This document shows, piece after piece, positions 1 to 64,000 of a stretch of 64,000 nucleotides of DNA. Below the pieces are notes generated by a model, which saw only the letters and a program-made list of their open reading frames with translations, was not told the DNA's origin and ran no database searches. Position 1 is the first letter of the stretch; each line of letters opens with the position of its first letter. Source of the stretch: Fibrobacterota bacterium. GTDB taxonomy: Bacteria; Fibrobacterota; Fibrobacteria; UBA11236. The DNA lies in assembly GCA_019509785.1 (NCBI GenBank), contig JAEKLQ010000069.1:1-64000 (forward strand), in the 5' to 3' direction. The position numbers were made by a program, and so were the translations under genes.

Positions 1-628
1 GGAACTCCCCCTGCTGAACCACGGTGGTGTCCTTGCCGTTGAAACTGATCCCTTCCATCACCGGATGGGTTTTCATGGCGGCCGGGACGAATATCGGCGC
101 GCTCACGTCGGTGCGCGAGGATTCGCCCGTATAAATGCAGGGATGCCAGGTGCTATAGAACCAGGGCCAATTCGTCGATTGGCGCGAATCCCCGGATGAA
201 TGCATGACGAACGCGCCGTTCCCCCCGACTTCCACGAAATCCTGGACCGCTTTTTCGCCCTTGAACGACCCCGACTGCGCGATGCTGGAAATGAAGTTGG
301 CGAAGAAGACCTGGTAGCCGCCCAGCTTGGCCGCGGTGACATCATCACCGTTGGTGGCAACATCCACCGTCCAGCCTTCGGCCGTGCCGATGCGCTTCAG
401 GGTGGACTCCAGGTTGGGAGACCCGACAGTATGGTTGAAGCCGTAAGTGAAGCTGCCGATCAGAATGGCCTTCAGCCTGGACTTGAGCAAGTAGGACTTG
501 CCATTTGCCGTAATGGTCCGCTCCTTAGCCAAAGGCGTAGTCTGCGCCATCGCCGTCCCTGTGGCCGCGACCACCAATGCGGACGCGAGGACGAAGCGCC
601 CTATCCTTTTAATTTCCTTGCTTGCCAT
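1..628 (-). CDS. ThuA-like secreted protein, C-terminus outside the window
   Basis: The reading frame starts at 628 behind a near-perfect ribosome binding site (AAGGAGG, five bases before ATG) and runs off the left edge, so only the first 209 residues are visible. Residues 1-28 form a signal peptide ending in A-M-A. The mature part begins with a K-A-I-L-I-G-S-F-T-Y-G-F-N-H stretch, followed by a region with alternating hydrophobic strands (QVFFANF, FVEVGGNGAFVMHSS) typical of the class-I glutamine-amidotransferase-like ThuA fold. ThuA domains are linked to carbohydrate use and are often fused to sugar-binding domains, but the exact reaction is unknown. The gene lies 19 bp after the outer-membrane protein at 648-2153 on the same strand, so it is probably co-transcribed. 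The family call rests on the fold-like pattern and is moderately sure. Confidence 0.6.
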   Translation of the reverse strand, partial: MASKEIKRIGRFVLASALVVAATGTAMAQTTPLAKERTITANGKSYLLKSRLKAILIGSFTYGFNHTVGSPNLESTLKRIGTAEGWTVDVATNGDDVTAAKLGGYQVFFANFISSIAQSGSFKGEKAVQDFVEVGGNGAFVMHSSGDSRQSTNWPWFYSTWHPCIYTGESSRTDVSAPIFVPAAMKTHPVMEGISFNGKDTTVVQQGEF

Positions 629-647
629 CAAACCCTCCTTAAACCCC

Positions 648-2153
648 TTACATTGCCCATTGGAACTGGAATAGGTAGTACCAACCCGATTTGGTATGGG
701 TGACCGGCGTGAACGAAGGCCCCGCGTTCACGTCCTGTATCCGGAAATGATCATTCGCCGCCTGAACGAATAAATCCAACCCCGCATAGAGGTTTCTCCG
801 CAAATACACCGACCACTTCACATCATCCTCGGAGTACAAACCCGCATCCCGATTTCTCGCATACAACGCCGGATTCCCCGCAGGGAATGCCGGCTGCGGA
901 AGGCTATTAACATATTGCTGCATGCTGTTTTCCGGGTACGGATTTTTGAAGTATTCCATCTGCACCGAGGCCAGGCTCAATAAGCCAAAGGTGGGAATAT
1001 GCATCCCGAGCATGAGCGGGATGCGCTGATTGATATTTTCGTAGAAATAGGGCTGGTTCTGCACGCCCAAGACGGCGGCTTCGGCGAAGATCTTGAAGGG
1101 TCCGACGGATTGCGCGTCCAGCCCGAGTAGGGCATCGAAGTCCACCGAAGCGCGCGCCATCAGTTCAATCGCCTTGAAGGTTAATTTCTCCGTTTTCCTG
1201 GGTCGCAAGGTATCTCCGGCCTGGGTCACGAAAAAACTACCGCGGCTATCCTGGCCCGTTTTCACCAAGGGCGTTCCGGCTTCATCGGTGTAATTTCCGA
1301 TGAAGCCTTCCATATCCTTCAAGGTTCCGCCCGCGAAACCAAGCTGGTCCCGTTGGGCGACCGTATCGTGGATGGCCGGGATGGCGGGGAAATTATCGAT
1401 CTCGACATACCGGTTGGCAGCGCGCCCGGGAGTGGTCGTGCTGGGCTTCACGGGCAAAAACCGATGCAAGGAGAAGCCCGCGCCGAATTCGAACGCCTGT
1501 CCGGCTTTGAAGGTCGCCACGTACGAAGGCGAGAAGTCGAAAATGGGTACTTCATTGAATTCGCTGAAGATGACCAGATCCTGCCGGAGCTTTCCGTCCA
1601 GCAAATCCCAGGTGACCTTGGTACCCATGGATTTGTACTTGTTGTCGTTCATCCACACCCAGCCGCCCGAGCCGGCCGTACGGACCAGGCCCGGATAGGC
1701 CTCGCTCCGGAGAAGATATTCGCCCAGGTTCATGGCATCAGGATTGTAATCGTATCCGAAAAACCCGAATTTCCAATTCAGGTTCTTCTGGAAATCGTAC
1801 TGTACCGAGGCCTCCGAAATGCCCGGGCCGAATTGGATACGGGTGCTGGCGGGATTCGAGGTTTCCGGAATGGGCTTCCAGAACAGGCCGCCCACTCCGA
1901 TGTTCACATGCAGGCGATCTTTCAAGGTACCGGAATAGGTCAGCGCAATGCCGTCACGATTCAGAAAGGCGCCGTCCAGCCCCAGGGCCGGGCGCGCTCC
2001 ATCGTCCGTGACGAAGGAACCTTTCACGACCTGCCCAACGTCTACGAAGCCCATCACGGAAATCTTCCGGGTGATGTCGGAAGGGTTCGGCTCTTCACCA
2101 TGGGCGCCGGCCACGAGCAAGGCTACGCATAAAGGCCAAAGGTTCGCCTTCAT
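648..2153 (-). CDS. Outer-membrane protein, second of two tandem paralogues
   Basis: The product has a signal peptide (MKANLWPLCVALLVAGAHG) and then about 480 residues with alternating amphipathic strands, ending in an aromatic C-terminus (LFQFQWAM), as expected for an outer-membrane beta-barrel. It is a clear paralogue of the protein at 2201-3880: both share a GY/GFVDxGQxVKG opening, a KFGPGISEAS-type motif, an AMNLGEYLLRSEAYP-type motif and a similar C-terminal third. I chose ATG 2153, which has GGGAG upstream and gives a normal signal peptide. An in-frame ATG at 2204 overlaps the upstream stop as ATGA and would add 17 residues, so translational coupling is possible. Function is not recognised; a porin or substrate-binding barrel is likely. 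Confidence 0.7.
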   Translation of the reverse strand: MKANLWPLCVALLVAGAHGEEPNPSDITRKISVMGFVDVGQVVKGSFVTDDGARPALGLDGAFLNRDGIALTYSGTLKDRLHVNIGVGGLFWKPIPETSNPASTRIQFGPGISEASVQYDFQKNLNWKFGFFGYDYNPDAMNLGEYLLRSEAYPGLVRTAGSGGWVWMNDNKYKSMGTKVTWDLLDGKLRQDLVIFSEFNEVPIFDFSPSYVATFKAGQAFEFGAGFSLHRFLPVKPSTTTPGRAANRYVEIDNFPAIPAIHDTVAQRDQLGFAGGTLKDMEGFIGNYTDEAGTPLVKTGQDSRGSFFVTQAGDTLRPRKTEKLTFKAIELMARASVDFDALLGLDAQSVGPFKIFAEAAVLGVQNQPYFYENINQRIPLMLGMHIPTFGLLSLASVQMEYFKNPYPENSMQQYVNSLPQPAFPAGNPALYARNRDAGLYSEDDVKWSVYLRRNLYAGLDLFVQAANDHFRIQDVNAGPSFTPVTHTKSGWYYLFQFQWAM

Positions 2154-2200
2154 ATTCCGCGCTCCCGCGGCTGCCATACCTGATTCATGCGTGTTGCTCC

Positions 2201-3880
2201 TCATAGCGCCCATTCCAAATGGGCCATGAAATACCATTGATCCTTCTTCGCCGTTTGCGGGTATGACGAAGGCAGGATTCCGGCGACATCGAAATTCTTG
2301 AGCCGCATATGATCATTGGCGACTTGAACCTTGGCCTTAAGGCCGGGGGTCAAGGTACGGACGGCATGCACGCTCCATTTCCAATCATCGCCATGGATAG
2401 CGGTTGGCTGGAAGCGAGGAGCGTCGTAGGCCCCTTGCGGCAGGTCCGGAAGGGGCATGCTCGGCCCCACCAGGGATTCATTCAGGTTGATGCTGAGCTC
2501 TTGCTGGCTGTCCTGATAGGGATTGGAGAGATATTCCGTTTCCACCGCGAGGAGATCCAAGAGGCCGAAGGTAGGCACGTGCAAGCCGACCATCACCGGC
2601 ATCCGCTGCAAGCGGTTTTCATAGTACACGGGCTGGTTCTTGACCCCGAGCAAGGCGATCTCGGAATACAGCTTGAAGGGTCCCGTGGTCGCGCTCACCC
2701 CGAGCATTTCCCCGATATCCAGTTCCACGTGGCCCATGACATTGACGGCCGAACGCGTCAATTCCTCGGAACGGGTGATTTGGGCTGCTTGTTCGGACGC
2801 GGGGTCGGAGACGACATTGCCGTTGGCATCGGTTTGGACGACCATCCCGGATGTATCGTAATAGGACACGCAAGTCTGGGTCTGACCGTCATAGCAATCG
2901 CTGCCGTCGGACCATTTCGTGTTCATCAGGAAGCGCTGGATGCCTGAACGCGCGCCGGCGGGGCTGCCGTCTTGGATCATATCCACTTTCGTGACCTGCG
3001 CCCCGGTTTTGCCTCCAAGCAAGGTGCTCTGATCGAGGGCGGCGCCCCCACGCCAAACCGCGAAGGTATCCGCGCTGGCAAGCTGGCCGCTCCCATTGGT
3101 ATAGGTATAATGGACCCGGGCCTGGTTTTGGACCTCTGGGAAGTTCGCTACCGTTACGTATCGGGTGGCCGTAAGAGCGCTGCGCGCTTCGGCCTTATTC
3201 CCGAAATAAGCGCGATTGTTTGAAATCCAACGGCGCAAGGCAATCCCGCCCCCCAATTCCAATCCTTTGGCCGGACGCCATGCGAAAAGGTAGGCCGGCG
3301 TAATGTCCCACAGAGGGGCATTCTCAAACTCAAGAAATAGTCCCAGCTCATGCCGGAAGGCGCCGCCGAAATGGGTGCCCATGAGACGCACGCCGAGTAC
3401 CCGGGTATAGGCACTATCCACCCATTGCCATCCGCCCGTCGTGATGTAGGTAGGATAGGATTCCGAGCGCACCAGGTATTCACCCAGGTTCATGGCCGGA
3501 GAAGAATACTTGAGGGGGAAATATCCCCCTTCCACCGCAAAGCTCGACCCGAAACGGAGTTTGGTAGAGGCCTCGTTGATACCCGGCCCGAACTTGATGA
3601 AGTTTTGCCAGAAATCCCCTTCCGGAAAGGAATTCCAGAAAATGCCGCCGACGGTAATCCGCAAGGAAAGCCGTCCCCCTACGGTATCGCTCACTGTCAG
3701 GTTCGCGCCCAGGCGGTTCAGGTAGGTATCCTCAACCGGGACGCCCCCGGCATTGCCCTTAACGAGCTGCCCTATGTCGGTGTAGCCTTGTCCTTGTAGT
3801 TTGTCGATGGAGATGTCCGCCATAGCCGTTCCCGCCCACAGGGCCATGAACAACCAGGCGCATCCACTTTTACGAACCAT
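2201..3880 (-). CDS. Outer-membrane protein, first of two tandem paralogues
   Basis: This 559-residue protein has a signal peptide (residues 1-21, ending A-M-A) and a long beta-rich region closing with an aromatic C-terminus (FMAHLEWAL), which suggests an outer-membrane barrel. It is paralogous along its length to the next gene downstream, with an internal segment around residues 270-380 that the shorter paralogue lacks or has reduced. The start at 3880 is supported by GGAG eight bases upstream. It is the first gene of an apparent three-gene unit with the second paralogue and the ThuA-like gene. I do not recognise a named family, and substrate is unknown. Confidence 0.7.
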   Translation of the reverse strand: MVRKSGCAWLFMALWAGTAMADISIDKLQGQGYTDIGQLVKGNAGGVPVEDTYLNRLGANLTVSDTVGGRLSLRITVGGIFWNSFPEGDFWQNFIKFGPGINEASTKLRFGSSFAVEGGYFPLKYSSPAMNLGEYLVRSESYPTYITTGGWQWVDSAYTRVLGVRLMGTHFGGAFRHELGLFLEFENAPLWDITPAYLFAWRPAKGLELGGGIALRRWISNNRAYFGNKAEARSALTATRYVTVANFPEVQNQARVHYTYTNGSGQLASADTFAVWRGGAALDQSTLLGGKTGAQVTKVDMIQDGSPAGARSGIQRFLMNTKWSDGSDCYDGQTQTCVSYYDTSGMVVQTDANGNVVSDPASEQAAQITRSEELTRSAVNVMGHVELDIGEMLGVSATTGPFKLYSEIALLGVKNQPVYYENRLQRMPVMVGLHVPTFGLLDLLAVETEYLSNPYQDSQQELSINLNESLVGPSMPLPDLPQGAYDAPRFQPTAIHGDDWKWSVHAVRTLTPGLKAKVQVANDHMRLKNFDVAGILPSSYPQTAKKDQWYFMAHLEWAL

Positions 3881-3930
3881 CAGGTGATCTCCGCTCGCGA
3901 CAATAGTAATCGCTCGCGCAAAAATGGAAA

Positions 3931-3952
3931 GGGCGCGGCATTTACCGCGTCC
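3931..3952. promoter_or_regulatory. Hairpin in the divergent intergenic region 3881-4115
   Basis: An 8-bp stem (GGGCGCGG with CCGCGTCC, one G-U pair) encloses the loop CATTTA. It sits between the divergently transcribed genes starting at 3880 and about 4116, with a short CGCTCGCG direct repeat just left of it. It could be an operator or a leader structure. Nothing else was found in this 235-bp gap. Confidence 0.3.
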
Positions 3953-4115
3953 GGAGAAAACTTAAAGCTGAAAAGACTAAAATAGTGAAGGCCTCCCGCC
4001 AACTTCGTTGCCCTATGTGGTTCCCATGCTTTTACGCGTGAGAGAGGGGGAAGGCGATTAATCCGGAGATCCCAGGCCGAAGCGCGGCTTTGCTTGTACC
4101 TTTGTGCATAACTCC

Positions 4116-5867
4116 ATGAATGCCAATGCCTTCAACGTTTCGCGGCCTTCGCCCTGGATCGTTTCAGCGAAATGGGACTTGCCCTTGTTCGTGCTCGCTC
4201 CTTTGTGGATTCTGCCCCTGGGTTTCGCCCTGATAAACCGGATATCGGTGGATACCGTCGGCCTCTATGTGCTGGGCATAGGGGGCTTTGGACATCATTT
4301 GCCCGGATTCATCCGGGCCTATATGGACCCGGGTTTGTTCCGAAGATTCAGGTTGCGATTCACGGTGGTACCCGCGGCCCTATTGCTCTTGGCGGCTGGT
4401 TTCGGCCGGCTGGATCTGAACGCCTTGGTCTGCGCCACCGTGATGTGGGGGGTTTGGCATGGCGCGATGCAAGTGAACGGGTTCCTGCGTATCTATGACT
4501 CCAAGGTAAACTCCGTCTCTCCTATCACGGCTCGTCTTGACTGGCTGATGTGCCTGGCTTGGTTCGGATTGGCGGTTTTCCACTCGCCGGCCAAGGAATT
4601 CTCGCTAGTGTCGCAGTACTATGCCTCCGGCGGACCCCTCATCCCACCGGCGGTCTTGCATTTCATGCGAACGGCGTGGGACCTCGGCACCGCCGGCATT
4701 ACCCTCGTCTTCGCCGCCAACATCTGGCGGCAGTCCAAAGCGGGGTATCGGCCCGCAACCGGAAGCCTGTTGATCGGGATCGTGCTTTGGGAAATTTTCC
4801 ATGATGTGCAATACAACGCCCTGGTCTGGGTATACCAGCGCCGTAGGGTGACGGCGAACATGCGGCCTTCCCGCCTGGAGGCCTGGATATTCGGACCCGG
4901 CGCCCTGGGATTCATCGCCTATGCGGCGGCCATAGCGGCCTACGGATGGATCGGCGTTGCCACATCCTTTAATTCTCTCCAGCAAACCGAATCGACTTTA
5001 CTGAACGGAGCCGCCCCGCCCTGGATCATCCATCTCACCGTCGCATCGGCGCTTTTGCATTTCTATTTCGACGGCTTTATCTGGAAGGTGCGCGAGACCG
5101 AACTACGGCAAGGGCTCGGCCTGGGTAAGGGTGCGCCGCCAACCCCATCCACGCCGGCTTCCGCGCCTCGGGGCCTGGAGTGGCAATGGGCCTTCTTCCT
5201 CTTGCCTGTCCTATGGTTGGGCTTTTCGCAGCATGCCGGCAAAGCCCCTCCCTTTGAATCCCAGGTGGTGAACCTGTCCGAAGGCATCCCCGGCAGTTGG
5301 CTGGCCCATTTCCTGAGCGGCACCTACTTCAAAGGCAGGGCCGAATGGGAGCGGGCGGAAAGCGAGTACCGCGCTACGGTCGCCGCCAATCCCGGCTTGG
5401 CAATCGGCCACCTGTTCCTGGCCGATATCCTTAAGCGCAAAGGCGACGCCTCCGGGGCACTGGATGAGTTCCGCCGCACAACGGAACTCGATCCGTCTTC
5501 CCAGGAAGCACGCATCAATCTGGCCTTCGGCTATCTCCAAGCCGACCGACCCGAAGCCGCCGCGGAACATTTCGCGATCCTGGTAGCGGCGGAACCCGAT
5601 GATCCCGATATGCAATTCGGCCTGGGTTCCGCCTTGGTGCGGGCACACCGTTTCAGCGAGGCACGCCCCCATTTGGAATCCACCTTACGCCTACATCCCG
5701 GGCATTCCGGCGCGCTGAACTACCTTGGGATGATCCAAGACCTTTCCGGCGATCCGGCCGGCGCCGCCGCCTTGTACCGGCAGGCCCTCGCGGCCGATAG
5801 CGGCAACGCATCCGCGCGCGCCAACCTCGCGGCGGTTTTGCCCAAGCTGAACTCCTCCCTCCCTTAA
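4116..5867 (+). CDS. Polytopic membrane protein with C-terminal TPR repeats
   Basis: Residues 1-360 contain about eight hydrophobic segments carrying conserved-looking histidine motifs at membrane boundaries: GFGHHLPGF, WHGAMQ, FHDVQYN and HFYFDGFIW. Such spaced histidines recall membrane di-metal enzymes (desaturase, hydroxylase or carotenoid-cleaving types), but no family was identified. After a further hydrophobic segment near residue 375, residues 410-580 form four or five TPR units (for example AIGHLFLADILKRKGDASGA and the following repeats), a protein-protein interaction scaffold. The start is uncertain: GTG 4104 and ATG 4116 are in frame and neither has a clear ribosome binding site. 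The gene is divergent from the outer-membrane pair and converges on the lipoprotein gene at 5922. Confidence 0.65.
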   Translation: MNANAFNVSRPSPWIVSAKWDLPLFVLAPLWILPLGFALINRISVDTVGLYVLGIGGFGHHLPGFIRAYMDPGLFRRFRLRFTVVPAALLLLAAGFGRLDLNALVCATVMWGVWHGAMQVNGFLRIYDSKVNSVSPITARLDWLMCLAWFGLAVFHSPAKEFSLVSQYYASGGPLIPPAVLHFMRTAWDLGTAGITLVFAANIWRQSKAGYRPATGSLLIGIVLWEIFHDVQYNALVWVYQRRRVTANMRPSRLEAWIFGPGALGFIAYAAAIAAYGWIGVATSFNSLQQTESTLLNGAAPPWIIHLTVASALLHFYFDGFIWKVRETELRQGLGLGKGAPPTPSTPASAPRGLEWQWAFFLLPVLWLGFSQHAGKAPPFESQVVNLSEGIPGSWLAHFLSGTYFKGRAEWERAESEYRATVAANPGLAIGHLFLADILKRKGDASGALDEFRRTTELDPSSQEARINLAFGYLQADRPEAAAEHFAILVAAEPDDPDMQFGLGSALVRAHRFSEARPHLESTLRLHPGHSGALNYLGMIQDLSGDPAGAAALYRQALAADSGNASARANLAAVLPKLNSSLP

Positions 5868-5878
5868 CGGTTCCGGAC

Positions 5879-5902
5879 GGGCCGGAGACGCGGCTTCGGC
5901 CC
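5879..5902. terminator. Hairpin between convergent genes
   Basis: GGGCCGGAG and CTTCGGCCC form a nine-base-pair stem with one mismatch around the loop ACGCGG. It lies between the stop at 5867 (+) and the stop at 5922 (-), the right place for a bidirectional terminator. There is no T-run on either side, so intrinsic activity is uncertain. Confidence 0.4.
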
Positions 5903-5921
5903 ATTGTCCGAAGAAACGATC

Positions 5922-7868
5922 TTATGGAGGATTCAGTTCGATCCAATCCAACGAGGCCGATCCGCCGCCAATCGTAACGCGCAACACATGGTCGCCGGGA
6001 TCGAGCGTCAAGGCGGGCACATCCGCCTCCGTCCAGTCCGACGCCGCCGGCAGGGTGAACGTGGCCGCGGGCGCGGTGGCATGGTCGAGGAACAGATCGA
6101 CCTTGGCCCCCCCGGCGGAGTGGTACCGGAGCTTGGCCGCCAAGACGCCTCCCGCCGAAGTGATGCGATGATCGGTGTAGCCGCTGTCGGCATAGGTGGC
6201 CGACTCGTTACCGGTGGTGGAATCCGCGAACTGGACGGTCACTTTGGACATGGCGGTATAGGCTTCCGCCTCGACCCGGCCCGGAAGCGCGATCGGATGA
6301 TAGGCTCCCGGACGGATCAGGGAGGCGTAGAATTCCGATTGGTAGCCGGCCCAATTATTGGCGGCCAGGGGGATGTCCACGAAATCGAAGGTGATGTCGG
6401 AGGCGGGCTGGACCTCCATGGAGCGGCTCACCTTCACTATGTTGGCGCTTTTCCAAACCGAAGGATTGAACAGGAAAGCCACGGGGGCGATATCGCCGTA
6501 GGGCAGGCTCTTGGCGTTCTGGAATAGGTAGCTGCGAAGGCGCTCGCCCATCAGCGTCGTGGGGATGGAACGGATTTGGGAGGTGTCCGCCTGGCCGCCC
6601 CAGACATAGCCCCGTCCCCATTGCACGAACCTGCATTTGCGGGCCACCAGGTAATTGGCGACCGTATCCTCGGGTTGCATGCTGTAGGTGAAGATGCCCG
6701 CCACGATCATGCGCGGGGCGATGGAAGGATCGGTCAGCCAGGCATTGGCCACCGTGGTGAGGGGGCCGCCCACCACCACCAGCAAAGGCTTTTCGGGCGT
6801 CGCCTTGCGGGCCTCCGCCACGATCAATTCGCTGCCGGCGCTCGGCGAGGGGACGATGTTCTCCAGATACCCGGAGTCGGGCCAGGAGAGCTTGGCCGAG
6901 GCCCCGGGGGTCATATCGGGCAGGTTGACGAAGCCGGCCGCGCGCGCTTCCCACAGTTCCTGGCGCGCCTTCCGCAATTGCGCATCCATGGCGCTCCCGT
7001 AATGGAAATCGCGCGTTACGATGGCGCCGCGCAGGTTGAGGGAGCCCGCCGAAGCTTTGGCCCATACGTATTCGTCATCCGGGCCGTTATCCCATTTCTC
7101 GTTATCGAAGATGACGGGATTGGTCGAATCGAGCCCGTCGATGCGGACCGCGCCGGAATCGGTGCGGAAGGTGAGCTTGGCTTCCTTGGCCAAGACGACC
7201 GAATCGAGCATCGTCCGCTGGCCCGCCGCCACCGGGACTTTGCGGCGGATGGCTTCGCGGCGGAACGGTTGCAGGCTGCTGAAGCGCACGTCGTAAGAGC
7301 CCTTGGGCATGCCGTACAGGATGAAGTTCCCTTCGGGGTCGGCCTGGACCAGCCTTTCCAACCCGTAGACCTGCACGAATCCGGAGGAGTGCGAATCGGT
7401 ATCGGCCGCGATGGAGCCGGCGATGCTTCCGCGCGTCCGCAAGGTATCGGGGATCAGGACCTTGCCTTTGCCCGATTCGGGAAGGAAAAAGTCGGTGACC
7501 GCGCCGCCCGATTCCGTACCGCCTAATTCGACCCGGTAAGTCCCCGAAGGCAAGCGGGCGAAGCCATAGCGTCCCTGGCCATCGGTCACGGTATCGCGCA
7601 CCCCCGGCGCGGCATGCTCGGAGGAAACGAGATCGGTCAGGTAATCCGCGGGACGGAGCTGCACGCGGGCATAGGCCACGGGTTCGCCGTTCTCGTTCAC
7701 GGCCCTCCCGACCACCTTGTCCTCGGTCTCGGTCCCGCCGCCTCTGCCGTCGAGAAGGCAACCGGCAGCCAGGCCAGCAACGCACAACGCCCCGAGCCAG
7801 GCGGATAAACGGATCCGCACAGACCGCCGCGGCCGGCCGCTCGCGCGGGTCCGGGCGCGGCCTGTCAT
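5922..7868 (-). CDS. Lipoprotein with regulatory-like domains, nucleoside-hydrolase-like core and CBM6-like C-terminus
   Basis: A basic leader and hydrophobic stretch end in a lipobox (G-L-A-A-G-C, Cys 37), so the protein is probably lipid-anchored. Residues about 50-110 and 145-205 look like two carboxypeptidase-regulatory/prealbumin-type beta domains (VVGRAVNENGEPVAYARV; a DGQGRYGFARLPSGTYRVEL-type strand set). The core (about 240-500) contains FDNEKWDNGPDDEY and LLVVVGGPLTTVANAWL, which resemble the fold of inosine-uridine nucleoside hydrolases and DUF1593-type proteins. Residues about 525-648 (VEAEAY..., ending LDWIEL) match the layout of CBM6/CBM35 carbohydrate-binding modules. The ATG at 7868 overlaps the stop of the TIGR02147 gene by ATGA. 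Export of a sugar-active enzyme is likely; the reaction is not known. Confidence 0.65.
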   Translation of the reverse strand: MTGRARTRASGRPRRSVRIRLSAWLGALCVAGLAAGCLLDGRGGGTETEDKVVGRAVNENGEPVAYARVQLRPADYLTDLVSSEHAAPGVRDTVTDGQGRYGFARLPSGTYRVELGGTESGGAVTDFFLPESGKGKVLIPDTLRTRGSIAGSIAADTDSHSSGFVQVYGLERLVQADPEGNFILYGMPKGSYDVRFSSLQPFRREAIRRKVPVAAGQRTMLDSVVLAKEAKLTFRTDSGAVRIDGLDSTNPVIFDNEKWDNGPDDEYVWAKASAGSLNLRGAIVTRDFHYGSAMDAQLRKARQELWEARAAGFVNLPDMTPGASAKLSWPDSGYLENIVPSPSAGSELIVAEARKATPEKPLLVVVGGPLTTVANAWLTDPSIAPRMIVAGIFTYSMQPEDTVANYLVARKCRFVQWGRGYVWGGQADTSQIRSIPTTLMGERLRSYLFQNAKSLPYGDIAPVAFLFNPSVWKSANIVKVSRSMEVQPASDITFDFVDIPLAANNWAGYQSEFYASLIRPGAYHPIALPGRVEAEAYTAMSKVTVQFADSTTGNESATYADSGYTDHRITSAGGVLAAKLRYHSAGGAKVDLFLDHATAPAATFTLPAASDWTEADVPALTLDPGDHVLRVTIGGGSASLDWIELNPP

Positions 7869-8746
7869 TCGTCCTTACCCTTCTTCGGAAGGGTGCGCAA
7901 GGGGGCCCGCGCAGCGGCGGGCGCGGCCGGCGGCAAGGCCGAGATCGGGAAGACGTGGAAGTTCATCTGGTACACGCGATCGACGTTCTCCGACTCCTGG
8001 GCCATATCCAAAAGCCGCCGGCGAAAGGCCCGCAGCTCTTCCAACATAGCCTCGTAAGTCGGACCCGACACGCTCATAGTGAGGGTGGAGAAGTTACGGG
8101 TGCCGCCGGGAAGGCTGTCCATCGCGTATTTCGCCAGCTCCATCGCCTGTATTTGGAAGGCCCCTATCAGCGCCTTGCTGATGGCGTCGCCGGCGGAGAT
8201 GGCCGCATCGGTCCTTTCGTAGGTCCCATCGCTCCCTTTGCGGATCAAGCCCAAGCGTTCCAGCAGTTCGACGGACTTGCGCGTTTCCGGTACGGTGATG
8301 GGCGGATTCACCATGGCCGCCAAGGCCCGGAAATCCCCCCGGAAAGGCTTGATGGCGATCAATTCCCGCACCACCGCATGATGCCACTTCTCGAAATACT
8401 CCCACTGATGGGCTTCTACGCTTTTGACGCGCGTACCGCGTAAAGCCAGCAGGCGATCCAAGTACTCCTTCTTCTCCGAGGCTCCCGTCGACTTGTTGAA
8501 AAGCACCAGGGTTTCGAAGTATTCCCTTTCCTTGCGGCCTAGCTTGAACAGTTCCGCGAACTTGAGGACCAGCTTGAGGGAGATGTCCTTCTTGCCGGAA
8601 AGCACGTTGGCGAAAAAGCCGGGGGACGAGAACCCCACTTTACCCGCGATAAAGCGATAAGAAAACTTGGAGTTTTCCTTACGCCGTTCATCGTAGGCAT
8701 CGCGCAGGTAGCGCCGGTAATCGATATACTCAAAAATGTTGGGCAC
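7865..8746 (-). CDS. TIGR02147 family protein
   Basis: This 293-residue protein has the N-terminal signature of TIGR02147, a family first defined from many paralogues in Fibrobacter succinogenes: FEYIDYRRYLRDAYDERR, then a helix-turn-helix-like stretch (GFSSPGFFANVLSGKKDISL) and a KREYFETLVLFNK-type segment. The remainder is helical. The N-terminal part resembles Xre-type DNA-binding domains, so a regulatory role is plausible but unproven. It starts with GTG at 8746 with GGA upstream, has no signal peptide, and its TGA overlaps the start of the downstream lipoprotein, so the two are co-translated. The pairing suggests that it controls or senses the function of that lipoprotein. It is one of the strongest lineage markers in the window. 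Confidence 0.85.
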   Translation of the reverse strand: MPNIFEYIDYRRYLRDAYDERRKENSKFSYRFIAGKVGFSSPGFFANVLSGKKDISLKLVLKFAELFKLGRKEREYFETLVLFNKSTGASEKKEYLDRLLALRGTRVKSVEAHQWEYFEKWHHAVVRELIAIKPFRGDFRALAAMVNPPITVPETRKSVELLERLGLIRKGSDGTYERTDAAISAGDAISKALIGAFQIQAMELAKYAMDSLPGGTRNFSTLTMSVSGPTYEAMLEELRAFRRRLLDMAQESENVDRVYQMNFHVFPISALPPAAPAAARAPLRTLPKKGKDE

Positions 8747-8850
8747 GACGGATTTCCATCCCCAAGTTACCCTTCGGGGGCCGGCCTGGCCCAGGGAAAT
8801 CGGGAAGGGGACGGATGAAACCGTTTACCGAGGGTATACGAAGGGCGTGC

Positions 8851-10572
8851 CTACTGCTTCCGGAAGACCGGAAGCGAAGCGGCTTTTTCCTTCAAAGCAG
8901 GCAAGAAAACCCGGCCGTCGGGCAGATAGGCCGGTCCCGTTACGGCGGACGCGGGACGGAGGAGCGGGGTCCGGATGGCTACCGAAGGCAATGCGCCGTC
9001 GGTCTTAAGCACGAAATGGGTCGCCGACCACGGAGGCAGGCTATAGGTGAAGCCGCTCCCGCTTGCCGTGACCGCGGTCTGAGCCGATACCTTGGTTGAG
9101 GATTGATCGAATCCATAGGCTTTGATGCCGGCGAGGGGAACCGGGCTGGTGACCGCGAAGGTGCCGGTAACGGTTTCGGTGGGACTCTTGTTGATGGCGA
9201 TGATGTGGATCTCATCCCCGCCGGGATTGAAGGACGCGAAAACCGAGGCGGCGTCGCGGCTGGAAGCGGTCGCTTGCGCGGAAGCCGATCCGAAGGCGCC
9301 TTTTTGCCCGTCGTAATTGCGGAAGAGCCGGAAGGCGGTGGCCACGTAGGGGGACTTCGAAGTCAGGGGCCATATGGCCGATGCGTAAACGCCCTTGGAA
9401 CCCATCACTCCCAGGAAATCGGCTTCGGCCAGGCCTCCGGTGACATGCGTAGGCTCGCCGTAATTGTATTCCGTGATGGCGATGCGGGTGCCGGGGAAAT
9501 ACTTGTCGATGGAGGACTGGATGCGGGGCAGCAGGTTGATGGGGCCGCCGGTGGATTGGGTGATCCAGCTCTTTTCCTTGTAGGTACTGTCCCATAGCGA
9601 GCGGGGCGCTTGCAGGCGTGCGGCGCGATCCTCCGCCGACGTCGCGGCGCCATCGGTGATGCGGGCCGTGCCCGTGGCTTCGGGATACCAATGGATGTCG
9701 AGCACGTCGATCAGCCGCTTGCCCGCCTGATCGGATTCTTTCTTCATGGCGTCGAGGAAGTAGTCGATATACCAATTATACTTGTTACCCGTATTGACCG
9801 TTCCCCAGTCCTTGGCGCTTTGCATGTTGGCGTACTCGGCGTAACCGTAGAACACGCCTCCGAAGATCTCGCATTGCGGATCGACTTTCTTGACGGCGGT
9901 GGCGAGGGCGGTCGTCTTCTGGACGAGTTCGGCGGCGCCGGTCGCGGCGGGATGGATACGCGGATGGGTATACGGCCACAGCGCCGGTTCATTATCCACT
10001 TCCCAACGCTTCACCCCGTTCTTGGCGGTGGCGTCCCCGTATTTCCCGTTCATGAAGGACACGAATTCGTCGGTATAGACCGCATCGTCGGTCGTATCGG
10101 GCGTTGTCGCGAAAGCGGATCCTTTTTCGAAAGCCACCTTGACCCAACGCGCCGAAGGCGCGGTTTGGCTCGAATCGACCGTGCCTTTCTTGTCTTTGGC
10201 GACGTACCCGGCAGCCTGCAGGGTGAGCACCGACTGTTGCCCCGCGGCCACCGACTTGTCATGGAAATCCGTCATGGCCTTGCCCGGAACCAGCCCTCCC
10301 CCGAGAAAGCTGTCGCTGGAGTTGAGGTAATCCGTGCCCGCGCTGGAAGCGTTGTTCTCCCAATTGTATCCCGTCAGGCGGTTGCCCCCGTAGCGCCGGA
10401 GGGTTACCCCGTCATCCGCGGTGATGCTGTCGTCGTTGCTCCCGTAGATCAGGGGGCTGATGAGTTTGACGTCCTTGGAGATGTCGATGTTGAATTGGAC
10501 GGCGACGTCCGCCCCCGCCGCGGCGGCAAGCGCCGCGAAGGAGAGAATGAAAAAGCGATAACCGTTCAGCAT
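8851..10572 (-). CDS. Glycoside hydrolase family 44 (endoglucanase/xyloglucanase)
   Basis: GH44 enzymes cleave beta-1,4-glucans and xyloglucan with retention. The family pattern is clear: RRYGGNRLTGYNWENNAS at about residues 59-76, WEVDNEPALW with the predicted acid/base Glu195, DVLDIHWYPEA near 289-299, and ITEYNYGEP with the predicted nucleophile Glu368. A signal peptide covers residues 1-21, so the enzyme is exported. A beta-sandwich typical of the family follows the barrel (to about 530), and the last 40 residues show no known binding module. ATG 10572 has GGGGGAAAG upstream. The gene is followed on the same strand by the TIGR02147 gene, 104 bp away, and probably has its own promoter in the 115-bp gap behind the fibro-slime gene. 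Confidence 0.93.
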   Translation of the reverse strand: MLNGYRFFILSFAALAAAAGADVAVQFNIDISKDVKLISPLIYGSNDDSITADDGVTLRRYGGNRLTGYNWENNASSAGTDYLNSSDSFLGGGLVPGKAMTDFHDKSVAAGQQSVLTLQAAGYVAKDKKGTVDSSQTAPSARWVKVAFEKGSAFATTPDTTDDAVYTDEFVSFMNGKYGDATAKNGVKRWEVDNEPALWPYTHPRIHPAATGAAELVQKTTALATAVKKVDPQCEIFGGVFYGYAEYANMQSAKDWGTVNTGNKYNWYIDYFLDAMKKESDQAGKRLIDVLDIHWYPEATGTARITDGAATSAEDRAARLQAPRSLWDSTYKEKSWITQSTGGPINLLPRIQSSIDKYFPGTRIAITEYNYGEPTHVTGGLAEADFLGVMGSKGVYASAIWPLTSKSPYVATAFRLFRNYDGQKGAFGSASAQATASSRDAASVFASFNPGGDEIHIIAINKSPTETVTGTFAVTSPVPLAGIKAYGFDQSSTKVSAQTAVTASGSGFTYSLPPWSATHFVLKTDGALPSVAIRTPLLRPASAVTGPAYLPDGRVFLPALKEKAASLPVFRKQ

Positions 10573-10642
10573 GCTTTCCCCCGTATGCGGCCCCCGACCA
10601 GGCGGGCGCCGCTCCTATTGACTTCCGATATTATACAGCTGA

Positions 10643-10687
10643 GGGGCCGGCACTGGCCCCGTTCAAACGGGAAAAATCCCGTTCGAA
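10643..10687 (-). terminator. Tandem hairpins after the fibro-slime gene
   Basis: Right after the stop at 10688, an 11-bp stem with one mismatch (10662-10687, loop AAAA) is followed by a perfect 6-bp GGGGCC/GGCCCC stem (10643-10660). The position suits transcription termination of the 1183-residue gene before the GH44 gene. A T-run is missing after the second stem. Confidence 0.4.
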
Positions 10688-13600
10688 TCAGTGCCGCCGC
10701 AATACGCCCCAAATCTGGTCCAAGGTGCGGCTCTCCTTCACCTGGCCCGCGACCCGGATGACGTAATGGATACGCGCCACGTAGGCGCCGGTCGCGACTT
10801 TCTGGCCGTCCTTCGCGGTGCCGTTCCATCCGATGAACAGGAACCCGCGATGGGTCACGCAATCCCCCTGGAAAATCGCATCGGTACAGGCGACCGCGCG
10901 TTGCCCATCGGCCACGGGTTCCCCGTGATTGGTGAAGTAACTGACATGGTACTCCAGGACCACTTGGGCCGGGGTCACCTTGTTGAAGTCATCGCCAACC
11001 GCATAGGCCCCGAGATCGGTCTTGAGCAGATGCCCCATGCGGCCGGTACGATCCACCACTTCGGTCGCCACCGCGGTGGTCGGCTGCAAGGAGGGTTCGA
11101 TGACGCCCTGGGGCCCGTTCATCCCGGGCAAGAGCTTATAGTAGGTCACCGTTTCGATATCCGACCGTTTGTCCCCGGTGATTACACGGAAGCGCGAGGC
11201 CGGCCCGGCGGTATTGCCGCTCTCATCGGCGACGAGGCCTTTGCCATCCTCGATGCGGACCAGGTTGCCCGCCCGCGGAACGCTGGCGGAGGTGTTGGAA
11301 TAAATCAAGGTGATTCCATTTCGATCGTCGTCCATTTTCCCCGAGAGGGGGGCCACGTGCTCGATCGCCCCGTCGGAGGCGCGCTTGATCGCGAACCACA
11401 GCGCGGGGTCGCCCGTGGGTCCCGACTGGGAGAGGGCCTCGCTGAAGCGGATGCGCAAAGTATCCGCGGTCTTGCCGAGGCTGATCACCGCCTCCTTGAT
11501 GATGGGCCCGATATGATCATCGAGATTCACGGTCTGAACCGAGTCCGCTTTGCGGGGATGATAAATCGCGGAGAAGGAGCCCACGCCCGCGGTCTGGATG
11601 CCGGAGGAGAAAAGCCCCTTGAGGGTCAGATTCTTTCCGGCCACGGCCTTGGCGACGTCGGCCCCGCTCACGTTGACCGCGGTACCGGTCGACGGCCACT
11701 TGTAGGCCGCCCCGGTGGGCAGGGCGGCGGAGATGTCCCGATCGAAAACGGCTTCGATGCGGTCGCCGATCCCGTCCCCGTCGTCATCATAAATGCCGGC
11801 CGAAACGAGCTTGGGCAAGTCGATGCCGGGCATATGGAAGTTGAGGGTGACGGTCGGGGCCGAGGTGGTGATCCCGAGGACATAGCTCTTATCGACCGGA
11901 TCGGTGGAATCGGCGGTGGCGTAGATGATAGCCGAACCATCGGCCCCGGTGGTTCCCGAAGTGATCGGCACCGTTCCCGCGGCGTCGGAGAAGACTTTCA
12001 GGCCGGCGGGGATTTTCAAGGTATAGGGAAGCGGTTTGGCCTGCGGGCCGGTCTTGTCCACGGTTTGGAGTTTGATGGCGACGATCTTGCCGACCAAGGT
12101 ATCGCGCGTCAGCGGCGGCTGGATTTCGACCCGGTCCGTTGGGACCGTGAAGGTCAGGGTGGGCGTTAGCTTGGCCGGAGCGGGCAGGGAAAGGATATAG
12201 GTCTTATCGGCCGTAGCTGCGGGATCGCCTGTGGCCCAAAGGGTATCCAGCCCGTCCGCATTGGTGGACAAGGTGGCAGGGACCGCCACGGTCCCGGCCG
12301 CATCGGTGTAGACCTTCAGACCTGGCGGGATATTGGGCGTATAGTTAATGGCCCCGGCCGTCTTCGCCCCGAGTTGATCTCGATTCGAAGCGATGATCAT
12401 GACGAGCTGGCCGACGGGAACGGTGGCGGTGGGGGGCGAGTCGAAGTCCACGTAATTGCGGACAGGAACCTTGAACGGCACTTCTACCTTAAGCGTCGAG
12501 TTGCTGGGCTCGAAGGCAACCACGCGATAGGTGGCGCCCGGAATCAATACCGTAGTGGTGAGCTTGCTGGTGTCGATGGTGATCACGGGGGTGGCGATGG
12601 TGATGCCCCCGTAAACGGTCTTGCCGTTCTCCAAGGTCTCCACCAACTTGCCGGAGGCATCCAGCAACTGATAGGTTAAGTTGGTCGCCTTCGACGAATC
12701 ATTGGTGTTTCCGACGGAGGCGCAGGAACCGGTTCCGCCGGTACGCTTCCATATCTCAAGATTGATGCTGCCCGGATCGGCGCCCGGGATATCGATTCCG
12801 TACAAGGCGAGCTGCTGCTTGAAATAGATGGAGGTCTTGATGCGGAGCGACGATCCGCAGGGCTGGCGATCGCAGTAGAATAGATCCCAATTGTAAGAAT
12901 TGCCGGCTGTAAGGCCTTGCGTGGCCATGTTCACCGTAGCGGATTTGGGAACATGGACGCCGCCCAGATCCACCACCAGCTTGTTGTTGATGAAGACCCA
13001 GACATCGTCATCGCCGCGGAACTCGAAAGTCTGGCCCGGCTGGTAGATGAATTTGGCATGGGACTCCATGCAGAAATTCCCGTTGCGCTTGGGCCCGCCG
13101 GTCACCCAACTGGTGCTGTCCGGCGGAGGCTTGACGTAGCAGGACGCCATGGTTTCATTGAAGCGATTCTTGGTTCCCTCTACCGGCCAGAAGCCGTGAT
13201 CGGGGCTGTCGCGGTAGCTATCATATTCCCAACCGCCATCGCTGGCTTTGCTCATGGTGATGTCATAACAGCTCTCGTAGTTCTGCAAGGGCGCGGGCCG
13301 CGTGGAATCGGTGACCCACCAATCGTTGAAGTGGGCGAAGGAGATGGTCGGATCCGGTTTGGGAATGGTTGCGCTGAGGACGGGCTTGCGACCGGGGTCC
13401 GGCCCGATGGTCGATTGCACGACGCCCAGGACGGAATGGTCTCCCGTCACGCTCCCGAAATCGAAATCCGGATGGGCCGACGAGAAATCCCGGACCGTCA
13501 CGGCCATTTGATAAGTGCATTGGCCGACGACGCCCGGGAAGACGGCGGTCCACGCATTGGCCTGGGTGTTGAGCCAAATCAAAGGCCCGTTGGCGGTGAA

Positions 13601-14239
13601 TAGGGTGGTGAAATCAAAAGGATCCTTGGAACCCAGGCCGCCCTTTCCGTAGGAATCGGTGTTGTTCACTTCCTCGAAATAGCCTTGGGTCATGGTGGTA
13701 TCGAGGAGCATTGCCGAAAACCAGCCGCAGCGTCCATCCACCGTGGTCATGTTGCGGGTCTTGGCGCCCGAAATCAGTTTGGGGGCGGTGGTCGTCCAGG
13801 GATTCAGAACATTGATCGTATTCGGAGCATGCAGCATGATGACGGGCGGGGCCGTGGAGGGACCGGCAGGATCCACGATGATCCAGATTTCCTTCGCTCC
13901 CTTGAAATCGGCCAGGAGGAAACGAGGAGCCTCGGTGCCGCCTAGTCCCGACTTGGAAAAGAAGATGCGATGCTGGACGTCGGTGAAATAGAAGCCGTCG
14001 ATGTTGTCGTACAGGCCCGACTTGGTGAAGGTGTAAGAATACCAGTACTGCGCATCCTGCTTCATGGTGATATTCAGATTCTGGATGACCAGGGTATCGA
14101 TGGCCGGGCTGGGGAGGAAAACGTGCACCGTCCTCCCTCCCAGGGAATCGGTGGGATTCTGCGCCTGGGCGCGGGTCGCGCCTAAGGCGATGACCGACAG
14201 GAAGATAGGGATGGCTAGGAGCCAGGTGTTTTTACGCAT
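10688..14239 (-). CDS. Fibro-slime domain surface protein
   Basis: The 1183-residue product has a signal peptide (cleavage after A-Q-A, about residue 26). Residues about 245-475 carry the fibro-slime domain (TIGR02148): TVRDFSSAHPDFDF at the start and a PA14-like core FEFRGDDDVWVFINNKLVVD with a following LGGVH. Fibrobacter proteins with this domain occur in the outer membrane and include cellulose-binding ones. Residues about 610-800 hold two copies of a 100-residue repeat (PPGLKVYTDAAGTV and PAGLKVFSDAAGTV), each closing with a TxTLxFxxP strand. Later comes a calcium-like DDDGDGIGDRIEA motif and, at the end, a FlgD-like segment (WNGTAKDGQKVATGAYV). The function is probably adhesion or matrix formation. 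Confidence 0.85.
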   Translation of the reverse strand: MRKNTWLLAIPIFLSVIALGATRAQAQNPTDSLGGRTVHVFLPSPAIDTLVIQNLNITMKQDAQYWYSYTFTKSGLYDNIDGFYFTDVQHRIFFSKSGLGGTEAPRFLLADFKGAKEIWIIVDPAGPSTAPPVIMLHAPNTINVLNPWTTTAPKLISGAKTRNMTTVDGRCGWFSAMLLDTTMTQGYFEEVNNTDSYGKGGLGSKDPFDFTTLFTANGPLIWLNTQANAWTAVFPGVVGQCTYQMAVTVRDFSSAHPDFDFGSVTGDHSVLGVVQSTIGPDPGRKPVLSATIPKPDPTISFAHFNDWWVTDSTRPAPLQNYESCYDITMSKASDGGWEYDSYRDSPDHGFWPVEGTKNRFNETMASCYVKPPPDSTSWVTGGPKRNGNFCMESHAKFIYQPGQTFEFRGDDDVWVFINNKLVVDLGGVHVPKSATVNMATQGLTAGNSYNWDLFYCDRQPCGSSLRIKTSIYFKQQLALYGIDIPGADPGSINLEIWKRTGGTGSCASVGNTNDSSKATNLTYQLLDASGKLVETLENGKTVYGGITIATPVITIDTSKLTTTVLIPGATYRVVAFEPSNSTLKVEVPFKVPVRNYVDFDSPPTATVPVGQLVMIIASNRDQLGAKTAGAINYTPNIPPGLKVYTDAAGTVAVPATLSTNADGLDTLWATGDPAATADKTYILSLPAPAKLTPTLTFTVPTDRVEIQPPLTRDTLVGKIVAIKLQTVDKTGPQAKPLPYTLKIPAGLKVFSDAAGTVPITSGTTGADGSAIIYATADSTDPVDKSYVLGITTSAPTVTLNFHMPGIDLPKLVSAGIYDDDGDGIGDRIEAVFDRDISAALPTGAAYKWPSTGTAVNVSGADVAKAVAGKNLTLKGLFSSGIQTAGVGSFSAIYHPRKADSVQTVNLDDHIGPIIKEAVISLGKTADTLRIRFSEALSQSGPTGDPALWFAIKRASDGAIEHVAPLSGKMDDDRNGITLIYSNTSASVPRAGNLVRIEDGKGLVADESGNTAGPASRFRVITGDKRSDIETVTYYKLLPGMNGPQGVIEPSLQPTTAVATEVVDRTGRMGHLLKTDLGAYAVGDDFNKVTPAQVVLEYHVSYFTNHGEPVADGQRAVACTDAIFQGDCVTHRGFLFIGWNGTAKDGQKVATGAYVARIHYVIRVAGQVKESRTLDQIWGVLRRH

Positions 14240-14331
14240 GGTTTCGTCTTAGTGGTAAAAGGGAAGCATGAGGGTTTGGGCACAAAATACCCCCGAGGAC
14301 CCGCGAAAGCTGCTCGAAATTGCAGGGCGAT

Positions 14332-14390
14332 GGGCATGAATGCCCTTAATTAGGGATTCTTGATAGGGCCCAGCCGCCCATTTAAATGGG
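14332..14390. promoter_or_regulatory. Two palindromes in the 14240-14534 gap
   Basis: GGGCAT-GA-ATGCCC (14332-14345) and the perfect palindrome CCCATTTAAATGGG (14377-14390) lie between the divergent genes starting at 14239 (-) and 14535 (+). Either could be an operator. Nothing else was recognised in this 295-bp gap. Confidence 0.3.
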
Positions 14391-14534
14391 GATATCGATC
14401 CGGGAGGCCGTCGGTTCCAGCTGAAAACCCGGCGATGCTGGGGGCCGCTGTTCCGCCATACGGCATTGACGCGCAAGGGGGAAGCCGGTTTTCCTACCTT
14501 TTCGCAACCACAAACTCTGGTAAAAGGAATGTTA

Positions 14535-15509
14535 ATGCCCCTCCTTCGAACCGGGATTCTCCTCCTGGCGCCGACCCTGTTTTTGGCTTGCGGTTCCGCC
14601 CGTATGGCCTCGCAAGAGCCGAGGCGGGAGGCTTCCGGGCTGGATTCTTGCAAATCGCGCGTCGTCCATAACGCCCTTGTCCCGGGGGTGAAGCCGGCTA
14701 ATGTGATCCGGAATCCGCGGTACTCCGCGATGGCCTGCTACACCGCTTCGGGCATGGAGGGATTCGCCAAACATGTTGCCTGCGACAGCGGGTATGCCCT
14801 CGCGAACCTGATCAACATTCGCGAGCCCGGCTTCTGGTCGGGCGCTTGCTATCAGGCCGATCTGGAATTCTACCGTTCCGACTCGGGCGTGCAGGTTTCC
14901 GAAAGCCCTATCCGCAAGTTCGACAGCATCCCGGCGGAAGGCTTTCAGGCAGTGGGGATATTGGACGTGGGAGGCATGGCGGGCGGCCCGCAAGCGCATT
15001 CCGGACTCGTCAATGATAAGGGCGACAAAGCCAAAACCGACGAGGTCGGATTCGGTCTCTCTTTGCGGTACTATTTCCTGCCCTACCTGGGAATGGAGGC
15101 GGAAACGGCCGGCCGCTTCGGTTCCGCCAACGCGCCCGATACGAAATCCCTGAGTTTCACCCGGGCTTGGACCTCCCGACTGGGCGTATCCGTGATCCTC
15201 TGGCAGATGCTAACCTTGAGCGGCCGCATCCAGGCCGCGGTGGATGGCGGCCTCAACTATACGCGCCTGGCCTTCGCGCAGGATTTCAAGGATTTCGTGG
15301 AAACCCATGCGCCCGTGAAAATGTCCGACGACGCAGCCACCGGAACCGGATGGTACGCGGGCGCCCAATTCCGGACGATCACGCGCGTTGGTTTCGTCGG
15401 CGAGTTCGGCGGTCGCTACGAGGCGTCCTACCCGAAATTCCCGGGAGCGAAGGCGAGTTATTCCGGACAGAGCCTGATGTTCACGCTCGGGGCCGGATAC
15501 CTTTTCTAA
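14535..15509 (+). CDS. Lipoprotein with outer-membrane barrel-like C-terminal half
   Basis: The ATG at 14535 follows AAAAGGA by six bases and gives a lipoprotein signal (MPLLRTGILLLAPTLFLAC, lipobox L-F-L-A-C). Residues about 30-140 are Cys-containing and not recognised. From about residue 150 the sequence shows alternating strands with aromatic girdles (VGFGLSLRYYFLPYLGMEAE, ..., LMFTLGAGYLF) and ends in phenylalanine, as in outer-membrane barrels of the OmpA/OmpW-like 8-strand type. A lipoprotein signal joined to a barrel is unusual; the Cys may instead follow a standard signal peptide. The gene converges with polB two bases away. Confidence 0.6.
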   Translation: MPLLRTGILLLAPTLFLACGSARMASQEPRREASGLDSCKSRVVHNALVPGVKPANVIRNPRYSAMACYTASGMEGFAKHVACDSGYALANLINIREPGFWSGACYQADLEFYRSDSGVQVSESPIRKFDSIPAEGFQAVGILDVGGMAGGPQAHSGLVNDKGDKAKTDEVGFGLSLRYYFLPYLGMEAETAGRFGSANAPDTKSLSFTRAWTSRLGVSVILWQMLTLSGRIQAAVDGGLNYTRLAFAQDFKDFVETHAPVKMSDDAATGTGWYAGAQFRTITRVGFVGEFGGRYEASYPKFPGAKASYSGQSLMFTLGAGYLF

Positions 15510-15511
15510 GG

Positions 15512-17956
15512 CTAGAACAAGTCCAACTGCGCCGCCTCCGCCGTCGCCCGCGCGAAGTCGGAACCGTAGAAGCGGAGCACCATGTCGGCGATGGGAGCCA
15601 ATTGCTTCTCCGCGTAATGCCGGTAATCCGGACGGGCTCCCGAACGCATTTGCACGGGTTCCGGCCCTTCGAGGGTCATCAAATAGCGGATGATGCGTCC
15701 TTCGCGTCCCGATCGCTTGCGATCGGCGGCCAAGGCGCGGGCCGCGCGCACGTGCGGGGGGGCGGTGCCTTGGTATTCCTCCGGATCCTTGCTCAGCCCC
15801 TTACTGTAAACCAGGCGATCATCGAACTCGCCGGCGAACAGGCGATGGTTCCAATCCCGAGCCAAGGCCATCAGCGGCCCCGGGTCGTCGAGGCTTTCTT
15901 GCCGGAAGACCTGGGCAAGCAAGGCGGCCTGGAAATCCTTGGCCAGGCGCGTCCAATCGCTGCGCGCCGACTCCAGGCCCGTGAAGTGCAAGGCGCCCGA
16001 GGCCAAGAGGCCCGCGTACCGCTTCTTCGAGCCGCGGTCCTCCTTACGCAGGGAGGGCAGGAAGAAACGCAGGAAGATTTTATCGAATTGGATCGTCAGT
16101 TTGCTTTCGGCCCCGAAGCGGGCCCGTAAATCCGCTTCCAGATGCGCGTTCAATTCGGAAGCCAGGCGCGCGCCGGTTTCCTTGAGGCCGTCGAGGCCCT
16201 CCGCTTCGGGGGCGTGCACGAATAGGCTGTCGGTGTCGCCGTACAACACGCGATGGCCGCGGCCTTCCAGCCATCGTTTCGATTCCAGCAGCACCCACTG
16301 GCCGTTGCGGGTGATGGCGCCGGCCAGATCGGGATGGAAGAAGCGGCAGCCGGGATTGCCCAGCACGCCGTAGAAGGAGTTCATGATGATCTTGACGGCC
16401 TGGGAAAGGGAGGCGTCCTTGTCCCGCTTGGCCGCCTCGCGCACCTCCATCAGATGTTCGATGATTCCGGGGAGGATGGCCCATTCCTTCGCGAAGCGCG
16501 GCCCCGCCGGCCCCTGGATCCAGGTAACCGGCCCGTTACCCTCGGCCCAGCCATGCTGGCCGGCCGCCGCCGCGAGGGGATCGATCAGGAAGGTGCGGAT
16601 GAGGCTGGGGTAAAGGCTCTTGAAATCGAGCACGAGCACGTTGCGGTGGATGCCCGCCTCGCCGTCCAGGACCAGGCCGCCGGGGACCGATTCCTCGCCG
16701 CCGCCGCGATTGGACGAATCGGCCACGAAGCCTTTCCGGTGCAGCAGCGGCAAGTAGAGGAAATCCAGGGCCGCCACGCTGCCGCCCATGCGATCGAGGG
16801 CCAAGCCGGTCAGCTGGGTTTTGCGCACCGCCAATTGCGCCAACGACATCTTGCGGAAGATGCGGTGGACGAGCACGGAATCGAGGAGGTTGTAACGGGC
16901 CAGCGCTTGCTTGTCTTCGCGGAAACGGCGCTCGATCTCCGCCATCTTCTCGTCCCCTTCCAGCTCGATGGCCTTGCGTTCGCCCAGTAGTTCTCCGGCC
17001 GCGGCGTTAAGGGAATAGCCTTCCAGGGGGATGAAGGCGGCCTTGAGCATGTTGATGCCATCCAACACGGCCCGGCCGGGCACGCGCGCCAGCCAATTCG
17101 ATCCGAAGCGCCCGTAGCCTCCCGCGCCTTCCGGCTCGATCAAGTCCACGGGGCCGTCCACGCCCAAGCCCAGCTTCATCCCCGCCCGTTCGCAGCGGCC
17201 GGCCAGGTAGCGCAGATCGAAATTGATGACGTTCCATCCGATGAAGATGTCCGGATCGGTGGCGCGCACTTGCTCCAGGAAGGCGGAGAGCAAGGAACGC
17301 TCGTCGGGATAAGCGAAATAGCCCGCAGGTTCGCTAAAGGTCCGGGAGCTCTCGCCCTCCGAAGGAGCAGCCCCCTGCGGCACGAATACACCGGCCGCAT
17401 GGCGGGGATCGAGCATCAGGACCCGGGCCAAGGGGGATGCGCCTTCCGCGTAAAGGGATATCGAGAACAGGCCGCCTTGGGGCGTGCATTCCACGTCCAG
17501 CGAGAGCAAGCGCGGGTCCAAGGTGAAATCCGATCCTTCCACGCGGCCGTCGCGGAAGTCCAGCAAGCCGGATTGTTCGGATACCGGCGGGTCCAGAAAG
17601 CGCACCCCGCCCCTCACTCCTCGCTCCATAAGATGCCGGGCGGTGGCGGACACGTCGGCTTCGTAGGCCGCGACGCCCATGGCTTCGGCCTGGCGGCGGG
17701 CGCGGGCCAGGTCCCCGGTGGAAGCGAAGTAGAGCGCATCGACGGGACTCCCGCGCAAGGTTTTCAACTCCAGGGGTCGGCGTTGGCAGGGGATGCCGAG
17801 GTCGAGGGCGTCGCGCTCGACGAAGAAGCATAGGCGCGGATGGGCCACGATCCAGCGGAAGCGCCGCCCGTCGCGCAACCGGCCCTGGAAGCCGAGACGC
17901 GTGGACTCGCGTCCCTGATCCAAGAAGGACGCGGAAAGGATGAAGCCTTCGATCAT
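15512..17956 (-). CDS. polB: DNA polymerase II (family B)
   Basis: The 814-residue protein is a family B DNA polymerase with an active proofreading domain. Exo motifs are present: LSLDVEC (Asp154, Glu156), NVINFDLRYLAG and the YNLLDSVLV tail motif. Polymerase motif A is LDFKSLYPSL (Asp444), motif B is KIIMNSFYGVLG, and motif C is YGDTDS (Asp574, Asp576). The length agrees with E. coli Pol II (783). In that organism Pol II acts in replication restart and translesion repair under SOS control; control here is not visible. ATG 17956 was chosen because it gives the expected N-terminal beta strand; AAGG lies just upstream. The gene appears monocistronic and converges with the lipoprotein gene at 15509. 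Confidence 0.95.
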   Translation of the reverse strand: MIEGFILSASFLDQGRESTRLGFQGRLRDGRRFRWIVAHPRLCFFVERDALDLGIPCQRRPLELKTLRGSPVDALYFASTGDLARARRQAEAMGVAAYEADVSATARHLMERGVRGGVRFLDPPVSEQSGLLDFRDGRVEGSDFTLDPRLLSLDVECTPQGGLFSISLYAEGASPLARVLMLDPRHAAGVFVPQGAAPSEGESSRTFSEPAGYFAYPDERSLLSAFLEQVRATDPDIFIGWNVINFDLRYLAGRCERAGMKLGLGVDGPVDLIEPEGAGGYGRFGSNWLARVPGRAVLDGINMLKAAFIPLEGYSLNAAAGELLGERKAIELEGDEKMAEIERRFREDKQALARYNLLDSVLVHRIFRKMSLAQLAVRKTQLTGLALDRMGGSVAALDFLYLPLLHRKGFVADSSNRGGGEESVPGGLVLDGEAGIHRNVLVLDFKSLYPSLIRTFLIDPLAAAAGQHGWAEGNGPVTWIQGPAGPRFAKEWAILPGIIEHLMEVREAAKRDKDASLSQAVKIIMNSFYGVLGNPGCRFFHPDLAGAITRNGQWVLLESKRWLEGRGHRVLYGDTDSLFVHAPEAEGLDGLKETGARLASELNAHLEADLRARFGAESKLTIQFDKIFLRFFLPSLRKEDRGSKKRYAGLLASGALHFTGLESARSDWTRLAKDFQAALLAQVFRQESLDDPGPLMALARDWNHRLFAGEFDDRLVYSKGLSKDPEEYQGTAPPHVRAARALAADRKRSGREGRIIRYLMTLEGPEPVQMRSGARPDYRHYAEKQLAPIADMVLRFYGSDFARATAEAAQLDLF

Positions 17957-18279
17957 GACCTTGCGTTTTTCCAGGAATTCGGGTTGGCGACCGGAAAGAT
18001 CCGTTCTTTGGGTCCCACCTGGCTGGAAATCCTTGTTTTCCGCTTTGCTCCCGCTACAATGAATCTACCAAGATGACGAATTCTCACGACGCTCGATGGG
18101 AAATTAGCTCCCGCTTTTCTAGGGAAACCCGCTCGGAAAGGCCCTCCTAACCCGGGATGAACAAAGGGTTTGAGGGGATAGGTGGCACTTTTGGCTTACG
18201 AGGCGAACCTGCCGGGAGTATATTCGCACACGGACGTAGCGGGTCGGCAGAACCTGTACTTGGCGGTAAGGAATAAAGC
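17957..18279. other. Intergenic region between divergent polB and VWA gene
   Basis: This 323-bp gap separates polB (-) from the gene starting at 18280 (+). It should hold promoters for both. I see no strong hairpin, repeat or small gene. An AT-rich GTATATTC near 18216 could be a minus-10 element, without a good minus-35. Confidence 0.3.
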
Positions 18280-20403
18280 ATGTCCCCATTAACTTCGCAC
18301 CAGTTCCATGGAGGCCGGGCGGCTCTCCGGTTGGCGATTGCGTTTGCCCTGGCCGCTTCGGCCCAAGCGAAGGGTCCCAAGCGCTGCGATTGGCATGGCC
18401 CCCTTTCCAGCGGCGAAAACCCTTTCGTCAAATGCGTGGATTTTTCCGCCCTCAACGGCAAGGAATTGACCGCGCCCGGCAACGTCACCCGCATCGCGGC
18501 GGACGGCCTTTCTTTCTGCGTGCCGAACAGCACCGTGCCGGGTGCGACCGATGCGGACGTGGTCTTCATTTACGACAATAGCGGATCCATGAACACGGAC
18601 GGCATCTTCGTCGGCGCCGGGAGCGACACGAGCTTCTACTTCCTGGATCGCTCCGCGGGAACCTGCATAAACAACGTCATCGCAGGCGGGACGGCGACCT
18701 ATCAACTCAGCGAAGGCGGGACCCGGACCGTCAAGACCCTGAATAGCGAAACCGGCTGCGACGCATCCATCGCTGGCGATCCCTACCAGGCCCGCGGCTC
18801 GATCATCAAACAAGGGATCGATTTCCTCACCAAGTCGGCCCCGGGATCGACCGCCGGAGCGATGGGCTTCAAAACGAAGACCGAGTACGAAGTCGCCCCC
18901 ATGCCCGTGAACAATGCGACCGCGATGGCGACCTTGAAATCGTCGATCAAATTGGATGACGATGACGGCGGTACGGAATACGGCCCCCCGCTAGTGAAGG
19001 CCAAAAGCTGGCTCACCGATCCCGCCGTCGTGAAGACCAAGAAACAGGCCATCATCTTCATTTCGGATGGCGAGCCGAACACCTACAACTACTCCGGCGA
19101 TCTCGATGGCATGCCGACCATTTACTCCATCTATATGGCCAAGGACGACGCCCGGGCCCAGGCCGTAACGCGCCTGAAGGAACTGGCCGACAAGACCGGC
19201 GGAACCTATACCCGGGTGAATCCGAAGGATCCCGCCGGCTTCCTGAACGTCCTCAAGGGCATCATTACGTCGATCACGACCAGCCCCGGCGCGCCCAAGT
19301 CCGCGACCATCACCAACAAGACCCTGAAGCCCCCGCAAACCAGCCACACCCTGGCCGCCACGGGCAATCCCGACGGCAGTATCGGCATGAAGCTGGATAG
19401 CATCATCGCGCTGGCCGTGGGCAAGAACACCATCGAGATCAACCTCACCAAGGACGACAATACCACGGCGACCTATACCTTCACCATGAACGTGGCCGGG
19501 GATCCCGCTTCCGAAACCGCGGGAAACTACTCCTGCTACGATATGCCCACCCTCACGGCCATCGACAAGTCCACCGGGCAGGCTCCCGAAATCTACAGCA
19601 CGGAAAAGACTTCCTATAACATGGTGTTGACCCGCTCCCCGTCGGACCTGGGTGCGGTCTCCGTGGCCGGTTCCACGCCCAATAACGACAAGGAATCGAT
19701 CGATTTGGGCGCGGCCGACCTTTCCACCGGCATACCGACCCAAAGCGGGTCATTCAAGTACGACCCCAACAAGGGCAGCGCCACCGCCGGGAACGGCGTC
19801 CTGGAGGTGGACAACCACGGCGACCTCACCTTCACCTGGTCGCATCCCCGCGATGCGCGCGAGGCCGTAACCTATGTGTTACCTGGCCGCATCGTTCCCA
19901 TCCTGCCGGGAGCGCCCGAGGTGGAATGGATCACCGACCTCACCAAGAAGGGCGGCGGCGACGGGGTGACCTTGAACAACGTCCCCAAGAACGGGGTGTT
20001 GATCACGGACTTGCAGGGCAAGTGCATACAGAATTGCTCGGGCACGGAGCCGTACCATAAGTCGGTGACAATCCCGTCGATGAAGGTCACCATCCGGTCG
20101 CCCATCACCTACACGGCGCGTATCTACGATAACTTCGCGCAGTTCGTGAACCAGCAAAGCGGCCAAATCGATTCGGCTGCCTGGAACGGCCTTTCCAAGA
20201 AAGGGGATTCCGCCGTGGTGGTGCTGAAGATCCTGCCCTTCTCCAAGGACGGGCAAGCCCTGGGGACCGGCGGTTATATCCTCAGGCTCAACGTCGAAGC
20301 GCTAGGCGACCAGGTCACCAAGAGCGCTTCCGGCGAGAGCATCATCGTCAAGAACGCCCACCGGCAGTACGTGAGCCGGTTCGGGTATCTGCGGGCGCAT
20401 TAG
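18280..20403 (+). CDS. Secreted VWA-domain protein
   Basis: After a signal peptide (residues 1-30, ending A-Q-A) and a short Cys-containing lead, a von Willebrand A domain spans about residues 93-340. Its metal-ion site motif is D-N-S-G-S (Asp99-Ser103), and the later KQAIIFISDGEPN strand carries the acidic MIDAS partner. The next 300 residues form Ig-like beta domains (a TNKTLKPPQTSHTLAATG start). The C-terminus (VSRFGYLRAH after a GTGGYILRLNV strand) resembles that of the fibro-slime protein's FlgD-like ending. VWA domains bind protein partners through a divalent cation, so a role in surface adhesion or assembly is likely. AAGGA lies eight bases before the ATG. Confidence 0.8.
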   Translation: MSPLTSHQFHGGRAALRLAIAFALAASAQAKGPKRCDWHGPLSSGENPFVKCVDFSALNGKELTAPGNVTRIAADGLSFCVPNSTVPGATDADVVFIYDNSGSMNTDGIFVGAGSDTSFYFLDRSAGTCINNVIAGGTATYQLSEGGTRTVKTLNSETGCDASIAGDPYQARGSIIKQGIDFLTKSAPGSTAGAMGFKTKTEYEVAPMPVNNATAMATLKSSIKLDDDDGGTEYGPPLVKAKSWLTDPAVVKTKKQAIIFISDGEPNTYNYSGDLDGMPTIYSIYMAKDDARAQAVTRLKELADKTGGTYTRVNPKDPAGFLNVLKGIITSITTSPGAPKSATITNKTLKPPQTSHTLAATGNPDGSIGMKLDSIIALAVGKNTIEINLTKDDNTTATYTFTMNVAGDPASETAGNYSCYDMPTLTAIDKSTGQAPEIYSTEKTSYNMVLTRSPSDLGAVSVAGSTPNNDKESIDLGAADLSTGIPTQSGSFKYDPNKGSATAGNGVLEVDNHGDLTFTWSHPRDAREAVTYVLPGRIVPILPGAPEVEWITDLTKKGGGDGVTLNNVPKNGVLITDLQGKCIQNCSGTEPYHKSVTIPSMKVTIRSPITYTARIYDNFAQFVNQQSGQIDSAAWNGLSKKGDSAVVVLKILPFSKDGQALGTGGYILRLNVEALGDQVTKSASGESIIVKNAHRQYVSRFGYLRAH

Positions 20404-20404
20404 G

Positions 20405-21802
20405 CTACAGCAGTTTCCCCTTCAGGATGATCATCGCGATATTGAAATAGATCACGATGCCGGTGACGTCGATGAAGGTCGCCACGAACGGGGCCGAAGA
20501 CGAGGCCGGATCGGCGCCCAGCCGCTTGAGGATCAAGGGGAACAGGGCCCCGATCAAGGTTCCCCAGGCCACCACCCCGATCAAGGCGAAGTAGACGGTC
20601 ACCCCTACCAGGAACCAATGCGTGCCGTACGTGTTGGTGAAGGCGGAGAACAACGAGATGCGGGCCAAGCCGATCAGGCCCAGCACACCGCCCAGGATGA
20701 AGCCGATGATGACCTCGCGGCGGAAAACCCGCCACCAATCCTTGAACGTCACTTCGCCCAGGGCGATGGCGCGGATGACCAGGGAGGCCGCCTGCGATCC
20801 TGAATTCCCCCCGCTGGAGATGATGAGGGGGATGAACAAGGCCAGTACGACCGCGCGCGAGATCTCCTTCTCGAAGAAACTCATGGCGGTGGCCGTGAGC
20901 ATTTCCCCGATGAAAAGCACGGTGAGCCAGCCGCCACGTTTCTTGACCATCTGCCCCAGGGGCAGGGTCAGGTAGGGTTCCTCGATGGCGCCGACGCCGC
21001 CGAGCTTGTGGATGTCTTCGGTGGTTTCCTTTTCGGCCAATTCCATCACGTCATCGATGGTGACGATGCCCAGCAGGTAGCCTTCCTCGTCGACCACGGG
21101 CAGGGCGGTCCGGCTGGAATACTTCTTGAACGCCTGGATGGCTTCTTCTTCGGGCATGTCGGCGGGCAGGGCGGTGAATTGGCGATCCATGATGTCCTGG
21201 GTCACCCGATCGAGGGGGGAAAGCAGGAACTCGCGGATCCCGATATCGTCCACCAGGCGCCCGCGATCGTCCACCACGTAGATATCGTTGAGGGTTTCCT
21301 TGTCCTCCCCGTTGCGGCGGATGAAATCGAGGACCCGCTCCACCGTCCACTCCTGCTTAATGGCCAGGAAATCCGGGGTCATCAAGCGGCCCACGCTGTC
21401 CTTGGGGAAGTCCAGCAGGCGTTGGGCCTGTTTGCGTTCGCGCGGCTTGAGGAAGGAGAGCAGTTGGCGCGTGGCGTTATGGGGCAGCGCCTCCAGCAAG
21501 GCAGTGCGGTTATCGGGCTCCATCTCGTTGATGATGGAGGCGACGCGCTGGTTGCTCACCGCTTCGATGATGTCCTTCTGGACGGCCACGTCCAGCTGCT
21601 GGAAGATCTCCGTGGCCTTCTCGTCCGGGACCTTCTCGAAGAAGATGGCGCGATGGGTGTCATCGAGCCGCCCGACCATTTCGGCGAGATCTTCCGTCGC
21701 CAGCGTCTCGCAGATCACATTGAGGGCTTCGAGATCGGAGGTTTCCAGGGCCGTTTCCAGGTCCGGATAAAGCAACTCGGTTTGCAGTTTGCTCGTGGCC
21801 AT
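20405..21802 (-). CDS. mgtE: Magnesium transporter MgtE
   Basis: MgtE is a homodimeric Mg2+ channel of the inner membrane gated by its own cytosolic domains. The layout is complete: an acidic superhelical N domain (residues 1-130), a pair of CBS domains (about 135-260; for example ALPVVDEEGYLLGIVTIDDV), a connecting helix and five transmembrane segments. The signature GGNSGSQAASLVIRA lies in the second membrane segment. At 465 residues it matches the family length. The start at 21802 has GCAGG upstream. The 150 bp before it contain two sets of short direct repeats, and a 33-residue membrane protein gene precedes these on the same strand, which may be part of its control. Confidence 0.96.
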   Translation of the reverse strand: MATSKLQTELLYPDLETALETSDLEALNVICETLATEDLAEMVGRLDDTHRAIFFEKVPDEKATEIFQQLDVAVQKDIIEAVSNQRVASIINEMEPDNRTALLEALPHNATRQLLSFLKPRERKQAQRLLDFPKDSVGRLMTPDFLAIKQEWTVERVLDFIRRNGEDKETLNDIYVVDDRGRLVDDIGIREFLLSPLDRVTQDIMDRQFTALPADMPEEEAIQAFKKYSSRTALPVVDEEGYLLGIVTIDDVMELAEKETTEDIHKLGGVGAIEEPYLTLPLGQMVKKRGGWLTVLFIGEMLTATAMSFFEKEISRAVVLALFIPLIISSGGNSGSQAASLVIRAIALGEVTFKDWWRVFRREVIIGFILGGVLGLIGLARISLFSAFTNTYGTHWFLVGVTVYFALIGVVAWGTLIGALFPLILKRLGADPASSSAPFVATFIDVTGIVIYFNIAMIILKGKLL

Positions 21803-21859
21803 GGTTCAACCTGCGGAAGCGCGCGGCCTCCGGGACGGGGGAAAGCTACTTAATGCGCC

Positions 21860-21899
21860 GATGGAAAACATCCGGCTGCCCGGATGGAAAACACCCGGC
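21860..21899. repeat. 17-bp direct repeat pair in the mgtE leader
   Basis: GATGGAAAACATCCGGC (21860-21876) recurs as GATGGAAAACACCCGGC (21883-21899), 16 of 17 identical, with a 23-bp period. It lies 58-97 bp upstream of the mgtE start, so it would be in the promoter or the 5' leader. Confidence 0.5.
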
Positions 21900-21912
21900 C
21901 GCGGCGGGCCAA

Positions 21913-21933
21913 CCTCGGGGCAGCCTCGGGGCA
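21913..21933. repeat. 10-bp direct repeat with 11-bp period upstream of mgtE
   Basis: CCTCGGGGCA occurs at 21913-21922 and 21924-21933. One helical turn between identical half-sites is typical of response-regulator or activator binding sites. It lies between the 33-residue gene and mgtE. Confidence 0.35.
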
Positions 21934-21952
21934 ACCTAAAGGTCGGGGACTC

Positions 21953-22054
21953 TCAATTGTAAAGCAGCCCGGCATGATGCAGGATCATGGCCGCGGCGGT
22001 GAAGGCGAGCGTGAGGGCCGCGGCGATAACGGCATCGGAAAAGAAGTCCTTCAT
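21953..22054 (-). CDS. 33-residue single-span membrane protein upstream of mgtE
   Basis: ATG 22054 is preceded by GGAGG at the correct distance (GGAGGCGCCC-ATG) and opens a frame of 33 residues ending in TGA at 21953. The product starts MKDFFSDAVIAAALTLAFTA and continues to a short HHAGLLYN tail. This is one hydrophobic alpha-helix with a charged N-terminus, typical of small membrane regulators or transporter accessory peptides such as KdpF or MgtS, though no sequence similarity to those is claimed. It lies 150 bp upstream of mgtE on the same strand and behind folA. The good ribosome binding site and hydrophobic composition support a real gene; no homologue could be checked. Confidence 0.6.
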   Translation of the reverse strand: MKDFFSDAVIAAALTLAFTAAAMILHHAGLLYN

Positions 22055-22133
22055 GGGCGCCTCCGAAGCCCGCGGGGCGGGCGGGTACGCAATGAAAGAA
22101 CGTTTTGAGGAAGAGGGGGACAATGGAAGAGTA

Positions 22134-22208
22134 GGGTACAGGGTTAAGGGTAAAGGGTACAGGATTGGGAAATATTCTTAAACCCTTTACCCTGTACCCT
22201 TAACCCTT
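22134..22208. repeat. Inverted clusters of GGGTNNA heptamers downstream of folA
   Basis: The left arm reads as four tandem heptamers on the plus strand (GGGTACA, GGGTTAA, GGGTAAA, GGGTACA; 22134-22161). The right arm carries four on the minus strand (22177-22208). A perfect 12-bp inverted repeat (AGGGTACAGGGT 22133-22144, ACCCTGTACCCT 22189-22200) plus AAAGGG/CCCTTT give a long stem. It starts 8 bp after the folA stop, so it may end that transcript, but its regular heptamer make-up suggests a repeat family. Confidence 0.75.
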
Positions 22209-22215
22209 TTTCAGG

Positions 22216-22857
22216 TTAGGCCCGGTCTAGTACCCGGAAGCGATACTTCACCCCGTCTTCTTCGATGACGGGCGAGGCCGCCGTTTCCCTGAAGCCCTGG
22301 GCAAGGCCGTCCAGGAAGGTGTCGCAGGGAAACTCGGCTTCGATATCGGTCAGGAAAACCCGGGAGCAGTCCGGGCGGCGCAGGGCTTCGGCGAAAATCT
22401 CCCCGCCCCCGGCCACGAAAACCTGCTTGAGGGTGGGGTCGGCGGCAAGCGCGTCGAGGGCTACCTGCAAGGAGGGCCAGATCTGATGGGACCCGTGGAA
22501 AACCCCGGGATGCAAATGCCGGCTTAAGACCCCGTTGAGCCGGCCGGGCAAGGGGCGGAACCGCGGCGGCAGGGAGTCCCAGGTCTTGCGTCCCATGAGG
22601 ACGGCGTTGCGGGCCCCCGGGCTCCACTCCCGCAAGGGCGGCATGCCTCCGATGCGGGCGGTAAGGCTGTCCCAAGTATGCACGCGCTTATCCTGCAACC
22701 CCACGTCCAGGCGGTAGCGCGCGAGCACCTCGGTGGTGTCCGGACAAGTGGTGAGTTCGCGGAACCAGCGCATATCGCCCTTGAGTTTCCAGGGCAAGGC
22801 CCCGTCCTTGCCGATCCCCCCCTTGCGATCGGCGGCGACCACCACGGCGAAGCTCAC
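22216..22857 (-). CDS. folA: Dihydrofolate reductase
   Basis: The enzyme reduces dihydrofolate to tetrahydrofolate with NADPH, restoring the folate oxidised by ThyA. Conserved parts are present: [20 protein letters not shown] (substrate site, residues 13-32), [20 protein letters not shown] (NADPH site) and [14 protein letters not shown]. The protein has 213 residues, longer than the usual 160-170. The extra length is an insertion of about 45 residues at positions 38-83, between the substrate-binding helix and the GRKTW strand. The start is GTG at 22857, which overlaps the thyA stop as GTGA, so translation is coupled. A repeat-rich inverted structure follows the stop. Confidence 0.92.
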
Positions 22858-23669
22858 ACGGCCACCGGGAACTTGATGAAGGGCTCGTGCACGTAGTTGA
22901 GGATTTTGAAATCCTCGTAGGCCAGGTCGAAGAAGGGCTTGTCCGCGATCTCAAGGGTCGGCAAGGGATGCGGGGTCCGCTGCAATTGGGCCTTAACCCC
23001 TTCGATATGGTTGAGGTAGATATGCGCATCGCCCAGGACGTGGGTGAGGATGCCGGGGATGAGTTTGCATTCCTTGGCGAACATGGCCAGGAGCAGGGCA
23101 TAGCTGGCGATGTTGAAGGGCACGCCCAAGGCCATATCGGCGCTGCGCTGGTACATCTGCATGTCCAAGCGTCCGTTGGCCACGTAGAACTGGTAAAAGG
23201 CATGGCAGGGGGGCAAGGCCATCTTATCCAGGTCGGCCACGTTCCAGGCGCTTACGATGATGCGGCGCGAATCGGGATTCTTCTTGAGGGTATCCAAGGC
23301 CACCTGGATCTGGTCCACGAATTCCTTGCGGACGGCGCCGGTTTCCGGGTCTTCGACGTACTTGGGCCACTTGCGCCATTGGTAGCCGTAGATGGGCCCC
23401 AGTTCCCCTTCGGGGCCGGCCCAGGCATTCCAGATGGGCGTATACTGCTTGAGCCCGTCGTTGATATTGGTCGAGCCCTTGAGGAACCAGAGCAGCTCGC
23501 GCAGCACCCCGTCGAACAGGACCTTCTTGGTGGTCAGCAGGGGAAAGCCCTGGCGCAAATCGTATTTCGCCTGCAGGCCGAACAAGGATAGGGTGCCGGT
23601 GCCGGTGCGATCCTGTTTCTTTTCGCCCTGCTCTAGGACCAGACGGAGCAAATCCAGGTATTGTTTCAT
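22854..23669 (-). CDS. thyA: Thymidylate synthase
   Basis: ThyA methylates dUMP to dTMP using methylene-tetrahydrofolate and releases dihydrofolate, which the next gene product recycles. The protein of 271 residues matches the family (264 in E. coli). Visible are [12 protein letters not shown], the [20 protein letters not shown] strand, and the active-site Cys155 in [10 protein letters not shown] longer frame extends upstream to 23912, but it reads arginine- and proline-rich non-native sequence; ATG 23669 begins the conserved MKQYLDLL start. The ribosome binding site is weak. The operon thyA-folA is a common bacterial arrangement. Confidence 0.96.
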
Positions 23670-23739
23670 GAGGGTGACCCAAAAGGTAAAAAAGGGTCGC
23701 CGGGGGGATGGATTCGACGTGCGTTTCCGCCGGCTTGGC

Positions 23740-24558
23740 CTAAGCCTTGCCCCCGCCCCATTCGCCGCTTTCCAGCAGCATATCCCGGGAGGCGACCCAG
23801 ACGAACTCCAGGCTGGCATGGGCGGGATCATAGGCCGGCTCGCAGGCCAGGCGGCAGCCGCGTAGCAAGGCTTCCTGCAGGCCCGAAGGCCAGAAGCGCA
23901 GCGGTTCGGCATCGAATGCGGTGGCCCCGCGGCGGGCCTGGTCGCGTACGTTTTCCCAGGCCCGGAATCCTTGCCGGGCCTCGGTCTCCAGATCGGGATG
24001 CAGGCCGTGCTCCTCCATGAGGATCTGCCACCCGGCCGTTCCTTCCACAGGCACCGTCAGGACATCTCGGCCGATGACGAACCCCAGGCCGTTTCGTTCC
24101 AGGTAAAGGCCCATGCCCGCCCATAGGAGCCGCGCGGCCCGCGGGGCGGCCTGGGCGGCCGTGCCCGGGGCGAAGACGGGCGCCCCCATCTCCAGGATGC
24201 CTTCGCGGGAATACCGCAGCGCGGTCAATAGGGGCGACAACTGGAAGCGGACCGTGGCTAGAGGATTGGGAATGGGATTGCCTCCGTCCAGACGCATCAG
24301 ACGGCAGACGGCGGCCAATTTTCCCTGCGGGCTCCTCAGCATCAGGAAATCGCAGTAGGGAACGGCTTGGGGCGAATGAATGCCCTCGCACGCCAGGACC
24401 CCCGCGGAGGCCCGCTCCAGGGCTAGACAGGCCTCCAGGGCCGGGAGATCGGCGGCCAGGGATAAGACATAGCCATCGAGGCGAAGGGCGGGGGGGAATT
24501 GACCGCCGGGGGCCGGGCAACGCGGCGCCCGGCGGGAGGCGGTGGATTGGGTTTCCAT
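23740..24558 (-). CDS. GNAT-type N-acyltransferase, divergent OlsB paralogue
   Basis: This 272-residue protein aligns by eye with the OlsB-like protein at 41122-41979. Matching segments are [14 protein letters not shown] against [33 protein letters not shown] against CHHLMVERRSTGQAVGTYRI, FQLSPLL...ILEMGAPVF against FDLSAFP...CVEVGRACI, and [20 protein letters not shown] against QLLWKGLARYMDWNGKRYLF. OlsB-type enzymes (PF13444) transfer a 3-hydroxyacyl chain from acyl carrier protein to ornithine. The sequence is more diverged, so the substrate may differ. It lies 70 bp upstream of thyA and 150 bp downstream of phoU on the same strand. No export signal is seen. Confidence 0.7.
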
Positions 24559-24708
24559 GGGTTAAGTCCTTATCGTGCGAGGGATGCTTAAGCTCCGACC
24601 AACGCTTGATAAGGTACGCGCGCGATATTGCGGATTGGTTTCGATGCCTTGGCGGCTGGGTGACGCGGGGATTAAAAGCCCTAACCTAGCGCTAGGGCTT
24701 CCGATGTT

Positions 24709-25401
24709 TTACGGCTTTTTCTCTTCGGCGGCCCGTAGCTTGTTGTCGTCGGCATGGTGCTTGACCACGCGCGCTTGCACGTGGAAAATCACCTCTTCGG
24801 CGACATTGGTGGACAAATCGCCGATGCGCTCCAGGTTGCGGCTGATGCGCAATAGCTCGAGCGCCATTTCGATGGACGTCTTGTCGGCCTTGACCAGGTT
24901 GATGGCCTCGCGGGTATTGGCCCGGTTCAACTCGTCGATGATATCGTCGGTCTCGAGCACGGTGCGGGCCAGTTGCAGGTTCTTGGTGAAAAAGCTCTCG
25001 CAGGCATCGTGCAGCATGCTCTGCCCGATATTGATCATCTTGGGCAAATCCAGCAATCCCGTCTTCTGGTGGAAGCCCGCCACGCTGATCGCCGACTGGG
25101 CGATGTTGATGCAATGATCGCCGATGCGCTCCATATCGTTGTTGATCTTCTGGATCGCGAGCATGAAGCGCAGGTCGATGGCCACCGGTTGGAACAAGGC
25201 GAAGAAATCCGCCACCCCGTGATCGATATCGATCTCCAGGTTGTTGATGGAGCGCTCATTGGCGAAGCACTTCTCCGCCAGGGTCTTGTCCTCCTCCAGG
25301 AGGGCTCGGGTCGCATAAGCCAGCGATTCCTGGGTCAGGCGCGTCATCTTCTCCAAGGTGGCCTTGAGATTGTTCAACTCTTTTTCAAAATGACGCTCCA
25401 T
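24709..25401 (-). CDS. phoU: Phosphate-signalling regulator PhoU
   Basis: PhoU links the Pst transporter to PhoR and damps the Pho response when phosphate is plentiful. The 230-residue protein has the two three-helix repeats of the family, with the metal-binding signatures ERSINNLEIDID and RIGDHCINIAQS in the first part and ISRNLERIGDLSTNVAEEV in the second. GGAGG sits five bases before ATG 25401. It is the last gene of the porin-pstSCAB-phoU series, 60 bp after pstB, the usual position. Confidence 0.96.
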   Translation of the reverse strand: MERHFEKELNNLKATLEKMTRLTQESLAYATRALLEEDKTLAEKCFANERSINNLEIDIDHGVADFFALFQPVAIDLRFMLAIQKINNDMERIGDHCINIAQSAISVAGFHQKTGLLDLPKMINIGQSMLHDACESFFTKNLQLARTVLETDDIIDELNRANTREAINLVKADKTSIEMALELLRISRNLERIGDLSTNVAEEVIFHVQARVVKHHADDNKLRAAEEKKP

Positions 25402-25461
25402 TAATCCTCCATAGTGCGGTCGCCCGTCGAGTTCCGCAGGAACTCGGTAGGGCGGGCGCCT

Positions 25462-26232
25462 TTATCCGAACCTACCAGTTATATAATCTTCCGTTTGCTT
25501 TTCCTTGGGGGAGGTGAATATCCTCTCCGTGGCGTCGAATTCCACCACGGTGCCCATGTAAAAGAAAGCCGTGTAATCGCTGACCCGCGCCGCCTGCTGC
25601 ATGTTGTGGGTGACGATGACTATGGTATAGGTGCTCTTCAGTTCGTAGATGAGTTCCTCGATCTTGGCGGTCGCGATGGGATCGAGGGCGCTGGCCGGCT
25701 CGTCCATCAGCAGCACCTCGGGCTCCACGGCCAGGGCGCGGGCGATGCACAGGCGCTGTTGTTGGCCGCCGGAAAGGGCCAAGGCGCTTTTCTTGAGTTC
25801 GTCCTTCACTTCGTCCCAGATGGCCGCCTTGCGCAGGCAGCTCTCCACGAGATCGTCCAGCCGGGCCTTATCGCGGATGCCGTGGATGCGCGGCCCGTAG
25901 GCGATATTGTCGTAGATGCTCTTCGGGAAGGGGTTGGACTTCTGGAAGATCATCCCCACCTTCTTGCGGAGCTGTACCTCGTCCACTTTCTTGTTGTAGA
26001 CGTCCACGTTGTCCACGAATACCGAGCCTTCGATGCGCACGTTCTCGATGGTGTCGTTCATGCGGTTCAGGCTGCGCAGGAAGGTGGACTTGCCGCATCC
26101 CGAAGGCCCGATCAAGGCCGTGACCTTGTAGGCCTTCATGTCCAGGTTGATGCCCTTAAGGGCATGCTTGGAACCGTAATGCAGGTTCAGGTCCTTGGTG
26201 TAGAGCTTGGCGTAGGGCGATGCGGTTTCCAT
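25462..26232 (-). CDS. pstB: Phosphate ABC transporter ATPase PstB
   Basis: PstB powers phosphate import through PstC and PstA. The nucleotide-binding motifs are intact: Walker [10 protein letters not shown], the Q-loop region [20 protein letters not shown] (characteristic of PstB), signature [15 protein letters not shown], Walker [14 protein letters not shown] and switch histidine VTHNMQQA. At 256 residues it matches E. coli PstB (257). ATG 26232 has GGAGCAAC upstream. It lies 71 bp after pstA and 60 bp before phoU. Confidence 0.97.
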
Positions 26233-26303
26233 GTTGCTCCGGCAGTCTCGTGCCGATCCTGCCGGGTGCCATAAGCATCCGATAGGACCGACGCAGCTTT
26301 AAG

Positions 26304-27119
26304 TTATGCGAATACCCGGCGTTTGCGCAGGCGATACCTCAGAAAGATGGCGCTGAAATTAAGGGCGAAGGTGAGCAGCAACAGCACCAAGGTGGTGGCG
26401 TACTGGATGGGCATGGTCTTCTCCACGTCCGTGGACTGGGTGGTCATGATATAGAGGTGGTAGCCCAGTTCCATGAATTGATCGTTGAGGGCATGGGGCA
26501 GATGCGGCAGGAAGTAGGCGGCGCCGGTGAACAAGATGGGGGCCACTTCCCCCGCGCCCCGGGAGACGGCCAGGATGGCGCCGGTCAGGATGCCGCCCAC
26601 GGAATTGGGGATGACCACCCGGCGGATGGTCTGCCATTTGGTGACGCCCAGGGCCAGGGAGGCCTCGCGCAAATCCTTGGGCACGGTTTTTATGGCCTCT
26701 TCCACGGAGACGATTACCACGGGCAGGGTCAAGAGCGCCATGGTCAGGGAGGCCCAGAGGATGTTCGGCTGCGCCCAGACCAACTTGCCGTCCGAGAACA
26801 TCGCGTCCAGGCCCTTGCCGGTGAAGTTGACGAAGAAGCCCAGGCCGAAAAGCCCGAAGACGACGGCGGGGATGCCTGCCAGGGTATTGACGGCGAAGCG
26901 GATGAATTGCGCGAGCTTGGATCCCCTGGCGGTATATTCGCTCAGGTAGATGGCGGTGATGGTTCCCACGGGTACGCCCACCAAGGACATGATGACCACC
27001 AGCATGAAGGTGCCCACGATGGCGGGCATGATGCCGCCCTCGGTCATGCCCGCTTCCGGCGCATGGGTCAGGAAGGTCCAAGTGAGCTGTTGGTGGCCCC
27101 CCCAAACGATGGTCCCCAT
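26304..27119 (-). CDS. pstA: Phosphate ABC transporter permease PstA, short N-terminus
   Basis: One of two membrane subunits that form the phosphate channel. The conserved EEAIKTVPKDLREASLALGV coupling loop and AVSRGAGEVAPILFTGAAYF are present with five hydrophobic segments. The protein of 271 residues is shorter than usual because the first membrane span before the LTWTFLTHAPEAGMTEGGI periplasmic segment is missing. No ATG, GTG or TTG lies in frame between ATG 27119 and the overlapping pstC end, and the ribosome binding site is poor. The start, or a small sequence error here, should be checked. It lies 29 bp after pstC. Confidence 0.9.
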   Translation of the reverse strand: MGTIVWGGHQQLTWTFLTHAPEAGMTEGGIMPAIVGTFMLVVIMSLVGVPVGTITAIYLSEYTARGSKLAQFIRFAVNTLAGIPAVVFGLFGLGFFVNFTGKGLDAMFSDGKLVWAQPNILWASLTMALLTLPVVIVSVEEAIKTVPKDLREASLALGVTKWQTIRRVVIPNSVGGILTGAILAVSRGAGEVAPILFTGAAYFLPHLPHALNDQFMELGYHLYIMTTQSTDVEKTMPIQYATTLVLLLLTFALNFSAIFLRYRLRKRRVFA

Positions 27120-27148
27120 GATCCATAAAGACTCCCTATGGCCACGGC

Positions 27149-28327
27149 TTAGGCCCCTTTGAACTTTTTCATCAAGCGATTGCGCACGAAAAATTCGGCC
27201 ACCGCATTAAGACTGAAGGAGATGACGAATAGGAGCGCGCCGACGAAGAACAGCACGCGATAATGGGTATCGCCGAAAACCACTTCAGCCATTTCGGCCC
27301 CGATAGTGGCGGAAAGGGTGCGTACCGGTTCGATGAAAGAGGGCGTCAGGAGCGCGGCGTTACCGGTGGCCATGAGCACGATCATGGTTTCGCCGAAGGC
27401 GCGGCCGAAGCCGAGGATGAGCGCGGCGAAGATGCCGGGCGTGGCCGAAGGCAAGATGACGAACAGGGCGGTCTCCCAGCGGGTGGCGCCCAAGGCCAGG
27501 CTGGCTTCCATCATCACCTTGGGCACGGCGGCCAAGGCGTCTTCCGATACGGTGTAGACGATGGGGATGACGGCCAGGGCCATGGCAACCCCGCCCACGA
27601 AGGCGTTCAGCCGGTATTGGTACCCGAACAGGTTCTGCAAAACCGAGGCCAGGATGACCAAGGCGAAGAATCCCACCACCACCGAGGGAAAGCCCGCCAG
27701 GATTTCGATGGCCGGCTTCATGCCTTCCTTGGCCCACTTGGGCGCGAACTGGGAAGTATAGAGTGCGGCGAAGATGCCGATGGGCCCGGCCAGGAGCAGG
27801 GCGATCAGGGTAACCTTGAGGCTACCCCAGAGAAGGGGCGGGATGCCGAATTTAGGCTCCAGGGAAACCGGCTGCCAGTCCTTGGCGACCAGGTCCGATG
27901 CCTTAAACGGCTTGACCTGCGTCTCCAGCTCGGGAGCCTCGGGGGTAGCGGGGGCGTTGGCATCCTCGCCATAGGTTTCTGATTGCCCTGTTGGTTCGAT
28001 TTTCACGGCGGCCTGGACCTGGGCGTGGCCGGTGAACAAGGGGAGGGCTTCCTTGAATACGAAGACGAATATGAGGGTGATGAAAAGCAGGGAAACGAAT
28101 GCGATGCCTTGGATGGACCGCTCGATGGCCATTTCACCCAGGCGCAAGGGCTTCTCCATGGTGAGAACCTTGCGGGAAGCGGTAGCGGCCGGCGCCTTCT
28201 CTTTAGAAGGGGAAGGCCCGGCAACCATCCCGTCGGCGGGTACGACGGGAGCGGCCCCGCTAGGGGTCTCGGACTGGGAATCGGAAGAGGCCGGGCTTTG
28301 GGACCCGGCCGGTGGCGGCGTGATCAT
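27149..28327 (-). CDS. pstC: Phosphate ABC transporter permease PstC
   Basis: The second channel subunit. It has the PstC coupling loop DALAAVPKVMMEASLALGAT and GFGRAFGETMIVLMATGN, with six or more spans. A Pro/Ser-rich cytosolic extension of about 80 residues precedes the first span, and about 65 residues separate spans one and two, so the protein is longer than E. coli PstC (319). I chose ATG 28327 because AGGA lies seven bases upstream (AAAGGATACTAC-ATG). An in-frame ATG at 28396 overlaps the pstS stop (TGATG) and would add 23 residues; both are possible. Confidence 0.93.
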   Translation of the reverse strand: MITPPPAGSQSPASSDSQSETPSGAAPVVPADGMVAGPSPSKEKAPAATASRKVLTMEKPLRLGEMAIERSIQGIAFVSLLFITLIFVFVFKEALPLFTGHAQVQAAVKIEPTGQSETYGEDANAPATPEAPELETQVKPFKASDLVAKDWQPVSLEPKFGIPPLLWGSLKVTLIALLLAGPIGIFAALYTSQFAPKWAKEGMKPAIEILAGFPSVVVGFFALVILASVLQNLFGYQYRLNAFVGGVAMALAVIPIVYTVSEDALAAVPKVMMEASLALGATRWETALFVILPSATPGIFAALILGFGRAFGETMIVLMATGNAALLTPSFIEPVRTLSATIGAEMAEVVFGDTHYRVLFFVGALLFVISFSLNAVAEFFVRNRLMKKFKGA

Positions 28328-28395
28328 GTAGTATCCTTTCGGGGAAGGCGGTTGCGCCTTCCCCTTCGCGGTCTTGATGTCGCCGCCCTTCTTCA

Positions 28396-29217
28396 TCACT
28401 TGACCGGAAAGTACCCGACCTTGGTGACGATGTCTTGTCCTTCCGCGCCCAGGATCCAATCGATGTAATCCTTGAGGGCGCCGGTGGGACGGCTCTTGAG
28501 ATACATGTACAGGTAACGGGACAACGGGTAGGTTCCATCCTTCACCGTCGCGGCGCTGGGAGCCACCCCGGGGGTGCCGGCGTCCTTCTTCACCTTGGCG
28601 AACTTGATGCCTTTCCCGTAGGCGGCGCCGCCGTATCCGATCCCGAACTTATCCTTGGCCACGGCGTTCACGACGGCCGCGGTTCCCGGAAGGGACTGCA
28701 TGGTCGAAGTGTAATCCTTGCCCTTCAGGACGTTGTCGCGGAAGAATACGTAGGTGCCCGAGTTGTTCTCGCGCCCGTACACGATGATCTTGGCATCCGG
28801 CCCGCCAACGTCCTTCCAATTGGTGACTTCGCCGGTATAGATGGCCTTGAGCTGGTCCAGGCTCAGTTCCTCGACCGGGCTCGCGTCATTGAGGTAGACG
28901 GCCAGGCCGTCCTTCGCCGACTTGATTTCCACGCCCAGGCTCGCGAAGCGGCCTTTCAGCTGCTCGCGTTCGCTGCTCTTCATGGGACGGGAGGCGTCGC
29001 AGATGTCGGTGGTGCCGTTGATCAAGGCCGAGATGCCGGTGCCCGAACCGCCGCCGGTCACTTGGACGGTGACGTCCGGGTGGGCGTTCATATAGGCTTC
29101 GGCCCAACGCTGGGCCATGATGACCATGGTGTCCGAGCCCTTGACCGTAAGGGTGGTCTTGGCGACCGCGGCCGCGGCTAGGACGGCGATGGTGCCGGTA
29201 AGTATCGCTTTGCGCAT
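28396..29217 (-). CDS. pstS: Periplasmic phosphate-binding protein PstS
   Basis: PstS captures phosphate in the periplasm and delivers it to PstC and PstA. Conserved phosphate-site segments are visible: VKGSDTMVIMAQRWAE, GGGSGTGISALINGTTDICD, SRPMKSSE and YGRENNSGTYVFF. ATG 29217 is favoured over 29241 because AAGGAG lies nine bases upstream and it starts directly with the signal peptide MRKAILTGTIAVLAAAAVAK. The protein of 273 residues is typical of the shorter PstS type. It lies 62 bp after the porin gene. Confidence 0.96.
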   Translation of the reverse strand: MRKAILTGTIAVLAAAAVAKTTLTVKGSDTMVIMAQRWAEAYMNAHPDVTVQVTGGGSGTGISALINGTTDICDASRPMKSSEREQLKGRFASLGVEIKSAKDGLAVYLNDASPVEELSLDQLKAIYTGEVTNWKDVGGPDAKIIVYGRENNSGTYVFFRDNVLKGKDYTSTMQSLPGTAAVVNAVAKDKFGIGYGGAAYGKGIKFAKVKKDAGTPGVAPSAATVKDGTYPLSRYLYMYLKSRPTGALKDYIDWILGAEGQDIVTKVGYFPVK

Positions 29218-29279
29218 TATCTTAAACTCCTTTTTCTTCATATCGATTTTGGATTAGTTCGGTTTCGGTTCCGTGCGGA

Positions 29280-30638
29280 TCAGAATTTCACTTGCAAGCG
29301 CAGGGTGAACACGTTGTCGGGAATATCCTTGGTGATGGGTGTCAAAGTGTTGCTGAAGACGGTCTTGAGGGTAGCGGCGGTCTCGGGCGCCTTCTCGTTC
29401 ATGGGCATATCGTAATAGGCGGTGAGGCGGGTGTTCGAATCCCAGTAGAAGTGCAGGCCGAAGCCGAGGGTTCCGTAAGCCAAGTCCGCCGCGCTCGTAT
29501 TGCTGGATCCCAGCTTGATGTCGGCATCCTCCGCATCCGTATTCGGATCGAAGAAGTCGTAGCGGGCAACGGCCTGGAACCATTTCGTCAGGTTCTGGGT
29601 ACCCATGAGGTACCAGCCCATGACGTTACGTTCTTCGATGGGGCCCGAGGCGCCATGGGGGGCGGCCAGGGACGTCGGGTTGTACAAGCTATTGCTGTTC
29701 TTGGGGGTGGCCACCTTGCCCCATTCGTATTCGCCCTTCAGGGAGAAACCGCCGACCACGGGCAAGTCGTAGTACAACTGGGCATCCACGCCCATGATGT
29801 TTCGATCGAAGGTCTGCAAGAGATTGCCGCCGTTGGTGGCCACGAAACCGGTATCGCCCCAGGTGAAGGAGGTATCGTTCACGCTGGTCGATTTGCCCAG
29901 GTACATGGAGAAGCCGCCGTCGATCGCAAGGTTGATATCGTTGAACGGGGCCTTGAAGCCGATACGGCCGATGTAATCGAACTCGTTGTCGATTTCGTCA
30001 TATTGGCCAGGGGGGTTGGAGCCGGCCAAGGTAAGGCCGCCCATGCCCGTGAAGACGCCGCCCCGGAGATTGAAATATTGGAGGATGCCCATGTCCGATC
30101 CGGGCTCGGCGATCAGTTCCACGCCCAGATCCTTTTCCCCCGGGAAGTAGGTCTGTTCGAAGCGGGTACGCTCGGGAGCGTCGATGGAGGAGGAGGATAC
30201 CGGCACTTCCCATCCGAAAGGACGGTCCATGACGCCGGCCTGGGCGGAGAAGGTCTTGAGCCAGGGTTCCATCACGGCCGCATAGGCGTCCTTAATGGAA
30301 ATGCCGCTCGGAAGCATGTCGAACTCCAGGACGTACTTGCTCGTGAGCCCGGTGTAGGTGGTCTTGAGCCGGGCGCGCCGGATGTTGATGCGTTGATTGG
30401 TGTTGGGCTTGAAGTCCCCGCCGGCCTTGCTGGCGACGCCCTCGGTGTCGGCGTATTGGAACTGCGTCTGGATGTATCCGCCCACCTTCAGTTTGGAAAG
30501 GGCGTCTACGGTATTCTTGGTTTCGATATAGGACTCATTGAGCCCCTCGACCTGCCCCTTGACCTTCGACAGTTCTTCGTTCTCGCTCGGGGCTTGGGCT
30601 TGGGTGGAATCCCCCCCCTCGGCCCGGGCGGCGCCCAT
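29280..30638 (-). CDS. OprP/OprO-like phosphate-selective porin
   Basis: The protein has a short coiled-coil lead (ELSKVKGQVEGLNESY) and then a barrel with the family pattern: KVGGYIQTQFQYA, NQRINIRRARLKTTY, an MDRPFGWEVP motif, RTRFEQTYFPGEKDLGVEL and a C-terminal NVFTLRLQVKF strand. These porins pass phosphate or polyphosphate across the outer membrane, and the location directly before pstS fits. The start is a problem. ATG 30638 falls inside what looks like a signal peptide: the upstream codons in frame read R-R-C-L-L-P-A-L-L-L-T-V-A, and cleavage after A-R-A is likely. No ATG, GTG or TTG is found in frame back to the stop at about 30771. Confidence 0.88.
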   Translation of the reverse strand: MGAARAEGGDSTQAQAPSENEELSKVKGQVEGLNESYIETKNTVDALSKLKVGGYIQTQFQYADTEGVASKAGGDFKPNTNQRINIRRARLKTTYTGLTSKYVLEFDMLPSGISIKDAYAAVMEPWLKTFSAQAGVMDRPFGWEVPVSSSSIDAPERTRFEQTYFPGEKDLGVELIAEPGSDMGILQYFNLRGGVFTGMGGLTLAGSNPPGQYDEIDNEFDYIGRIGFKAPFNDINLAIDGGFSMYLGKSTSVNDTSFTWGDTGFVATNGGNLLQTFDRNIMGVDAQLYYDLPVVGGFSLKGEYEWGKVATPKNSNSLYNPTSLAAPHGASGPIEERNVMGWYLMGTQNLTKWFQAVARYDFFDPNTDAEDADIKLGSSNTSAADLAYGTLGFGLHFYWDSNTRLTAYYDMPMNEKAPETAATLKTVFSNTLTPITKDIPDNVFTLRLQVKF

Positions 30639-30756
30639 GGCTACGGTTAGGAGGAGGGCGGGTAGTAAGCAGCGACGCGGATGGGCCCGATCAAGGATTC
30701 CGGAAAGCTTTTCTTGACATCGGGATCGGAAATTGCGTTCTTCGCGCTTCGGCGCA

Positions 30757-30776
30757 GGGTAACTTACACGTTACCC
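30757..30776. promoter_or_regulatory. Palindrome in the divergent region ahead of the pst operon
   Basis: GGGTAAC and GTTACCC form a perfect 7-bp inverted repeat around TTACAC. It lies about 120 bp upstream of the porin start, in the 498-bp gap 30639-31136 shared with the divergent gene at 31137. It could be an operator for either direction. It lacks the 11-bp direct-repeat form of a classic Pho box. The rest of the gap shows a possible minus-10 (TATACT, 31053-31058) and nothing else firm. Confidence 0.4.
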
Positions 30777-31136
30777 ATTCCCCTATCTCCCCATCCGGCC
30801 GATTTTCCGGACGCGCCGCGATCGAAGCCGCCTTCGTTTGCCTTCCGGGGAGGCAGAATAATCGATGATCAAGACGAAATGGCGGCTGCGGAATTGCAAA
30901 ACCATTTCCAACCGGTTTCGGAGTCGTCCCATCGCCCCGACCGGAGCCGGGCCTTCTACCGTAACACATCCGATACGGTGACACCTGAGATACCCCGTAT
31001 TGCAACGGTGTTTCGACCCGCCTTCCCGCGCCACCCCCGGGGGTTCGATGTTTATACTGTAAGCGAGCTATGAGGGAAACCGCATCCGCATGAGGAAAGG
31101 CCGCAGACCGGGCTTCTCAAGACCGGTTCCGGACCG

Positions 31137-33551
31137 ATGTTAGAGAAAATCCTGCACGCATACCTGAAATGGACCGGCAAAGGCTACCTGGTCCGCTTCC
31201 TGGACGGGCTTTCCCATCTGGGACGGCCCGCGAGTGTGGCTTTTCCCTTGGAGCTGATGGAACAGGGCTTGGCCATCGTGTTGTCCGGGCTTTCCAATAC
31301 CATGGCCATCCAGAGCAACCTGGATTGGGTTTGGCCCTTATGGGTCGAGCGCCAGCTCGATCCGGACGGGGAGGAGTTCATCCCCACCGCCATCAACCTG
31401 ATCAAATCCAACCTGACCGCGCGCAATTGGACTTCGTTGGGCGTGGAGGACAGCCCGCGCGAGGCCATGATCGACCCCGTGGGGATGCTGACCTTGCAGC
31501 CCTATGGCTGGTCGGTGTTCCCCTTCCTGCGCCTGGAAGGGCGGGGATTCCAACCGCCCCGCTTGATCCCCGGTTGGCAAGCCAACCAAAAGCTGCTGGA
31601 CGGGGCGCTACCCTGCGTGATCACCCGCTACGACGTGGACCCCGCGGTGGAATGGAAATCGGAGGCGGTGGCCATCTCCATCGCCGGCGAAGAGGCCGTG
31701 CATTTCACGCACATCCTGTGCAACCGATCTTCCGGCCATCTTTCCCTCCGCTTCGGATTGGCCCTGCGGCCCTACAACCCCCTCACCGTGGGACATATCA
31801 ATTCCATCCGCTACCAGGATCGCATGTGGAGGGTCAACGGGCAGAACGGCCTCTTGCTGCTCGACGAACCCCAGCGCGTGGTCGTCTCCGACCGTCACCA
31901 CGGGGACCCGTTGCTGCGCGACGTTTTGATCGCCGGGCGCAAGGGGCTTAAATCGAGATCGGGCATCGCCTGCGGGCAGGCGGAATGGGATCTGGAGCTT
32001 TCCCCCGGGGAAACGCGGGTCATCGAGGCCTTGGGCGTGATCGGGGGCCGGGGCGGCGCGCGGGCGGGCCAGGGCCCTTTCGCGGTCGCCACGCGCAAGC
32101 AGGCGGGCGAGGGCCGGGAGCGCCAACTACAGCGCTGGCGCGACCTGCAATCGGAAGGCCTGCGGGTGAAGCTGCCCGAAGCGCGCCTGGAAGAAGCCTT
32201 CCAGGCGGTCAAGAACCATTTGCATGTTTTCGACGACGGCGATCATTTCTCGCCGGGAACCTTCTTGTACCATAATCATTGGTTCCGCGATTCCGCTTTC
32301 ATCGCCTTGGCCTTCGAGAACATGGGCCTGGCGGCGAAAGCGGAGCCGAAGTTGCTGCGCTACCCCCGCCTGCAAACGCGCGACGGGTTCTTCAGGAGCC
32401 AACGGGGCGAGTGGGACAGCAACGGCGAGGCCATGTGGACCCTGGTGAACCACGTGCGCCTGGGAGCCGATCCGCGGTTCCTGGAGGGATGCTACGCCTC
32501 TTTGATGAAGGGCGCGAGGTGGATCGAGCGGATGCGCTCGCGATCGCGCGGAACGCCTTCTCCCCACTACGGCCTGCTTCCCGCCGGATTCTCCGCGGAG
32601 CATTTCGGACCCAACGACCATTATTATTGGGACAACCTGTGGGCCTTGGCCGGATTGGAAAGCGCGCGTTGGGCGGCCCGCCAGTTGGGCCGCGCCAAGG
32701 ATTCGGAACGCTTGGCGGCCGTGATCGACGATTACCGCGGGGATCTGGAAGCCTCCATGGATTGGGCCTTCAAGAAAAACGGGGGCCGGGCCCTGCCTTG
32801 CTCTCCCTATCGCTCCCTGGATTCCGCCGCCATCGGCAACCTGGTGGGCATTTCCCCGCTGGAGGTGATCGATCCCGCGGCGCCCTGGGTGGGCGGCACC
32901 CTCGAATTTCTGCTCGAGAACAACCTGCGCGACGGGATGTTCTTCCAGCGCATCGTACATACCGGCCTCAATCCTTACCTGACCGTGCAATTGGCCCGGG
33001 CCCTGATGTCCCGGGGCGATGCGCGCTGGTTCGGCCTATTGGAAGCCTTGCTCGAAAGGGCCACGCCGACCTGGACCTGGCCGGAGGCCATCCATCCGCG
33101 CGTGCACGGGGGTTGCATGGGCGACGGCGATCATGGTTGGGCGGCGGCCGAGTTCCTGAACCTGGTGCGGGACATGCTCGTGAACGATCGGGGCGGCATC
33201 GTGCGCTTGGCGGAGGCGATTCCCGCCCGTTGGTACAAGCCCGGGATGCATACGGAAGCCACCGGAGCGCCTACCCGCTTCGGAACGGTGAACTTCACGC
33301 TGCGCCAGGGACCGGTGGCCGGCCATTTGTCCTGGACGGTGCGGCGCGCGCCGCATCAGCCCGCCGCTCCCTTGTATTTCAACCTCCCGCTCGCCTCCGG
33401 CCTCGCGCCCGAATTCCCTTGCCCGGTGGAATCGGGAAGCTACCGCATCGCCCTTACGGGGGATACGGGGAGCCTCATCTTCCCCAGCGCCCGCCGCGCC
33501 GAAAGCGCCGCCGGGCCGGGACCCTCCCAACAAAGGATTTTGCATGCTTGA
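31137..33551 (+). CDS. Glycoside-hydrolase-like protein with an alpha/alpha-barrel domain
   Basis: The 804-residue protein has no signal peptide. Residues about 130-330 look like a beta-sandwich domain (SVFPFLRLEGRGFQPP, ETRVIEALGVIGG). From about residue 350 a helical barrel follows with FLYHNHWFRDSAFIALAFEN, GEWDSNGEAMWTLVNHVRLG, HYYWDNLWALAGLESA and TWTWPEAIHPRVHGGCMGDG. This layout recalls glycogen-debranching, GH15 and GH63-type clan members, with acidic residues in the WDNLW and WPEA motifs as candidate catalytic or binding residues. The stop overlaps the start of the PHP-glycosyltransferase by 8 bp, so they form one operon. The substrate may be a glycan or glycolipid made by that enzyme; this is inference. 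Confidence 0.6.
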   Translation: MLEKILHAYLKWTGKGYLVRFLDGLSHLGRPASVAFPLELMEQGLAIVLSGLSNTMAIQSNLDWVWPLWVERQLDPDGEEFIPTAINLIKSNLTARNWTSLGVEDSPREAMIDPVGMLTLQPYGWSVFPFLRLEGRGFQPPRLIPGWQANQKLLDGALPCVITRYDVDPAVEWKSEAVAISIAGEEAVHFTHILCNRSSGHLSLRFGLALRPYNPLTVGHINSIRYQDRMWRVNGQNGLLLLDEPQRVVVSDRHHGDPLLRDVLIAGRKGLKSRSGIACGQAEWDLELSPGETRVIEALGVIGGRGGARAGQGPFAVATRKQAGEGRERQLQRWRDLQSEGLRVKLPEARLEEAFQAVKNHLHVFDDGDHFSPGTFLYHNHWFRDSAFIALAFENMGLAAKAEPKLLRYPRLQTRDGFFRSQRGEWDSNGEAMWTLVNHVRLGADPRFLEGCYASLMKGARWIERMRSRSRGTPSPHYGLLPAGFSAEHFGPNDHYYWDNLWALAGLESARWAARQLGRAKDSERLAAVIDDYRGDLEASMDWAFKKNGGRALPCSPYRSLDSAAIGNLVGISPLEVIDPAAPWVGGTLEFLLENNLRDGMFFQRIVHTGLNPYLTVQLARALMSRGDARWFGLLEALLERATPTWTWPEAIHPRVHGGCMGDGDHGWAAAEFLNLVRDMLVNDRGGIVRLAEAIPARWYKPGMHTEATGAPTRFGTVNFTLRQGPVAGHLSWTVRRAPHQPAAPLYFNLPLASGLAPEFPCPVESGSYRIALTGDTGSLIFPSARRAESAAGPGPSQQRILHA

Positions 33552-36327
33552 AGCCCGAGAATTCCGAGCCCGCATCCGCGGGGACCTGGAGGCCTACGTC
33601 CGCCACGCCGAGACCGGACTGGCGCGCGGGCAGGAGGATGATATCCTCCGCATCGATCTGCATTGCCACGATCGCAATAGCGACGTGCCCGACGAGACCT
33701 TGGCCCGTATCCTGCGCGTACCGGAAACCTGGCTGCCCACCGCCAGGTTATTGCGTACGCTCAAGGCCAACGGGGCGGACGCCCTCACGGTGACCAACCA
33801 CAACAACGCCCGCAGCTGCTGGGAGGCCCGGGATCGCGACGTGGACATCCTGTCCGGCGCGGAGTTCAGTTGCACCCTGCCCGATCTGGACGTGGGCATC
33901 CACGTGCTGACCTACGGGTTCACGCCCGCGCAGGAAAGCAAGCTCATCCGCTTGCGCAAGAACTTGTACCGCTTCCTGGAGTTCACCACCGCCGAGGACA
34001 TCCCCACCGTGCTGGCGCATCCGCTCAACTTCTTCAGCCCCAAGGGCCTGCCCTCGCTGGAACTGATGGACCGCTTCGCCGTGCTCTTCGAGCGTTTCGA
34101 AGGCGTGAACGGCCAGCGCGACGGCTGGCAGAACGTATTGACCTTGGCCTGGATCGAGGGATTGGACGAGGAAGCCATCGAGCTCGCCGGCAAGCGCGTT
34201 GGCATCCGCCCGGACGCCTTCTGCCGCAGGCCTTATGCCAAGCGCCTCACGGGCGGATCGGATTGCCATTTCGGGATGTTCGCCGGATCTACGGGGACCT
34301 TGCTCAAGGTGCCCGGCTGGCGGTCGGAGCGAGGGAACCTGGCTCCGCTGGTATTGGAAGCGTTGCGGAACGGGGAATCGGCTCCCTACGGCGCCCACTG
34401 CGAGGAAGAGAAACTGAACGTCGCCTTCCTGGAATACTTCTGCCAATTCGCCCTGCATATGGAGGATCCCGGACTGCTGCGACTGCTACTGCACCGCGGC
34501 ACCACCGCCGAAAAGCTGCAGGCCCTGGCCCTCGCCAACGGCATGTTCGAACTCCGGCGCCATCGATATACGTCGCGCTTCCTAGGCCTGTTCCATGAGT
34601 GCCTGCAAGGCCGCAAGCCCGGATGGTTCGTCCAGATGATGGCGAGCCCGGCCTACAAGCCTTTGCTCGCCAAGATGGAGTCCATCGCCGCCGCGCGGGC
34701 GCACTCTCCCGAGCGCCTCGTGGCCGAATTGGGAACGGCCCTGCCCGGTATGGTCAACCAGCTCACGGCGCTGCTGACCGATCGGATCAAGGAGAAGGTG
34801 CGCAAGCTGGATGCCAGCGGGGCCAAGCCCGGCTTCGCCGAAATCCTGGGCAAGATCGAATTGCCCGTGCACGTGCGCGCCTTGTTCGGCCAAGAGCCTT
34901 CCACTCGGCCCAAGGATCAAAGCGGCGTTGACCTGGGGAAGGTGAGCGATGGCCTACCCTTCCCGGCCCTGGCGGCCGCCGCCTTATGCGGCTCCGCTTT
35001 CGCGGCGTCGAAAGTATTGTACGGCAAGCGCCCTTTCCTGGACGGCTTCGCCCGGCGCCTGGGCCGCTACGAGCATCCGCGCCGGGCCCTGTGGATCACC
35101 GACACCCTCGAGGATAAGAATGGCGTCTCCCACGTGCTCCAGGCCATGTTGGGCGAGGCCCGCCGCCGCGATCTGCCCATCGATTTCCTGGCCTGCGCCA
35201 CCGGCAAACCGGGCGGGCTGCAAACCGGATCGCATCTCACGCTCATGCCCGCGATCTCGGAATTCACCCTTCCCTTCTACGCCGATCAGGTCATCCGCCT
35301 GCCGGGCTTGCTGGATTTGCAGAAGGTCTTCCTGGAAGGGGGCTACGACCGCATCATCTGCTCGACCGAAGCTCCCATGGGCCTTTTGGCCCTTTACCTG
35401 AAGCATGCCTTCAACGTACCGGCCTATTTCTACACGCATTCGGACTGGCTCGACTTCGCGCGGCGCGTGCTGCGCTACGATAAGAAGAAGGTCGATCGCT
35501 TGCGCCGCTTCCTGCGGGCCTTCTACCGCCGCTTCGACGGCGTGTTCTTACTCAACGCGGAACAGCGCGACAGCTTCGCCTCTTCGGCCATGGGGCTCGC
35601 GCCCGATCGCTTGTACCTGACCGCGCATTGGGCCGATGCGCGCTTCCACCCGCGCGCGATCGGCGCGATCGAAAAGGCCGAAATCTTCCCGGGCCAAGGC
35701 CCCGTGCTCCTCTACGCGGGACGCTTGAGCGAAGAGAAAGGGGTGATGGATCTACCGGACATTTTCCGTAAGATCAAGGAACGGATCCCGGGCGCGCGGC
35801 TGGCCCTGGCGGGCACCGGGCCTTGCCTCGATCGTCTCAAGGCCGCACTACCCGAGGCGATCTTCCTGGGTTGGGTGGGTCCAGATCGATTGGCCGAGGC
35901 CTACTCCGCCGCCGATCTGCTCTTGCTCCCCTCGTGGTTCGACACGTTCTCCTGTTCGCTCTTGGAAGCCCTCGGCTGCGGGCTTCCCGCCCTGGCCTTC
36001 GACACCAAGGGCCCGCGGGACATCCTGGCGGGGGAGAGCGGAGGGCTGTTGGCGGAATCCCCTGCGCAGATGGCGGATCTGGCGGCGCGCCTATTGGAGG
36101 ATCCCGAACGGATGCGCATCCTCAAGACCCGTGCGCTGGAACGCGCGGCCGAGTATCGACCGGTACCGATCATGGACGGCATGTTGCGCGATCTGGGATT
36201 GTCGGAAACGGAACGGGTCGCACCGGCCCCCTCGCGGGGCCGGACCCGCAAGCCTCCGCGTGGGGAATCGGTTCCCTCGGGGGAGCCGGCCTTCCTGGGG
36301 GAATTGCTGGCCTTGATGGAAACCTGA
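33544..36327 (+). CDS. PHP-domain / GT4 glycosyltransferase fusion
   Basis: Residues about 35-260 are a PHP metal-dependent phosphoesterase domain with the expected metal ligands: DLHCHDRNSD, VTNHNNA, GAEFSC, LAHPLNFF and GGSDCHFG. A helical linker (about 270-470) follows. Residues about 510-890 form a family-4 glycosyltransferase: WITDTLEDKNGVSHVLQ near the start, YTHSDWLDFARR, LLYAGRLSEEKGVMDLPD, and the donor-site ESLLEALGCG-type segment (SCSLLEALGCGLPALAFDTK). The start at 33544 has AAAGGA seven bases upstream. The gene overlaps the glycosidase-like gene before it and sits beside the pst operon, divergently. No signal peptide is present, so it acts in the cytosol or at the inner membrane face. 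The substrate is unknown. Confidence 0.75.
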   Translation: MLEAREFRARIRGDLEAYVRHAETGLARGQEDDILRIDLHCHDRNSDVPDETLARILRVPETWLPTARLLRTLKANGADALTVTNHNNARSCWEARDRDVDILSGAEFSCTLPDLDVGIHVLTYGFTPAQESKLIRLRKNLYRFLEFTTAEDIPTVLAHPLNFFSPKGLPSLELMDRFAVLFERFEGVNGQRDGWQNVLTLAWIEGLDEEAIELAGKRVGIRPDAFCRRPYAKRLTGGSDCHFGMFAGSTGTLLKVPGWRSERGNLAPLVLEALRNGESAPYGAHCEEEKLNVAFLEYFCQFALHMEDPGLLRLLLHRGTTAEKLQALALANGMFELRRHRYTSRFLGLFHECLQGRKPGWFVQMMASPAYKPLLAKMESIAAARAHSPERLVAELGTALPGMVNQLTALLTDRIKEKVRKLDASGAKPGFAEILGKIELPVHVRALFGQEPSTRPKDQSGVDLGKVSDGLPFPALAAAALCGSAFAASKVLYGKRPFLDGFARRLGRYEHPRRALWITDTLEDKNGVSHVLQAMLGEARRRDLPIDFLACATGKPGGLQTGSHLTLMPAISEFTLPFYADQVIRLPGLLDLQKVFLEGGYDRIICSTEAPMGLLALYLKHAFNVPAYFYTHSDWLDFARRVLRYDKKKVDRLRRFLRAFYRRFDGVFLLNAEQRDSFASSAMGLAPDRLYLTAHWADARFHPRAIGAIEKAEIFPGQGPVLLYAGRLSEEKGVMDLPDIFRKIKERIPGARLALAGTGPCLDRLKAALPEAIFLGWVGPDRLAEAYSAADLLLLPSWFDTFSCSLLEALGCGLPALAFDTKGPRDILAGESGGLLAESPAQMADLAARLLEDPERMRILKTRALERAAEYRPVPIMDGMLRDLGLSETERVAPAPSRGRTRKPPRGESVPSGEPAFLGELLALMET

Positions 36328-37339
36328 AAACGGACACGCGATTCGTCGCTCCACGTTTCGTGGACCTGCATGTGCATCGGGACTTGCCCTGGGTCGGCGC
36401 CGCCTGGCGCCTTAGGGTCCAGGAATTCCGATTGGAATCTCTGGATCGCGTGGATGTTCCTTTCCCGACGGCTCCGGCGCGGATAGGCGAAGACGGTGCG
36501 GTGACGCCCGGCGTTTTCGGGGTCGCCTTCTACCGCACCTATCTGCTGCGACCCGCGAGGGCGCGGCGGGAGCTGTTCGCCTCCCTGGCGCGCTTCCGCC
36601 GCACGCTGGCATCCGCGGGCGCGCGCATCCTGGAAAGCCGTGCCGACCTGGAAGCGGGCGGTTACGATGACGGCCCAGTGCACCCTTCCCCGCACCGTCC
36701 CTCGTACGATGCAGTACAGGTTCCCGCCCACGGAGAAACCTTCCTGCTGTGCGTGGAATCCCTGCGTTACCTGCGGGATCCCATCGACGTGCGGCGACTC
36801 TGGGACCTGGGGGTGCGCTCGCTCCAGCCCATCCATTTCCTGGATACCTCCTGGGGCGGATCCTCGCGGGAGGGGTTCCTGCCGTCGGGCCGGGGCGGTC
36901 TGACGCCATTGGGTCGCGCCATGTTGGCCGAAATGGCCAAGGTGGGGATGATTTTGGATCTGGCGCATATGAACTCGCGTACGGCGCGGGAATGCCTGGA
37001 AGCCTATCCGGGGCCTGTCTTCTGTTCGCATACCGGTTTTTCGGGAGTGAAGCGTAGCGCGCGTAACCTGGATGCCATCCCGCGCGGGAGGCCTGGACGA
37101 GGGCCTTTTGCGCGACAGCCCATGCCCTGGCGGAGCTGGCCCCCGAAGGACGGACGCTGGTGGCGGTGGGATCGGACCGCGGCGCGCCCATCCAGGCGCC
37201 GTCTTGGTTCTTTTCGGCCGGGCATTTGGAGGAGATCGCCGCCGAACTGGTCCGAGGCGGATGGAGCGATGCGGAAGCCCAGGGGTTTCTGGCCGGGAAT
37301 GCTTTGGATTTCCTGCGGCGATCCCTGCCTATATCTTGA
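36324..37339 (+). pseudogene. Peptidase M19 (membrane dipeptidase) remnant with frameshift
   Basis: Downstream of the glycosyltransferase, one frame reads VDLHVHRDLPWVGAAWRL, CVESLRYLRDPIDVRRLW, GLTPLGRAMLAEMAKVGMIL, DLAHMNSRT and FCSHTGFSGVKRSARNLD, the metal-site motifs of renal dipeptidase family M19. At about 37071-37093 the frame changes: the C-terminal part (LVAVGSDRGAPIQ, EEIAAELVRGGWSDAEAQGF, GNALDFLRRSLPIS, stop at 37339) is in another frame. The usual segment between SHTG and GSD is also about 30 residues short, which suggests a deletion. No ATG start is in frame; CTG 36324 overlapping the upstream TGA or GTG 36360 are candidates. A sequencing or assembly error is an alternative to true decay. 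Confidence 0.6.
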
Positions 37340-37459
37340 ACGGATGACGCTCCAATCACTCGCCTCATGCTTAGCATACGGTTTGTGCCTAGATTTATTT
37401 TCGGGCCAATCGGGTTTCCGCTACCCACCCAACGAACTACTGCTAGGAGCCGCTAAAAT

Positions 37460-37810
37460 ATGCCCAATAGAATCCAGGTCCGTTGGATAGCCTGCACCTT
37501 GCCGCTTTGGCTTGCCTTGATGGGATGCGACCCATTGCGCGGAAGCGGGTGCACCTGCTCATTGGAAGACCGGGTCAACGTCTGCGCGAAAGGCAAATAC
37601 GATGGAATGGAATCCGTCTCCTACCGCCGGGAACGCGGCAACGGAGGGCTGGATAGCGTGTCTTCCGGCAGTCCGCGTTGTTTCGATGAGCTTTCCGGCA
37701 GGCAGCGCATCCTGGTTTACGAGAACGGCGCCCTCATCGATTCCTCGGCATGGTTCACCTTGCGGACGGTCGACTGCTGCCATGGGGAAGCCAAAACCGT
37801 CATTTTCTGA
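37460..37810 (+). CDS. Small Cys-rich lipoprotein
   Basis: The 116-residue product has a lipoprotein signal (PLWLALMGC, lipobox L-A-L-M-G-C at residue 23) and six further cysteines (GSGCTCS, NVCAKG, SPRCFD, VDCCHG), which may form disulfides in the periplasm. AGGAG lies about 12 bases before ATG 37460. The family is not recognised. It is preceded by the broken M19 gene and followed by a cluster of GGCGCGCC palindromes. Confidence 0.6.
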   Translation: MPNRIQVRWIACTLPLWLALMGCDPLRGSGCTCSLEDRVNVCAKGKYDGMESVSYRRERGNGGLDSVSSGSPRCFDELSGRQRILVYENGALIDSSAWFTLRTVDCCHGEAKTVIF

Positions 37811-37844
37811 TTGAGCCGTTGATCGCGGGCATCCCCAAAAACCG

Positions 37845-37978
37845 TGGCGCGCCAATGGCGCTCCCGGGGAAGCTACTTTGGCGCGCCAAGGATTCGCATT
37901 GGCGAGCCACCGAGGCGCTTCATTTGCGATTTCTGAGCGCTACATTGGCGCGTCATCGGGGGCTACATTGGCGCGCCG
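37845..37978. repeat. Cluster of five TTGGCGCGCC-type palindromes
   Basis: TGGCGCGCCA (37845-37854), TTGGCGCGCCAA (37878-37889), TTGGCGAGCCA (37899-37909), TTGGCGCGTCA (37945-37955) and TTGGCGCGCC (37969-37978) lie within 134 bp. Two are preceded by GCTACA, one by GCTACT. The cluster occupies the gap between convergent genes and enters the last codons of the acylase gene. Confidence 0.7.
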
Positions 37979-40283
37979 CGCCCAGATCGACCACATGGGG
38001 AAACGCCAAGGTTACCCCCTCGGCGCTGAGCGGCAGACGCACGTAGCGCCGGCGCTTCCAATCCTCCCAGAGGTCCAGGCTGTTTTCCGAGAGTAGCCAC
38101 CCATCCTGGCCCCCCAACAAGGCGAACCAATTCCCGTCGGGGTCGGAGAGATCGGAAATGTGGCGGGCCACCGCGCCGTAGGTGACCGCGTGCGGGCCTG
38201 CCGAAACGGGATGCGCGGACTTGTGCACCGTCTGGGCCGAACCATCGGCAGGGGCGTCGTCGAATACGAAGAGGCGACCGATGGTAGGTAACGCGCGCAA
38301 TGGGTGCGCGGGCCGCAACCGGTGCAGGAGGCCCCAGGCGGGGCGCCTGCGCCAGGCGGAATAGGCCTTATCCACGCCCGCCTCCAGGGCCTCGAGCAAC
38401 TTGGGGCCGGGCTCCCGCGCCAGCTCTTCTTCCAAAACCCGATAGGCCGCCTCCGAGGCCAGCAGGTATTTGGCCAAGGCCTTCCCGTACCCGACCTCCA
38501 GATGCGGCAAGGCGAAATGGTATAGGATGAGTTGGAAGGCCGCCGCGCCCCGGGAGTTGGATTTGTAATCGCCGTCCCACTCCGCCAGGCACCGGAGCAT
38601 CATGGGTAGTCCGCTTTTCCCTCTAGCGGCCCCGCCACCGCGGGAGGCGGAAGTCTGCCCGATGCGCAGTGAAAGCAGATGGCGCAGCCGATCGCATGAG
38701 GATGAATGCACGTCGGCCTGTATGGCCTTGATCCTTTCCAGGCCCAATTCGCGGGTCCCAAGCAGCAAGGCCCGGATGCGCTCATGGCGGTCGCCGGGAG
38801 GGAAGAGATAACCGATGGGGAAGCCGGTATCGGCCGGCAGGTTGTTGGCCGAGACCACGCATCCATCGGCGGGATCGAACAAGCCCGGCAAGCCGGCGGA
38901 ATCGGCCAGGGATCGCCAGGCCCGATCGGAATCGGCGGGGGAAACCAGGAGATCGGCGGGGGCTCCCTGGCGCCGCCGCGGCAGGCGCACCGCCATCAAT
39001 TGCCCCACGTGCCCGTCGGCGTCTGCATATACCACGTTCATGCCAGACACCGCGTAGGTGGCGAAGGCGGCGCGGAACTCCTCCCAGCCGCGGGATCGGC
39101 TGGCGGCCAGGAAGGCGGAGATCTCGTCGCTGGGCGAATGGCCCATCCAGCGCAGGCATATGGGCGGCCCCCGGTAACGCGCAAGATACGGTGCGTCGCT
39201 GATGACCGGGCCGTAAGCGGTCTCGCGAAGGCGGGCCTCCACGGGAAACCAGCCGCGCACGCGTATGATCTCGCGCCGCTCGTTGAAGGCGGACGCGGGC
39301 AGTCCGCCTGCGTCCACGAGATCGCTGCTGGCGGCGTACATATTGGTCGCGCCCCAGGCCACGCGCGGATTGCGGCCCAGGCCCACGAAAGGCAAGCCCG
39401 GCAGCATCAGCCCGACCACATGGTAAGAGGGCGATTTATACCCCGCCAAAAGCCACATGTTCGGGAACATCACGCTTAGGTGCGGATCGCTGGCCAACCA
39501 AGCCTTGCCGTCGCGCGCGCGCGCCGCGAAGGAATTGCTGCCGCTCCGGATCATGCTGCCCAATAGCCGCGGCAGGTAGGCGTCCCAGCCTTCCGGCGTG
39601 AAACTGGCCGGCGAGGCATAGCCCAGTTCTAGGATGCTGCCCCAGACCGCGCGCCAGGCATGCGCGTCCCGCAGCCCAAGGATATCCATCCAAAGCACCC
39701 AGTTCACGTCGGCGCCGGCGAGGCGGGAAACCAGCAGCACGTCGTCCATGCTCCAATCGCGTACGGGAATGCGCAGCAGGGTGAACTCCAAGGGACGGCG
39801 GCGCATGCCGCGCTGATAGGTATTGACCCCGGCCACGTAGGCCTCGATCCAGGCGCGCGTTCCGGGCGGCAGCGAGGCGCGCATGCCCTCCAAGGCCTTC
39901 CCTAACCCGAGGCTGCGCAGGGAATGATCGAAAGCGACGGCCGAAGGGCCCAACAGTTCGGCCAGGCGGCCCTGGGACAGGCGGCGCGTGATCTCCATCT
40001 GTCCCAGGCGCAAATGCGCGTGCAGCGCCCCTAAGGCCACGGCCGCGTCCCGATCGGTTTCCGCCTCCACGAACGGGATCTGATGATCGTCGAAGCGCAC
40101 GCGCACAGGCTTTTCCAGGGGCAGCCCCGCGGTCGCGGCGATGAAATCGTCCAGGCGCGCGCGCAAGGAAACGCGCGGGCCGCGCAGGCGCCGCGGCAGG
40201 TCGAGCAAGCGCAGCAAGTGCGGCACGCCGATGACGATCAAGGCGGGAAACAATCTGGCCGCGCCGGCCAGCCATCGCCTCAA
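37953..40283 (-). CDS. Penicillin-acylase-type Ntn hydrolase
   Basis: This family (peptidase S45) hydrolyses amide bonds of acylated substrates such as beta-lactams, acyl-homoserine lactones and acyl-peptides. The protein is 776 residues. It has an N-terminal membrane anchor (LFPALIVIGVPHLLRLL), a short alpha domain starting FDDHQIPFVEAETDRDAAVA, and the self-cleavage site G-S-N-S-F, where the Ser before Asn becomes the catalytic nucleophile. Further family features are GLMLPGLPFVGLGRNPRVAW and VVSANNLPADTGF. The start is TTG 40283: GGAGG lies seven bases upstream and TTGA overlaps the PlsC-like stop. A much longer frame to 41057 reads low-complexity sequence and is rejected. It is the last gene of an OlsB-OlsA-acylase operon. 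Confidence 0.85.
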   Translation of the reverse strand: MRRWLAGAARLFPALIVIGVPHLLRLLDLPRRLRGPRVSLRARLDDFIAATAGLPLEKPVRVRFDDHQIPFVEAETDRDAAVALGALHAHLRLGQMEITRRLSQGRLAELLGPSAVAFDHSLRSLGLGKALEGMRASLPPGTRAWIEAYVAGVNTYQRGMRRRPLEFTLLRIPVRDWSMDDVLLVSRLAGADVNWVLWMDILGLRDAHAWRAVWGSILELGYASPASFTPEGWDAYLPRLLGSMIRSGSNSFAARARDGKAWLASDPHLSVMFPNMWLLAGYKSPSYHVVGLMLPGLPFVGLGRNPRVAWGATNMYAASSDLVDAGGLPASAFNERREIIRVRGWFPVEARLRETAYGPVISDAPYLARYRGPPICLRWMGHSPSDEISAFLAASRSRGWEEFRAAFATYAVSGMNVVYADADGHVGQLMAVRLPRRRQGAPADLLVSPADSDRAWRSLADSAGLPGLFDPADGCVVSANNLPADTGFPIGYLFPPGDRHERIRALLLGTRELGLERIKAIQADVHSSSCDRLRHLLSLRIGQTSASRGGGAARGKSGLPMMLRCLAEWDGDYKSNSRGAAAFQLILYHFALPHLEVGYGKALAKYLLASEAAYRVLEEELAREPGPKLLEALEAGVDKAYSAWRRRPAWGLLHRLRPAHPLRALPTIGRLFVFDDAPADGSAQTVHKSAHPVSAGPHAVTYGAVARHISDLSDPDGNWFALLGGQDGWLLSENSLDLWEDWKRRRYVRLPLSAEGVTLAFPHVVDLGAARQCSPR

Positions 40284-41125
40284 GCCAATGCCTCCGCCGC
40301 GCCCACCGCCCGCAAAGCCGCGGCGGCCCGGTCCGCGAGGGCGCCGGACCCCTCCAGGGCGTCCAGGCGTTCGGCCACCGCGGCGCGCAAAGCCGCCGCC
40401 AAGGCTTTCCGATCGGGATGGGTGACCGTTTCGGGCGCGAAAGAGAGATCGGCGCGCATGCCCGGCATGCGGAAGAGCGCCAGGAAATGAGGCAGGAATT
40501 CGGCTTCGCCCCACCAGGCCATGCTCAAGGCGGCGGGAGGATGCCCCTCGGGAGCGCGGTAGCGGAGGGCGGCGGCGTAGACCGGCAGGCCAGCGGCCGC
40601 GGGATACGCGAGCAGCGGAGAGCGGAACGGGCCGACCTCGAAACCCGGCGAGCTGGTGCCCTCGGGGAATACGACCAGGCCGCCGCCGGCGGCGAAATGG
40701 CCCGCCACCGAGCGGGACACGCGCTCGGCATCCCGTTGCGAGCCGCGGTCCACGTACAAGGTGCCCGCCAGGTTGGCCAAGAGCCCTAGGCCCGGCCAGC
40801 CCGCCACCTCCTTCTTGGAGACGAAGGTGACGGGGACCTGCGATGCCAGCACGGCGATGTCGAGATAGCCCAAATGATTGGCGACGAGATAGCAGGGAGG
40901 CCGGGGAGGGCGGCCATGCACGCGCAACTCCACGCCCAGGATCCGCAACACGCCCCGGCTCCACGCCTGCGTGAATTGGGCCGCCACCGCGGGCCGGGCG
41001 GACATGGGAACGGGAATCCGGCGGATCACCCAAGCGACTATGATTATCGCCGACCACGATACGAATGCGGCCAGCCGGGCCCCCGTTTCGGGAAGGCTCC
41101 GGCGGCGCGGGCGCGGGATTTTCAA
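40280..41125 (-). CDS. olsA: PlsC-family acyltransferase, candidate OlsA
   Basis: The 281-residue protein has an N-terminal span (FVSWSAIIIVAWVI) and the lysophospholipid-acyltransferase motifs: NHLGYLD (HX4D catalytic pair), YVDRGSQRD, and FPEGTSS. In ornithine-lipid synthesis OlsA adds the second, ester-linked chain to lyso-ornithine lipid made by OlsB. The partner gene directly upstream supports this over a role in phosphatidic acid synthesis, but both remain possible. The start is TTG 41125, overlapping the OlsB stop as TTGA; a longer frame to 41317 lies inside OlsB and is unlikely. Confidence 0.8.
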   Translation of the reverse strand: MKIPRPRRRSLPETGARLAAFVSWSAIIIVAWVIRRIPVPMSARPAVAAQFTQAWSRGVLRILGVELRVHGRPPRPPCYLVANHLGYLDIAVLASQVPVTFVSKKEVAGWPGLGLLANLAGTLYVDRGSQRDAERVSRSVAGHFAAGGGLVVFPEGTSSPGFEVGPFRSPLLAYPAAAGLPVYAAALRYRAPEGHPPAALSMAWWGEAEFLPHFLALFRMPGMRADLSFAPETVTHPDRKALAAALRAAVAERLDALEGSGALADRAAAALRAVGAAEALA

Positions 41126-41979
41126 ACCAGCATTTTCCGGTACACGCCCGCGGGCATTTCCTGGGTATCCACCATGACCAGGAAATCGATGGTCTTGAAG
41201 CGCCGGTCCAGCGCGGGCTCGCCGCATACCAATCCGCCCAGGTTTAAGTAACCCTGGAACAAGCGCGGGATCTCGGGACGTACGGCGTCGAGGACGGCGA
41301 TGGGCCCGGTCTCGCACAGGTATTCGGGCAATGGCAGGGCCCGCAGGGAAGGATGCATCAGATCGAGGGCGGCGAGATGGCGGAACAGGGCGATGCCTTC
41401 GGCCGGATCCTGGCTGGTGAGCGAGCAGCAGCCGAACAGGTAGCGCTTGCCGTTCCAGTCCATATAGCGCGCCAGGCCTTTCCAGAGCAATTGCAGAACG
41501 CGTCCGTTACGGTGTTCGCGGTGGATGCAGGCGCGTCCGACTTCGACGCAGCGGTTGGTGAATTCCTCCGGGAAGGCGGAGAGATCGAATTCCTGGGCGG
41601 AATAAAAACCCCCGCGCAAGGAAGCCATCGATCCGGTCTGGATGCGATAGGTTCCGACCGCTTGGCCGGTGGAACGGCGCTCCACCATCAGGTGATGGCA
41701 TTGCGCGTCGAATTCGTCCACGTCGCGATGGGTGCGGTAAGACGCGTCCAGGCCCTCGTTAAGCTCCAGGTTGTAGACCTCGAAGCGCAGTCGGCAGACG
41801 GCGTTCAGATCGCGTTGATCCTTCGCGAAGCGGAGCAGGTAATCGCCGGACTCCTGCAGCAAAGGCGGAATGCCGCCCGCGTTGCAGGGATAGTTCCGGA
41901 GCGCTATCGGCAACGCCTCGGGCTCCGCGGGCGCGGAAGCGGGCAAGTCGATGGGCTTTTGCGTCAAGATGGTTTCCAT
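41122..41979 (-). CDS. olsB: OlsB-type ornithine N-acyltransferase (GNAT family)
   Basis: OlsB links a 3-hydroxyacyl chain from acyl carrier protein to the alpha-amino group of ornithine, the first step to phosphate-free ornithine lipids. The family pattern (PF13444) is clear: VCRLRFEVYNLELNEGL, DVDEFDAQCHHLMV, VGTYRI, CVEVGRACIHREHRNG, LLWKGLARYM and YLFGCCSLTS. The 285-residue protein has no signal peptide. ATG 41979 has AAGGGG upstream; a longer frame to 42183 reads non-conserved sequence. It is the first gene of the operon with olsA and the acylase. Related N-acyltransferases use other amino acids (Gly, Gln, Lys), so ornithine is the likely but not certain acceptor. Confidence 0.85.
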   Translation of the reverse strand: METILTQKPIDLPASAPAEPEALPIALRNYPCNAGGIPPLLQESGDYLLRFAKDQRDLNAVCRLRFEVYNLELNEGLDASYRTHRDVDEFDAQCHHLMVERRSTGQAVGTYRIQTGSMASLRGGFYSAQEFDLSAFPEEFTNRCVEVGRACIHREHRNGRVLQLLWKGLARYMDWNGKRYLFGCCSLTSQDPAEGIALFRHLAALDLMHPSLRALPLPEYLCETGPIAVLDAVRPEIPRLFQGYLNLGGLVCGEPALDRRFKTIDFLVMVDTQEMPAGVYRKMLV

Positions 41980-42236
41980 GCCAATCCCCTTTCGGTGCTG
42001 CGGGCGCCGGTCCGGATCGATTCCGCCGGCGTCGTGGGAAAGGGTACCTGGGCCGGGTTCGGATCTTGTTTCACCCCGATTGCCGTCTTGTTCAATCCCC
42101 TCGACGGAGCAGGCGCAAGAACGGATACGATGGGCGAAATCCTTACTGGAACATTCCGCAAGCGCGCTGAAACGCATCGGCAAAGGGAACGCATTGCGGG
42201 ATACGTATCCTGATTCGAATGGCTCGGAGGTTCCCC
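41980..42236. other. Divergent promoter region olsB / lipoprotein
   Basis: This 257-bp gap separates olsB (-) and the lipoprotein gene (+). It should contain both promoters. I looked for 11-bp-spaced TGTAA/TGTCA repeats (Pho box) and saw none that is convincing. Confidence 0.3.
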
Positions 42237-42683
42237 ATGAGGTTCAGAAGTGGTCTCATCCCGTTTTCCGCCCTGGCGCTCCTGATTCTGGCGGGCTGCG
42301 AACGCGTCCGGATCCGTGAACATGCCTATCCCGATGGAACGCCCAAGTCCCGCGAAGGTTTCGTGATCCGCCACGGCGATACCCTGCCCCAGGGCCTGCG
42401 GACCACTTGGTATCCGAACGGCCAGCGGGAATCGGTGGAAGCCTACGTCGATGGGTATCTCCAAGGTTACTCCCTCCATTGGAATCCGAACGGGCGACTG
42501 CGGTCGGTGGAACGCTTTTCCGACGGCGAGCGCGACGGCCAGGCCAAGTTCTGGGACGAGGACGGGGGCCTGGTCGCTTGCTACGACTGCAAGGCCCGCG
42601 ACTGCCTGCTGGCCTCCTCCCGGAATCCGGAACCGGAGCGGCTGGTGGCCCGTCCCGTCGGTCCTAACGGCGACGGCCCGTAA
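42237..42683 (+). CDS. MORN-repeat (YwqK-like) lipoprotein
   Basis: The 148-residue product has a lipobox (L-I-L-A-G-C) and three or four MORN-type repeats (HAYPDGTPKSREGF, TWYPNGQRESVEAYVDGY, HWNPNGRLRSVERFSDGE, FWDEDGGLVACYD), the pattern found in YwqK-family proteins. ATG 42237 is preceded by GGAGG six bases away, better than the in-frame ATG at 42219. It is divergent from olsB and lies 102 bp before ppk1. A role at the cell envelope is likely; a specific function is not known. Confidence 0.7.
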   Translation: MRFRSGLIPFSALALLILAGCERVRIREHAYPDGTPKSREGFVIRHGDTLPQGLRTTWYPNGQRESVEAYVDGYLQGYSLHWNPNGRLRSVERFSDGERDGQAKFWDEDGGLVACYDCKARDCLLASSRNPEPERLVARPVGPNGDGP

Positions 42684-42785
42684 AGCTCGTCCCAAAATCG
42701 ATACCCGGGGGAGGCCCACGGGCCCCCTGAAACCTGGCCGAAACATCCCCCTTTTATCTTTCCCCGCACTTCGGGAGCTTTTTCC

Positions 42786-45023
42786 ATGTCCCAACATCCC
42801 ACCCTGTTGCCCGGCGATGCCCGTTACATCGATCGCGATTTCTCATGGCTCGCTTTCAACCGCCGCGTGCTCGCGGAGGCGCGCGCCGCTGAAAACCCCC
42901 TGCTGGAGCGGCTCAAGTTCCTTTCCATCGTAGCCAATAACCTCGATGAATTCTTCGAGGTGCGCGTAGCGGGATTATTGCAGAAGGTGGAATCGGGCGT
43001 GCCCGTCGACGGAATCGCCGCGCTCGACTGCCGCGAGAAGCTGATGGGCCTTTTGCGGGTGGTGCATGCCATGGTGGCCCAGCAATACCGGTGCTGGAAC
43101 GATGAACTGATCCCGGAGCTGCGCGCCAAGGGACTGCACATCTTGGGCCAAGCGGAATTGGGCCCCGCCGATATCTCCGAGCTGCGGCTCCGCTTCCAAC
43201 GGGAGATTTACCCCCTCCTCACGCCCATCAAGGTCGATCCCGCGCATCCCTTCCCCTGGGTGCTCAACAAGGCCCTGTGCCTGGGCGTCTGGCTGGAGGA
43301 AGAGGGCCCAGTCGCCCGCGGCGGCCTGGGCGTTGTCGCCATCCCCAGGGCCTTGCCGCGCGTGCTGCCTTTGCCGGCCCAAGGCAAGGGCCACCGCTAC
43401 GTATTCATCTACGACGTCATCAAGCTTTTCCTGGGGGAATTGTTCCGCGGTTACCGCATCCGCGGTTGCGCCAGTTTCCGGGTGACGCGCAACAGCAACC
43501 TCTACCTCAACGAGGACGCCAGCAATCTGCTGGAAACGGTGGAGACGGTGGTGCACAATCGCCGCAAGGGCAACGTGGTCCGCCTGGAGATCGAAGAGGA
43601 AACGCCCGCGCGCATTCGCCGCGGCTTGATGGAAACCTTCGACCTGGAGCCGGAACTGGTGTTCAGCGCGCCCGGCCCCGTCAACCTCAACCGCCTGATG
43701 GGCCTGTACCAGATGGCGCCCATGGGCGAATTGAAGTTCCCTCCGCATGTGCCTAAGCCCGTATTCCTGGGCCGCGAGCCGCAGGACATCTTCGCGCGCC
43801 TGCGCGGGCGCGACGTGATGCTCCATCATCCCTTCGAATCCTACGATCCCGTGGTCGAGTTCATCCGCGCCGCCGCCCGCGATCCCGACGTGCTTTGCAT
43901 CAAGCAGACCCTCTACCGTACCAGCGCCGAATCGCCCGTCATGTACGCCCTCCTGGAGGCCGCGGAGCAAGGCAAGGAAGTGACCGCCGTGGTGGAACTG
44001 CAAGCCCGCTTCGACGAAAAGTCCAACATCCAATGGGCCCGGCAACTCCAGGACAAGGGCGGCACCGTCGTGTACGGGCTGGTGGGCCTCAAGACCCATT
44101 GCAAGCTGGCGCTGATACTGCGCCGCGAATCCGGCGCGGGCTCGGAGGGCCGCATCCGCGAATACGCCCACGTGGGCACGGGCAATTACCATCCCGGCAC
44201 CGCGCGGCTCTATACCGACCTCAGCCTATTCACCGCCGAACCCACCCTCGTCTCCGACATCGCTTCGGTGTTCAATTACCTTACCTCGCATTCCCGTACG
44301 CCAACGTTCGCGCGCGCCCTGGTAGGGCCGATCAATTTCCTGGAAGAGACGTTGCGGCTCATCCGGGAGGAAGAGAAGAACGCCCGCGAAGGCCGGCCCG
44401 CGGCCATCGACGCCAAGATGAATGCCCTCATCGATCGCGAAGTCATCGAAGCCCTCTATTCCGCCTCGCAGGCCGGCGTGCGCATCCGCCTGTTGGTGCG
44501 CGGCATTTGCGCCCTGCGGCCCGGGGTGAAGGGCATGAGCGAGAACGTGGAAGTGCGCAGCATCCTGGGTCGGTTCCTGGAGCATAGCCGCATCTTCCGC
44601 TTCGCCAACGGGGGCGACTCCGTCCATTTCATCGGCAGCGGCGATTGGATGACGCGGAATTTGCGCGAGCGGGTGGAAGTGATCGTACCCATCGCCGATC
44701 CGGAGATCAAAGCGCGCCTGGACGAGATCCTGCGCGTGTATTGGGAGGACACCGCCAAAGCCCTGGTGATGCATCCGGGCGGAGGCTTCGCACGGGTGGC
44801 CTCCCGAGATGCCGGTGCGCGCGAGGGCAAAGATCGTTTCGAGGCGCAGGCCTGGCTCATGATGCATCCCGAAAGCCTGCCCTCGGAAAACCGGGCGGAA
44901 GAACGGGCGGAAAAGCACGAGGAAGCGCGGCCGGAAAACCAGCCGCCGGTCCCGGGAATGATCGCCCTGCCCGGCGCGCAAGGCCTGCCGGAGAGGTCCG
45001 CCAAAGCCTATATTGGGTCCTGA
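42786..45023 (+). CDS. ppk1: Polyphosphate kinase 1, first copy
   Basis: PPK1 makes polyphosphate reversibly from ATP through a phosphohistidine. The 745-residue protein has the N domain (YIDRDFSWLAFNRRVL, NNLDEFFEVRVAGLLQ), the head domain and the two C-terminal catalytic domains: KQTLYRTSAESPVMYALLEA, ELQARFDEKSNIQWARQL, GLKTHCKL with the predicted phospho-acceptor His438, AHVGTGNYHPGTARLYTDLS and FLEHSRIF with His600. All residues needed for activity appear present. GGAG lies eleven bases before the ATG. Its stop overlaps the sixA start by one base (TGATG). A paralogue lies two genes downstream. Confidence 0.96.
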   Translation: MSQHPTLLPGDARYIDRDFSWLAFNRRVLAEARAAENPLLERLKFLSIVANNLDEFFEVRVAGLLQKVESGVPVDGIAALDCREKLMGLLRVVHAMVAQQYRCWNDELIPELRAKGLHILGQAELGPADISELRLRFQREIYPLLTPIKVDPAHPFPWVLNKALCLGVWLEEEGPVARGGLGVVAIPRALPRVLPLPAQGKGHRYVFIYDVIKLFLGELFRGYRIRGCASFRVTRNSNLYLNEDASNLLETVETVVHNRRKGNVVRLEIEEETPARIRRGLMETFDLEPELVFSAPGPVNLNRLMGLYQMAPMGELKFPPHVPKPVFLGREPQDIFARLRGRDVMLHHPFESYDPVVEFIRAAARDPDVLCIKQTLYRTSAESPVMYALLEAAEQGKEVTAVVELQARFDEKSNIQWARQLQDKGGTVVYGLVGLKTHCKLALILRRESGAGSEGRIREYAHVGTGNYHPGTARLYTDLSLFTAEPTLVSDIASVFNYLTSHSRTPTFARALVGPINFLEETLRLIREEEKNAREGRPAAIDAKMNALIDREVIEALYSASQAGVRIRLLVRGICALRPGVKGMSENVEVRSILGRFLEHSRIFRFANGGDSVHFIGSGDWMTRNLRERVEVIVPIADPEIKARLDEILRVYWEDTAKALVMHPGGGFARVASRDAGAREGKDRFEAQAWLMMHPESLPSENRAEERAEKHEEARPENQPPVPGMIALPGAQGLPERSAKAYIGS

Positions 45024-45529
45024 TGGACCTGCTACTGGTGCGCCATGGCTTGGCGGGCAAAGCCGATCCCGAAGTTTGGCCGGATGATGATCTGCGCCCT
45101 TTGACTCCGAAGGGCCGTAAGGCTTTCAAGGCCGCCGCAAAAGGGTTGAAGCGCGCCGGACCCTTCCCCTCCCTGATCCTGACCAGCCCGTCCCTGCGTA
45201 CGCGCGAGACCGCCGTCATCCTGGCCAAGGTCTTGGGATTGGGCGGACGCAGGCTCAAGGATTGGGACGCCCTGCATCACGGACACTCGCCGGAGAAGGC
45301 CCTCTCGCTCCTAGCGCGGCAACGGCTGCCGAAGATGGCCGCCTTGGTGGGCCACGAGCCCTGGCTGGGGGAATTCCTATCGCTCCTGATCTGCGGCCGA
45401 GCGGATGCGGGCTTAGGGTTCGAGAAGGGCGGGGCGGCTTGGGTGGAGATCCCGCCGAGTGGAAAAGCCAAAGGGCGCGGCCGTCTGCATTGGCTGCTGA
45501 CCCAGGACCAACTCGCGACCTTGGGATGA
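45023..45529 (+). CDS. sixA: SixA-type histidine phosphatase
   Basis: The 168-residue protein has the RHG motif at its N-terminus (LLLVRHGLAG), the LTPKGRKAFKAAAKGL segment, SPSLRTRETA and the second catalytic histidine in ALVGHEPWLGEFLS. SixA dephosphorylates phosphohistidine in phosphotransfer proteins. Placed between polyphosphate genes, it could act on phosphohistidine proteins or on a polyphosphate-related substrate. ATG 45023 shares its A with the ppk1 stop. A longer frame starting at 44645 is not supported. Confidence 0.9.
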   Translation: MDLLLVRHGLAGKADPEVWPDDDLRPLTPKGRKAFKAAAKGLKRAGPFPSLILTSPSLRTRETAVILAKVLGLGGRRLKDWDALHHGHSPEKALSLLARQRLPKMAALVGHEPWLGEFLSLLICGRADAGLGFEKGGAAWVEIPPSGKAKGRGRLHWLLTQDQLATLG

Positions 45530-45580
45530 TGCGATGAAAGGATGCGGGGAAACGCGCGCGCGAATAGGTAGAATGGGATC

Positions 45581-46552
45581 ATGCTGATCCGCATCGTCGA
45601 CATAGGCAGCAACTCGGTCAAATCCTCCGTCTACGCGGTCGAGAAACAGGACCATAAGCTGCTGGCCAAGGACAAGCTCCCCTTCTCCCTGGGGGAAGAG
45701 GTATTCGCGACCGGGAACATCACGGAGTCCGCCCAGGACAAGGTGGCGCGCTTCATTTCCGATCTGCCGGACGCGGTGGGCGGGGTCAAGGTGCACTTCA
45801 CTTTCATTCTGGCGACGTCGGCGGTACGCTCGGCGCGCAACAAGGAAGCCTTCGCGCGCCGCGTCGAGGCCAAGACCGGCACCGCGCTCCGCATCCTCAG
45901 CGGCGACGAAGAATCCTTCCTCATCCATATGGGGATCGCCAGCACCGCCGATGCGGGCAATAACGAGATCATCAAGACCATCGATATCGGCGGGGGCAGC
46001 GCCGAAATCAGCTGGAGCCGCGGCTTCGAGTACCTGGCGGGCCACAGTTTCGATCTGGGCGCCATCCGCCTGGCCCAGCGCTTCCTGAAGGGGAAGACCT
46101 TTTCGCGCGAGAGCTACGAACTCATCTACGAGCACTGCAAGCAGGAATTCAAGACGCGTTACTCCCTGATCGCCCCGCCGCCTTCGCAACGCGCCTTCGG
46201 CAGCTCGGGCAACCTGCGCGCCATCCAGCGCATGGTCCAAAACGTACGCGGCGGCCCTTTCCTCAAGCTCATGCCCGAAATCACCATCGGCAGCCTGGAG
46301 GACGTGGCCGAACTGGCCATGGGCAAATCGGCCCAAGGCCTGCAAAGCCTGTTCGACATTTCCCTGGACCGGGCGCGCATCATCATGCCGGCCGTAGTGG
46401 TGCTGGCCGCCAGCATGCGCTGGTTCGGCATCCCGCGGCTGTCCGTGAGCGAAGCCGGGCTTCGCGAAGGCGCGGCTTATTGGTGGAGCCGTCACGGGCA
46501 TCTCAACCTTCCCTTCGAAGCCGCCGCCCACGAGCCGGCGGAGAAACGCTGA
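45581..46552 (+). CDS. ppx: Ppx/GppA-type exopolyphosphatase
   Basis: This ASKHA-fold enzyme releases phosphate from polyphosphate ends or converts pppGpp to ppGpp. It has RIVDIGSNSVKSSVYAV (phosphate-1 loop), a VKVHFTFILATSAVRSARNK segment, ILSGDEESFLIHMGI, and TIDIGGGSAEISW (phosphate-2 loop) with FDLGAIRLAQRF. At 323 residues it is the short form without a C-terminal HD domain. It starts 51 bp after sixA, and its TGA overlaps the start of the second ppk1 (TGATG), so synthesis and breakdown of polyphosphate are co-expressed. Confidence 0.92.
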   Translation: MLIRIVDIGSNSVKSSVYAVEKQDHKLLAKDKLPFSLGEEVFATGNITESAQDKVARFISDLPDAVGGVKVHFTFILATSAVRSARNKEAFARRVEAKTGTALRILSGDEESFLIHMGIASTADAGNNEIIKTIDIGGGSAEISWSRGFEYLAGHSFDLGAIRLAQRFLKGKTFSRESYELIYEHCKQEFKTRYSLIAPPPSQRAFGSSGNLRAIQRMVQNVRGGPFLKLMPEITIGSLEDVAELAMGKSAQGLQSLFDISLDRARIIMPAVVVLAASMRWFGIPRLSVSEAGLREGAAYWWSRHGHLNLPFEAAAHEPAEKR

Positions 46553-48834
46553 TGGACTCCCAAGCGCCTGGGACAGCGGCCCCGCCGCCGAATGCGGGTC
46601 CCGTCCAGAACGGGACGGCCAGGAACGAGACCGCGGCCAATGGAACCAGACCTGTTCCCGCCTCTGCCGCCGCTCCCGCCGTTCCCGATTACCAGGGCAA
46701 AAACGCCTTCATCGATCGCGAGCTGTCCTGGCTCGAGTTCAACCAACGCGTGCTGGAAGAAGCCCAGGACCCGGCCAATCCCCTCTTGGAACGCATCCGC
46801 TTCCTGGCCATCGCCGCCAACAACCTGGACGAGTTTTTCGAGGTGCGCGTCGCCCGCCTTTTGCAAATGGTGGAATCGGGCGTACCCGTCGACGGCATCG
46901 CCGGCCTCGACACCGCGGCCAAGCTGGAGGCCATCCTCAGGGCCTGCCATAAATCGGTGAAGTCGCAATTCAAATGCTGGAACGAGGAGCTGCTGCCCCG
47001 CCTGAGCGAGCACAACGTTCACGTGAAAACCATGGCCTCGCTGGGCAAGGAAGAGGAAAAGCAGGTGCACGCGTATTTCCGCAAGGAAATCTATCCACTG
47101 CTCACCCCTATCAAGGTCGATCCCGCCCATCCTTTCCCCTGGGTGCTCAACAAGGCGCTGTGCCTGTTGGCCCTGCTCAAGGAAGATAAGCGACGCGAGG
47201 TCCTCGGCGTAGTCACCATTCCCCGCAGCCTGCCGCGGCTCATCAACGTGCCCGTCAAGGAAAAAGGCTGGAGCTTCCTTTTCATCCACGACGTGGTGCA
47301 GCATTACCTGCAGGAACTCTTCAGGGGCTACGTCATCCGCGCCAGCACGCCCTTCCGTTGCACGCGCAACAGCAACCTCTACGCCGAGGACGAGGAGGCG
47401 GGCAGCCTCATCGACGCGGTCGAGGCGGTGGTCCTGAACCGTCGCCGCGGGGACGTCGTACGCCTGGAGATCGACAAGAACGCCTCCAAGCGCATGATCG
47501 ATACCCTGGTGCGCATCTTCGACGTGGAAGCGGGGCAGATCTTCAAGGTGGACGGCCCGGTGAACCTCAACCGCCTGGCCAGCCTCTACAACATGATCCC
47601 GCTCGCCCATCTCAAGTACCCTCCTTTGCATCCCAGCCACGCCACCCATTTCGCCGAACCCGAGGATATCTTCCACGAGATGCGCCAACGCGACATCCTG
47701 TTGCATCATCCATTCGACTCGTACGATCCCGTGGTCGGCTTCATCCAGGCGGCGGCCGGCGATCCCCGCGTGGCGGTGATCAAACAGACCCTGTACCGCA
47801 CCAACCAGGATTCGCCCGTCATGTACGCCTTGCAGGAGGCCGCGGAGCAGGGCAAGGAAGTGATCGCGGTGGTGGAGTTGAAGGCCCGCTTCGACGAGAA
47901 GTCGAACATCCAATGGGCGCGGCAGCTGGAGGAAAAAGGCGGAACCGTCGTGTACGGGCTGGTGGGCCTGAAAACCCATTGCAAGCTCTCGCTCGCTATC
48001 CGCAAGGAGGATACCGGTTTCGTCAGCTACGCCCACGTGGGCACGGGCAATTACAATCCCGAGACCGCGCGCAGCTACACCGATCTGAGCATGCTGACCA
48101 GCGATCCCGAGATTACCGGAGGCGTATCCGAGGTCTTCAATTTCCTGACCTCGCATTCGCGGCCCGAATTCCAGGGCCTCCAGGTGGGCCCGGTCAATTT
48201 CCTCTCCGAGACCTTGCGCCGCATCCGCATCGAAGCCGATGCCGCCCGCGCCGGCAAGCCCGCCGCCATCACCGCCAAGATGAATTCCCTGTTGGACAAG
48301 GAAGTGATCGAGGCCCTATATGAAGCCTCCCGGGCCGGCGTGGCCATCCGCTTGATAGTGCGCGGGACCTGCGCCTTGCGGCCGGGGGCGAAGGGATTCT
48401 CCGAGAACATCCAGGTGAAAAGCGTGGTGGGCCGCTTCCTGGAGCATAGCCGCATCTTCCACTTCCGGAACGAAGCGGGGAACGCGCCGGCGGTCTTCAT
48501 CGGCAGCGGCGATTGGATGGAACGCAACCTGCGCGAACGCGTGGAAGTGGCCATCCCCATCAAGGATGCCGCCTTGGTACGCCAGATCGAAGACATCCTC
48601 ACCTTGTATTGGGCCGATACCGCCAAGTCCCGTTGGATGCGCGCCGACGGGGCCTATACGCGCGCCGCCCCGGCTCCCCAGGCGGGCGAAGGGTTGTTCA
48701 ATACGCAGGAATGGCTGGTCCGCCGGGCCGAGAGCCCCGACGCCCCCTTTCCCGCCGTCCCCCGCATTTTCCCCGATCGCGTTCCCCCCGCCGATCGCGC
48801 TTCCGAGGCCGATAGCCTCGAACCCTCCCGTTGA
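46552..48834 (+). CDS. ppk1: Polyphosphate kinase 1, second copy
   Basis: The 760-residue protein is a full-length PPK1 closely related to the first copy: FIDRELSWLEFNQRVLEEAQ, NNLDEFFEVRVARLLQ, KQTLYRTNQDSPVMYALQEA, GLKTHCKL with predicted phospho-acceptor His476, AHVGTGNYNPETARSYTDLS and FLEHSRIF with His632. A 50-residue Ala/Pro/Asn-rich lead not found in the first copy precedes the conserved part. The start at ATG 46552 overlaps the ppx stop; a longer frame to 46480 lies inside ppx. Two intact PPK1 genes in one operon suggest different direction, timing or partners. Confidence 0.95.
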   Translation: MDSQAPGTAAPPPNAGPVQNGTARNETAANGTRPVPASAAAPAVPDYQGKNAFIDRELSWLEFNQRVLEEAQDPANPLLERIRFLAIAANNLDEFFEVRVARLLQMVESGVPVDGIAGLDTAAKLEAILRACHKSVKSQFKCWNEELLPRLSEHNVHVKTMASLGKEEEKQVHAYFRKEIYPLLTPIKVDPAHPFPWVLNKALCLLALLKEDKRREVLGVVTIPRSLPRLINVPVKEKGWSFLFIHDVVQHYLQELFRGYVIRASTPFRCTRNSNLYAEDEEAGSLIDAVEAVVLNRRRGDVVRLEIDKNASKRMIDTLVRIFDVEAGQIFKVDGPVNLNRLASLYNMIPLAHLKYPPLHPSHATHFAEPEDIFHEMRQRDILLHHPFDSYDPVVGFIQAAAGDPRVAVIKQTLYRTNQDSPVMYALQEAAEQGKEVIAVVELKARFDEKSNIQWARQLEEKGGTVVYGLVGLKTHCKLSLAIRKEDTGFVSYAHVGTGNYNPETARSYTDLSMLTSDPEITGGVSEVFNFLTSHSRPEFQGLQVGPVNFLSETLRRIRIEADAARAGKPAAITAKMNSLLDKEVIEALYEASRAGVAIRLIVRGTCALRPGAKGFSENIQVKSVVGRFLEHSRIFHFRNEAGNAPAVFIGSGDWMERNLRERVEVAIPIKDAALVRQIEDILTLYWADTAKSRWMRADGAYTRAAPAPQAGEGLFNTQEWLVRRAESPDAPFPAVPRIFPDRVPPADRASEADSLEPSR

Positions 48835-48948
48835 CGCGCCCGCGCGCCCCCATTCCCCCGCGTTTCCCGGAACATTCCTTCCCGAACGGCGTTGGTATGC
48901 CGTGGGATGGAAATGGGATGATCCAGTGGGGTCCAGTGGGGGCACGAT

Positions 48949-51900
48949 ATGGAAAAAGTCCCAATCCGGAAAATCACTTGCGCGTTCGTCCTGGTTTCAT
49001 GCCTGGCTTCCATCGCGCGCGCCGAAGGCATCGACTTCGAAAGCGCCGCCTATACGACCGATAAGACCCTCGTTGGCGCGGACGGCTGGGTCCTTACCGC
49101 CACCGATCCGCTCTCCGCCCAGGACGACTTCAAGATCCAGGCCGGCCTCGCGGGCGAAGGCCGCTGGGCGCACGCCCAAAGCGCCGGCGCCGCCAGCATC
49201 TACCGGTCCCTCGGGAATTCGTCCAGTACAACCACCCTCGACATGCGCTGGCGTTGGCGCGGCCTTAGCGACAGCGCCCATTTCTGCGTGGGCATCTCCG
49301 GCAGCTCCGGATCCGCCCGCCAATCCAACCGCGCCCTGGCCTGCATGGAACCCTTCGGCGCCATTTCCGCGCAAGGCGCTTCGGCGCTGCCCCTTTCCAG
49401 CCTGGAAGGCTGGCGCAAAGGCGCCTGGCTCTATATGCGGCTGGCGCTGGATGCGTCTTCGGGTATCTATGGCAAATTCACCCTTTACGTTTCCGACGAT
49501 TCCCTGCGAGCCTCCGAACGGGTCGCCGTCACCACGTCCATGGGCGGTAGCGGATCCCTGGCGCGCATCGTCCTACGGCAGGAGGCCGGAAGCGGGTTCG
49601 TCGATCTGGACGATTTCTCCTGGCAGCCGGTCGCCACCTGGCAGCCTCCCACGGTCGCCGACACGACGTGGAGCAGCGGCAAGAATTGGAGCACCGGTTC
49701 CCCGCCGGACAGCAATACCCGCGTCCACTTCCCCGATGGCGAAGCGCACGGCTGCCTCCTGGATCGAAACGCAACCGTGCTTTCCGTCACGGTCGCTTCC
49801 GGATATCTCGGGACGTTCAACCTGGGCGCGCAAACCTTGTCCGTCCTGGAAAACGCCGATTTCACCGGCGGCGCGGTAGCGACCGCCGCGGGGAAAATCC
49901 GGTTTCCCGGAGCGCGGTCCTCATCTTTGATCAGCCCCTCGGGCAGCCGCTCATTGCCCGCCTTGCGGCATGACGGTTCCGGGCTGGTACGCTTAGACGG
50001 CCGGGCTCTTTCGGTGGGGGACCTGACGCAATCGGGGGGGAGCTTCGACTTCAATGGCTTCGATCTCATCGTGGCCGGTGCCTGGCAGGTGACCTCGGGG
50101 CGGCCCGGAACCTTGCGCAACTTGGAAGGGCGTTCCGTCATCGTCACCCATGGGGCCCATCTGGAAGGCGCCGCGCCGGATACCTTGCTCGGCCTGGCGT
50201 CCTCGCCCAAAGGCTGGACCTTGAACTCGTCCGGGATCGATTCCTTGACGGCCCGTTATGCCCTGCTGGGCAACGTGCGCTCCACCGGCAATACCGGTTA
50301 TGCATACCGGAGCAGCGATGCGGGCGGGAATACGGGCTGGATCTTCTTCAACGTTCCCGCCATCGCCGTCCAGCCGCGGGACACCACCTTGCGCCCCGGG
50401 GAAACGGCTTCCTTCCGGATCTCGCTGGCTTCCGCGGCGGGCGCTACCTTCCAATGGCTGCGCAACGACGTGGAGATAGCCGGCGCGCGTGATTCCGTAT
50501 ACACGCTGACGGGCCTGCGCAAAGCCGATAGCGGCGCGGTGTTCACCTGCAAGGCCACGAACCCGGCGGGTTACGTCTTCTCACGTTCCGCCATCTTGAA
50601 AGTGGTCTTCCCCGCCCCCACCTCGACCCCGGCGCCGCAAACCCTTTTGGATTCGCTATCCGTTCGCTTAGCCTCCGTCGCGCCGGGAGCCCGCATCGTC
50701 TATTCCGCGAACGGCGGGCCCTGGCAAGCTTATGCATCCGCCTTGGTCTTGCGCGATTCCACCGTGCTCAGGGCCTTCGCGGTGCTCGGGCCGGACACCT
50801 CCGCCTTGGCGACCTTGGCCTTCCCCAAGGCTTCCTTGCCGATCTTGCCCGCCCCCGGCATCCAACCCGAGGCCTCCGCCTTCGCCGACAGCGTAAGCGT
50901 GACCCTGGCGCCCCCGGTGGCCGGAGCCCGCGTCTATTACACCCTGGACGGCGGCGATCCCGATAGCCTATCGCATGCCTATCTCGGCCCCTTCACCTTG
51001 AAGGCCACGACTACGGTGCGCGCCATCGCCTACCTGGCGGGATATCGTCCCAGCCCCGTGGCCACCCGCCTGTTCACCTGGCAAGGCTCGCAAGTCTTGC
51101 CGCCGCCAACGGCGATGCCCCCTGGCGGGGATTTCTCCGATTCCGTCGTGGTCCATTTGCTGCCGCCGGCCGGATTCCCGGATGCGGCCGTATACTGGCT
51201 GACCGAGCCCGCGGGGACCGGGCTTTCCCCGTCCGCCGGCCCGGCCAAATACTCCGACTCCCTGGTGATCCGGGGGACGTGCATGCTTAAGGCCCTGGCG
51301 ATTTCCGGCTCCCGCGCGAGCGATACCGCCCGGTGGCAATTCCACCGGCGCCTGGGCGCGCCGACCGTAACTCCCAAGGGACGTATCTTCCATGATACCC
51401 TCCGCATCGCGTCCTCGGCCGATTCCGGCGCCGCGGTGCGCTATACCGTGGACGGAACCGATCCCGTCGCCGCCTCCCCGCTCTTCCCCGCCCAGGGCAT
51501 CCGGCTGGATTCCACCGTAGTCTTGAAGGCGATCGCGGTGAAAGGAACCGAAACGAGCGCCGCCATCGCGGAAACCTATACCCTGGTGCCGGACACACCG
51601 CAGGTTTCGCCCAGCGGGGGCGACTACAGTTCCCCCATCCGAATCGTCCTCTCTTCCTCGTCCTCGCGCGCCGTCCTCTATTACACCCTGGACGGCAGCA
51701 CGCCCGGGCCGGAGCGGGGATTACCGCCTTATTCCGGCCCCATCGACCTGGACAGCAATGCCACCTTGAAGGTCGTGGCCGTGGCCGGATCGGGAGGCGG
51801 CGGCAGCGGCGGGCCGATCCGCATCGAGAACTACACCTTTATCGCGACGGGCAATCGCAGCTTGGCCCCGGGCCAACGCCTTTCCTTGTCCGGCAATTAC

Positions 51901-53859
51901 TCCCTGTCCAGCCCGTATAAGGGAGCCTCGACGGTGGACGTGGAAATCCTCGCCGCCGATTCGGTGGCCGCGCAAATCCACGGCTTCCGCGACATCCTCT
52001 TCGGCATCCGCGTGTCCCTGCCCGCCGGCGCCTCCGCCTTCCCCAAGGTTTCCTTCAATGCCCCCGCCGGCGAGCCGCGCGCCCTGTACCGCTTGTCCCC
52101 TCCGGGGGTGGTGCGATGGATCGCTTCCGCCGACACCTCGACCCTGGACGCGCCGGGACTCTATTTCCTGGCCATCGACACCGCGGCCCCGGTGCTCCGT
52201 TTCGCGGGCGAAACCTTCGCGAGCGGGGATTCCACCCGCGTGGTGGTGACCATCGAGGACAACGTCCAGAACCTGGCCCTCGATATGGAACGCTCCGACG
52301 ATAGCAGCGCCAATTTCGCGGGGCGCGAGGTGAATCCCGTCCTGGTGCTGGCGGTGAACGCCAAGAATCCGCCGGGCGCGCCCCGGCCCCTCACCCTTAA
52401 GCTGCGCGTGAGCGATCATACCCGAACCACCGCCTTCCCTGCCGACGGATCGGCGTATGCGATGGCGCAGAAGCTTTCCGCGGGAGCGCGTTCCCCCGCC
52501 GTCTTCCGCATCGGAGACGATCCCAAGTTCCCCTGGGATCTGATCGCAGTGCCCTTGGCAACGGAAACGCCGCTGACCCTAGCCCAACTCCGCAAGGCAA
52601 ATGCGGCGCCCGGCCTGACCGGCTCGGTGCTCAATCCCGCCACCGGGAAATACCGCGCCTTGGCCGACAACGAAACCCTGGCCTCCGGCGCGAGCGTTTG
52701 GCTTGCCGCGCCGGTAAGCCTGCCTTCCTTGGCCTTTCCCGCCTTGCAAACGGCTACGCGCGGCGGAGCCTCGGCATGGAAACTCACCCTCCATCCCGGC
52801 TGGAACCAGGTGGCCGATCCCGATTTGGCGCCTTTGTGGTGGCCGGTGACGCGCACGTATCCGGAAAGCTATCAAGCCTCGCCGCTGAAGGGCCTGCATG
52901 CCTGGGACGCCGCGGCCGGAAGCTACGTGCATGCCGAAGTCCTGGAGCCATGGCGCGGCTACTTCGCCTACTTTTACGGAAGCCGCGATACCGTGATCAA
53001 TCTGCTCGAGCGGGCGCCGGACCCGCCTCCGTCCCCCGCCCCGGCGGGCCCGGCCGCCAAGCGATCCGGATCGGGCATCGGTCTGCGACTGGCTTGGCCC
53101 CAAGGCCCCGATCTGCAGCTGGGCGCTTCCGAGGGAGCCGCCGATGGCTTCGGCCCTGAGGACGAAGCGCGACCGCCCGCCCTCGATCCCGCGGGCACGC
53201 GCTTATTCTCGGATCGCGGAGGCGCGCGCCTGGAAACCGACATCGCCCGTTGGCGGCCGGGAGCCGTCTATACCTGGAAGGTAGTGGCGGGGCTTTCCGC
53301 CCGCGCAGCCGCCAAGGCCGCTTCCCGCCAGGGTAACCCGGATGCCTCCCCCCAGGGTAACACAGATGTTACTGGGTCCCTGGCCGCCGGGGCCGAGTTC
53401 CTCCCCCCCGGTTACGCGGCCTGGGCGGTCTCCGCGTCGCGCGGGCTGCGATTCCCCATCCCGTCGGACGGCTCGGCCGCCGCCCTCCCCTGGCATCCCG
53501 GCTATGCCGATACCCTGGAAGTAATGGCCGGGCCCGCCGCGGAACTGGAGGCCAGCCTCGCCGACGTGCCCCTGAAGACCGGCCCCTTCGCGGCCCGCGT
53601 GCTCCCGTCACCGGGCGGTTACCTGCTGCGGATGGAATTGCCGGCCGCCGCGCGGGTACGCCTTACCCTCTTCAGCCTGGATGGCCGCGCCGTCGAGGAT
53701 AGGTTCCTCGATTTGCCCGCCGGGCGCTATCGCATATCCCCCGCCGGCCGCTTGGCGCCGGGGCTCTACGCCTTGCGGCTCCTGGCGGCGGGAACGGCAG
53801 GGTCCTCGGGCGAAGGCGGGATACCCGCCCTGACCGCCCTGAAAGTGGCGATTCCCTGA
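48949..53859 (+). CDS. Large secreted repeat protein with sorting-type C-terminus
   Basis: This 1636-residue protein has a signal peptide (residues 1-25, ending A-R-A) and a lectin-like first domain (GIDFESAAYTTDK..., to about 230). Later come an Ig domain at about 470-550 (VQPRDTTLRPGETASFRISL, SGAVFTCKATNPAGY) and five repeats at about 550-965 of the chitobiase C-terminal type (for example GARVYYTLDGGDPDS, AAVRYTVDGTDPV, RAVLYYTLDGSTPG). These are small beta domains found in many polysaccharide-associated proteins. A region of unknown type follows. The last 70 residues (VRLTLFSLDGRAVEDRFLDL, then LAPGLYALRLL) resemble type IX secretion sorting domains. A surface protein that binds or anchors glycans is likely. 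It has no enzyme signature that I recognise. Confidence 0.7.
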   Translation: MEKVPIRKITCAFVLVSCLASIARAEGIDFESAAYTTDKTLVGADGWVLTATDPLSAQDDFKIQAGLAGEGRWAHAQSAGAASIYRSLGNSSSTTTLDMRWRWRGLSDSAHFCVGISGSSGSARQSNRALACMEPFGAISAQGASALPLSSLEGWRKGAWLYMRLALDASSGIYGKFTLYVSDDSLRASERVAVTTSMGGSGSLARIVLRQEAGSGFVDLDDFSWQPVATWQPPTVADTTWSSGKNWSTGSPPDSNTRVHFPDGEAHGCLLDRNATVLSVTVASGYLGTFNLGAQTLSVLENADFTGGAVATAAGKIRFPGARSSSLISPSGSRSLPALRHDGSGLVRLDGRALSVGDLTQSGGSFDFNGFDLIVAGAWQVTSGRPGTLRNLEGRSVIVTHGAHLEGAAPDTLLGLASSPKGWTLNSSGIDSLTARYALLGNVRSTGNTGYAYRSSDAGGNTGWIFFNVPAIAVQPRDTTLRPGETASFRISLASAAGATFQWLRNDVEIAGARDSVYTLTGLRKADSGAVFTCKATNPAGYVFSRSAILKVVFPAPTSTPAPQTLLDSLSVRLASVAPGARIVYSANGGPWQAYASALVLRDSTVLRAFAVLGPDTSALATLAFPKASLPILPAPGIQPEASAFADSVSVTLAPPVAGARVYYTLDGGDPDSLSHAYLGPFTLKATTTVRAIAYLAGYRPSPVATRLFTWQGSQVLPPPTAMPPGGDFSDSVVVHLLPPAGFPDAAVYWLTEPAGTGLSPSAGPAKYSDSLVIRGTCMLKALAISGSRASDTARWQFHRRLGAPTVTPKGRIFHDTLRIASSADSGAAVRYTVDGTDPVAASPLFPAQGIRLDSTVVLKAIAVKGTETSAAIAETYTLVPDTPQVSPSGGDYSSPIRIVLSSSSSRAVLYYTLDGSTPGPERGLPPYSGPIDLDSNATLKVVAVAGSGGGGSGGPIRIENYTFIATGNRSLAPGQRLSLSGNYSLSSPYKGASTVDVEILAADSVAAQIHGFRDILFGIRVSLPAGASAFPKVSFNAPAGEPRALYRLSPPGVVRWIASADTSTLDAPGLYFLAIDTAAPVLRFAGETFASGDSTRVVVTIEDNVQNLALDMERSDDSSANFAGREVNPVLVLAVNAKNPPGAPRPLTLKLRVSDHTRTTAFPADGSAYAMAQKLSAGARSPAVFRIGDDPKFPWDLIAVPLATETPLTLAQLRKANAAPGLTGSVLNPATGKYRALADNETLASGASVWLAAPVSLPSLAFPALQTATRGGASAWKLTLHPGWNQVADPDLAPLWWPVTRTYPESYQASPLKGLHAWDAAAGSYVHAEVLEPWRGYFAYFYGSRDTVINLLERAPDPPPSPAPAGPAAKRSGSGIGLRLAWPQGPDLQLGASEGAADGFGPEDEARPPALDPAGTRLFSDRGGARLETDIARWRPGAVYTWKVVAGLSARAAAKAASRQGNPDASPQGNTDVTGSLAAGAEFLPPGYAAWAVSASRGLRFPIPSDGSAAALPWHPGYADTLEVMAGPAAELEASLADVPLKTGPFAARVLPSPGGYLLRMELPAAARVRLTLFSLDGRAVEDRFLDLPAGRYRISPAGRLAPGLYALRLLAAGTAGSSGEGGIPALTALKVAIP

Positions 53860-53871
53860 ATCCTCCGCGGA

Positions 53872-53889
53872 CTGTAACAGCTTTGTAAT
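53872..53889 (+). promoter_or_regulatory. Candidate Pho box ahead of phoB
   Basis: CTGTAAC-AGCT-TTGTAAT is two 7-bp direct repeats separated by 4 bp, an 11-bp period. This is the architecture of the PhoB binding site (CTGTCAT-N4-CTGTCAT in E. coli). It ends 41 bp before the phoB start, so it would serve auto-regulation. Confidence 0.5.
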
Positions 53890-53930
53890 CCCCCTTCCCT
53901 TGGCCGTCGGGGAAAGGCGGGGTACATTGG

Positions 53931-54659
53931 ATGAACATGAACTCAACAAGCGTCTTGGTCACCGAGGACGATGCCGACATCCTGGAACTCATCACCTATA
54001 GCCTGGAGTCCGAAGGCTTCCGCGTGCATTCCGCCAAGAACGGGCAGGACGCCCTGTCCATCCTGAGCGATGAATCCGTGGACCTCGCCATCCTGGACGT
54101 CATGCTTCCGGACATGTCCGGCATCGAATTGTGCCGCAAGATCAAGCGGGAGGAGCGCCTGGAGAACATCCCGGTCCTCTTCGTGACCGCCAAGGACGCG
54201 GAAACCGACAAGCTGATCGGTTTCAAGGTCGGCGCCGACGATTACCTGACCAAGCCCTTTTCCCCGAAGGAACTGGTGGCCCGCGCCAAGGCCCTGGTCC
54301 GCCGCTCCAAGGGCGGCAAGGATCGCTTCCTCTACCGCGGAATCGAGATCCACTTCGATCGCCACATGGTGGAAGTGGAAGGCAACCGGGTCAATCTCAC
54401 CCCGCGCGAGTTCATGGTCCTGAAGGTGCTGATCGAAGGCCAGAAGAAGACCATCGCGCGCGCGACCCTATTGGAGCGCGCCTGGGGCATGGAGTCCAAG
54501 GCGGGTCTGCGTAGCGTGGACGTAACGGTGACCCGGCTGCGCGAAAAAATCAAGCCCTACGGCAAGTGCATCCGCACCGTGACCGGTTTCGGGTACCAAT
54601 GGGATCCGGACGGATTCGTCCCCGTCGAGCAGTCCGAGAGCCGCGCCACGGCGGGCTGA
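53931..54659 (+). CDS. phoB: PhoB-type response regulator
   Basis: An OmpR-family regulator of 242 residues. The receiver domain (about 7-122) has the acidic pocket (TEDDAD), phospho-acceptor Asp56 in LAILDVMLPD, the conserved Thr/Lys of the fold (VTAKD; LTKPFSPKEL). The winged-helix domain (about 140-232) has LTPREFMVLKVLIEGQKKTI and RSVDVTVTRLREKI, close to PhoB. It is followed 68 bp later by its kinase, and a candidate Pho box lies upstream. ATG 53931 and ATG 53937 are both possible starts. The neighbourhood of Pst, Pit and polyphosphate genes supports the phosphate role. Confidence 0.88.
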   Translation: MNMNSTSVLVTEDDADILELITYSLESEGFRVHSAKNGQDALSILSDESVDLAILDVMLPDMSGIELCRKIKREERLENIPVLFVTAKDAETDKLIGFKVGADDYLTKPFSPKELVARAKALVRRSKGGKDRFLYRGIEIHFDRHMVEVEGNRVNLTPREFMVLKVLIEGQKKTIARATLLERAWGMESKAGLRSVDVTVTRLREKIKPYGKCIRTVTGFGYQWDPDGFVPVEQSESRATAG

Positions 54660-54727
54660 CCCTTAGAAGCCGCCCTCCGTTTTCTATACTAACCCCTACC
54701 CGCCTGCCTTCCCGCGGCGGAAAACCC

Positions 54728-56536
54728 ATGGCCGACCTGGAACGCGGATATCCTTCGCTACGTGCGAACCTGATCGGGATGTTGGGCGTTTTCGCCGCCC
54801 TTTTCCTGGCCCTCACCGTCTACCTCTACCTGGCCTCCCGTACCCTCTTCGCCGAAGGATTGCAGCGCGAGCTGGCCGGGGATCTGGAATGGCTGGCGGG
54901 CTCCTTAAGCGAACGCCCGGAAATCCTGACCGACCCGATCCGCGCCGACTCCCTTTGCCGGGCCATCGCGGGCTATAAGGGTTTCCGCGTCACCCTCATC
55001 GCCCCGGACGGCCACGTGTTGGCCGATTCCCACGTGCCCCGCGCCGAGCTCGCTTCCCTCGAGAACCACGGATCCCGCCCCGAGGTCCTGATGGCGCGGG
55101 AGCAGGGAACCGGCCACGCCTGGCGCTATTCCTCGACGCTGGGGCGCGGGATGCTCTACGTCGCGTACAAGCTACCGAGACCGGGAGGTTACCTTCGGAT
55201 GGCCGCCGGCCCCGTCACCCTGAACGCCTTCCAGGTGGCCGCCATGCGGGTGTTCCTGCTTTTCCTGGGGCTGTTCCTGGCGGGTTCGTTGGCCGTAACC
55301 TGGTGGATCAGCCGCAAGATCAGCGTCCCGTTGCTGCATCTGACCGAGGCGGGGGCCTCGCCCGGGGGGGATCCCTTGCGTCCCGAGTCCCCCACCCCGC
55401 GCTGGGAGGCCCATTTCCGCGAGGCCGAAGTCCTCAACGCCGCTTTCCGCGGCTACGTCGATCGCATCCGCGCGTTGGGCCGGGAGGTGGAGCGGGAGCG
55501 CGATAAATTGGTCGCCGTACTGAACCAGTTGGACGAAGGCATCCTCATCCTTTCCCGCGAGGGCACGGTGGCGGCCGCCAATCCCTCCTCCCTGCGCCTC
55601 CTGGGCGTGCCGGATGCCGCCCCTTCCTGGATCGGCCGACCCTTGCGCCAGGCCCTCCCTCCTGGCCCCCTGTCCCGCTGGGTCGCCGAGGCCGCCTCCC
55701 CCGACCGTCCCCCCGTGATCCATATCGACAAAGGTCCCGAGGCGCCTTACGATCTGGTCTGCCACCTCGCCCCCCTTGATCCGGAAGGCGGAGGCGGCGA
55801 ATATCTGCTTACCTTGCTCAACGTCACCGAGTTCCGCCATCTGGACCGGGTGAAATCCGAATTCGTTGCCAACGCCTCGCATGAGCTGAAGACTCCGCTT
55901 TCCTCCCTAAAGGGTTATGCCGAGGCGCTGGTGGAAGGCGCCATCGAGAATCCCAAGGTGCGGGCCAACTTCGTCAAGAAGATCCATGACAACGCTCTGC
56001 GCCTGGAACGGTTGGTGCAGGACCTGCTCAGCCTTTCGCGCCTGGAGTCCGGCGAGCCGCCGCGCGAGAACGATCCCCTCCCCTTGCGCGGCTACGTGAA
56101 CGCGGCGGCCAACCACCACCGCGACGCCCTCGACGCCGCCGGCATACGCCTGGAAAACCATGTCGCCGAGGACGCGCGCGTGGCCATGGAGGCGCGCGAC
56201 CTGGAACTCATCCTCGACAACCTGGTGGGCAATGCCGTGCGGTACAACAAGCCCGGCGGGAAGATCAAGATCTGGACCGAGATCGAAGCGGACGGCCTGA
56301 GGCTATCGGTGAAGGACACGGGGATCGGGATCGCGCCCGAAATGCTGCCGCGCATCTTCGAACGCTTCTACCGCGCCGACGCCTCGCGGGCCCGCAAGGA
56401 CGGGACCGGCCTGGGCCTGGCCATCGTGAAGCACGCGGCGGCCCGCTACGGCATGACGGTCTCGGCGGAAAGCATCCTGGGCGAGGGCAGCCGCTTCATG
56501 GTGAAGATCCCGCCCAAGCGGGCACACCTCGCATGA
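54728..56536 (+). CDS. phoR: PhoR-type sensor histidine kinase
   Basis: The 602-residue protein has two membrane spans (about 14-38 and 165-190) around a periplasmic sensor of about 125 residues, then a HAMP-like and a PAS domain ([20 protein letters not shown]). The HisKA domain has [15 protein letters not shown] (His385), followed by HATPase boxes N ([15 protein letters not shown]), G1 ([13 protein letters not shown]) and G2 ([11 protein letters not shown]). ATG 54728 has GGCGGA upstream; a longer frame to 54566 overlaps phoB and is not conserved. A TATACT minus-10-like element lies at 54685-54690. The longer periplasmic domain differs from E. coli PhoR, which lacks one. The stop overlaps the hybrid kinase start (ATGA). 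Confidence 0.88.
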
Positions 56537-58284
56537 GCCGAGCCAAACGGTTGCTCCTGGCCATCGGGGACTTGGGCGTCAAGCCCGGGATGGACGCCTC
56601 CCTCGCGCGCCACACGCGCATCTGCAATTACGCCGGCGTCGGCCACGTCTTCATGACCCTTCCTTATTACTGGGTGTTCCAATCCTTCGGGGCGACATGG
56701 CTGGGCTCTTTGGTGATCCCGCTTTCCCTTTTCATGGCCTCCATCCCGCTCCTGAACTACGCGGGCTTCACGACCCTGTCCCGCCTCTCGCTCCTGGCGG
56801 TCATCAACGTTTGCGTCTACGTGTACACCGCCTCCATGGGCATGCAGTCATCGGTGCAAAACGTTTTCTTCTACATGTTGATCGTGCCTTTGATGCTTTT
56901 CCACGTCCGGGAGTGGCGGAGCATCCTGTTTTCGGTATTGCAACCCATCGGTTTTTCCGCGCTCCTGGTTTGGAAAGGCGAATGGTTCATCCCGGCGACC
57001 CACTTAAGTCCGCACGCGTACGCTATCATGAGCCCGGCCATCACGGGCACCACCGCCATCATGCTGTTCGCCTGTTCCTATGTCCTCATCTGGTCCTTCC
57101 ACGCCGCCAACGAAAAGCTGGTCCAAGCCAAGCAACTCGCCGAGTTCCATAGCCGGGAAAAGAGCCGGTTCCTGTCCATCGTCAGCCACGAAATCCGCAC
57201 GCCCCTGAACGGCATTTTCGGGGTCATGCAGACGCTGGCGGCTTCCGAGCTGCCCCCTTACATCCAATCCGACTTAAGGCTCATGCGCAGCTCGGGCGAA
57301 TTGCTGCTGGCCATCATCAACGATATCCTGGATTTCTCCAAGATCGAATCGGGCCGCATGTCGCTGGAAACGCGTCCCTTCCATTTCCGGGGGATGGTGG
57401 AGGAATGCCTGAACCTGGCGAGGAGGCCCGCCCAAGGCAAGGGTTTGGCCTGTTCCCACCGCTGGGAACCGGGATGCCCCGAGTGGGTGGAAGGCGATGA
57501 GACCCGCTGCCGGCAGGTGCTTATGAACCTGCTCAACAATGCGGTCAAATTCACCGCGGCGGGCGGTATCTCGACCCAGGTCTCCGCTATGCCGTTGGAG
57601 GGAGGGACGTTCGAATTCCGGATCGCCGTGAGCGATACCGGCATCGGCATCTCCGCCGAGGGACTGGCGCGCTTGTTCCAAGCTTTCAACCAGGCCGATT
57701 CCAGCACCAACCGGAAGTTCGGCGGCACGGGGTTGGGGCTCGTGATCTCGAAGAAATTGGCCGAGGCGATGGGCGGGGACATCCTCGTCGATTCCATCTA
57801 CGGCCAAGGCAGTACCTTCACCTTCGCCACGCGCCTTAAAGCCTCAACCCCGTCCCAGGGCGAAGCGGCGCCGAACGTACCCGATGGTTCGATCCCGTAT
57901 GCGGGCAAGCAGGCGTTGCTGGTAGAGGACAACCCCGTGAACCAGGTGGTAGCCTGCCGGTTCCTGGAGCGGATGGGATTCGAAGTGGTAATCGCCGATC
58001 ATGGCGAATCGGCGCTGGAAAAATTGTCGCGGGACCGCTACGCGGTCATCCTGATGGATTGCCAAATGCCGGTCATGGACGGCTTCGAGGCTACCCGCCG
58101 CATCCGCGGCATGGAAAAAGGCCGGACCCGCCAACTGATCATCGCCATGACCGCCAACACCCATGCCGAAGATCGCCAGCGCTGCCTGGACGCGGGCATG
58201 GACGACTTCATCCCCAAGCCGATCCTGATCGGGCAGTTCATGGAGACCTTGCGGAAGCATCTCCCGGCCACGGGAACGGCTTAA
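56533..58284 (+). CDS. Hybrid histidine kinase with membrane sensor
   Basis: Residues about 35-190 hold six hydrophobic spans with no extracytoplasmic domain, like 6TM or 7TMR-type sensors. The HisKA motif [14 protein letters not shown] carries His219. HATPase boxes are [25 protein letters not shown] and [15 protein letters not shown]-terminal receiver (about 455-575) has [10 protein letters not shown] and phospho-acceptor Asp509 in [15 protein letters not shown]. No phosphotransfer domain is present, so one must be supplied in trans. It is translationally coupled to phoR by ATGA, which suggests a linked input into the phosphate response. Confidence 0.88.
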
Positions 58285-58308
58285 GAATCCCGAACGGAAC
58301 GCTTGCGC

Positions 58309-59316
58309 TCAGTCGCCCAGCAGCTTGAAGCCCCAGCCGAAGAGGCAGGCAACCAGGGCGGTAAAGGGGATGGTCAACACCCAGGCCACCGCCATCTGCC
58401 CGGCGATCTCCCAGCGTACCGCCGAAGCCCGTTTGGCCGAGCCCACGCCCATGATGGCCGAGGAAATCACGTGGGTGGTCGAGACCGGCGCGCCGAAGTG
58501 GGTGGCCGTTAGGATCACCGCCGAGGCCGCCGTTTCTGCCGCGAAGCCGTGCACGGGCTGCAAGCGGATCATCTTCACGCCCATGGTCTTGATGATGCGC
58601 CATCCGCCCGCCGAAGTCCCCAAGGCCATGGCGCTCGCGCAGAGGAAAATCACCCAGGACGGAATCGCGAAGTCCTTGCCCACGGGATGCAGGAAACCGG
58701 CGCCGACCAGGGCCATGGTGATGATGCCCATCGATTTCTGGGCATCGTTGCTGCCGTGGGAGAAGGCCATGAACGAGGCCGACACCAGTTGCAGATGCTT
58801 GAACCAGCGGTTCACCTTTCCCGCCGGGCTCTTGTGGAAGATCCACATCAGCAGGATCATGATGATCACGCCGCCGGCGAAACCCGCCAGGGGGGAGATC
58901 AGCAAGGACTCGATGATTTTCCATACGCCTTGGGCGTTAAGGGCCTTGAAACCATGATGGGAGACCGCCGCCCCGATGATGCCGCCGATGAGCGCATGCG
59001 ACGAGCTGGAAGGGATGCCGTACCACCAGGTCAGGAGGTTCCAGAAGATGGCCGCCAAAAGGGCCGATGCCACGATGCCGTTGGTCACCAGGTGCGGATC
59101 GACGATGCCCTTGCCGATGGTCTTGGCCACCGCCGTGCTCGCGAAGGCGCCGCCGAAATTGAGGACGGCGGAAAGGATGATGGCTTTCTTGGGCGACAGA
59201 ACCCGGGTGGACACCACGGTGGCGATGGCGTTCGCCGAATCGTGCATCCCGTTGATGTAGTCGAAGACGAGGGCCAGGGCTATCAGCCCGATCAGGATGG
59301 GCAAACCTTCAGCCAT
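58309..59316 (-). CDS. pit: Low-affinity phosphate transporter of the Pit family
   Basis: Pit imports metal-phosphate with protons. The 335-residue protein has the two inverted-repeat signatures: GMHDSANAIATVVSTRVLSP near the N-terminus and FSHGSNDAQKSMGIITMALV in the second half, with ten or so spans. GIPSSSSHALIGGIIG and GAPVSTTHVISSAIMG are the paired family motifs. It overlaps the DUF47 gene by eight bases and is co-transcribed with it. It converges with the hybrid kinase gene. Confidence 0.95.
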   Translation of the reverse strand: MAEGLPILIGLIALALVFDYINGMHDSANAIATVVSTRVLSPKKAIILSAVLNFGGAFASTAVAKTIGKGIVDPHLVTNGIVASALLAAIFWNLLTWWYGIPSSSSHALIGGIIGAAVSHHGFKALNAQGVWKIIESLLISPLAGFAGGVIIMILLMWIFHKSPAGKVNRWFKHLQLVSASFMAFSHGSNDAQKSMGIITMALVGAGFLHPVGKDFAIPSWVIFLCASAMALGTSAGGWRIIKTMGVKMIRLQPVHGFAAETAASAVILTATHFGAPVSTTHVISSAIMGVGSAKRASAVRWEIAGQMAVAWVLTIPFTALVACLFGWGFKLLGD

Positions 59317-59929
59317 GCTTCAGCACGATCCCTTCGATGATGCCCGCCACGTGCTCGCACATGTCGGTGGCCGTTTCCAGGTTCTCGTAGATATCCCGCC
59401 ATTTCATGACTTCCAGGGGATTGGGGCTGCCTTTGAACAGGTTGGCCACCGCCTCCCGGGCAATCCTGTCCCCAAGATTCTCCAGGCGGTTGATTTCGAT
59501 GCAATGGGGGATGACCTTTTCGTACTTCAGGTCCTGGACCACCGGCATCACCTTGTTCAGCTCCGCCACCTGCTTGATCAGGACCTCCACTAGCTCGCGG
59601 ACCGGTTGGGTAATCTCGACGATGCCGTACAGCACCATGCGCTCGGTCACCGCCTCCATGTAGTCCATGCAATCGTCGAGCCCCAAGCACAATTGGTGGA
59701 TATCCTCCCGATCGATGGGGGTGATGAAGCTCTTATCGAGCCGGATCAGGATATCGTGGGTCAGGACGTCCGCGTCATGCTCCAGCCGTTCCAGCCGGGC
59801 CGCGCAACCGGCAACGTCCCCGGAAACGACCATTTCCCCCAAAACCTTCGCCCCCGCCTCCAGGATTTTGGCGCATTGGCAGAACATTTCGAAGAATTTC
59901 GCATCCGAGGGAATCAGCTTCTTAAACAT
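59309..59929 (-). CDS. DUF47 / PhoU-like Pit accessory protein
   Basis: The 206-residue helical protein belongs to the DUF47 (TIGR00153) group, relatives of PhoU encoded with Pit transporters. Visible features are FFEMFCQCAKILEAGAKVL, RLERLEHDADVLTHDILIRL with acidic metal-binding residues, FITPIDREDIHQLCLGLDDC and NRLENLGDRIARE. In other bacteria the partner regulates Pit function. It is first in the two-gene unit, with pit directly after it. Confidence 0.92.
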   Translation of the reverse strand: MFKKLIPSDAKFFEMFCQCAKILEAGAKVLGEMVVSGDVAGCAARLERLEHDADVLTHDILIRLDKSFITPIDREDIHQLCLGLDDCMDYMEAVTERMVLYGIVEITQPVRELVEVLIKQVAELNKVMPVVQDLKYEKVIPHCIEINRLENLGDRIAREAVANLFKGSPNPLEVMKWRDIYENLETATDMCEHVAGIIEGIVLKHG

Positions 59930-60007
59930 GGGGGCAGCCTCCTAGGGGGTTTAAGCCGCATTCTTCGGCGGCCCGAAGGTAGAAAAAAACCCGGCCCCCT
60001 CCTTATA

Positions 60008-60364
60008 ATGGACGATATGCGCATCCCCGTGAATTTGATGGTCTTCTTAACGGTCGGCGGGGTTTTCTACGGTTTCATTTTGCCGAAAAAAGCCGCCTTC
60101 ACCCACGATTTGATCCGGGCCTTCCATGGCGGCCAGGTGTCGCGGGAGGATTCGGCCAAGGCCATGGTGGAGGCCCGCATCCTGGTCGACCTTTGCCCCA
60201 AGGCGGATTTGTCGGAATACCGGCCGTTGGCCTGGACGGATTACTATGCGGAAAGCGCAGAAGATGCGTCTATCACGCATTCGTTTTCCTGCGACGCGCA
60301 AGACCGGAAATTCCTTTTCCGGTTCCATGACGGGTTGATTACCGAAATCGTTGATTTGCGGTAG
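60008..60364 (+). CDS. Small membrane-anchored protein of unknown function
   Basis: A 118-residue frame with one N-terminal span (VNLMVFLTVGGVFYGFILP) and a soluble C-terminal part ending FRFHDGLITEIVDLR. No family was recognised. ATG 60008 overlaps a perfect minus-10 hexamer (TATAAT, 60004-60009). If that is used, the transcript would begin near 60016 and ATG 60017 (MRIPVNLM) would be the start of a leaderless mRNA. No ribosome binding site is seen for either start. It is divergent from the DUF47 gene. Confidence 0.5.
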   Translation: MDDMRIPVNLMVFLTVGGVFYGFILPKKAAFTHDLIRAFHGGQVSREDSAKAMVEARILVDLCPKADLSEYRPLAWTDYYAESAEDASITHSFSCDAQDRKFLFRFHDGLITEIVDLR

Positions 60365-60429
60365 AGGTGGGTCCTAGGCCGGGCCGCCCCTCCGTTCCGG
60401 CTCGGACGCTCGCTGCCTATACTTCGCGG

Positions 60430-60660
60430 TCTATCCACGTCCTGGTAAAGCGGACGCCCGCGAAAGCTGGGTTGGGTCCTTCGCGACGGCGCGATTCGAC
60501 CGAGAGGATCTTCCGCGCCTGATCCCGTCGCGGGCTTTCGACGGACTTTTGTCGATTCGCTTTCCCAGGACGTGACGCGCGCGAACTCGCCGGAGCGGAG
60601 GGTCGGACCGGCCTCGGCCTCGGGCCCTCTGCGGAAATCACGAGTTCGGAATACTTCGGG
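60430..60660 (+). ncRNA. Candidate structured RNA in a gene-free region
   Basis: P1 pairs 60436-60452 with 60558-60574 (16 of 17 positions). Inside it, P2 pairs GCCCGCGA (60456-60463) with TCGCGGGC (60528-60535), P3 pairs GGCGCG (60488-60493) with CGCGCC (60514-60519) within P2, and P4 pairs TCGAC (60538-60542) with GTCGA (60551-60555). A second module has CGAACTCG (60582-60589) with CGAGTTCG, enclosing a GCGGAGGG/CCCTCTGC stem and GGCC-TC-GGCC. A TATACT minus-10 at 60418-60423 would start transcription just before P1. It occupies the gap 60365-60844, which has no gene. The strand is inferred. A small transposon-like inverted-repeat element is an alternative. Confidence 0.4.
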
Positions 60661-60777
60661 ACGGGCCGGATAGGGATTTCCTTGGCGCGATGGATGGGGG
60701 ATTGAGAAGGGATGGGAAAGGGATTGGGAGGGTCGTATTAGAAATACCTACGGGAGGAGGAAGACTGATCGGGAAGA

Positions 60778-60803
60778 GGAATACCTCTCGGGAGAGGTAT
60801 TCC
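60778..60803. terminator. Perfect 12-bp hairpin downstream of the CE6-like gene
   Basis: GGAATACCTCTC (60778-60789) and GAGAGGTATTCC (60792-60803) form a perfect stem with GG between. It lies 42 bp after the stop of the esterase at 60845 (-). No T-run follows, so it may stabilise or end that transcript. A related AATACCTACGGGAGG lies just to its left. Confidence 0.45.
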
Positions 60804-60844
60804 TACTGGGGCCGGCTTAACGGATGAGCGGGGGGGAAGGTTAC

Positions 60845-61828
60845 CTAACGGGTAATCGGCAAGAGGGACTGACCATTGGCGGAGAAGCAGTCCGGGCCGG
60901 CGCAGAGGAATGGGGCGCCATCGAAGATGCGGACTTGGAAGGCGGGGGAGGCCGCGGCGGCGCGCTGGGCGGGGGCTTCCAGCCCGGTCGTGGGCGTGTT
61001 GTATTTGGAAAGCCAATTGGTGGCGAAGCCTTTCCCGAGGGCGATCATCCCGTCCAATTTATAGTGGGTCCCGTCGGTCGCGAAGCCGTAGGTGTCCACG
61101 GTGCTTACGTTGGGGACGTTCTTGGCCACGGCGCGTTCCGCCGCGCGGATGGTGCCGGCGTATTGCCATGAGCGGGAGGAATCGATCATGCCGATGATGA
61201 AGGGGAGGTTGGGCTCCTTCAATTGCGAGCGGATGTCCTTCACGAGGTTCGTCAAGTTGGTCTGGTATTCGTTCGCGTAACCTTGGTTGTTGCCGTCGAA
61301 TTCCCCTTGCATCCATAACACGCCGGACCACACGGGCGTGTATTGCGGATCGAGCGCGGCCAGCCCGGCTTTCGCCGTCGCGAGCGCTGCGTTGAACAGG
61401 GAACCGGTCGTGCCTCCGGAGCTCGGCGGCCGCCAATCGGTGGCCAGGTAGGTGCTGCCCACCGAATGCTTGATCAAGGCGATCTTGGCGCCCGGCAGGG
61501 AATCGGACAACGTCTTCCCGAACAGAAGCTCGGGCCCGAAGTATCCGGCGGCATGGCCGAAGTCCATGCCGTTGTTCATCCACTTCTTCTTCTTCGCGTT
61601 GTCGATCTCGCCATCGGCGTAGATGAGTACGTTCGTCTGGCTCTGGGTATAGGCCGAAGGCATGCCGGTGGAAGGGGTCCAGCCGGACATATTGGATTGC
61701 CCCGCCAACAAGAAGACCTTGATGGGCGTAGCGGCCGCGGCGGGAAGCGCCGCCAGGCAAAGGGCGGCGAGGAACGGATGGGCGAAGGCGGGAAAGGGGG
61801 TTTTCGTGAAGATGGCAGGTCCTTTCAA
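60845..61828 (-). CDS. SGNH carbohydrate esterase (CE6-like, acetylxylan or sialate type)
   Basis: The 327-residue protein has a signal peptide (to about residue 33, ending A-A-A-A) and the SGNH esterase pattern of family CE6: FLLAGQSNMSGW with the nucleophile Ser, GVLWMQGEFDGNN, and a DGTHYKLDGMIALG block with catalytic Asp and His. CE6 enzymes remove acetyl groups from xylan; Fibrobacter has known members. The start is TTG 61828, overlapping the preceding stop as TTGA, so it is translationally coupled to the GDSL-type gene before it. No in-frame ATG precedes the signal peptide. It is likely to act outside the cell. Confidence 0.8.
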   Translation of the reverse strand: MKGPAIFTKTPFPAFAHPFLAALCLAALPAAAATPIKVFLLAGQSNMSGWTPSTGMPSAYTQSQTNVLIYADGEIDNAKKKKWMNNGMDFGHAAGYFGPELLFGKTLSDSLPGAKIALIKHSVGSTYLATDWRPPSSGGTTGSLFNAALATAKAGLAALDPQYTPVWSGVLWMQGEFDGNNQGYANEYQTNLTNLVKDIRSQLKEPNLPFIIGMIDSSRSWQYAGTIRAAERAVAKNVPNVSTVDTYGFATDGTHYKLDGMIALGKGFATNWLSKYNTPTTGLEAPAQRAAAASPAFQVRIFDGAPFLCAGPDCFSANGQSLLPITR

Positions 61829-62781
61829 GGCACCAGGACGGAGGCGCGGTGATGGGCCGAACCCGCCTGGGCATCCAAACGATAGATACCCGCGGGGATC
61901 GCCGCGAGCGGAAAACGCGCCATACGGAGTCCGGTTTCGGCCTGAGTCGTCCCGGTCATAACGGTTCGCCCGGAAAGGCTTGTCAAACGCACCGAAACCG
62001 CCGCGGGGCGGTCGAGGGAAAGGGAAAGCTCGAGGGCGCCGTTCGCGATCCGCTGCCCTTGGAACGCGCCCGCCCCGGGCCCGGTCCCGGCTTGGAGGCC
62101 GGTGGCCGCCAGGTCGAAGAAATTATTGTCCTTCGCGAACTTCCACCAGGCTTCGGCGGTGGCGGTTCCGCCCGCGGCGGTGGGGTGAATGCCGTCCGAA
62201 GTGTATTCGGCGTAGTGCCCGGCCCAGGTCGGCCGGAGATCGAACCAATAGCATTTCGGCTCCACGCTGGCCTTGCAGATCTTTTCGACTTCGGGATTGT
62301 ACACGTCCTGGTTCGTCTTCAGGGTAGCCCAATTGCTGCCATAGGGATCGGCATAGCGCATCCATACCACCCGCTTGGTGCCGCTCGTCTTCATCGCGTC
62401 GAAATATTGCTTCACGGTGCCGAGCGCGCTTTTTATCTCCGCGCAATCAGCGGTCGCGGTCGCGCCGCAGCTATTCATCAGATCATTGCCGCCCCCGTCC
62501 GTGAACAGGAAAGTCGGTTTCGGGGTGCAGTCCTGGTATTGTTTCAGGATCCCGGTCATGACGGCGCCGGACACCGCGATTTGATGGACGCTTACGCTGG
62601 CGTCCATGTACCCGTCCGCCCGGGCCAGCCGGGTCAGCTCCGTGGCGATGTTGGCGAGCGCGAAAAAGGATTCGCCGTTCAAGACCAGGTCGTTGGCCTT
62701 GATCTTGGTCTGGGCCTGCGCGAACGATGTCGCGCCCGCGATCATGAGGCCGCTCAGGGAAAGTACGCTGATGAATCGCAT
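61825..62781 (-). CDS. Secreted SGNH/GDSL hydrolase with T9SS-like sorting domain
   Basis: The 318-residue product has a signal peptide (MRFISVLSLSGLMIAGATS, cleavage near A-Q-A), nucleophile motif VLNGESFF, block III FTDGGGNDLMN and DGIHPTAAG with catalytic Asp and His: a GDSL/SGNH hydrolase. The last 75 residues (VRLTSLSGRTVMTG, then AIPAGIYRLDAQAG, ending in basic and hydrophobic residues) resemble type IX secretion sorting domains. ATG 62781 is preceded by AAGGAG; the in-frame ATG at 62805 has no ribosome binding site. It is first in the two-gene esterase unit. The substrate is probably an ester-linked plant polymer substituent. Confidence 0.8.
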   Translation of the reverse strand: MRFISVLSLSGLMIAGATSFAQAQTKIKANDLVLNGESFFALANIATELTRLARADGYMDASVSVHQIAVSGAVMTGILKQYQDCTPKPTFLFTDGGGNDLMNSCGATATADCAEIKSALGTVKQYFDAMKTSGTKRVVWMRYADPYGSNWATLKTNQDVYNPEVEKICKASVEPKCYWFDLRPTWAGHYAEYTSDGIHPTAAGGTATAEAWWKFAKDNNFFDLAATGLQAGTGPGAGAFQGQRIANGALELSLSLDRPAAVSVRLTSLSGRTVMTGTTQAETGLRMARFPLAAIPAGIYRLDAQAGSAHHRASVLVP

Positions 62782-62996
62782 AGGGATCTCCTTGGGAAAA
62801 TGCAAGCCTGGAAATGGACTTCCGGATCCCCCTCCGAATCCAAATTCAACCTAACGGACGCCGACCCCGGCGGATCGGATTAAAGTGACGAACTCTCTTC
62901 CCGATCGCGCCCGTGTCGAATTTTTACGGTTACGTTCGATATCGGCCTGATCCGGCGTTTACCGCTTGTATACCGGCGGATTGGGGCCCGGAACCA

Positions 62997-63100
62997 TTTA
63001 ACACCATTTTAACTGGTGTTTTTAACGCGGGTCTACATCGTTTAACCGTGATATCGGTATCCGATCCAATCCGGTTGTGGTAGAGGAAGAATCGGTTAAA
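62997..63100. promoter_or_regulatory. Cluster of TTTAAC motifs in the gap 62782-63201
   Basis: TTTAAC occurs at 62997, 63008, 63021 and 63041, and inverted (GTTAAA) at 63095. TTTAACCG (63041-63048) and CGGTTAAA (63093-63100) are an 8-bp inverted repeat. AACACCA (63000-63006) and TGGTGTT (63014-63020) form a stem followed by TTT. The block is AT-rich against its surroundings and lies between divergent genes. Confidence 0.4.
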
Positions 63101-63123
63101 TCGCGCAGTATTCCCGTTGGAAT

Positions 63124-63152
63124 TTGCAATCGCCGGAATAGTGATGTACAAT
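63124..63152 (+). promoter_or_regulatory. Sigma-70-type promoter
   Basis: TTGCAA (63124-63129) and TACAAT (63147-63152) are separated by exactly 17 bp. Transcription would start near 63159, giving a leader of about 43 nt before the ATG at 63202. Confidence 0.55.
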
Positions 63153-63201
63153 GGGCCCGACCCCCAACCGACCCTTCCTCAACCCAGACATAAGAGGTCC
63201 C

Positions 63202-64000
63202 ATGTTCCAACTCCTTCCAAGCGGACTCGTTCTTCTATTGCTCGTCCCGCTTTCCGGCGTTGCAACCGCCCAGGGGGCCTGGACCGTGCAATCCACGGAA
63301 TTCAACGACGACTTTTCCAAAGCCTCCTTTCCGGATGCCGATCATGGTTGGATTATCGGCGCGAATAAAGCCAATGACAGCGGGGTGGTGGTTTCCACCT
63401 CGGACGGGGGCGCCACCTGGACGCGCAAGCCCTTCGGCCGGCCGATCAACATCGCCGCCCAGCAATTCGTGACCGCCAAGATCGGTTGGATCGCGGGCAA
63501 ATGGGATTCGACCCAAAGCGCCGGCATTTTCAAAACCGTCGACGGCGGGGATCATTGGGTTCTGCAGACGCCGAAGGATTCGACGCTCTGGAATGCCAAC
63601 ATCTATCCGGGCGGCCCCATATTCTTCCTGGATAGCAATACCGGCTGGGTGGGCGGCGGCCCGAATGCGATGCTCAAGACCACGGATGGCGGGGTAACCT
63701 GGAACACCCTGGGTACCGGGGCCGGCGGAATCATCTTCTTCCTCGATGCGGATACGGGTTGGATGAGCAACGGGATCACCAGCATCAGGAAAACCGTCAA
63801 TGGGGGTACCACCTGGGTTACCTATCCCATCGGGACGGCCAATACCCAGAGCTCCCTCTTCTTCGCCGATAGCAAGCATGGTTGGATTACGACTTATAGC
63901 AGCAATACCAGCGACAAGGGAATGGTATTGGCCTCAACCGACGGAGGCGCCACCTGGTCGGTCCAGAACACCGGCGCCGCCGGAACCTTATATTGCGTCG
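63202..64000 (+). CDS. Secreted YCF48/sortilin-like beta-propeller protein, C-terminus outside the window
   Basis: The first 266 residues are visible. A signal peptide (to about residue 24, ending A-T-A-Q) is followed by repeats with the pattern F-x-D-x-x-x-G-W-x-x-G ... K-T-x-D-G-G-x-T-W: DADHGWIIGANK, STSDGGATW, KTVDGGDHW, DSNTGWVGGG, KTTDGGVTW, DADTGWMSNG, DSKHGWITT and STDGGATW. This is the BNR/YCF48-type propeller blade, common in secreted proteins of this lineage. AAGAGG precedes ATG 63202. The function is unknown. Confidence 0.8.
   Translation, partial: MFQLLPSGLVLLLLVPLSGVATAQGAWTVQSTEFNDDFSKASFPDADHGWIIGANKANDSGVVVSTSDGGATWTRKPFGRPINIAAQQFVTAKIGWIAGKWDSTQSAGIFKTVDGGDHWVLQTPKDSTLWNANIYPGGPIFFLDSNTGWVGGGPNAMLKTTDGGVTWNTLGTGAGGIIFFLDADTGWMSNGITSIRKTVNGGTTWVTYPIGTANTQSSLFFADSKHGWITTYSSNTSDKGMVLASTDGGATWSVQNTGAAGTLYCV

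Follow-up and report, generated by a model that had tools for sequence, protein, structure and literature searches.

What does an enzyme of the penicillin-acylase family do at the end of an operon whose other two genes resemble those for ornithine lipid synthesis? The question is raised by a 64,000-nucleotide stretch of DNA (the window) from a soil-type bacterium of the Fibrobacterota. We observed that olsB-like, olsA-like and PF01804-type genes follow each other in that order on the minus strand, from 41979 down to 37953 (gene order, strand and coordinates were checked, and the families assigned with Pfam). The olsB-like gene (41122..41979, ATG start, 285 aa) encodes a PF13444 N-acyltransferase (Pfam E 6.3e-32), the olsA-like gene (40280..41125, TTG start, 281 aa) a PF01553 O-acyltransferase (9.2e-17), and the third gene (37953..40283, TTG start, 776 aa) a PF01804 acylase, that is, an Ntn hydrolase (1.1e-137). 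At each junction the TGA stop codon overlaps the TTG start of the next gene, and the resulting four-base TTGA overlaps lie on the minus strand at 41122..41125 (olsB/olsA) and 40280..40283 (olsA/acylase). The initial annotation, made from the sequence of the window, had described three genes joined by two such overlaps, and it was right in genes, order, strand and coordinates.

The acylase gene is convergent to a diverged gene for an M19 membrane-dipeptidase-like protein (36327-37490, plus strand). Divergent from the operon, at 42786-48834 (plus strand), histidine-phosphatase and Ppx/GppA genes are flanked by two polyphosphate kinase genes. This set of genes fits phosphate physiology; a Pho-box search found no box at the ols-acylase operon, and its one weak match in the whole window was far away and below chance expectation. 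Further along (48949-53859, plus strand) lies a gene for a 1636-residue protein, probably secreted or on the surface, in which chitobiase C-terminal-like and Fn3-associated domains are repeated.

The first two products were compared with the NCBIfam models, where the best names were ornithine N-acyltransferase (OlsB) for the first and lyso-ornithine lipid O-acyltransferase (OlsA) for the second. The olsB-like protein reached 136.1 and 120.4 bits against OlsB models with cut-offs of 350 and 320, and the olsA-like protein 145.1 and 119.3 bits against two models with cut-offs of 300, so that all scores stayed well under the equivalog cut-offs. This is expected, since the host phylum is distant. 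The olsB-like gene has the PF13444 domain and the adjoining olsA by which an OlsB is recognized, and its protein has residues that are invariant across the Fibrobacterota. The olsA-like protein carries the HxxxxD and EGT motifs of PF01553, seen in its translation as NHLGYLD and FPEGTS. We therefore regard the first product as an OlsB homologue with ornithine as its putative substrate. In the OlsBA pathway of the Sinorhizobium/Rhodobacter/Brucella type, homologous N- and O-acyltransferase genes are adjacent and stand in the same order as in the window. The window differs from that pathway in the scores of its proteins and in the acylase gene that follows.

The initial annotation had proposed a search for the same three-gene order in other genomes. 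Among 168 Fibrobacterota genomes, orthologues of the acylase were found in only two others, G159 (72% identity) and G157 (71%), both of the same genus as the window genome (G000). Both keep the three genes in this order, and TTGA recurs at both junctions (loci L039 in G159 and L040 in G157); the conservation of TTGA at both places indicates that the gene overlaps are more than chance. A single-sequence genome scan with the acylase as the query gave no match. The three genomes have common flanks, with a glycosyltransferase gene and the M19-peptidase-like gene on one side and a polyphosphate kinase gene on the other. Within the genus, acylase and olsBA are both present in G000, G157 and G159, and both absent in G156, where the interval between these flanks is filled by unrelated genes, and in G158, where the flanking genes are gone too. 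In G155, the olsBA contig stops directly behind olsA and the contig carrying the other flank breaks off in the peptidase gene, so that the place of the acylase falls in an assembly gap. Two sister-genus genomes and several more distant Fibrobacterota have olsBA without the acylase. The M19-like gene stays with the acylase in G157 and G159, is present with olsBA in G155, and is absent from G156 along with the ols genes; the arrangement with two polyphosphate kinases is partly kept in G156, G157 and G159. We considered whether the trio moves as one mobile cassette and set this aside, as G158 is also without the flanking genes and simple loss or replacement explains the pattern equally well.

We further examined the best 80 OlsB loci from about 85,000 genomes, a sample rich in Streptomyces and Verrucomicrobiota. 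They included loci of two related Fibrobacterota MAGs, RYN_348 and Chersky_265. Most of the 80 had an olsA-like gene, and only RYN_348 had a PF01804 gene within the fetched flank. The Chersky_265 locus is the G155 contig that ends after olsA, which leaves 78 other OlsB loci, and none of these had an acylase beside olsBA. The idea that an olsBA-acylase linkage is frequent across many phyla was rejected on this count, which indicates that the arrangement is local to the genus.

When we looked for the acylase itself outside the Fibrobacterota, a different neighbour appeared. A plasmid of the alphaproteobacterium Indioceanicola profundi encodes a protein 42% identical to the window acylase over 94% of its length, with a GH3 gene 14 bases downstream. 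With a profile built from six sequences, the subfamily was detected in 53 of 367 alphaproteobacterial genomes; members outside the Fibrobacterota are 35-47% identical to the window acylase. The only carriers in the Myxococcota were two genomes, both located by way of an OlsB that shares about 50% identity with that of the window; of 572 other genomes sampled in the phyla of the myxobacterial carriers, none passed the threshold for the subfamily. As scoring in the myxobacterial and alphaproteobacterial scans covered the top 2-5 candidates of each genome, absence there is not absolute. A same-strand GH3 gene lies directly downstream of the acylase in 28 of the 55 alphaproteobacterial loci and in 30 of all 59 loci outside the Fibrobacterota, with a 4-base overlap in five pairs; about half of the subfamily loci have neither GH3 nor olsBA alongside. 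When all neighbours were clustered, GH3 was the dominant recurrent family, and any other was found at six loci at most. The GH3 label changes 7 times on the acylase tree, compared with 20.9 times in shuffles; a supported clade (98/99) with 23 of the 29 GH3-linked rows also takes in the three Fibrobacterota acylases. In three alphaproteobacterial loci (L227, L229 and L231) some 360-430 bases separate the acylase and GH3 genes, and a small extra gene may fit there. At another locus (L183, genome G1073), the acylase-GH3 pair is near genes for an MlaF-like ABC ATPase and a lipoprotein resembling a lipid-transport component.

The GH3 neighbour is informative because of OlsH, a GH3-like enzyme of Singulisphaera acidiphila that is unrelated in sequence to OlsB and that uses ATP to join a free fatty acid to ornithine, giving N-acyl-ornithine in the first step of ornithine lipid synthesis (PMC12493201, 2025). 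The 20 acylase-linked GH3 proteins tested scored 488-610 bits against the NCBIfam OlsH model NF052613, under its cut-off of 620, and three bacterial GH3 proteins that do not lie beside an acylase scored 250-430 bits. We thus call these neighbours OlsH-like and not certified OlsH. The OlsH-OlsI pathway (PMC12493201) resembles the alphaproteobacterial loci in this enzyme; the paper describing it is silent on any penicillin acylase, and the window has OlsB in place of GH3. Each of the 44 acylase-bearing alphaproteobacterial genomes searched had a PF13444 protein, with a best E of 4e-22 or lower; this co-occurrence, counted among carriers of the acylase, may partly be a class effect. The 20 PF13444 proteins inspected were all full-length OlsB homologues, and an olsA-like gene adjoined 16 of them. 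By its gene neighbourhoods, a single subfamily of acylases is linked with both OlsB and OlsH-like enzymes, two unrelated types that are predicted to build the same kind of amide bond. The initial annotation had made its proposal depend on linkage of the acylase to olsBA elsewhere; this linkage extends to one genus only, which speaks against the proposal, and the linkage to a gene of the OlsH kind is widespread, which speaks for it.

These linkages suggest a place for the acylase in amino-lipid metabolism, and they leave some room for a substrate other than an ornithine lipid. The acylase could act on the N-acyl derivative of another amino acid (glycine, serine, lysine, glutamine and so on), or it could serve as a transferase and pass the acyl chain on to a different amine; penicillin acylases can work in the synthetic direction. 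As the scores of the GH3 neighbours fall slightly short of the OlsH cut-off, their amino acid may not be ornithine, and other GH3 homologues are expected to use other amino acids (PMC12493201). The distance of the window OlsB and OlsA from their equivalog cut-offs points the same way. However, the GH3 neighbours match the OlsH model far better than the three other bacterial GH3 proteins do, and the OlsB-type genes of the carriers usually adjoin olsA, as they do for ornithine lipids. We consider this reading rather unlikely, though the strongest of the alternatives.

The window acylase matches PF01804 with 461 bits (gathering cut-off 21.3) through residues 59-757, covering positions 1-673 of the 675 in the profile, and is therefore full length. 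An alignment showed that G248-S249-N250, H268, N480 and R499 are invariant in 27 relatives. Following the usual PF01804 pattern, we take S249 to be the Ntn serine nucleophile, H268 the His/Gln23-like residue, N480 the oxyanion Asn and R499 the conserved Arg. The initial annotation had called this protein a membrane-anchored Ntn hydrolase with a G-S-N autocatalytic site. The enzyme class and the G-S-N motif held, and the anchor was not confirmed: for the three Fibrobacterota orthologues the highest hydropathy over 19 residues near the N-terminus was 1.78, 0.70 and 1.83, which is weak, and all three are without a lipobox. A strict lipobox is present in 32 of the 59 relatives elsewhere. A structure model of the acylase, a two-sequence prediction with a mean pLDDT of 31.6, was set aside. 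All ten genomes of the family to which the window genome belongs also encode another PF01804 protein (G000:C59 57032-59251 in the window genome), which has a hydrophobic segment near its N-terminus; it is about 30% identical to the window acylase and falls in a separate subfamily.

Searching the solved structures with the subfamily profile gave D-succinylase (8e-83) and glutaryl-7-ACA acylase (1.5e-55) as the best matches, and PvdQ was matched as well. No NCBIfam model matches the window acylase; this includes the PvdQ/AHL acylase model NF051460 (cut-off 950), to which two relatives scored 25-39 bits. Compared with the known PF01804 acylases (D-succinylase, glutaryl-7-ACA acylase, penicillin G acylase and PvdQ), the protein thus has the full-length family match and the same nucleophile motif, but it belongs to a separate subfamily linked to amino-lipid genes. 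The match to PvdQ and the frequent lipobox, which marks many members as exported lipoproteins, would suit a prodrug-type maturation, in which an N-acylated small molecule is made inside, exported, and then freed of its fatty acid by a periplasmic acylase, the part played by PvdQ in pyoverdine synthesis. Other PF01804 proteins, such as RenL, do occur in natural-product clusters. Such a role appears improbable here, as no peptide synthetase or transporter recurs among the neighbours, where families other than GH3 reach six loci at most, and the OlsA in the operon indicates a membrane lipid with a second chain. Equally improbable is an acylase directed at outside compounds (acyl-homoserine lactones, lipopeptides or beta-lactams), with its place after olsBA incidental to lipid metabolism: the family includes quorum-quenching and antibiotic acylases, and membrane lipids might merely be co-regulated with envelope defence, but chance is hard to invoke for overlapping genes and for a subfamily linked independently with N-acyl-amino-acid-forming enzymes of two unrelated kinds, and the initial annotation's own alternative of host or rival acyl-amides is weakened with it.

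We favour, with a probability of about 0.55, the reading that the operon makes and also takes apart or remodels ornithine-type amino lipids, with the acylase as an extracytoplasmic amidase acting on the ornithine lipid or its lyso form. OlsB would acylate ornithine at its alpha-amino group with a 3-hydroxy fatty acid, and OlsA would esterify a second fatty acid onto it. The acylase, most likely outside the cytoplasm, would then hydrolyse the N-acyl amide, in either the lyso-lipid or the complete lipid, and so return ornithine together with the hydroxy fatty acid (or an acyloxyacyl acid). Judging from the lipobox present in most of the relatives, the acylase would meet its substrate outside the cytoplasm, which is less certain for the window acylase with its weakly hydrophobic N-terminus; with OlsB, OlsA and OlsH inside, a futile cycle would be avoided. 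We infer the substrate, the hydrolytic direction, the compartment and the physiological purpose from genomic linkage. Operons that combine lipid-degrading and lipid-making enzymes have a precedent in phosphate-driven lipid remodelling, where plcP occurs with a glycosyltransferase.

A more tentative extension, which we think doubtful as yet, is a deacylation-reacylation cycle in which the exported acylase removes the amide-bound hydroxy fatty acid and the OlsH-like or OlsB neighbour adds a chain again. The fatty acid set free could be re-used by the OlsH-like ligase, an enzyme of a kind that needs free fatty acid.

In the literature searched, we found no described bacterial enzyme that cleaves the amide bond of ornithine lipids and no paper linking a penicillin acylase to these lipids; where 'ornithine lipid' and 'acylase' occurred together, the acylase was OlsB itself. 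Subscription journals were mostly outside this search and an earlier description is possible, so that within this scope the initial annotation's remark, that it knew of no description of such a turnover step, still stands. In macrophages, the N-acylethanolamine acid amidase has been proposed to free the 3-hydroxy fatty acid from lyso-ornithine lipid (PMC12710885), which makes the reaction chemically reasonable. The host enzyme, suggested from expression and metabolites, is however mammalian and lysosomal, of another family and outside any bacterial pathway (PMC12710885).

Together, the olsBA linkage in the Fibrobacterota, the olsH-like GH3 genes in the alphaproteobacteria and the OlsB-type gene in every carrier searched there support a link to ornithine lipid metabolism beyond the data from which it was first proposed. 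The proposal as a whole is partly supported, and by genomic linkage it is better supported than could be known from the window. By one estimate, about half of bacterial species contain ornithine lipids (PMC12493201). The acylase subfamily is a concrete candidate for their turnover or remodelling, as an enzyme so far undescribed. If the cycle holds, bacteria could exchange chains or head groups on their phosphorus-free membrane lipids, much as the Lands cycle does for phospholipids. If the amidase role is true, it would give a function to 'penicillin acylase family proteins' that are otherwise annotated as antibiotic or quorum-sensing enzymes.
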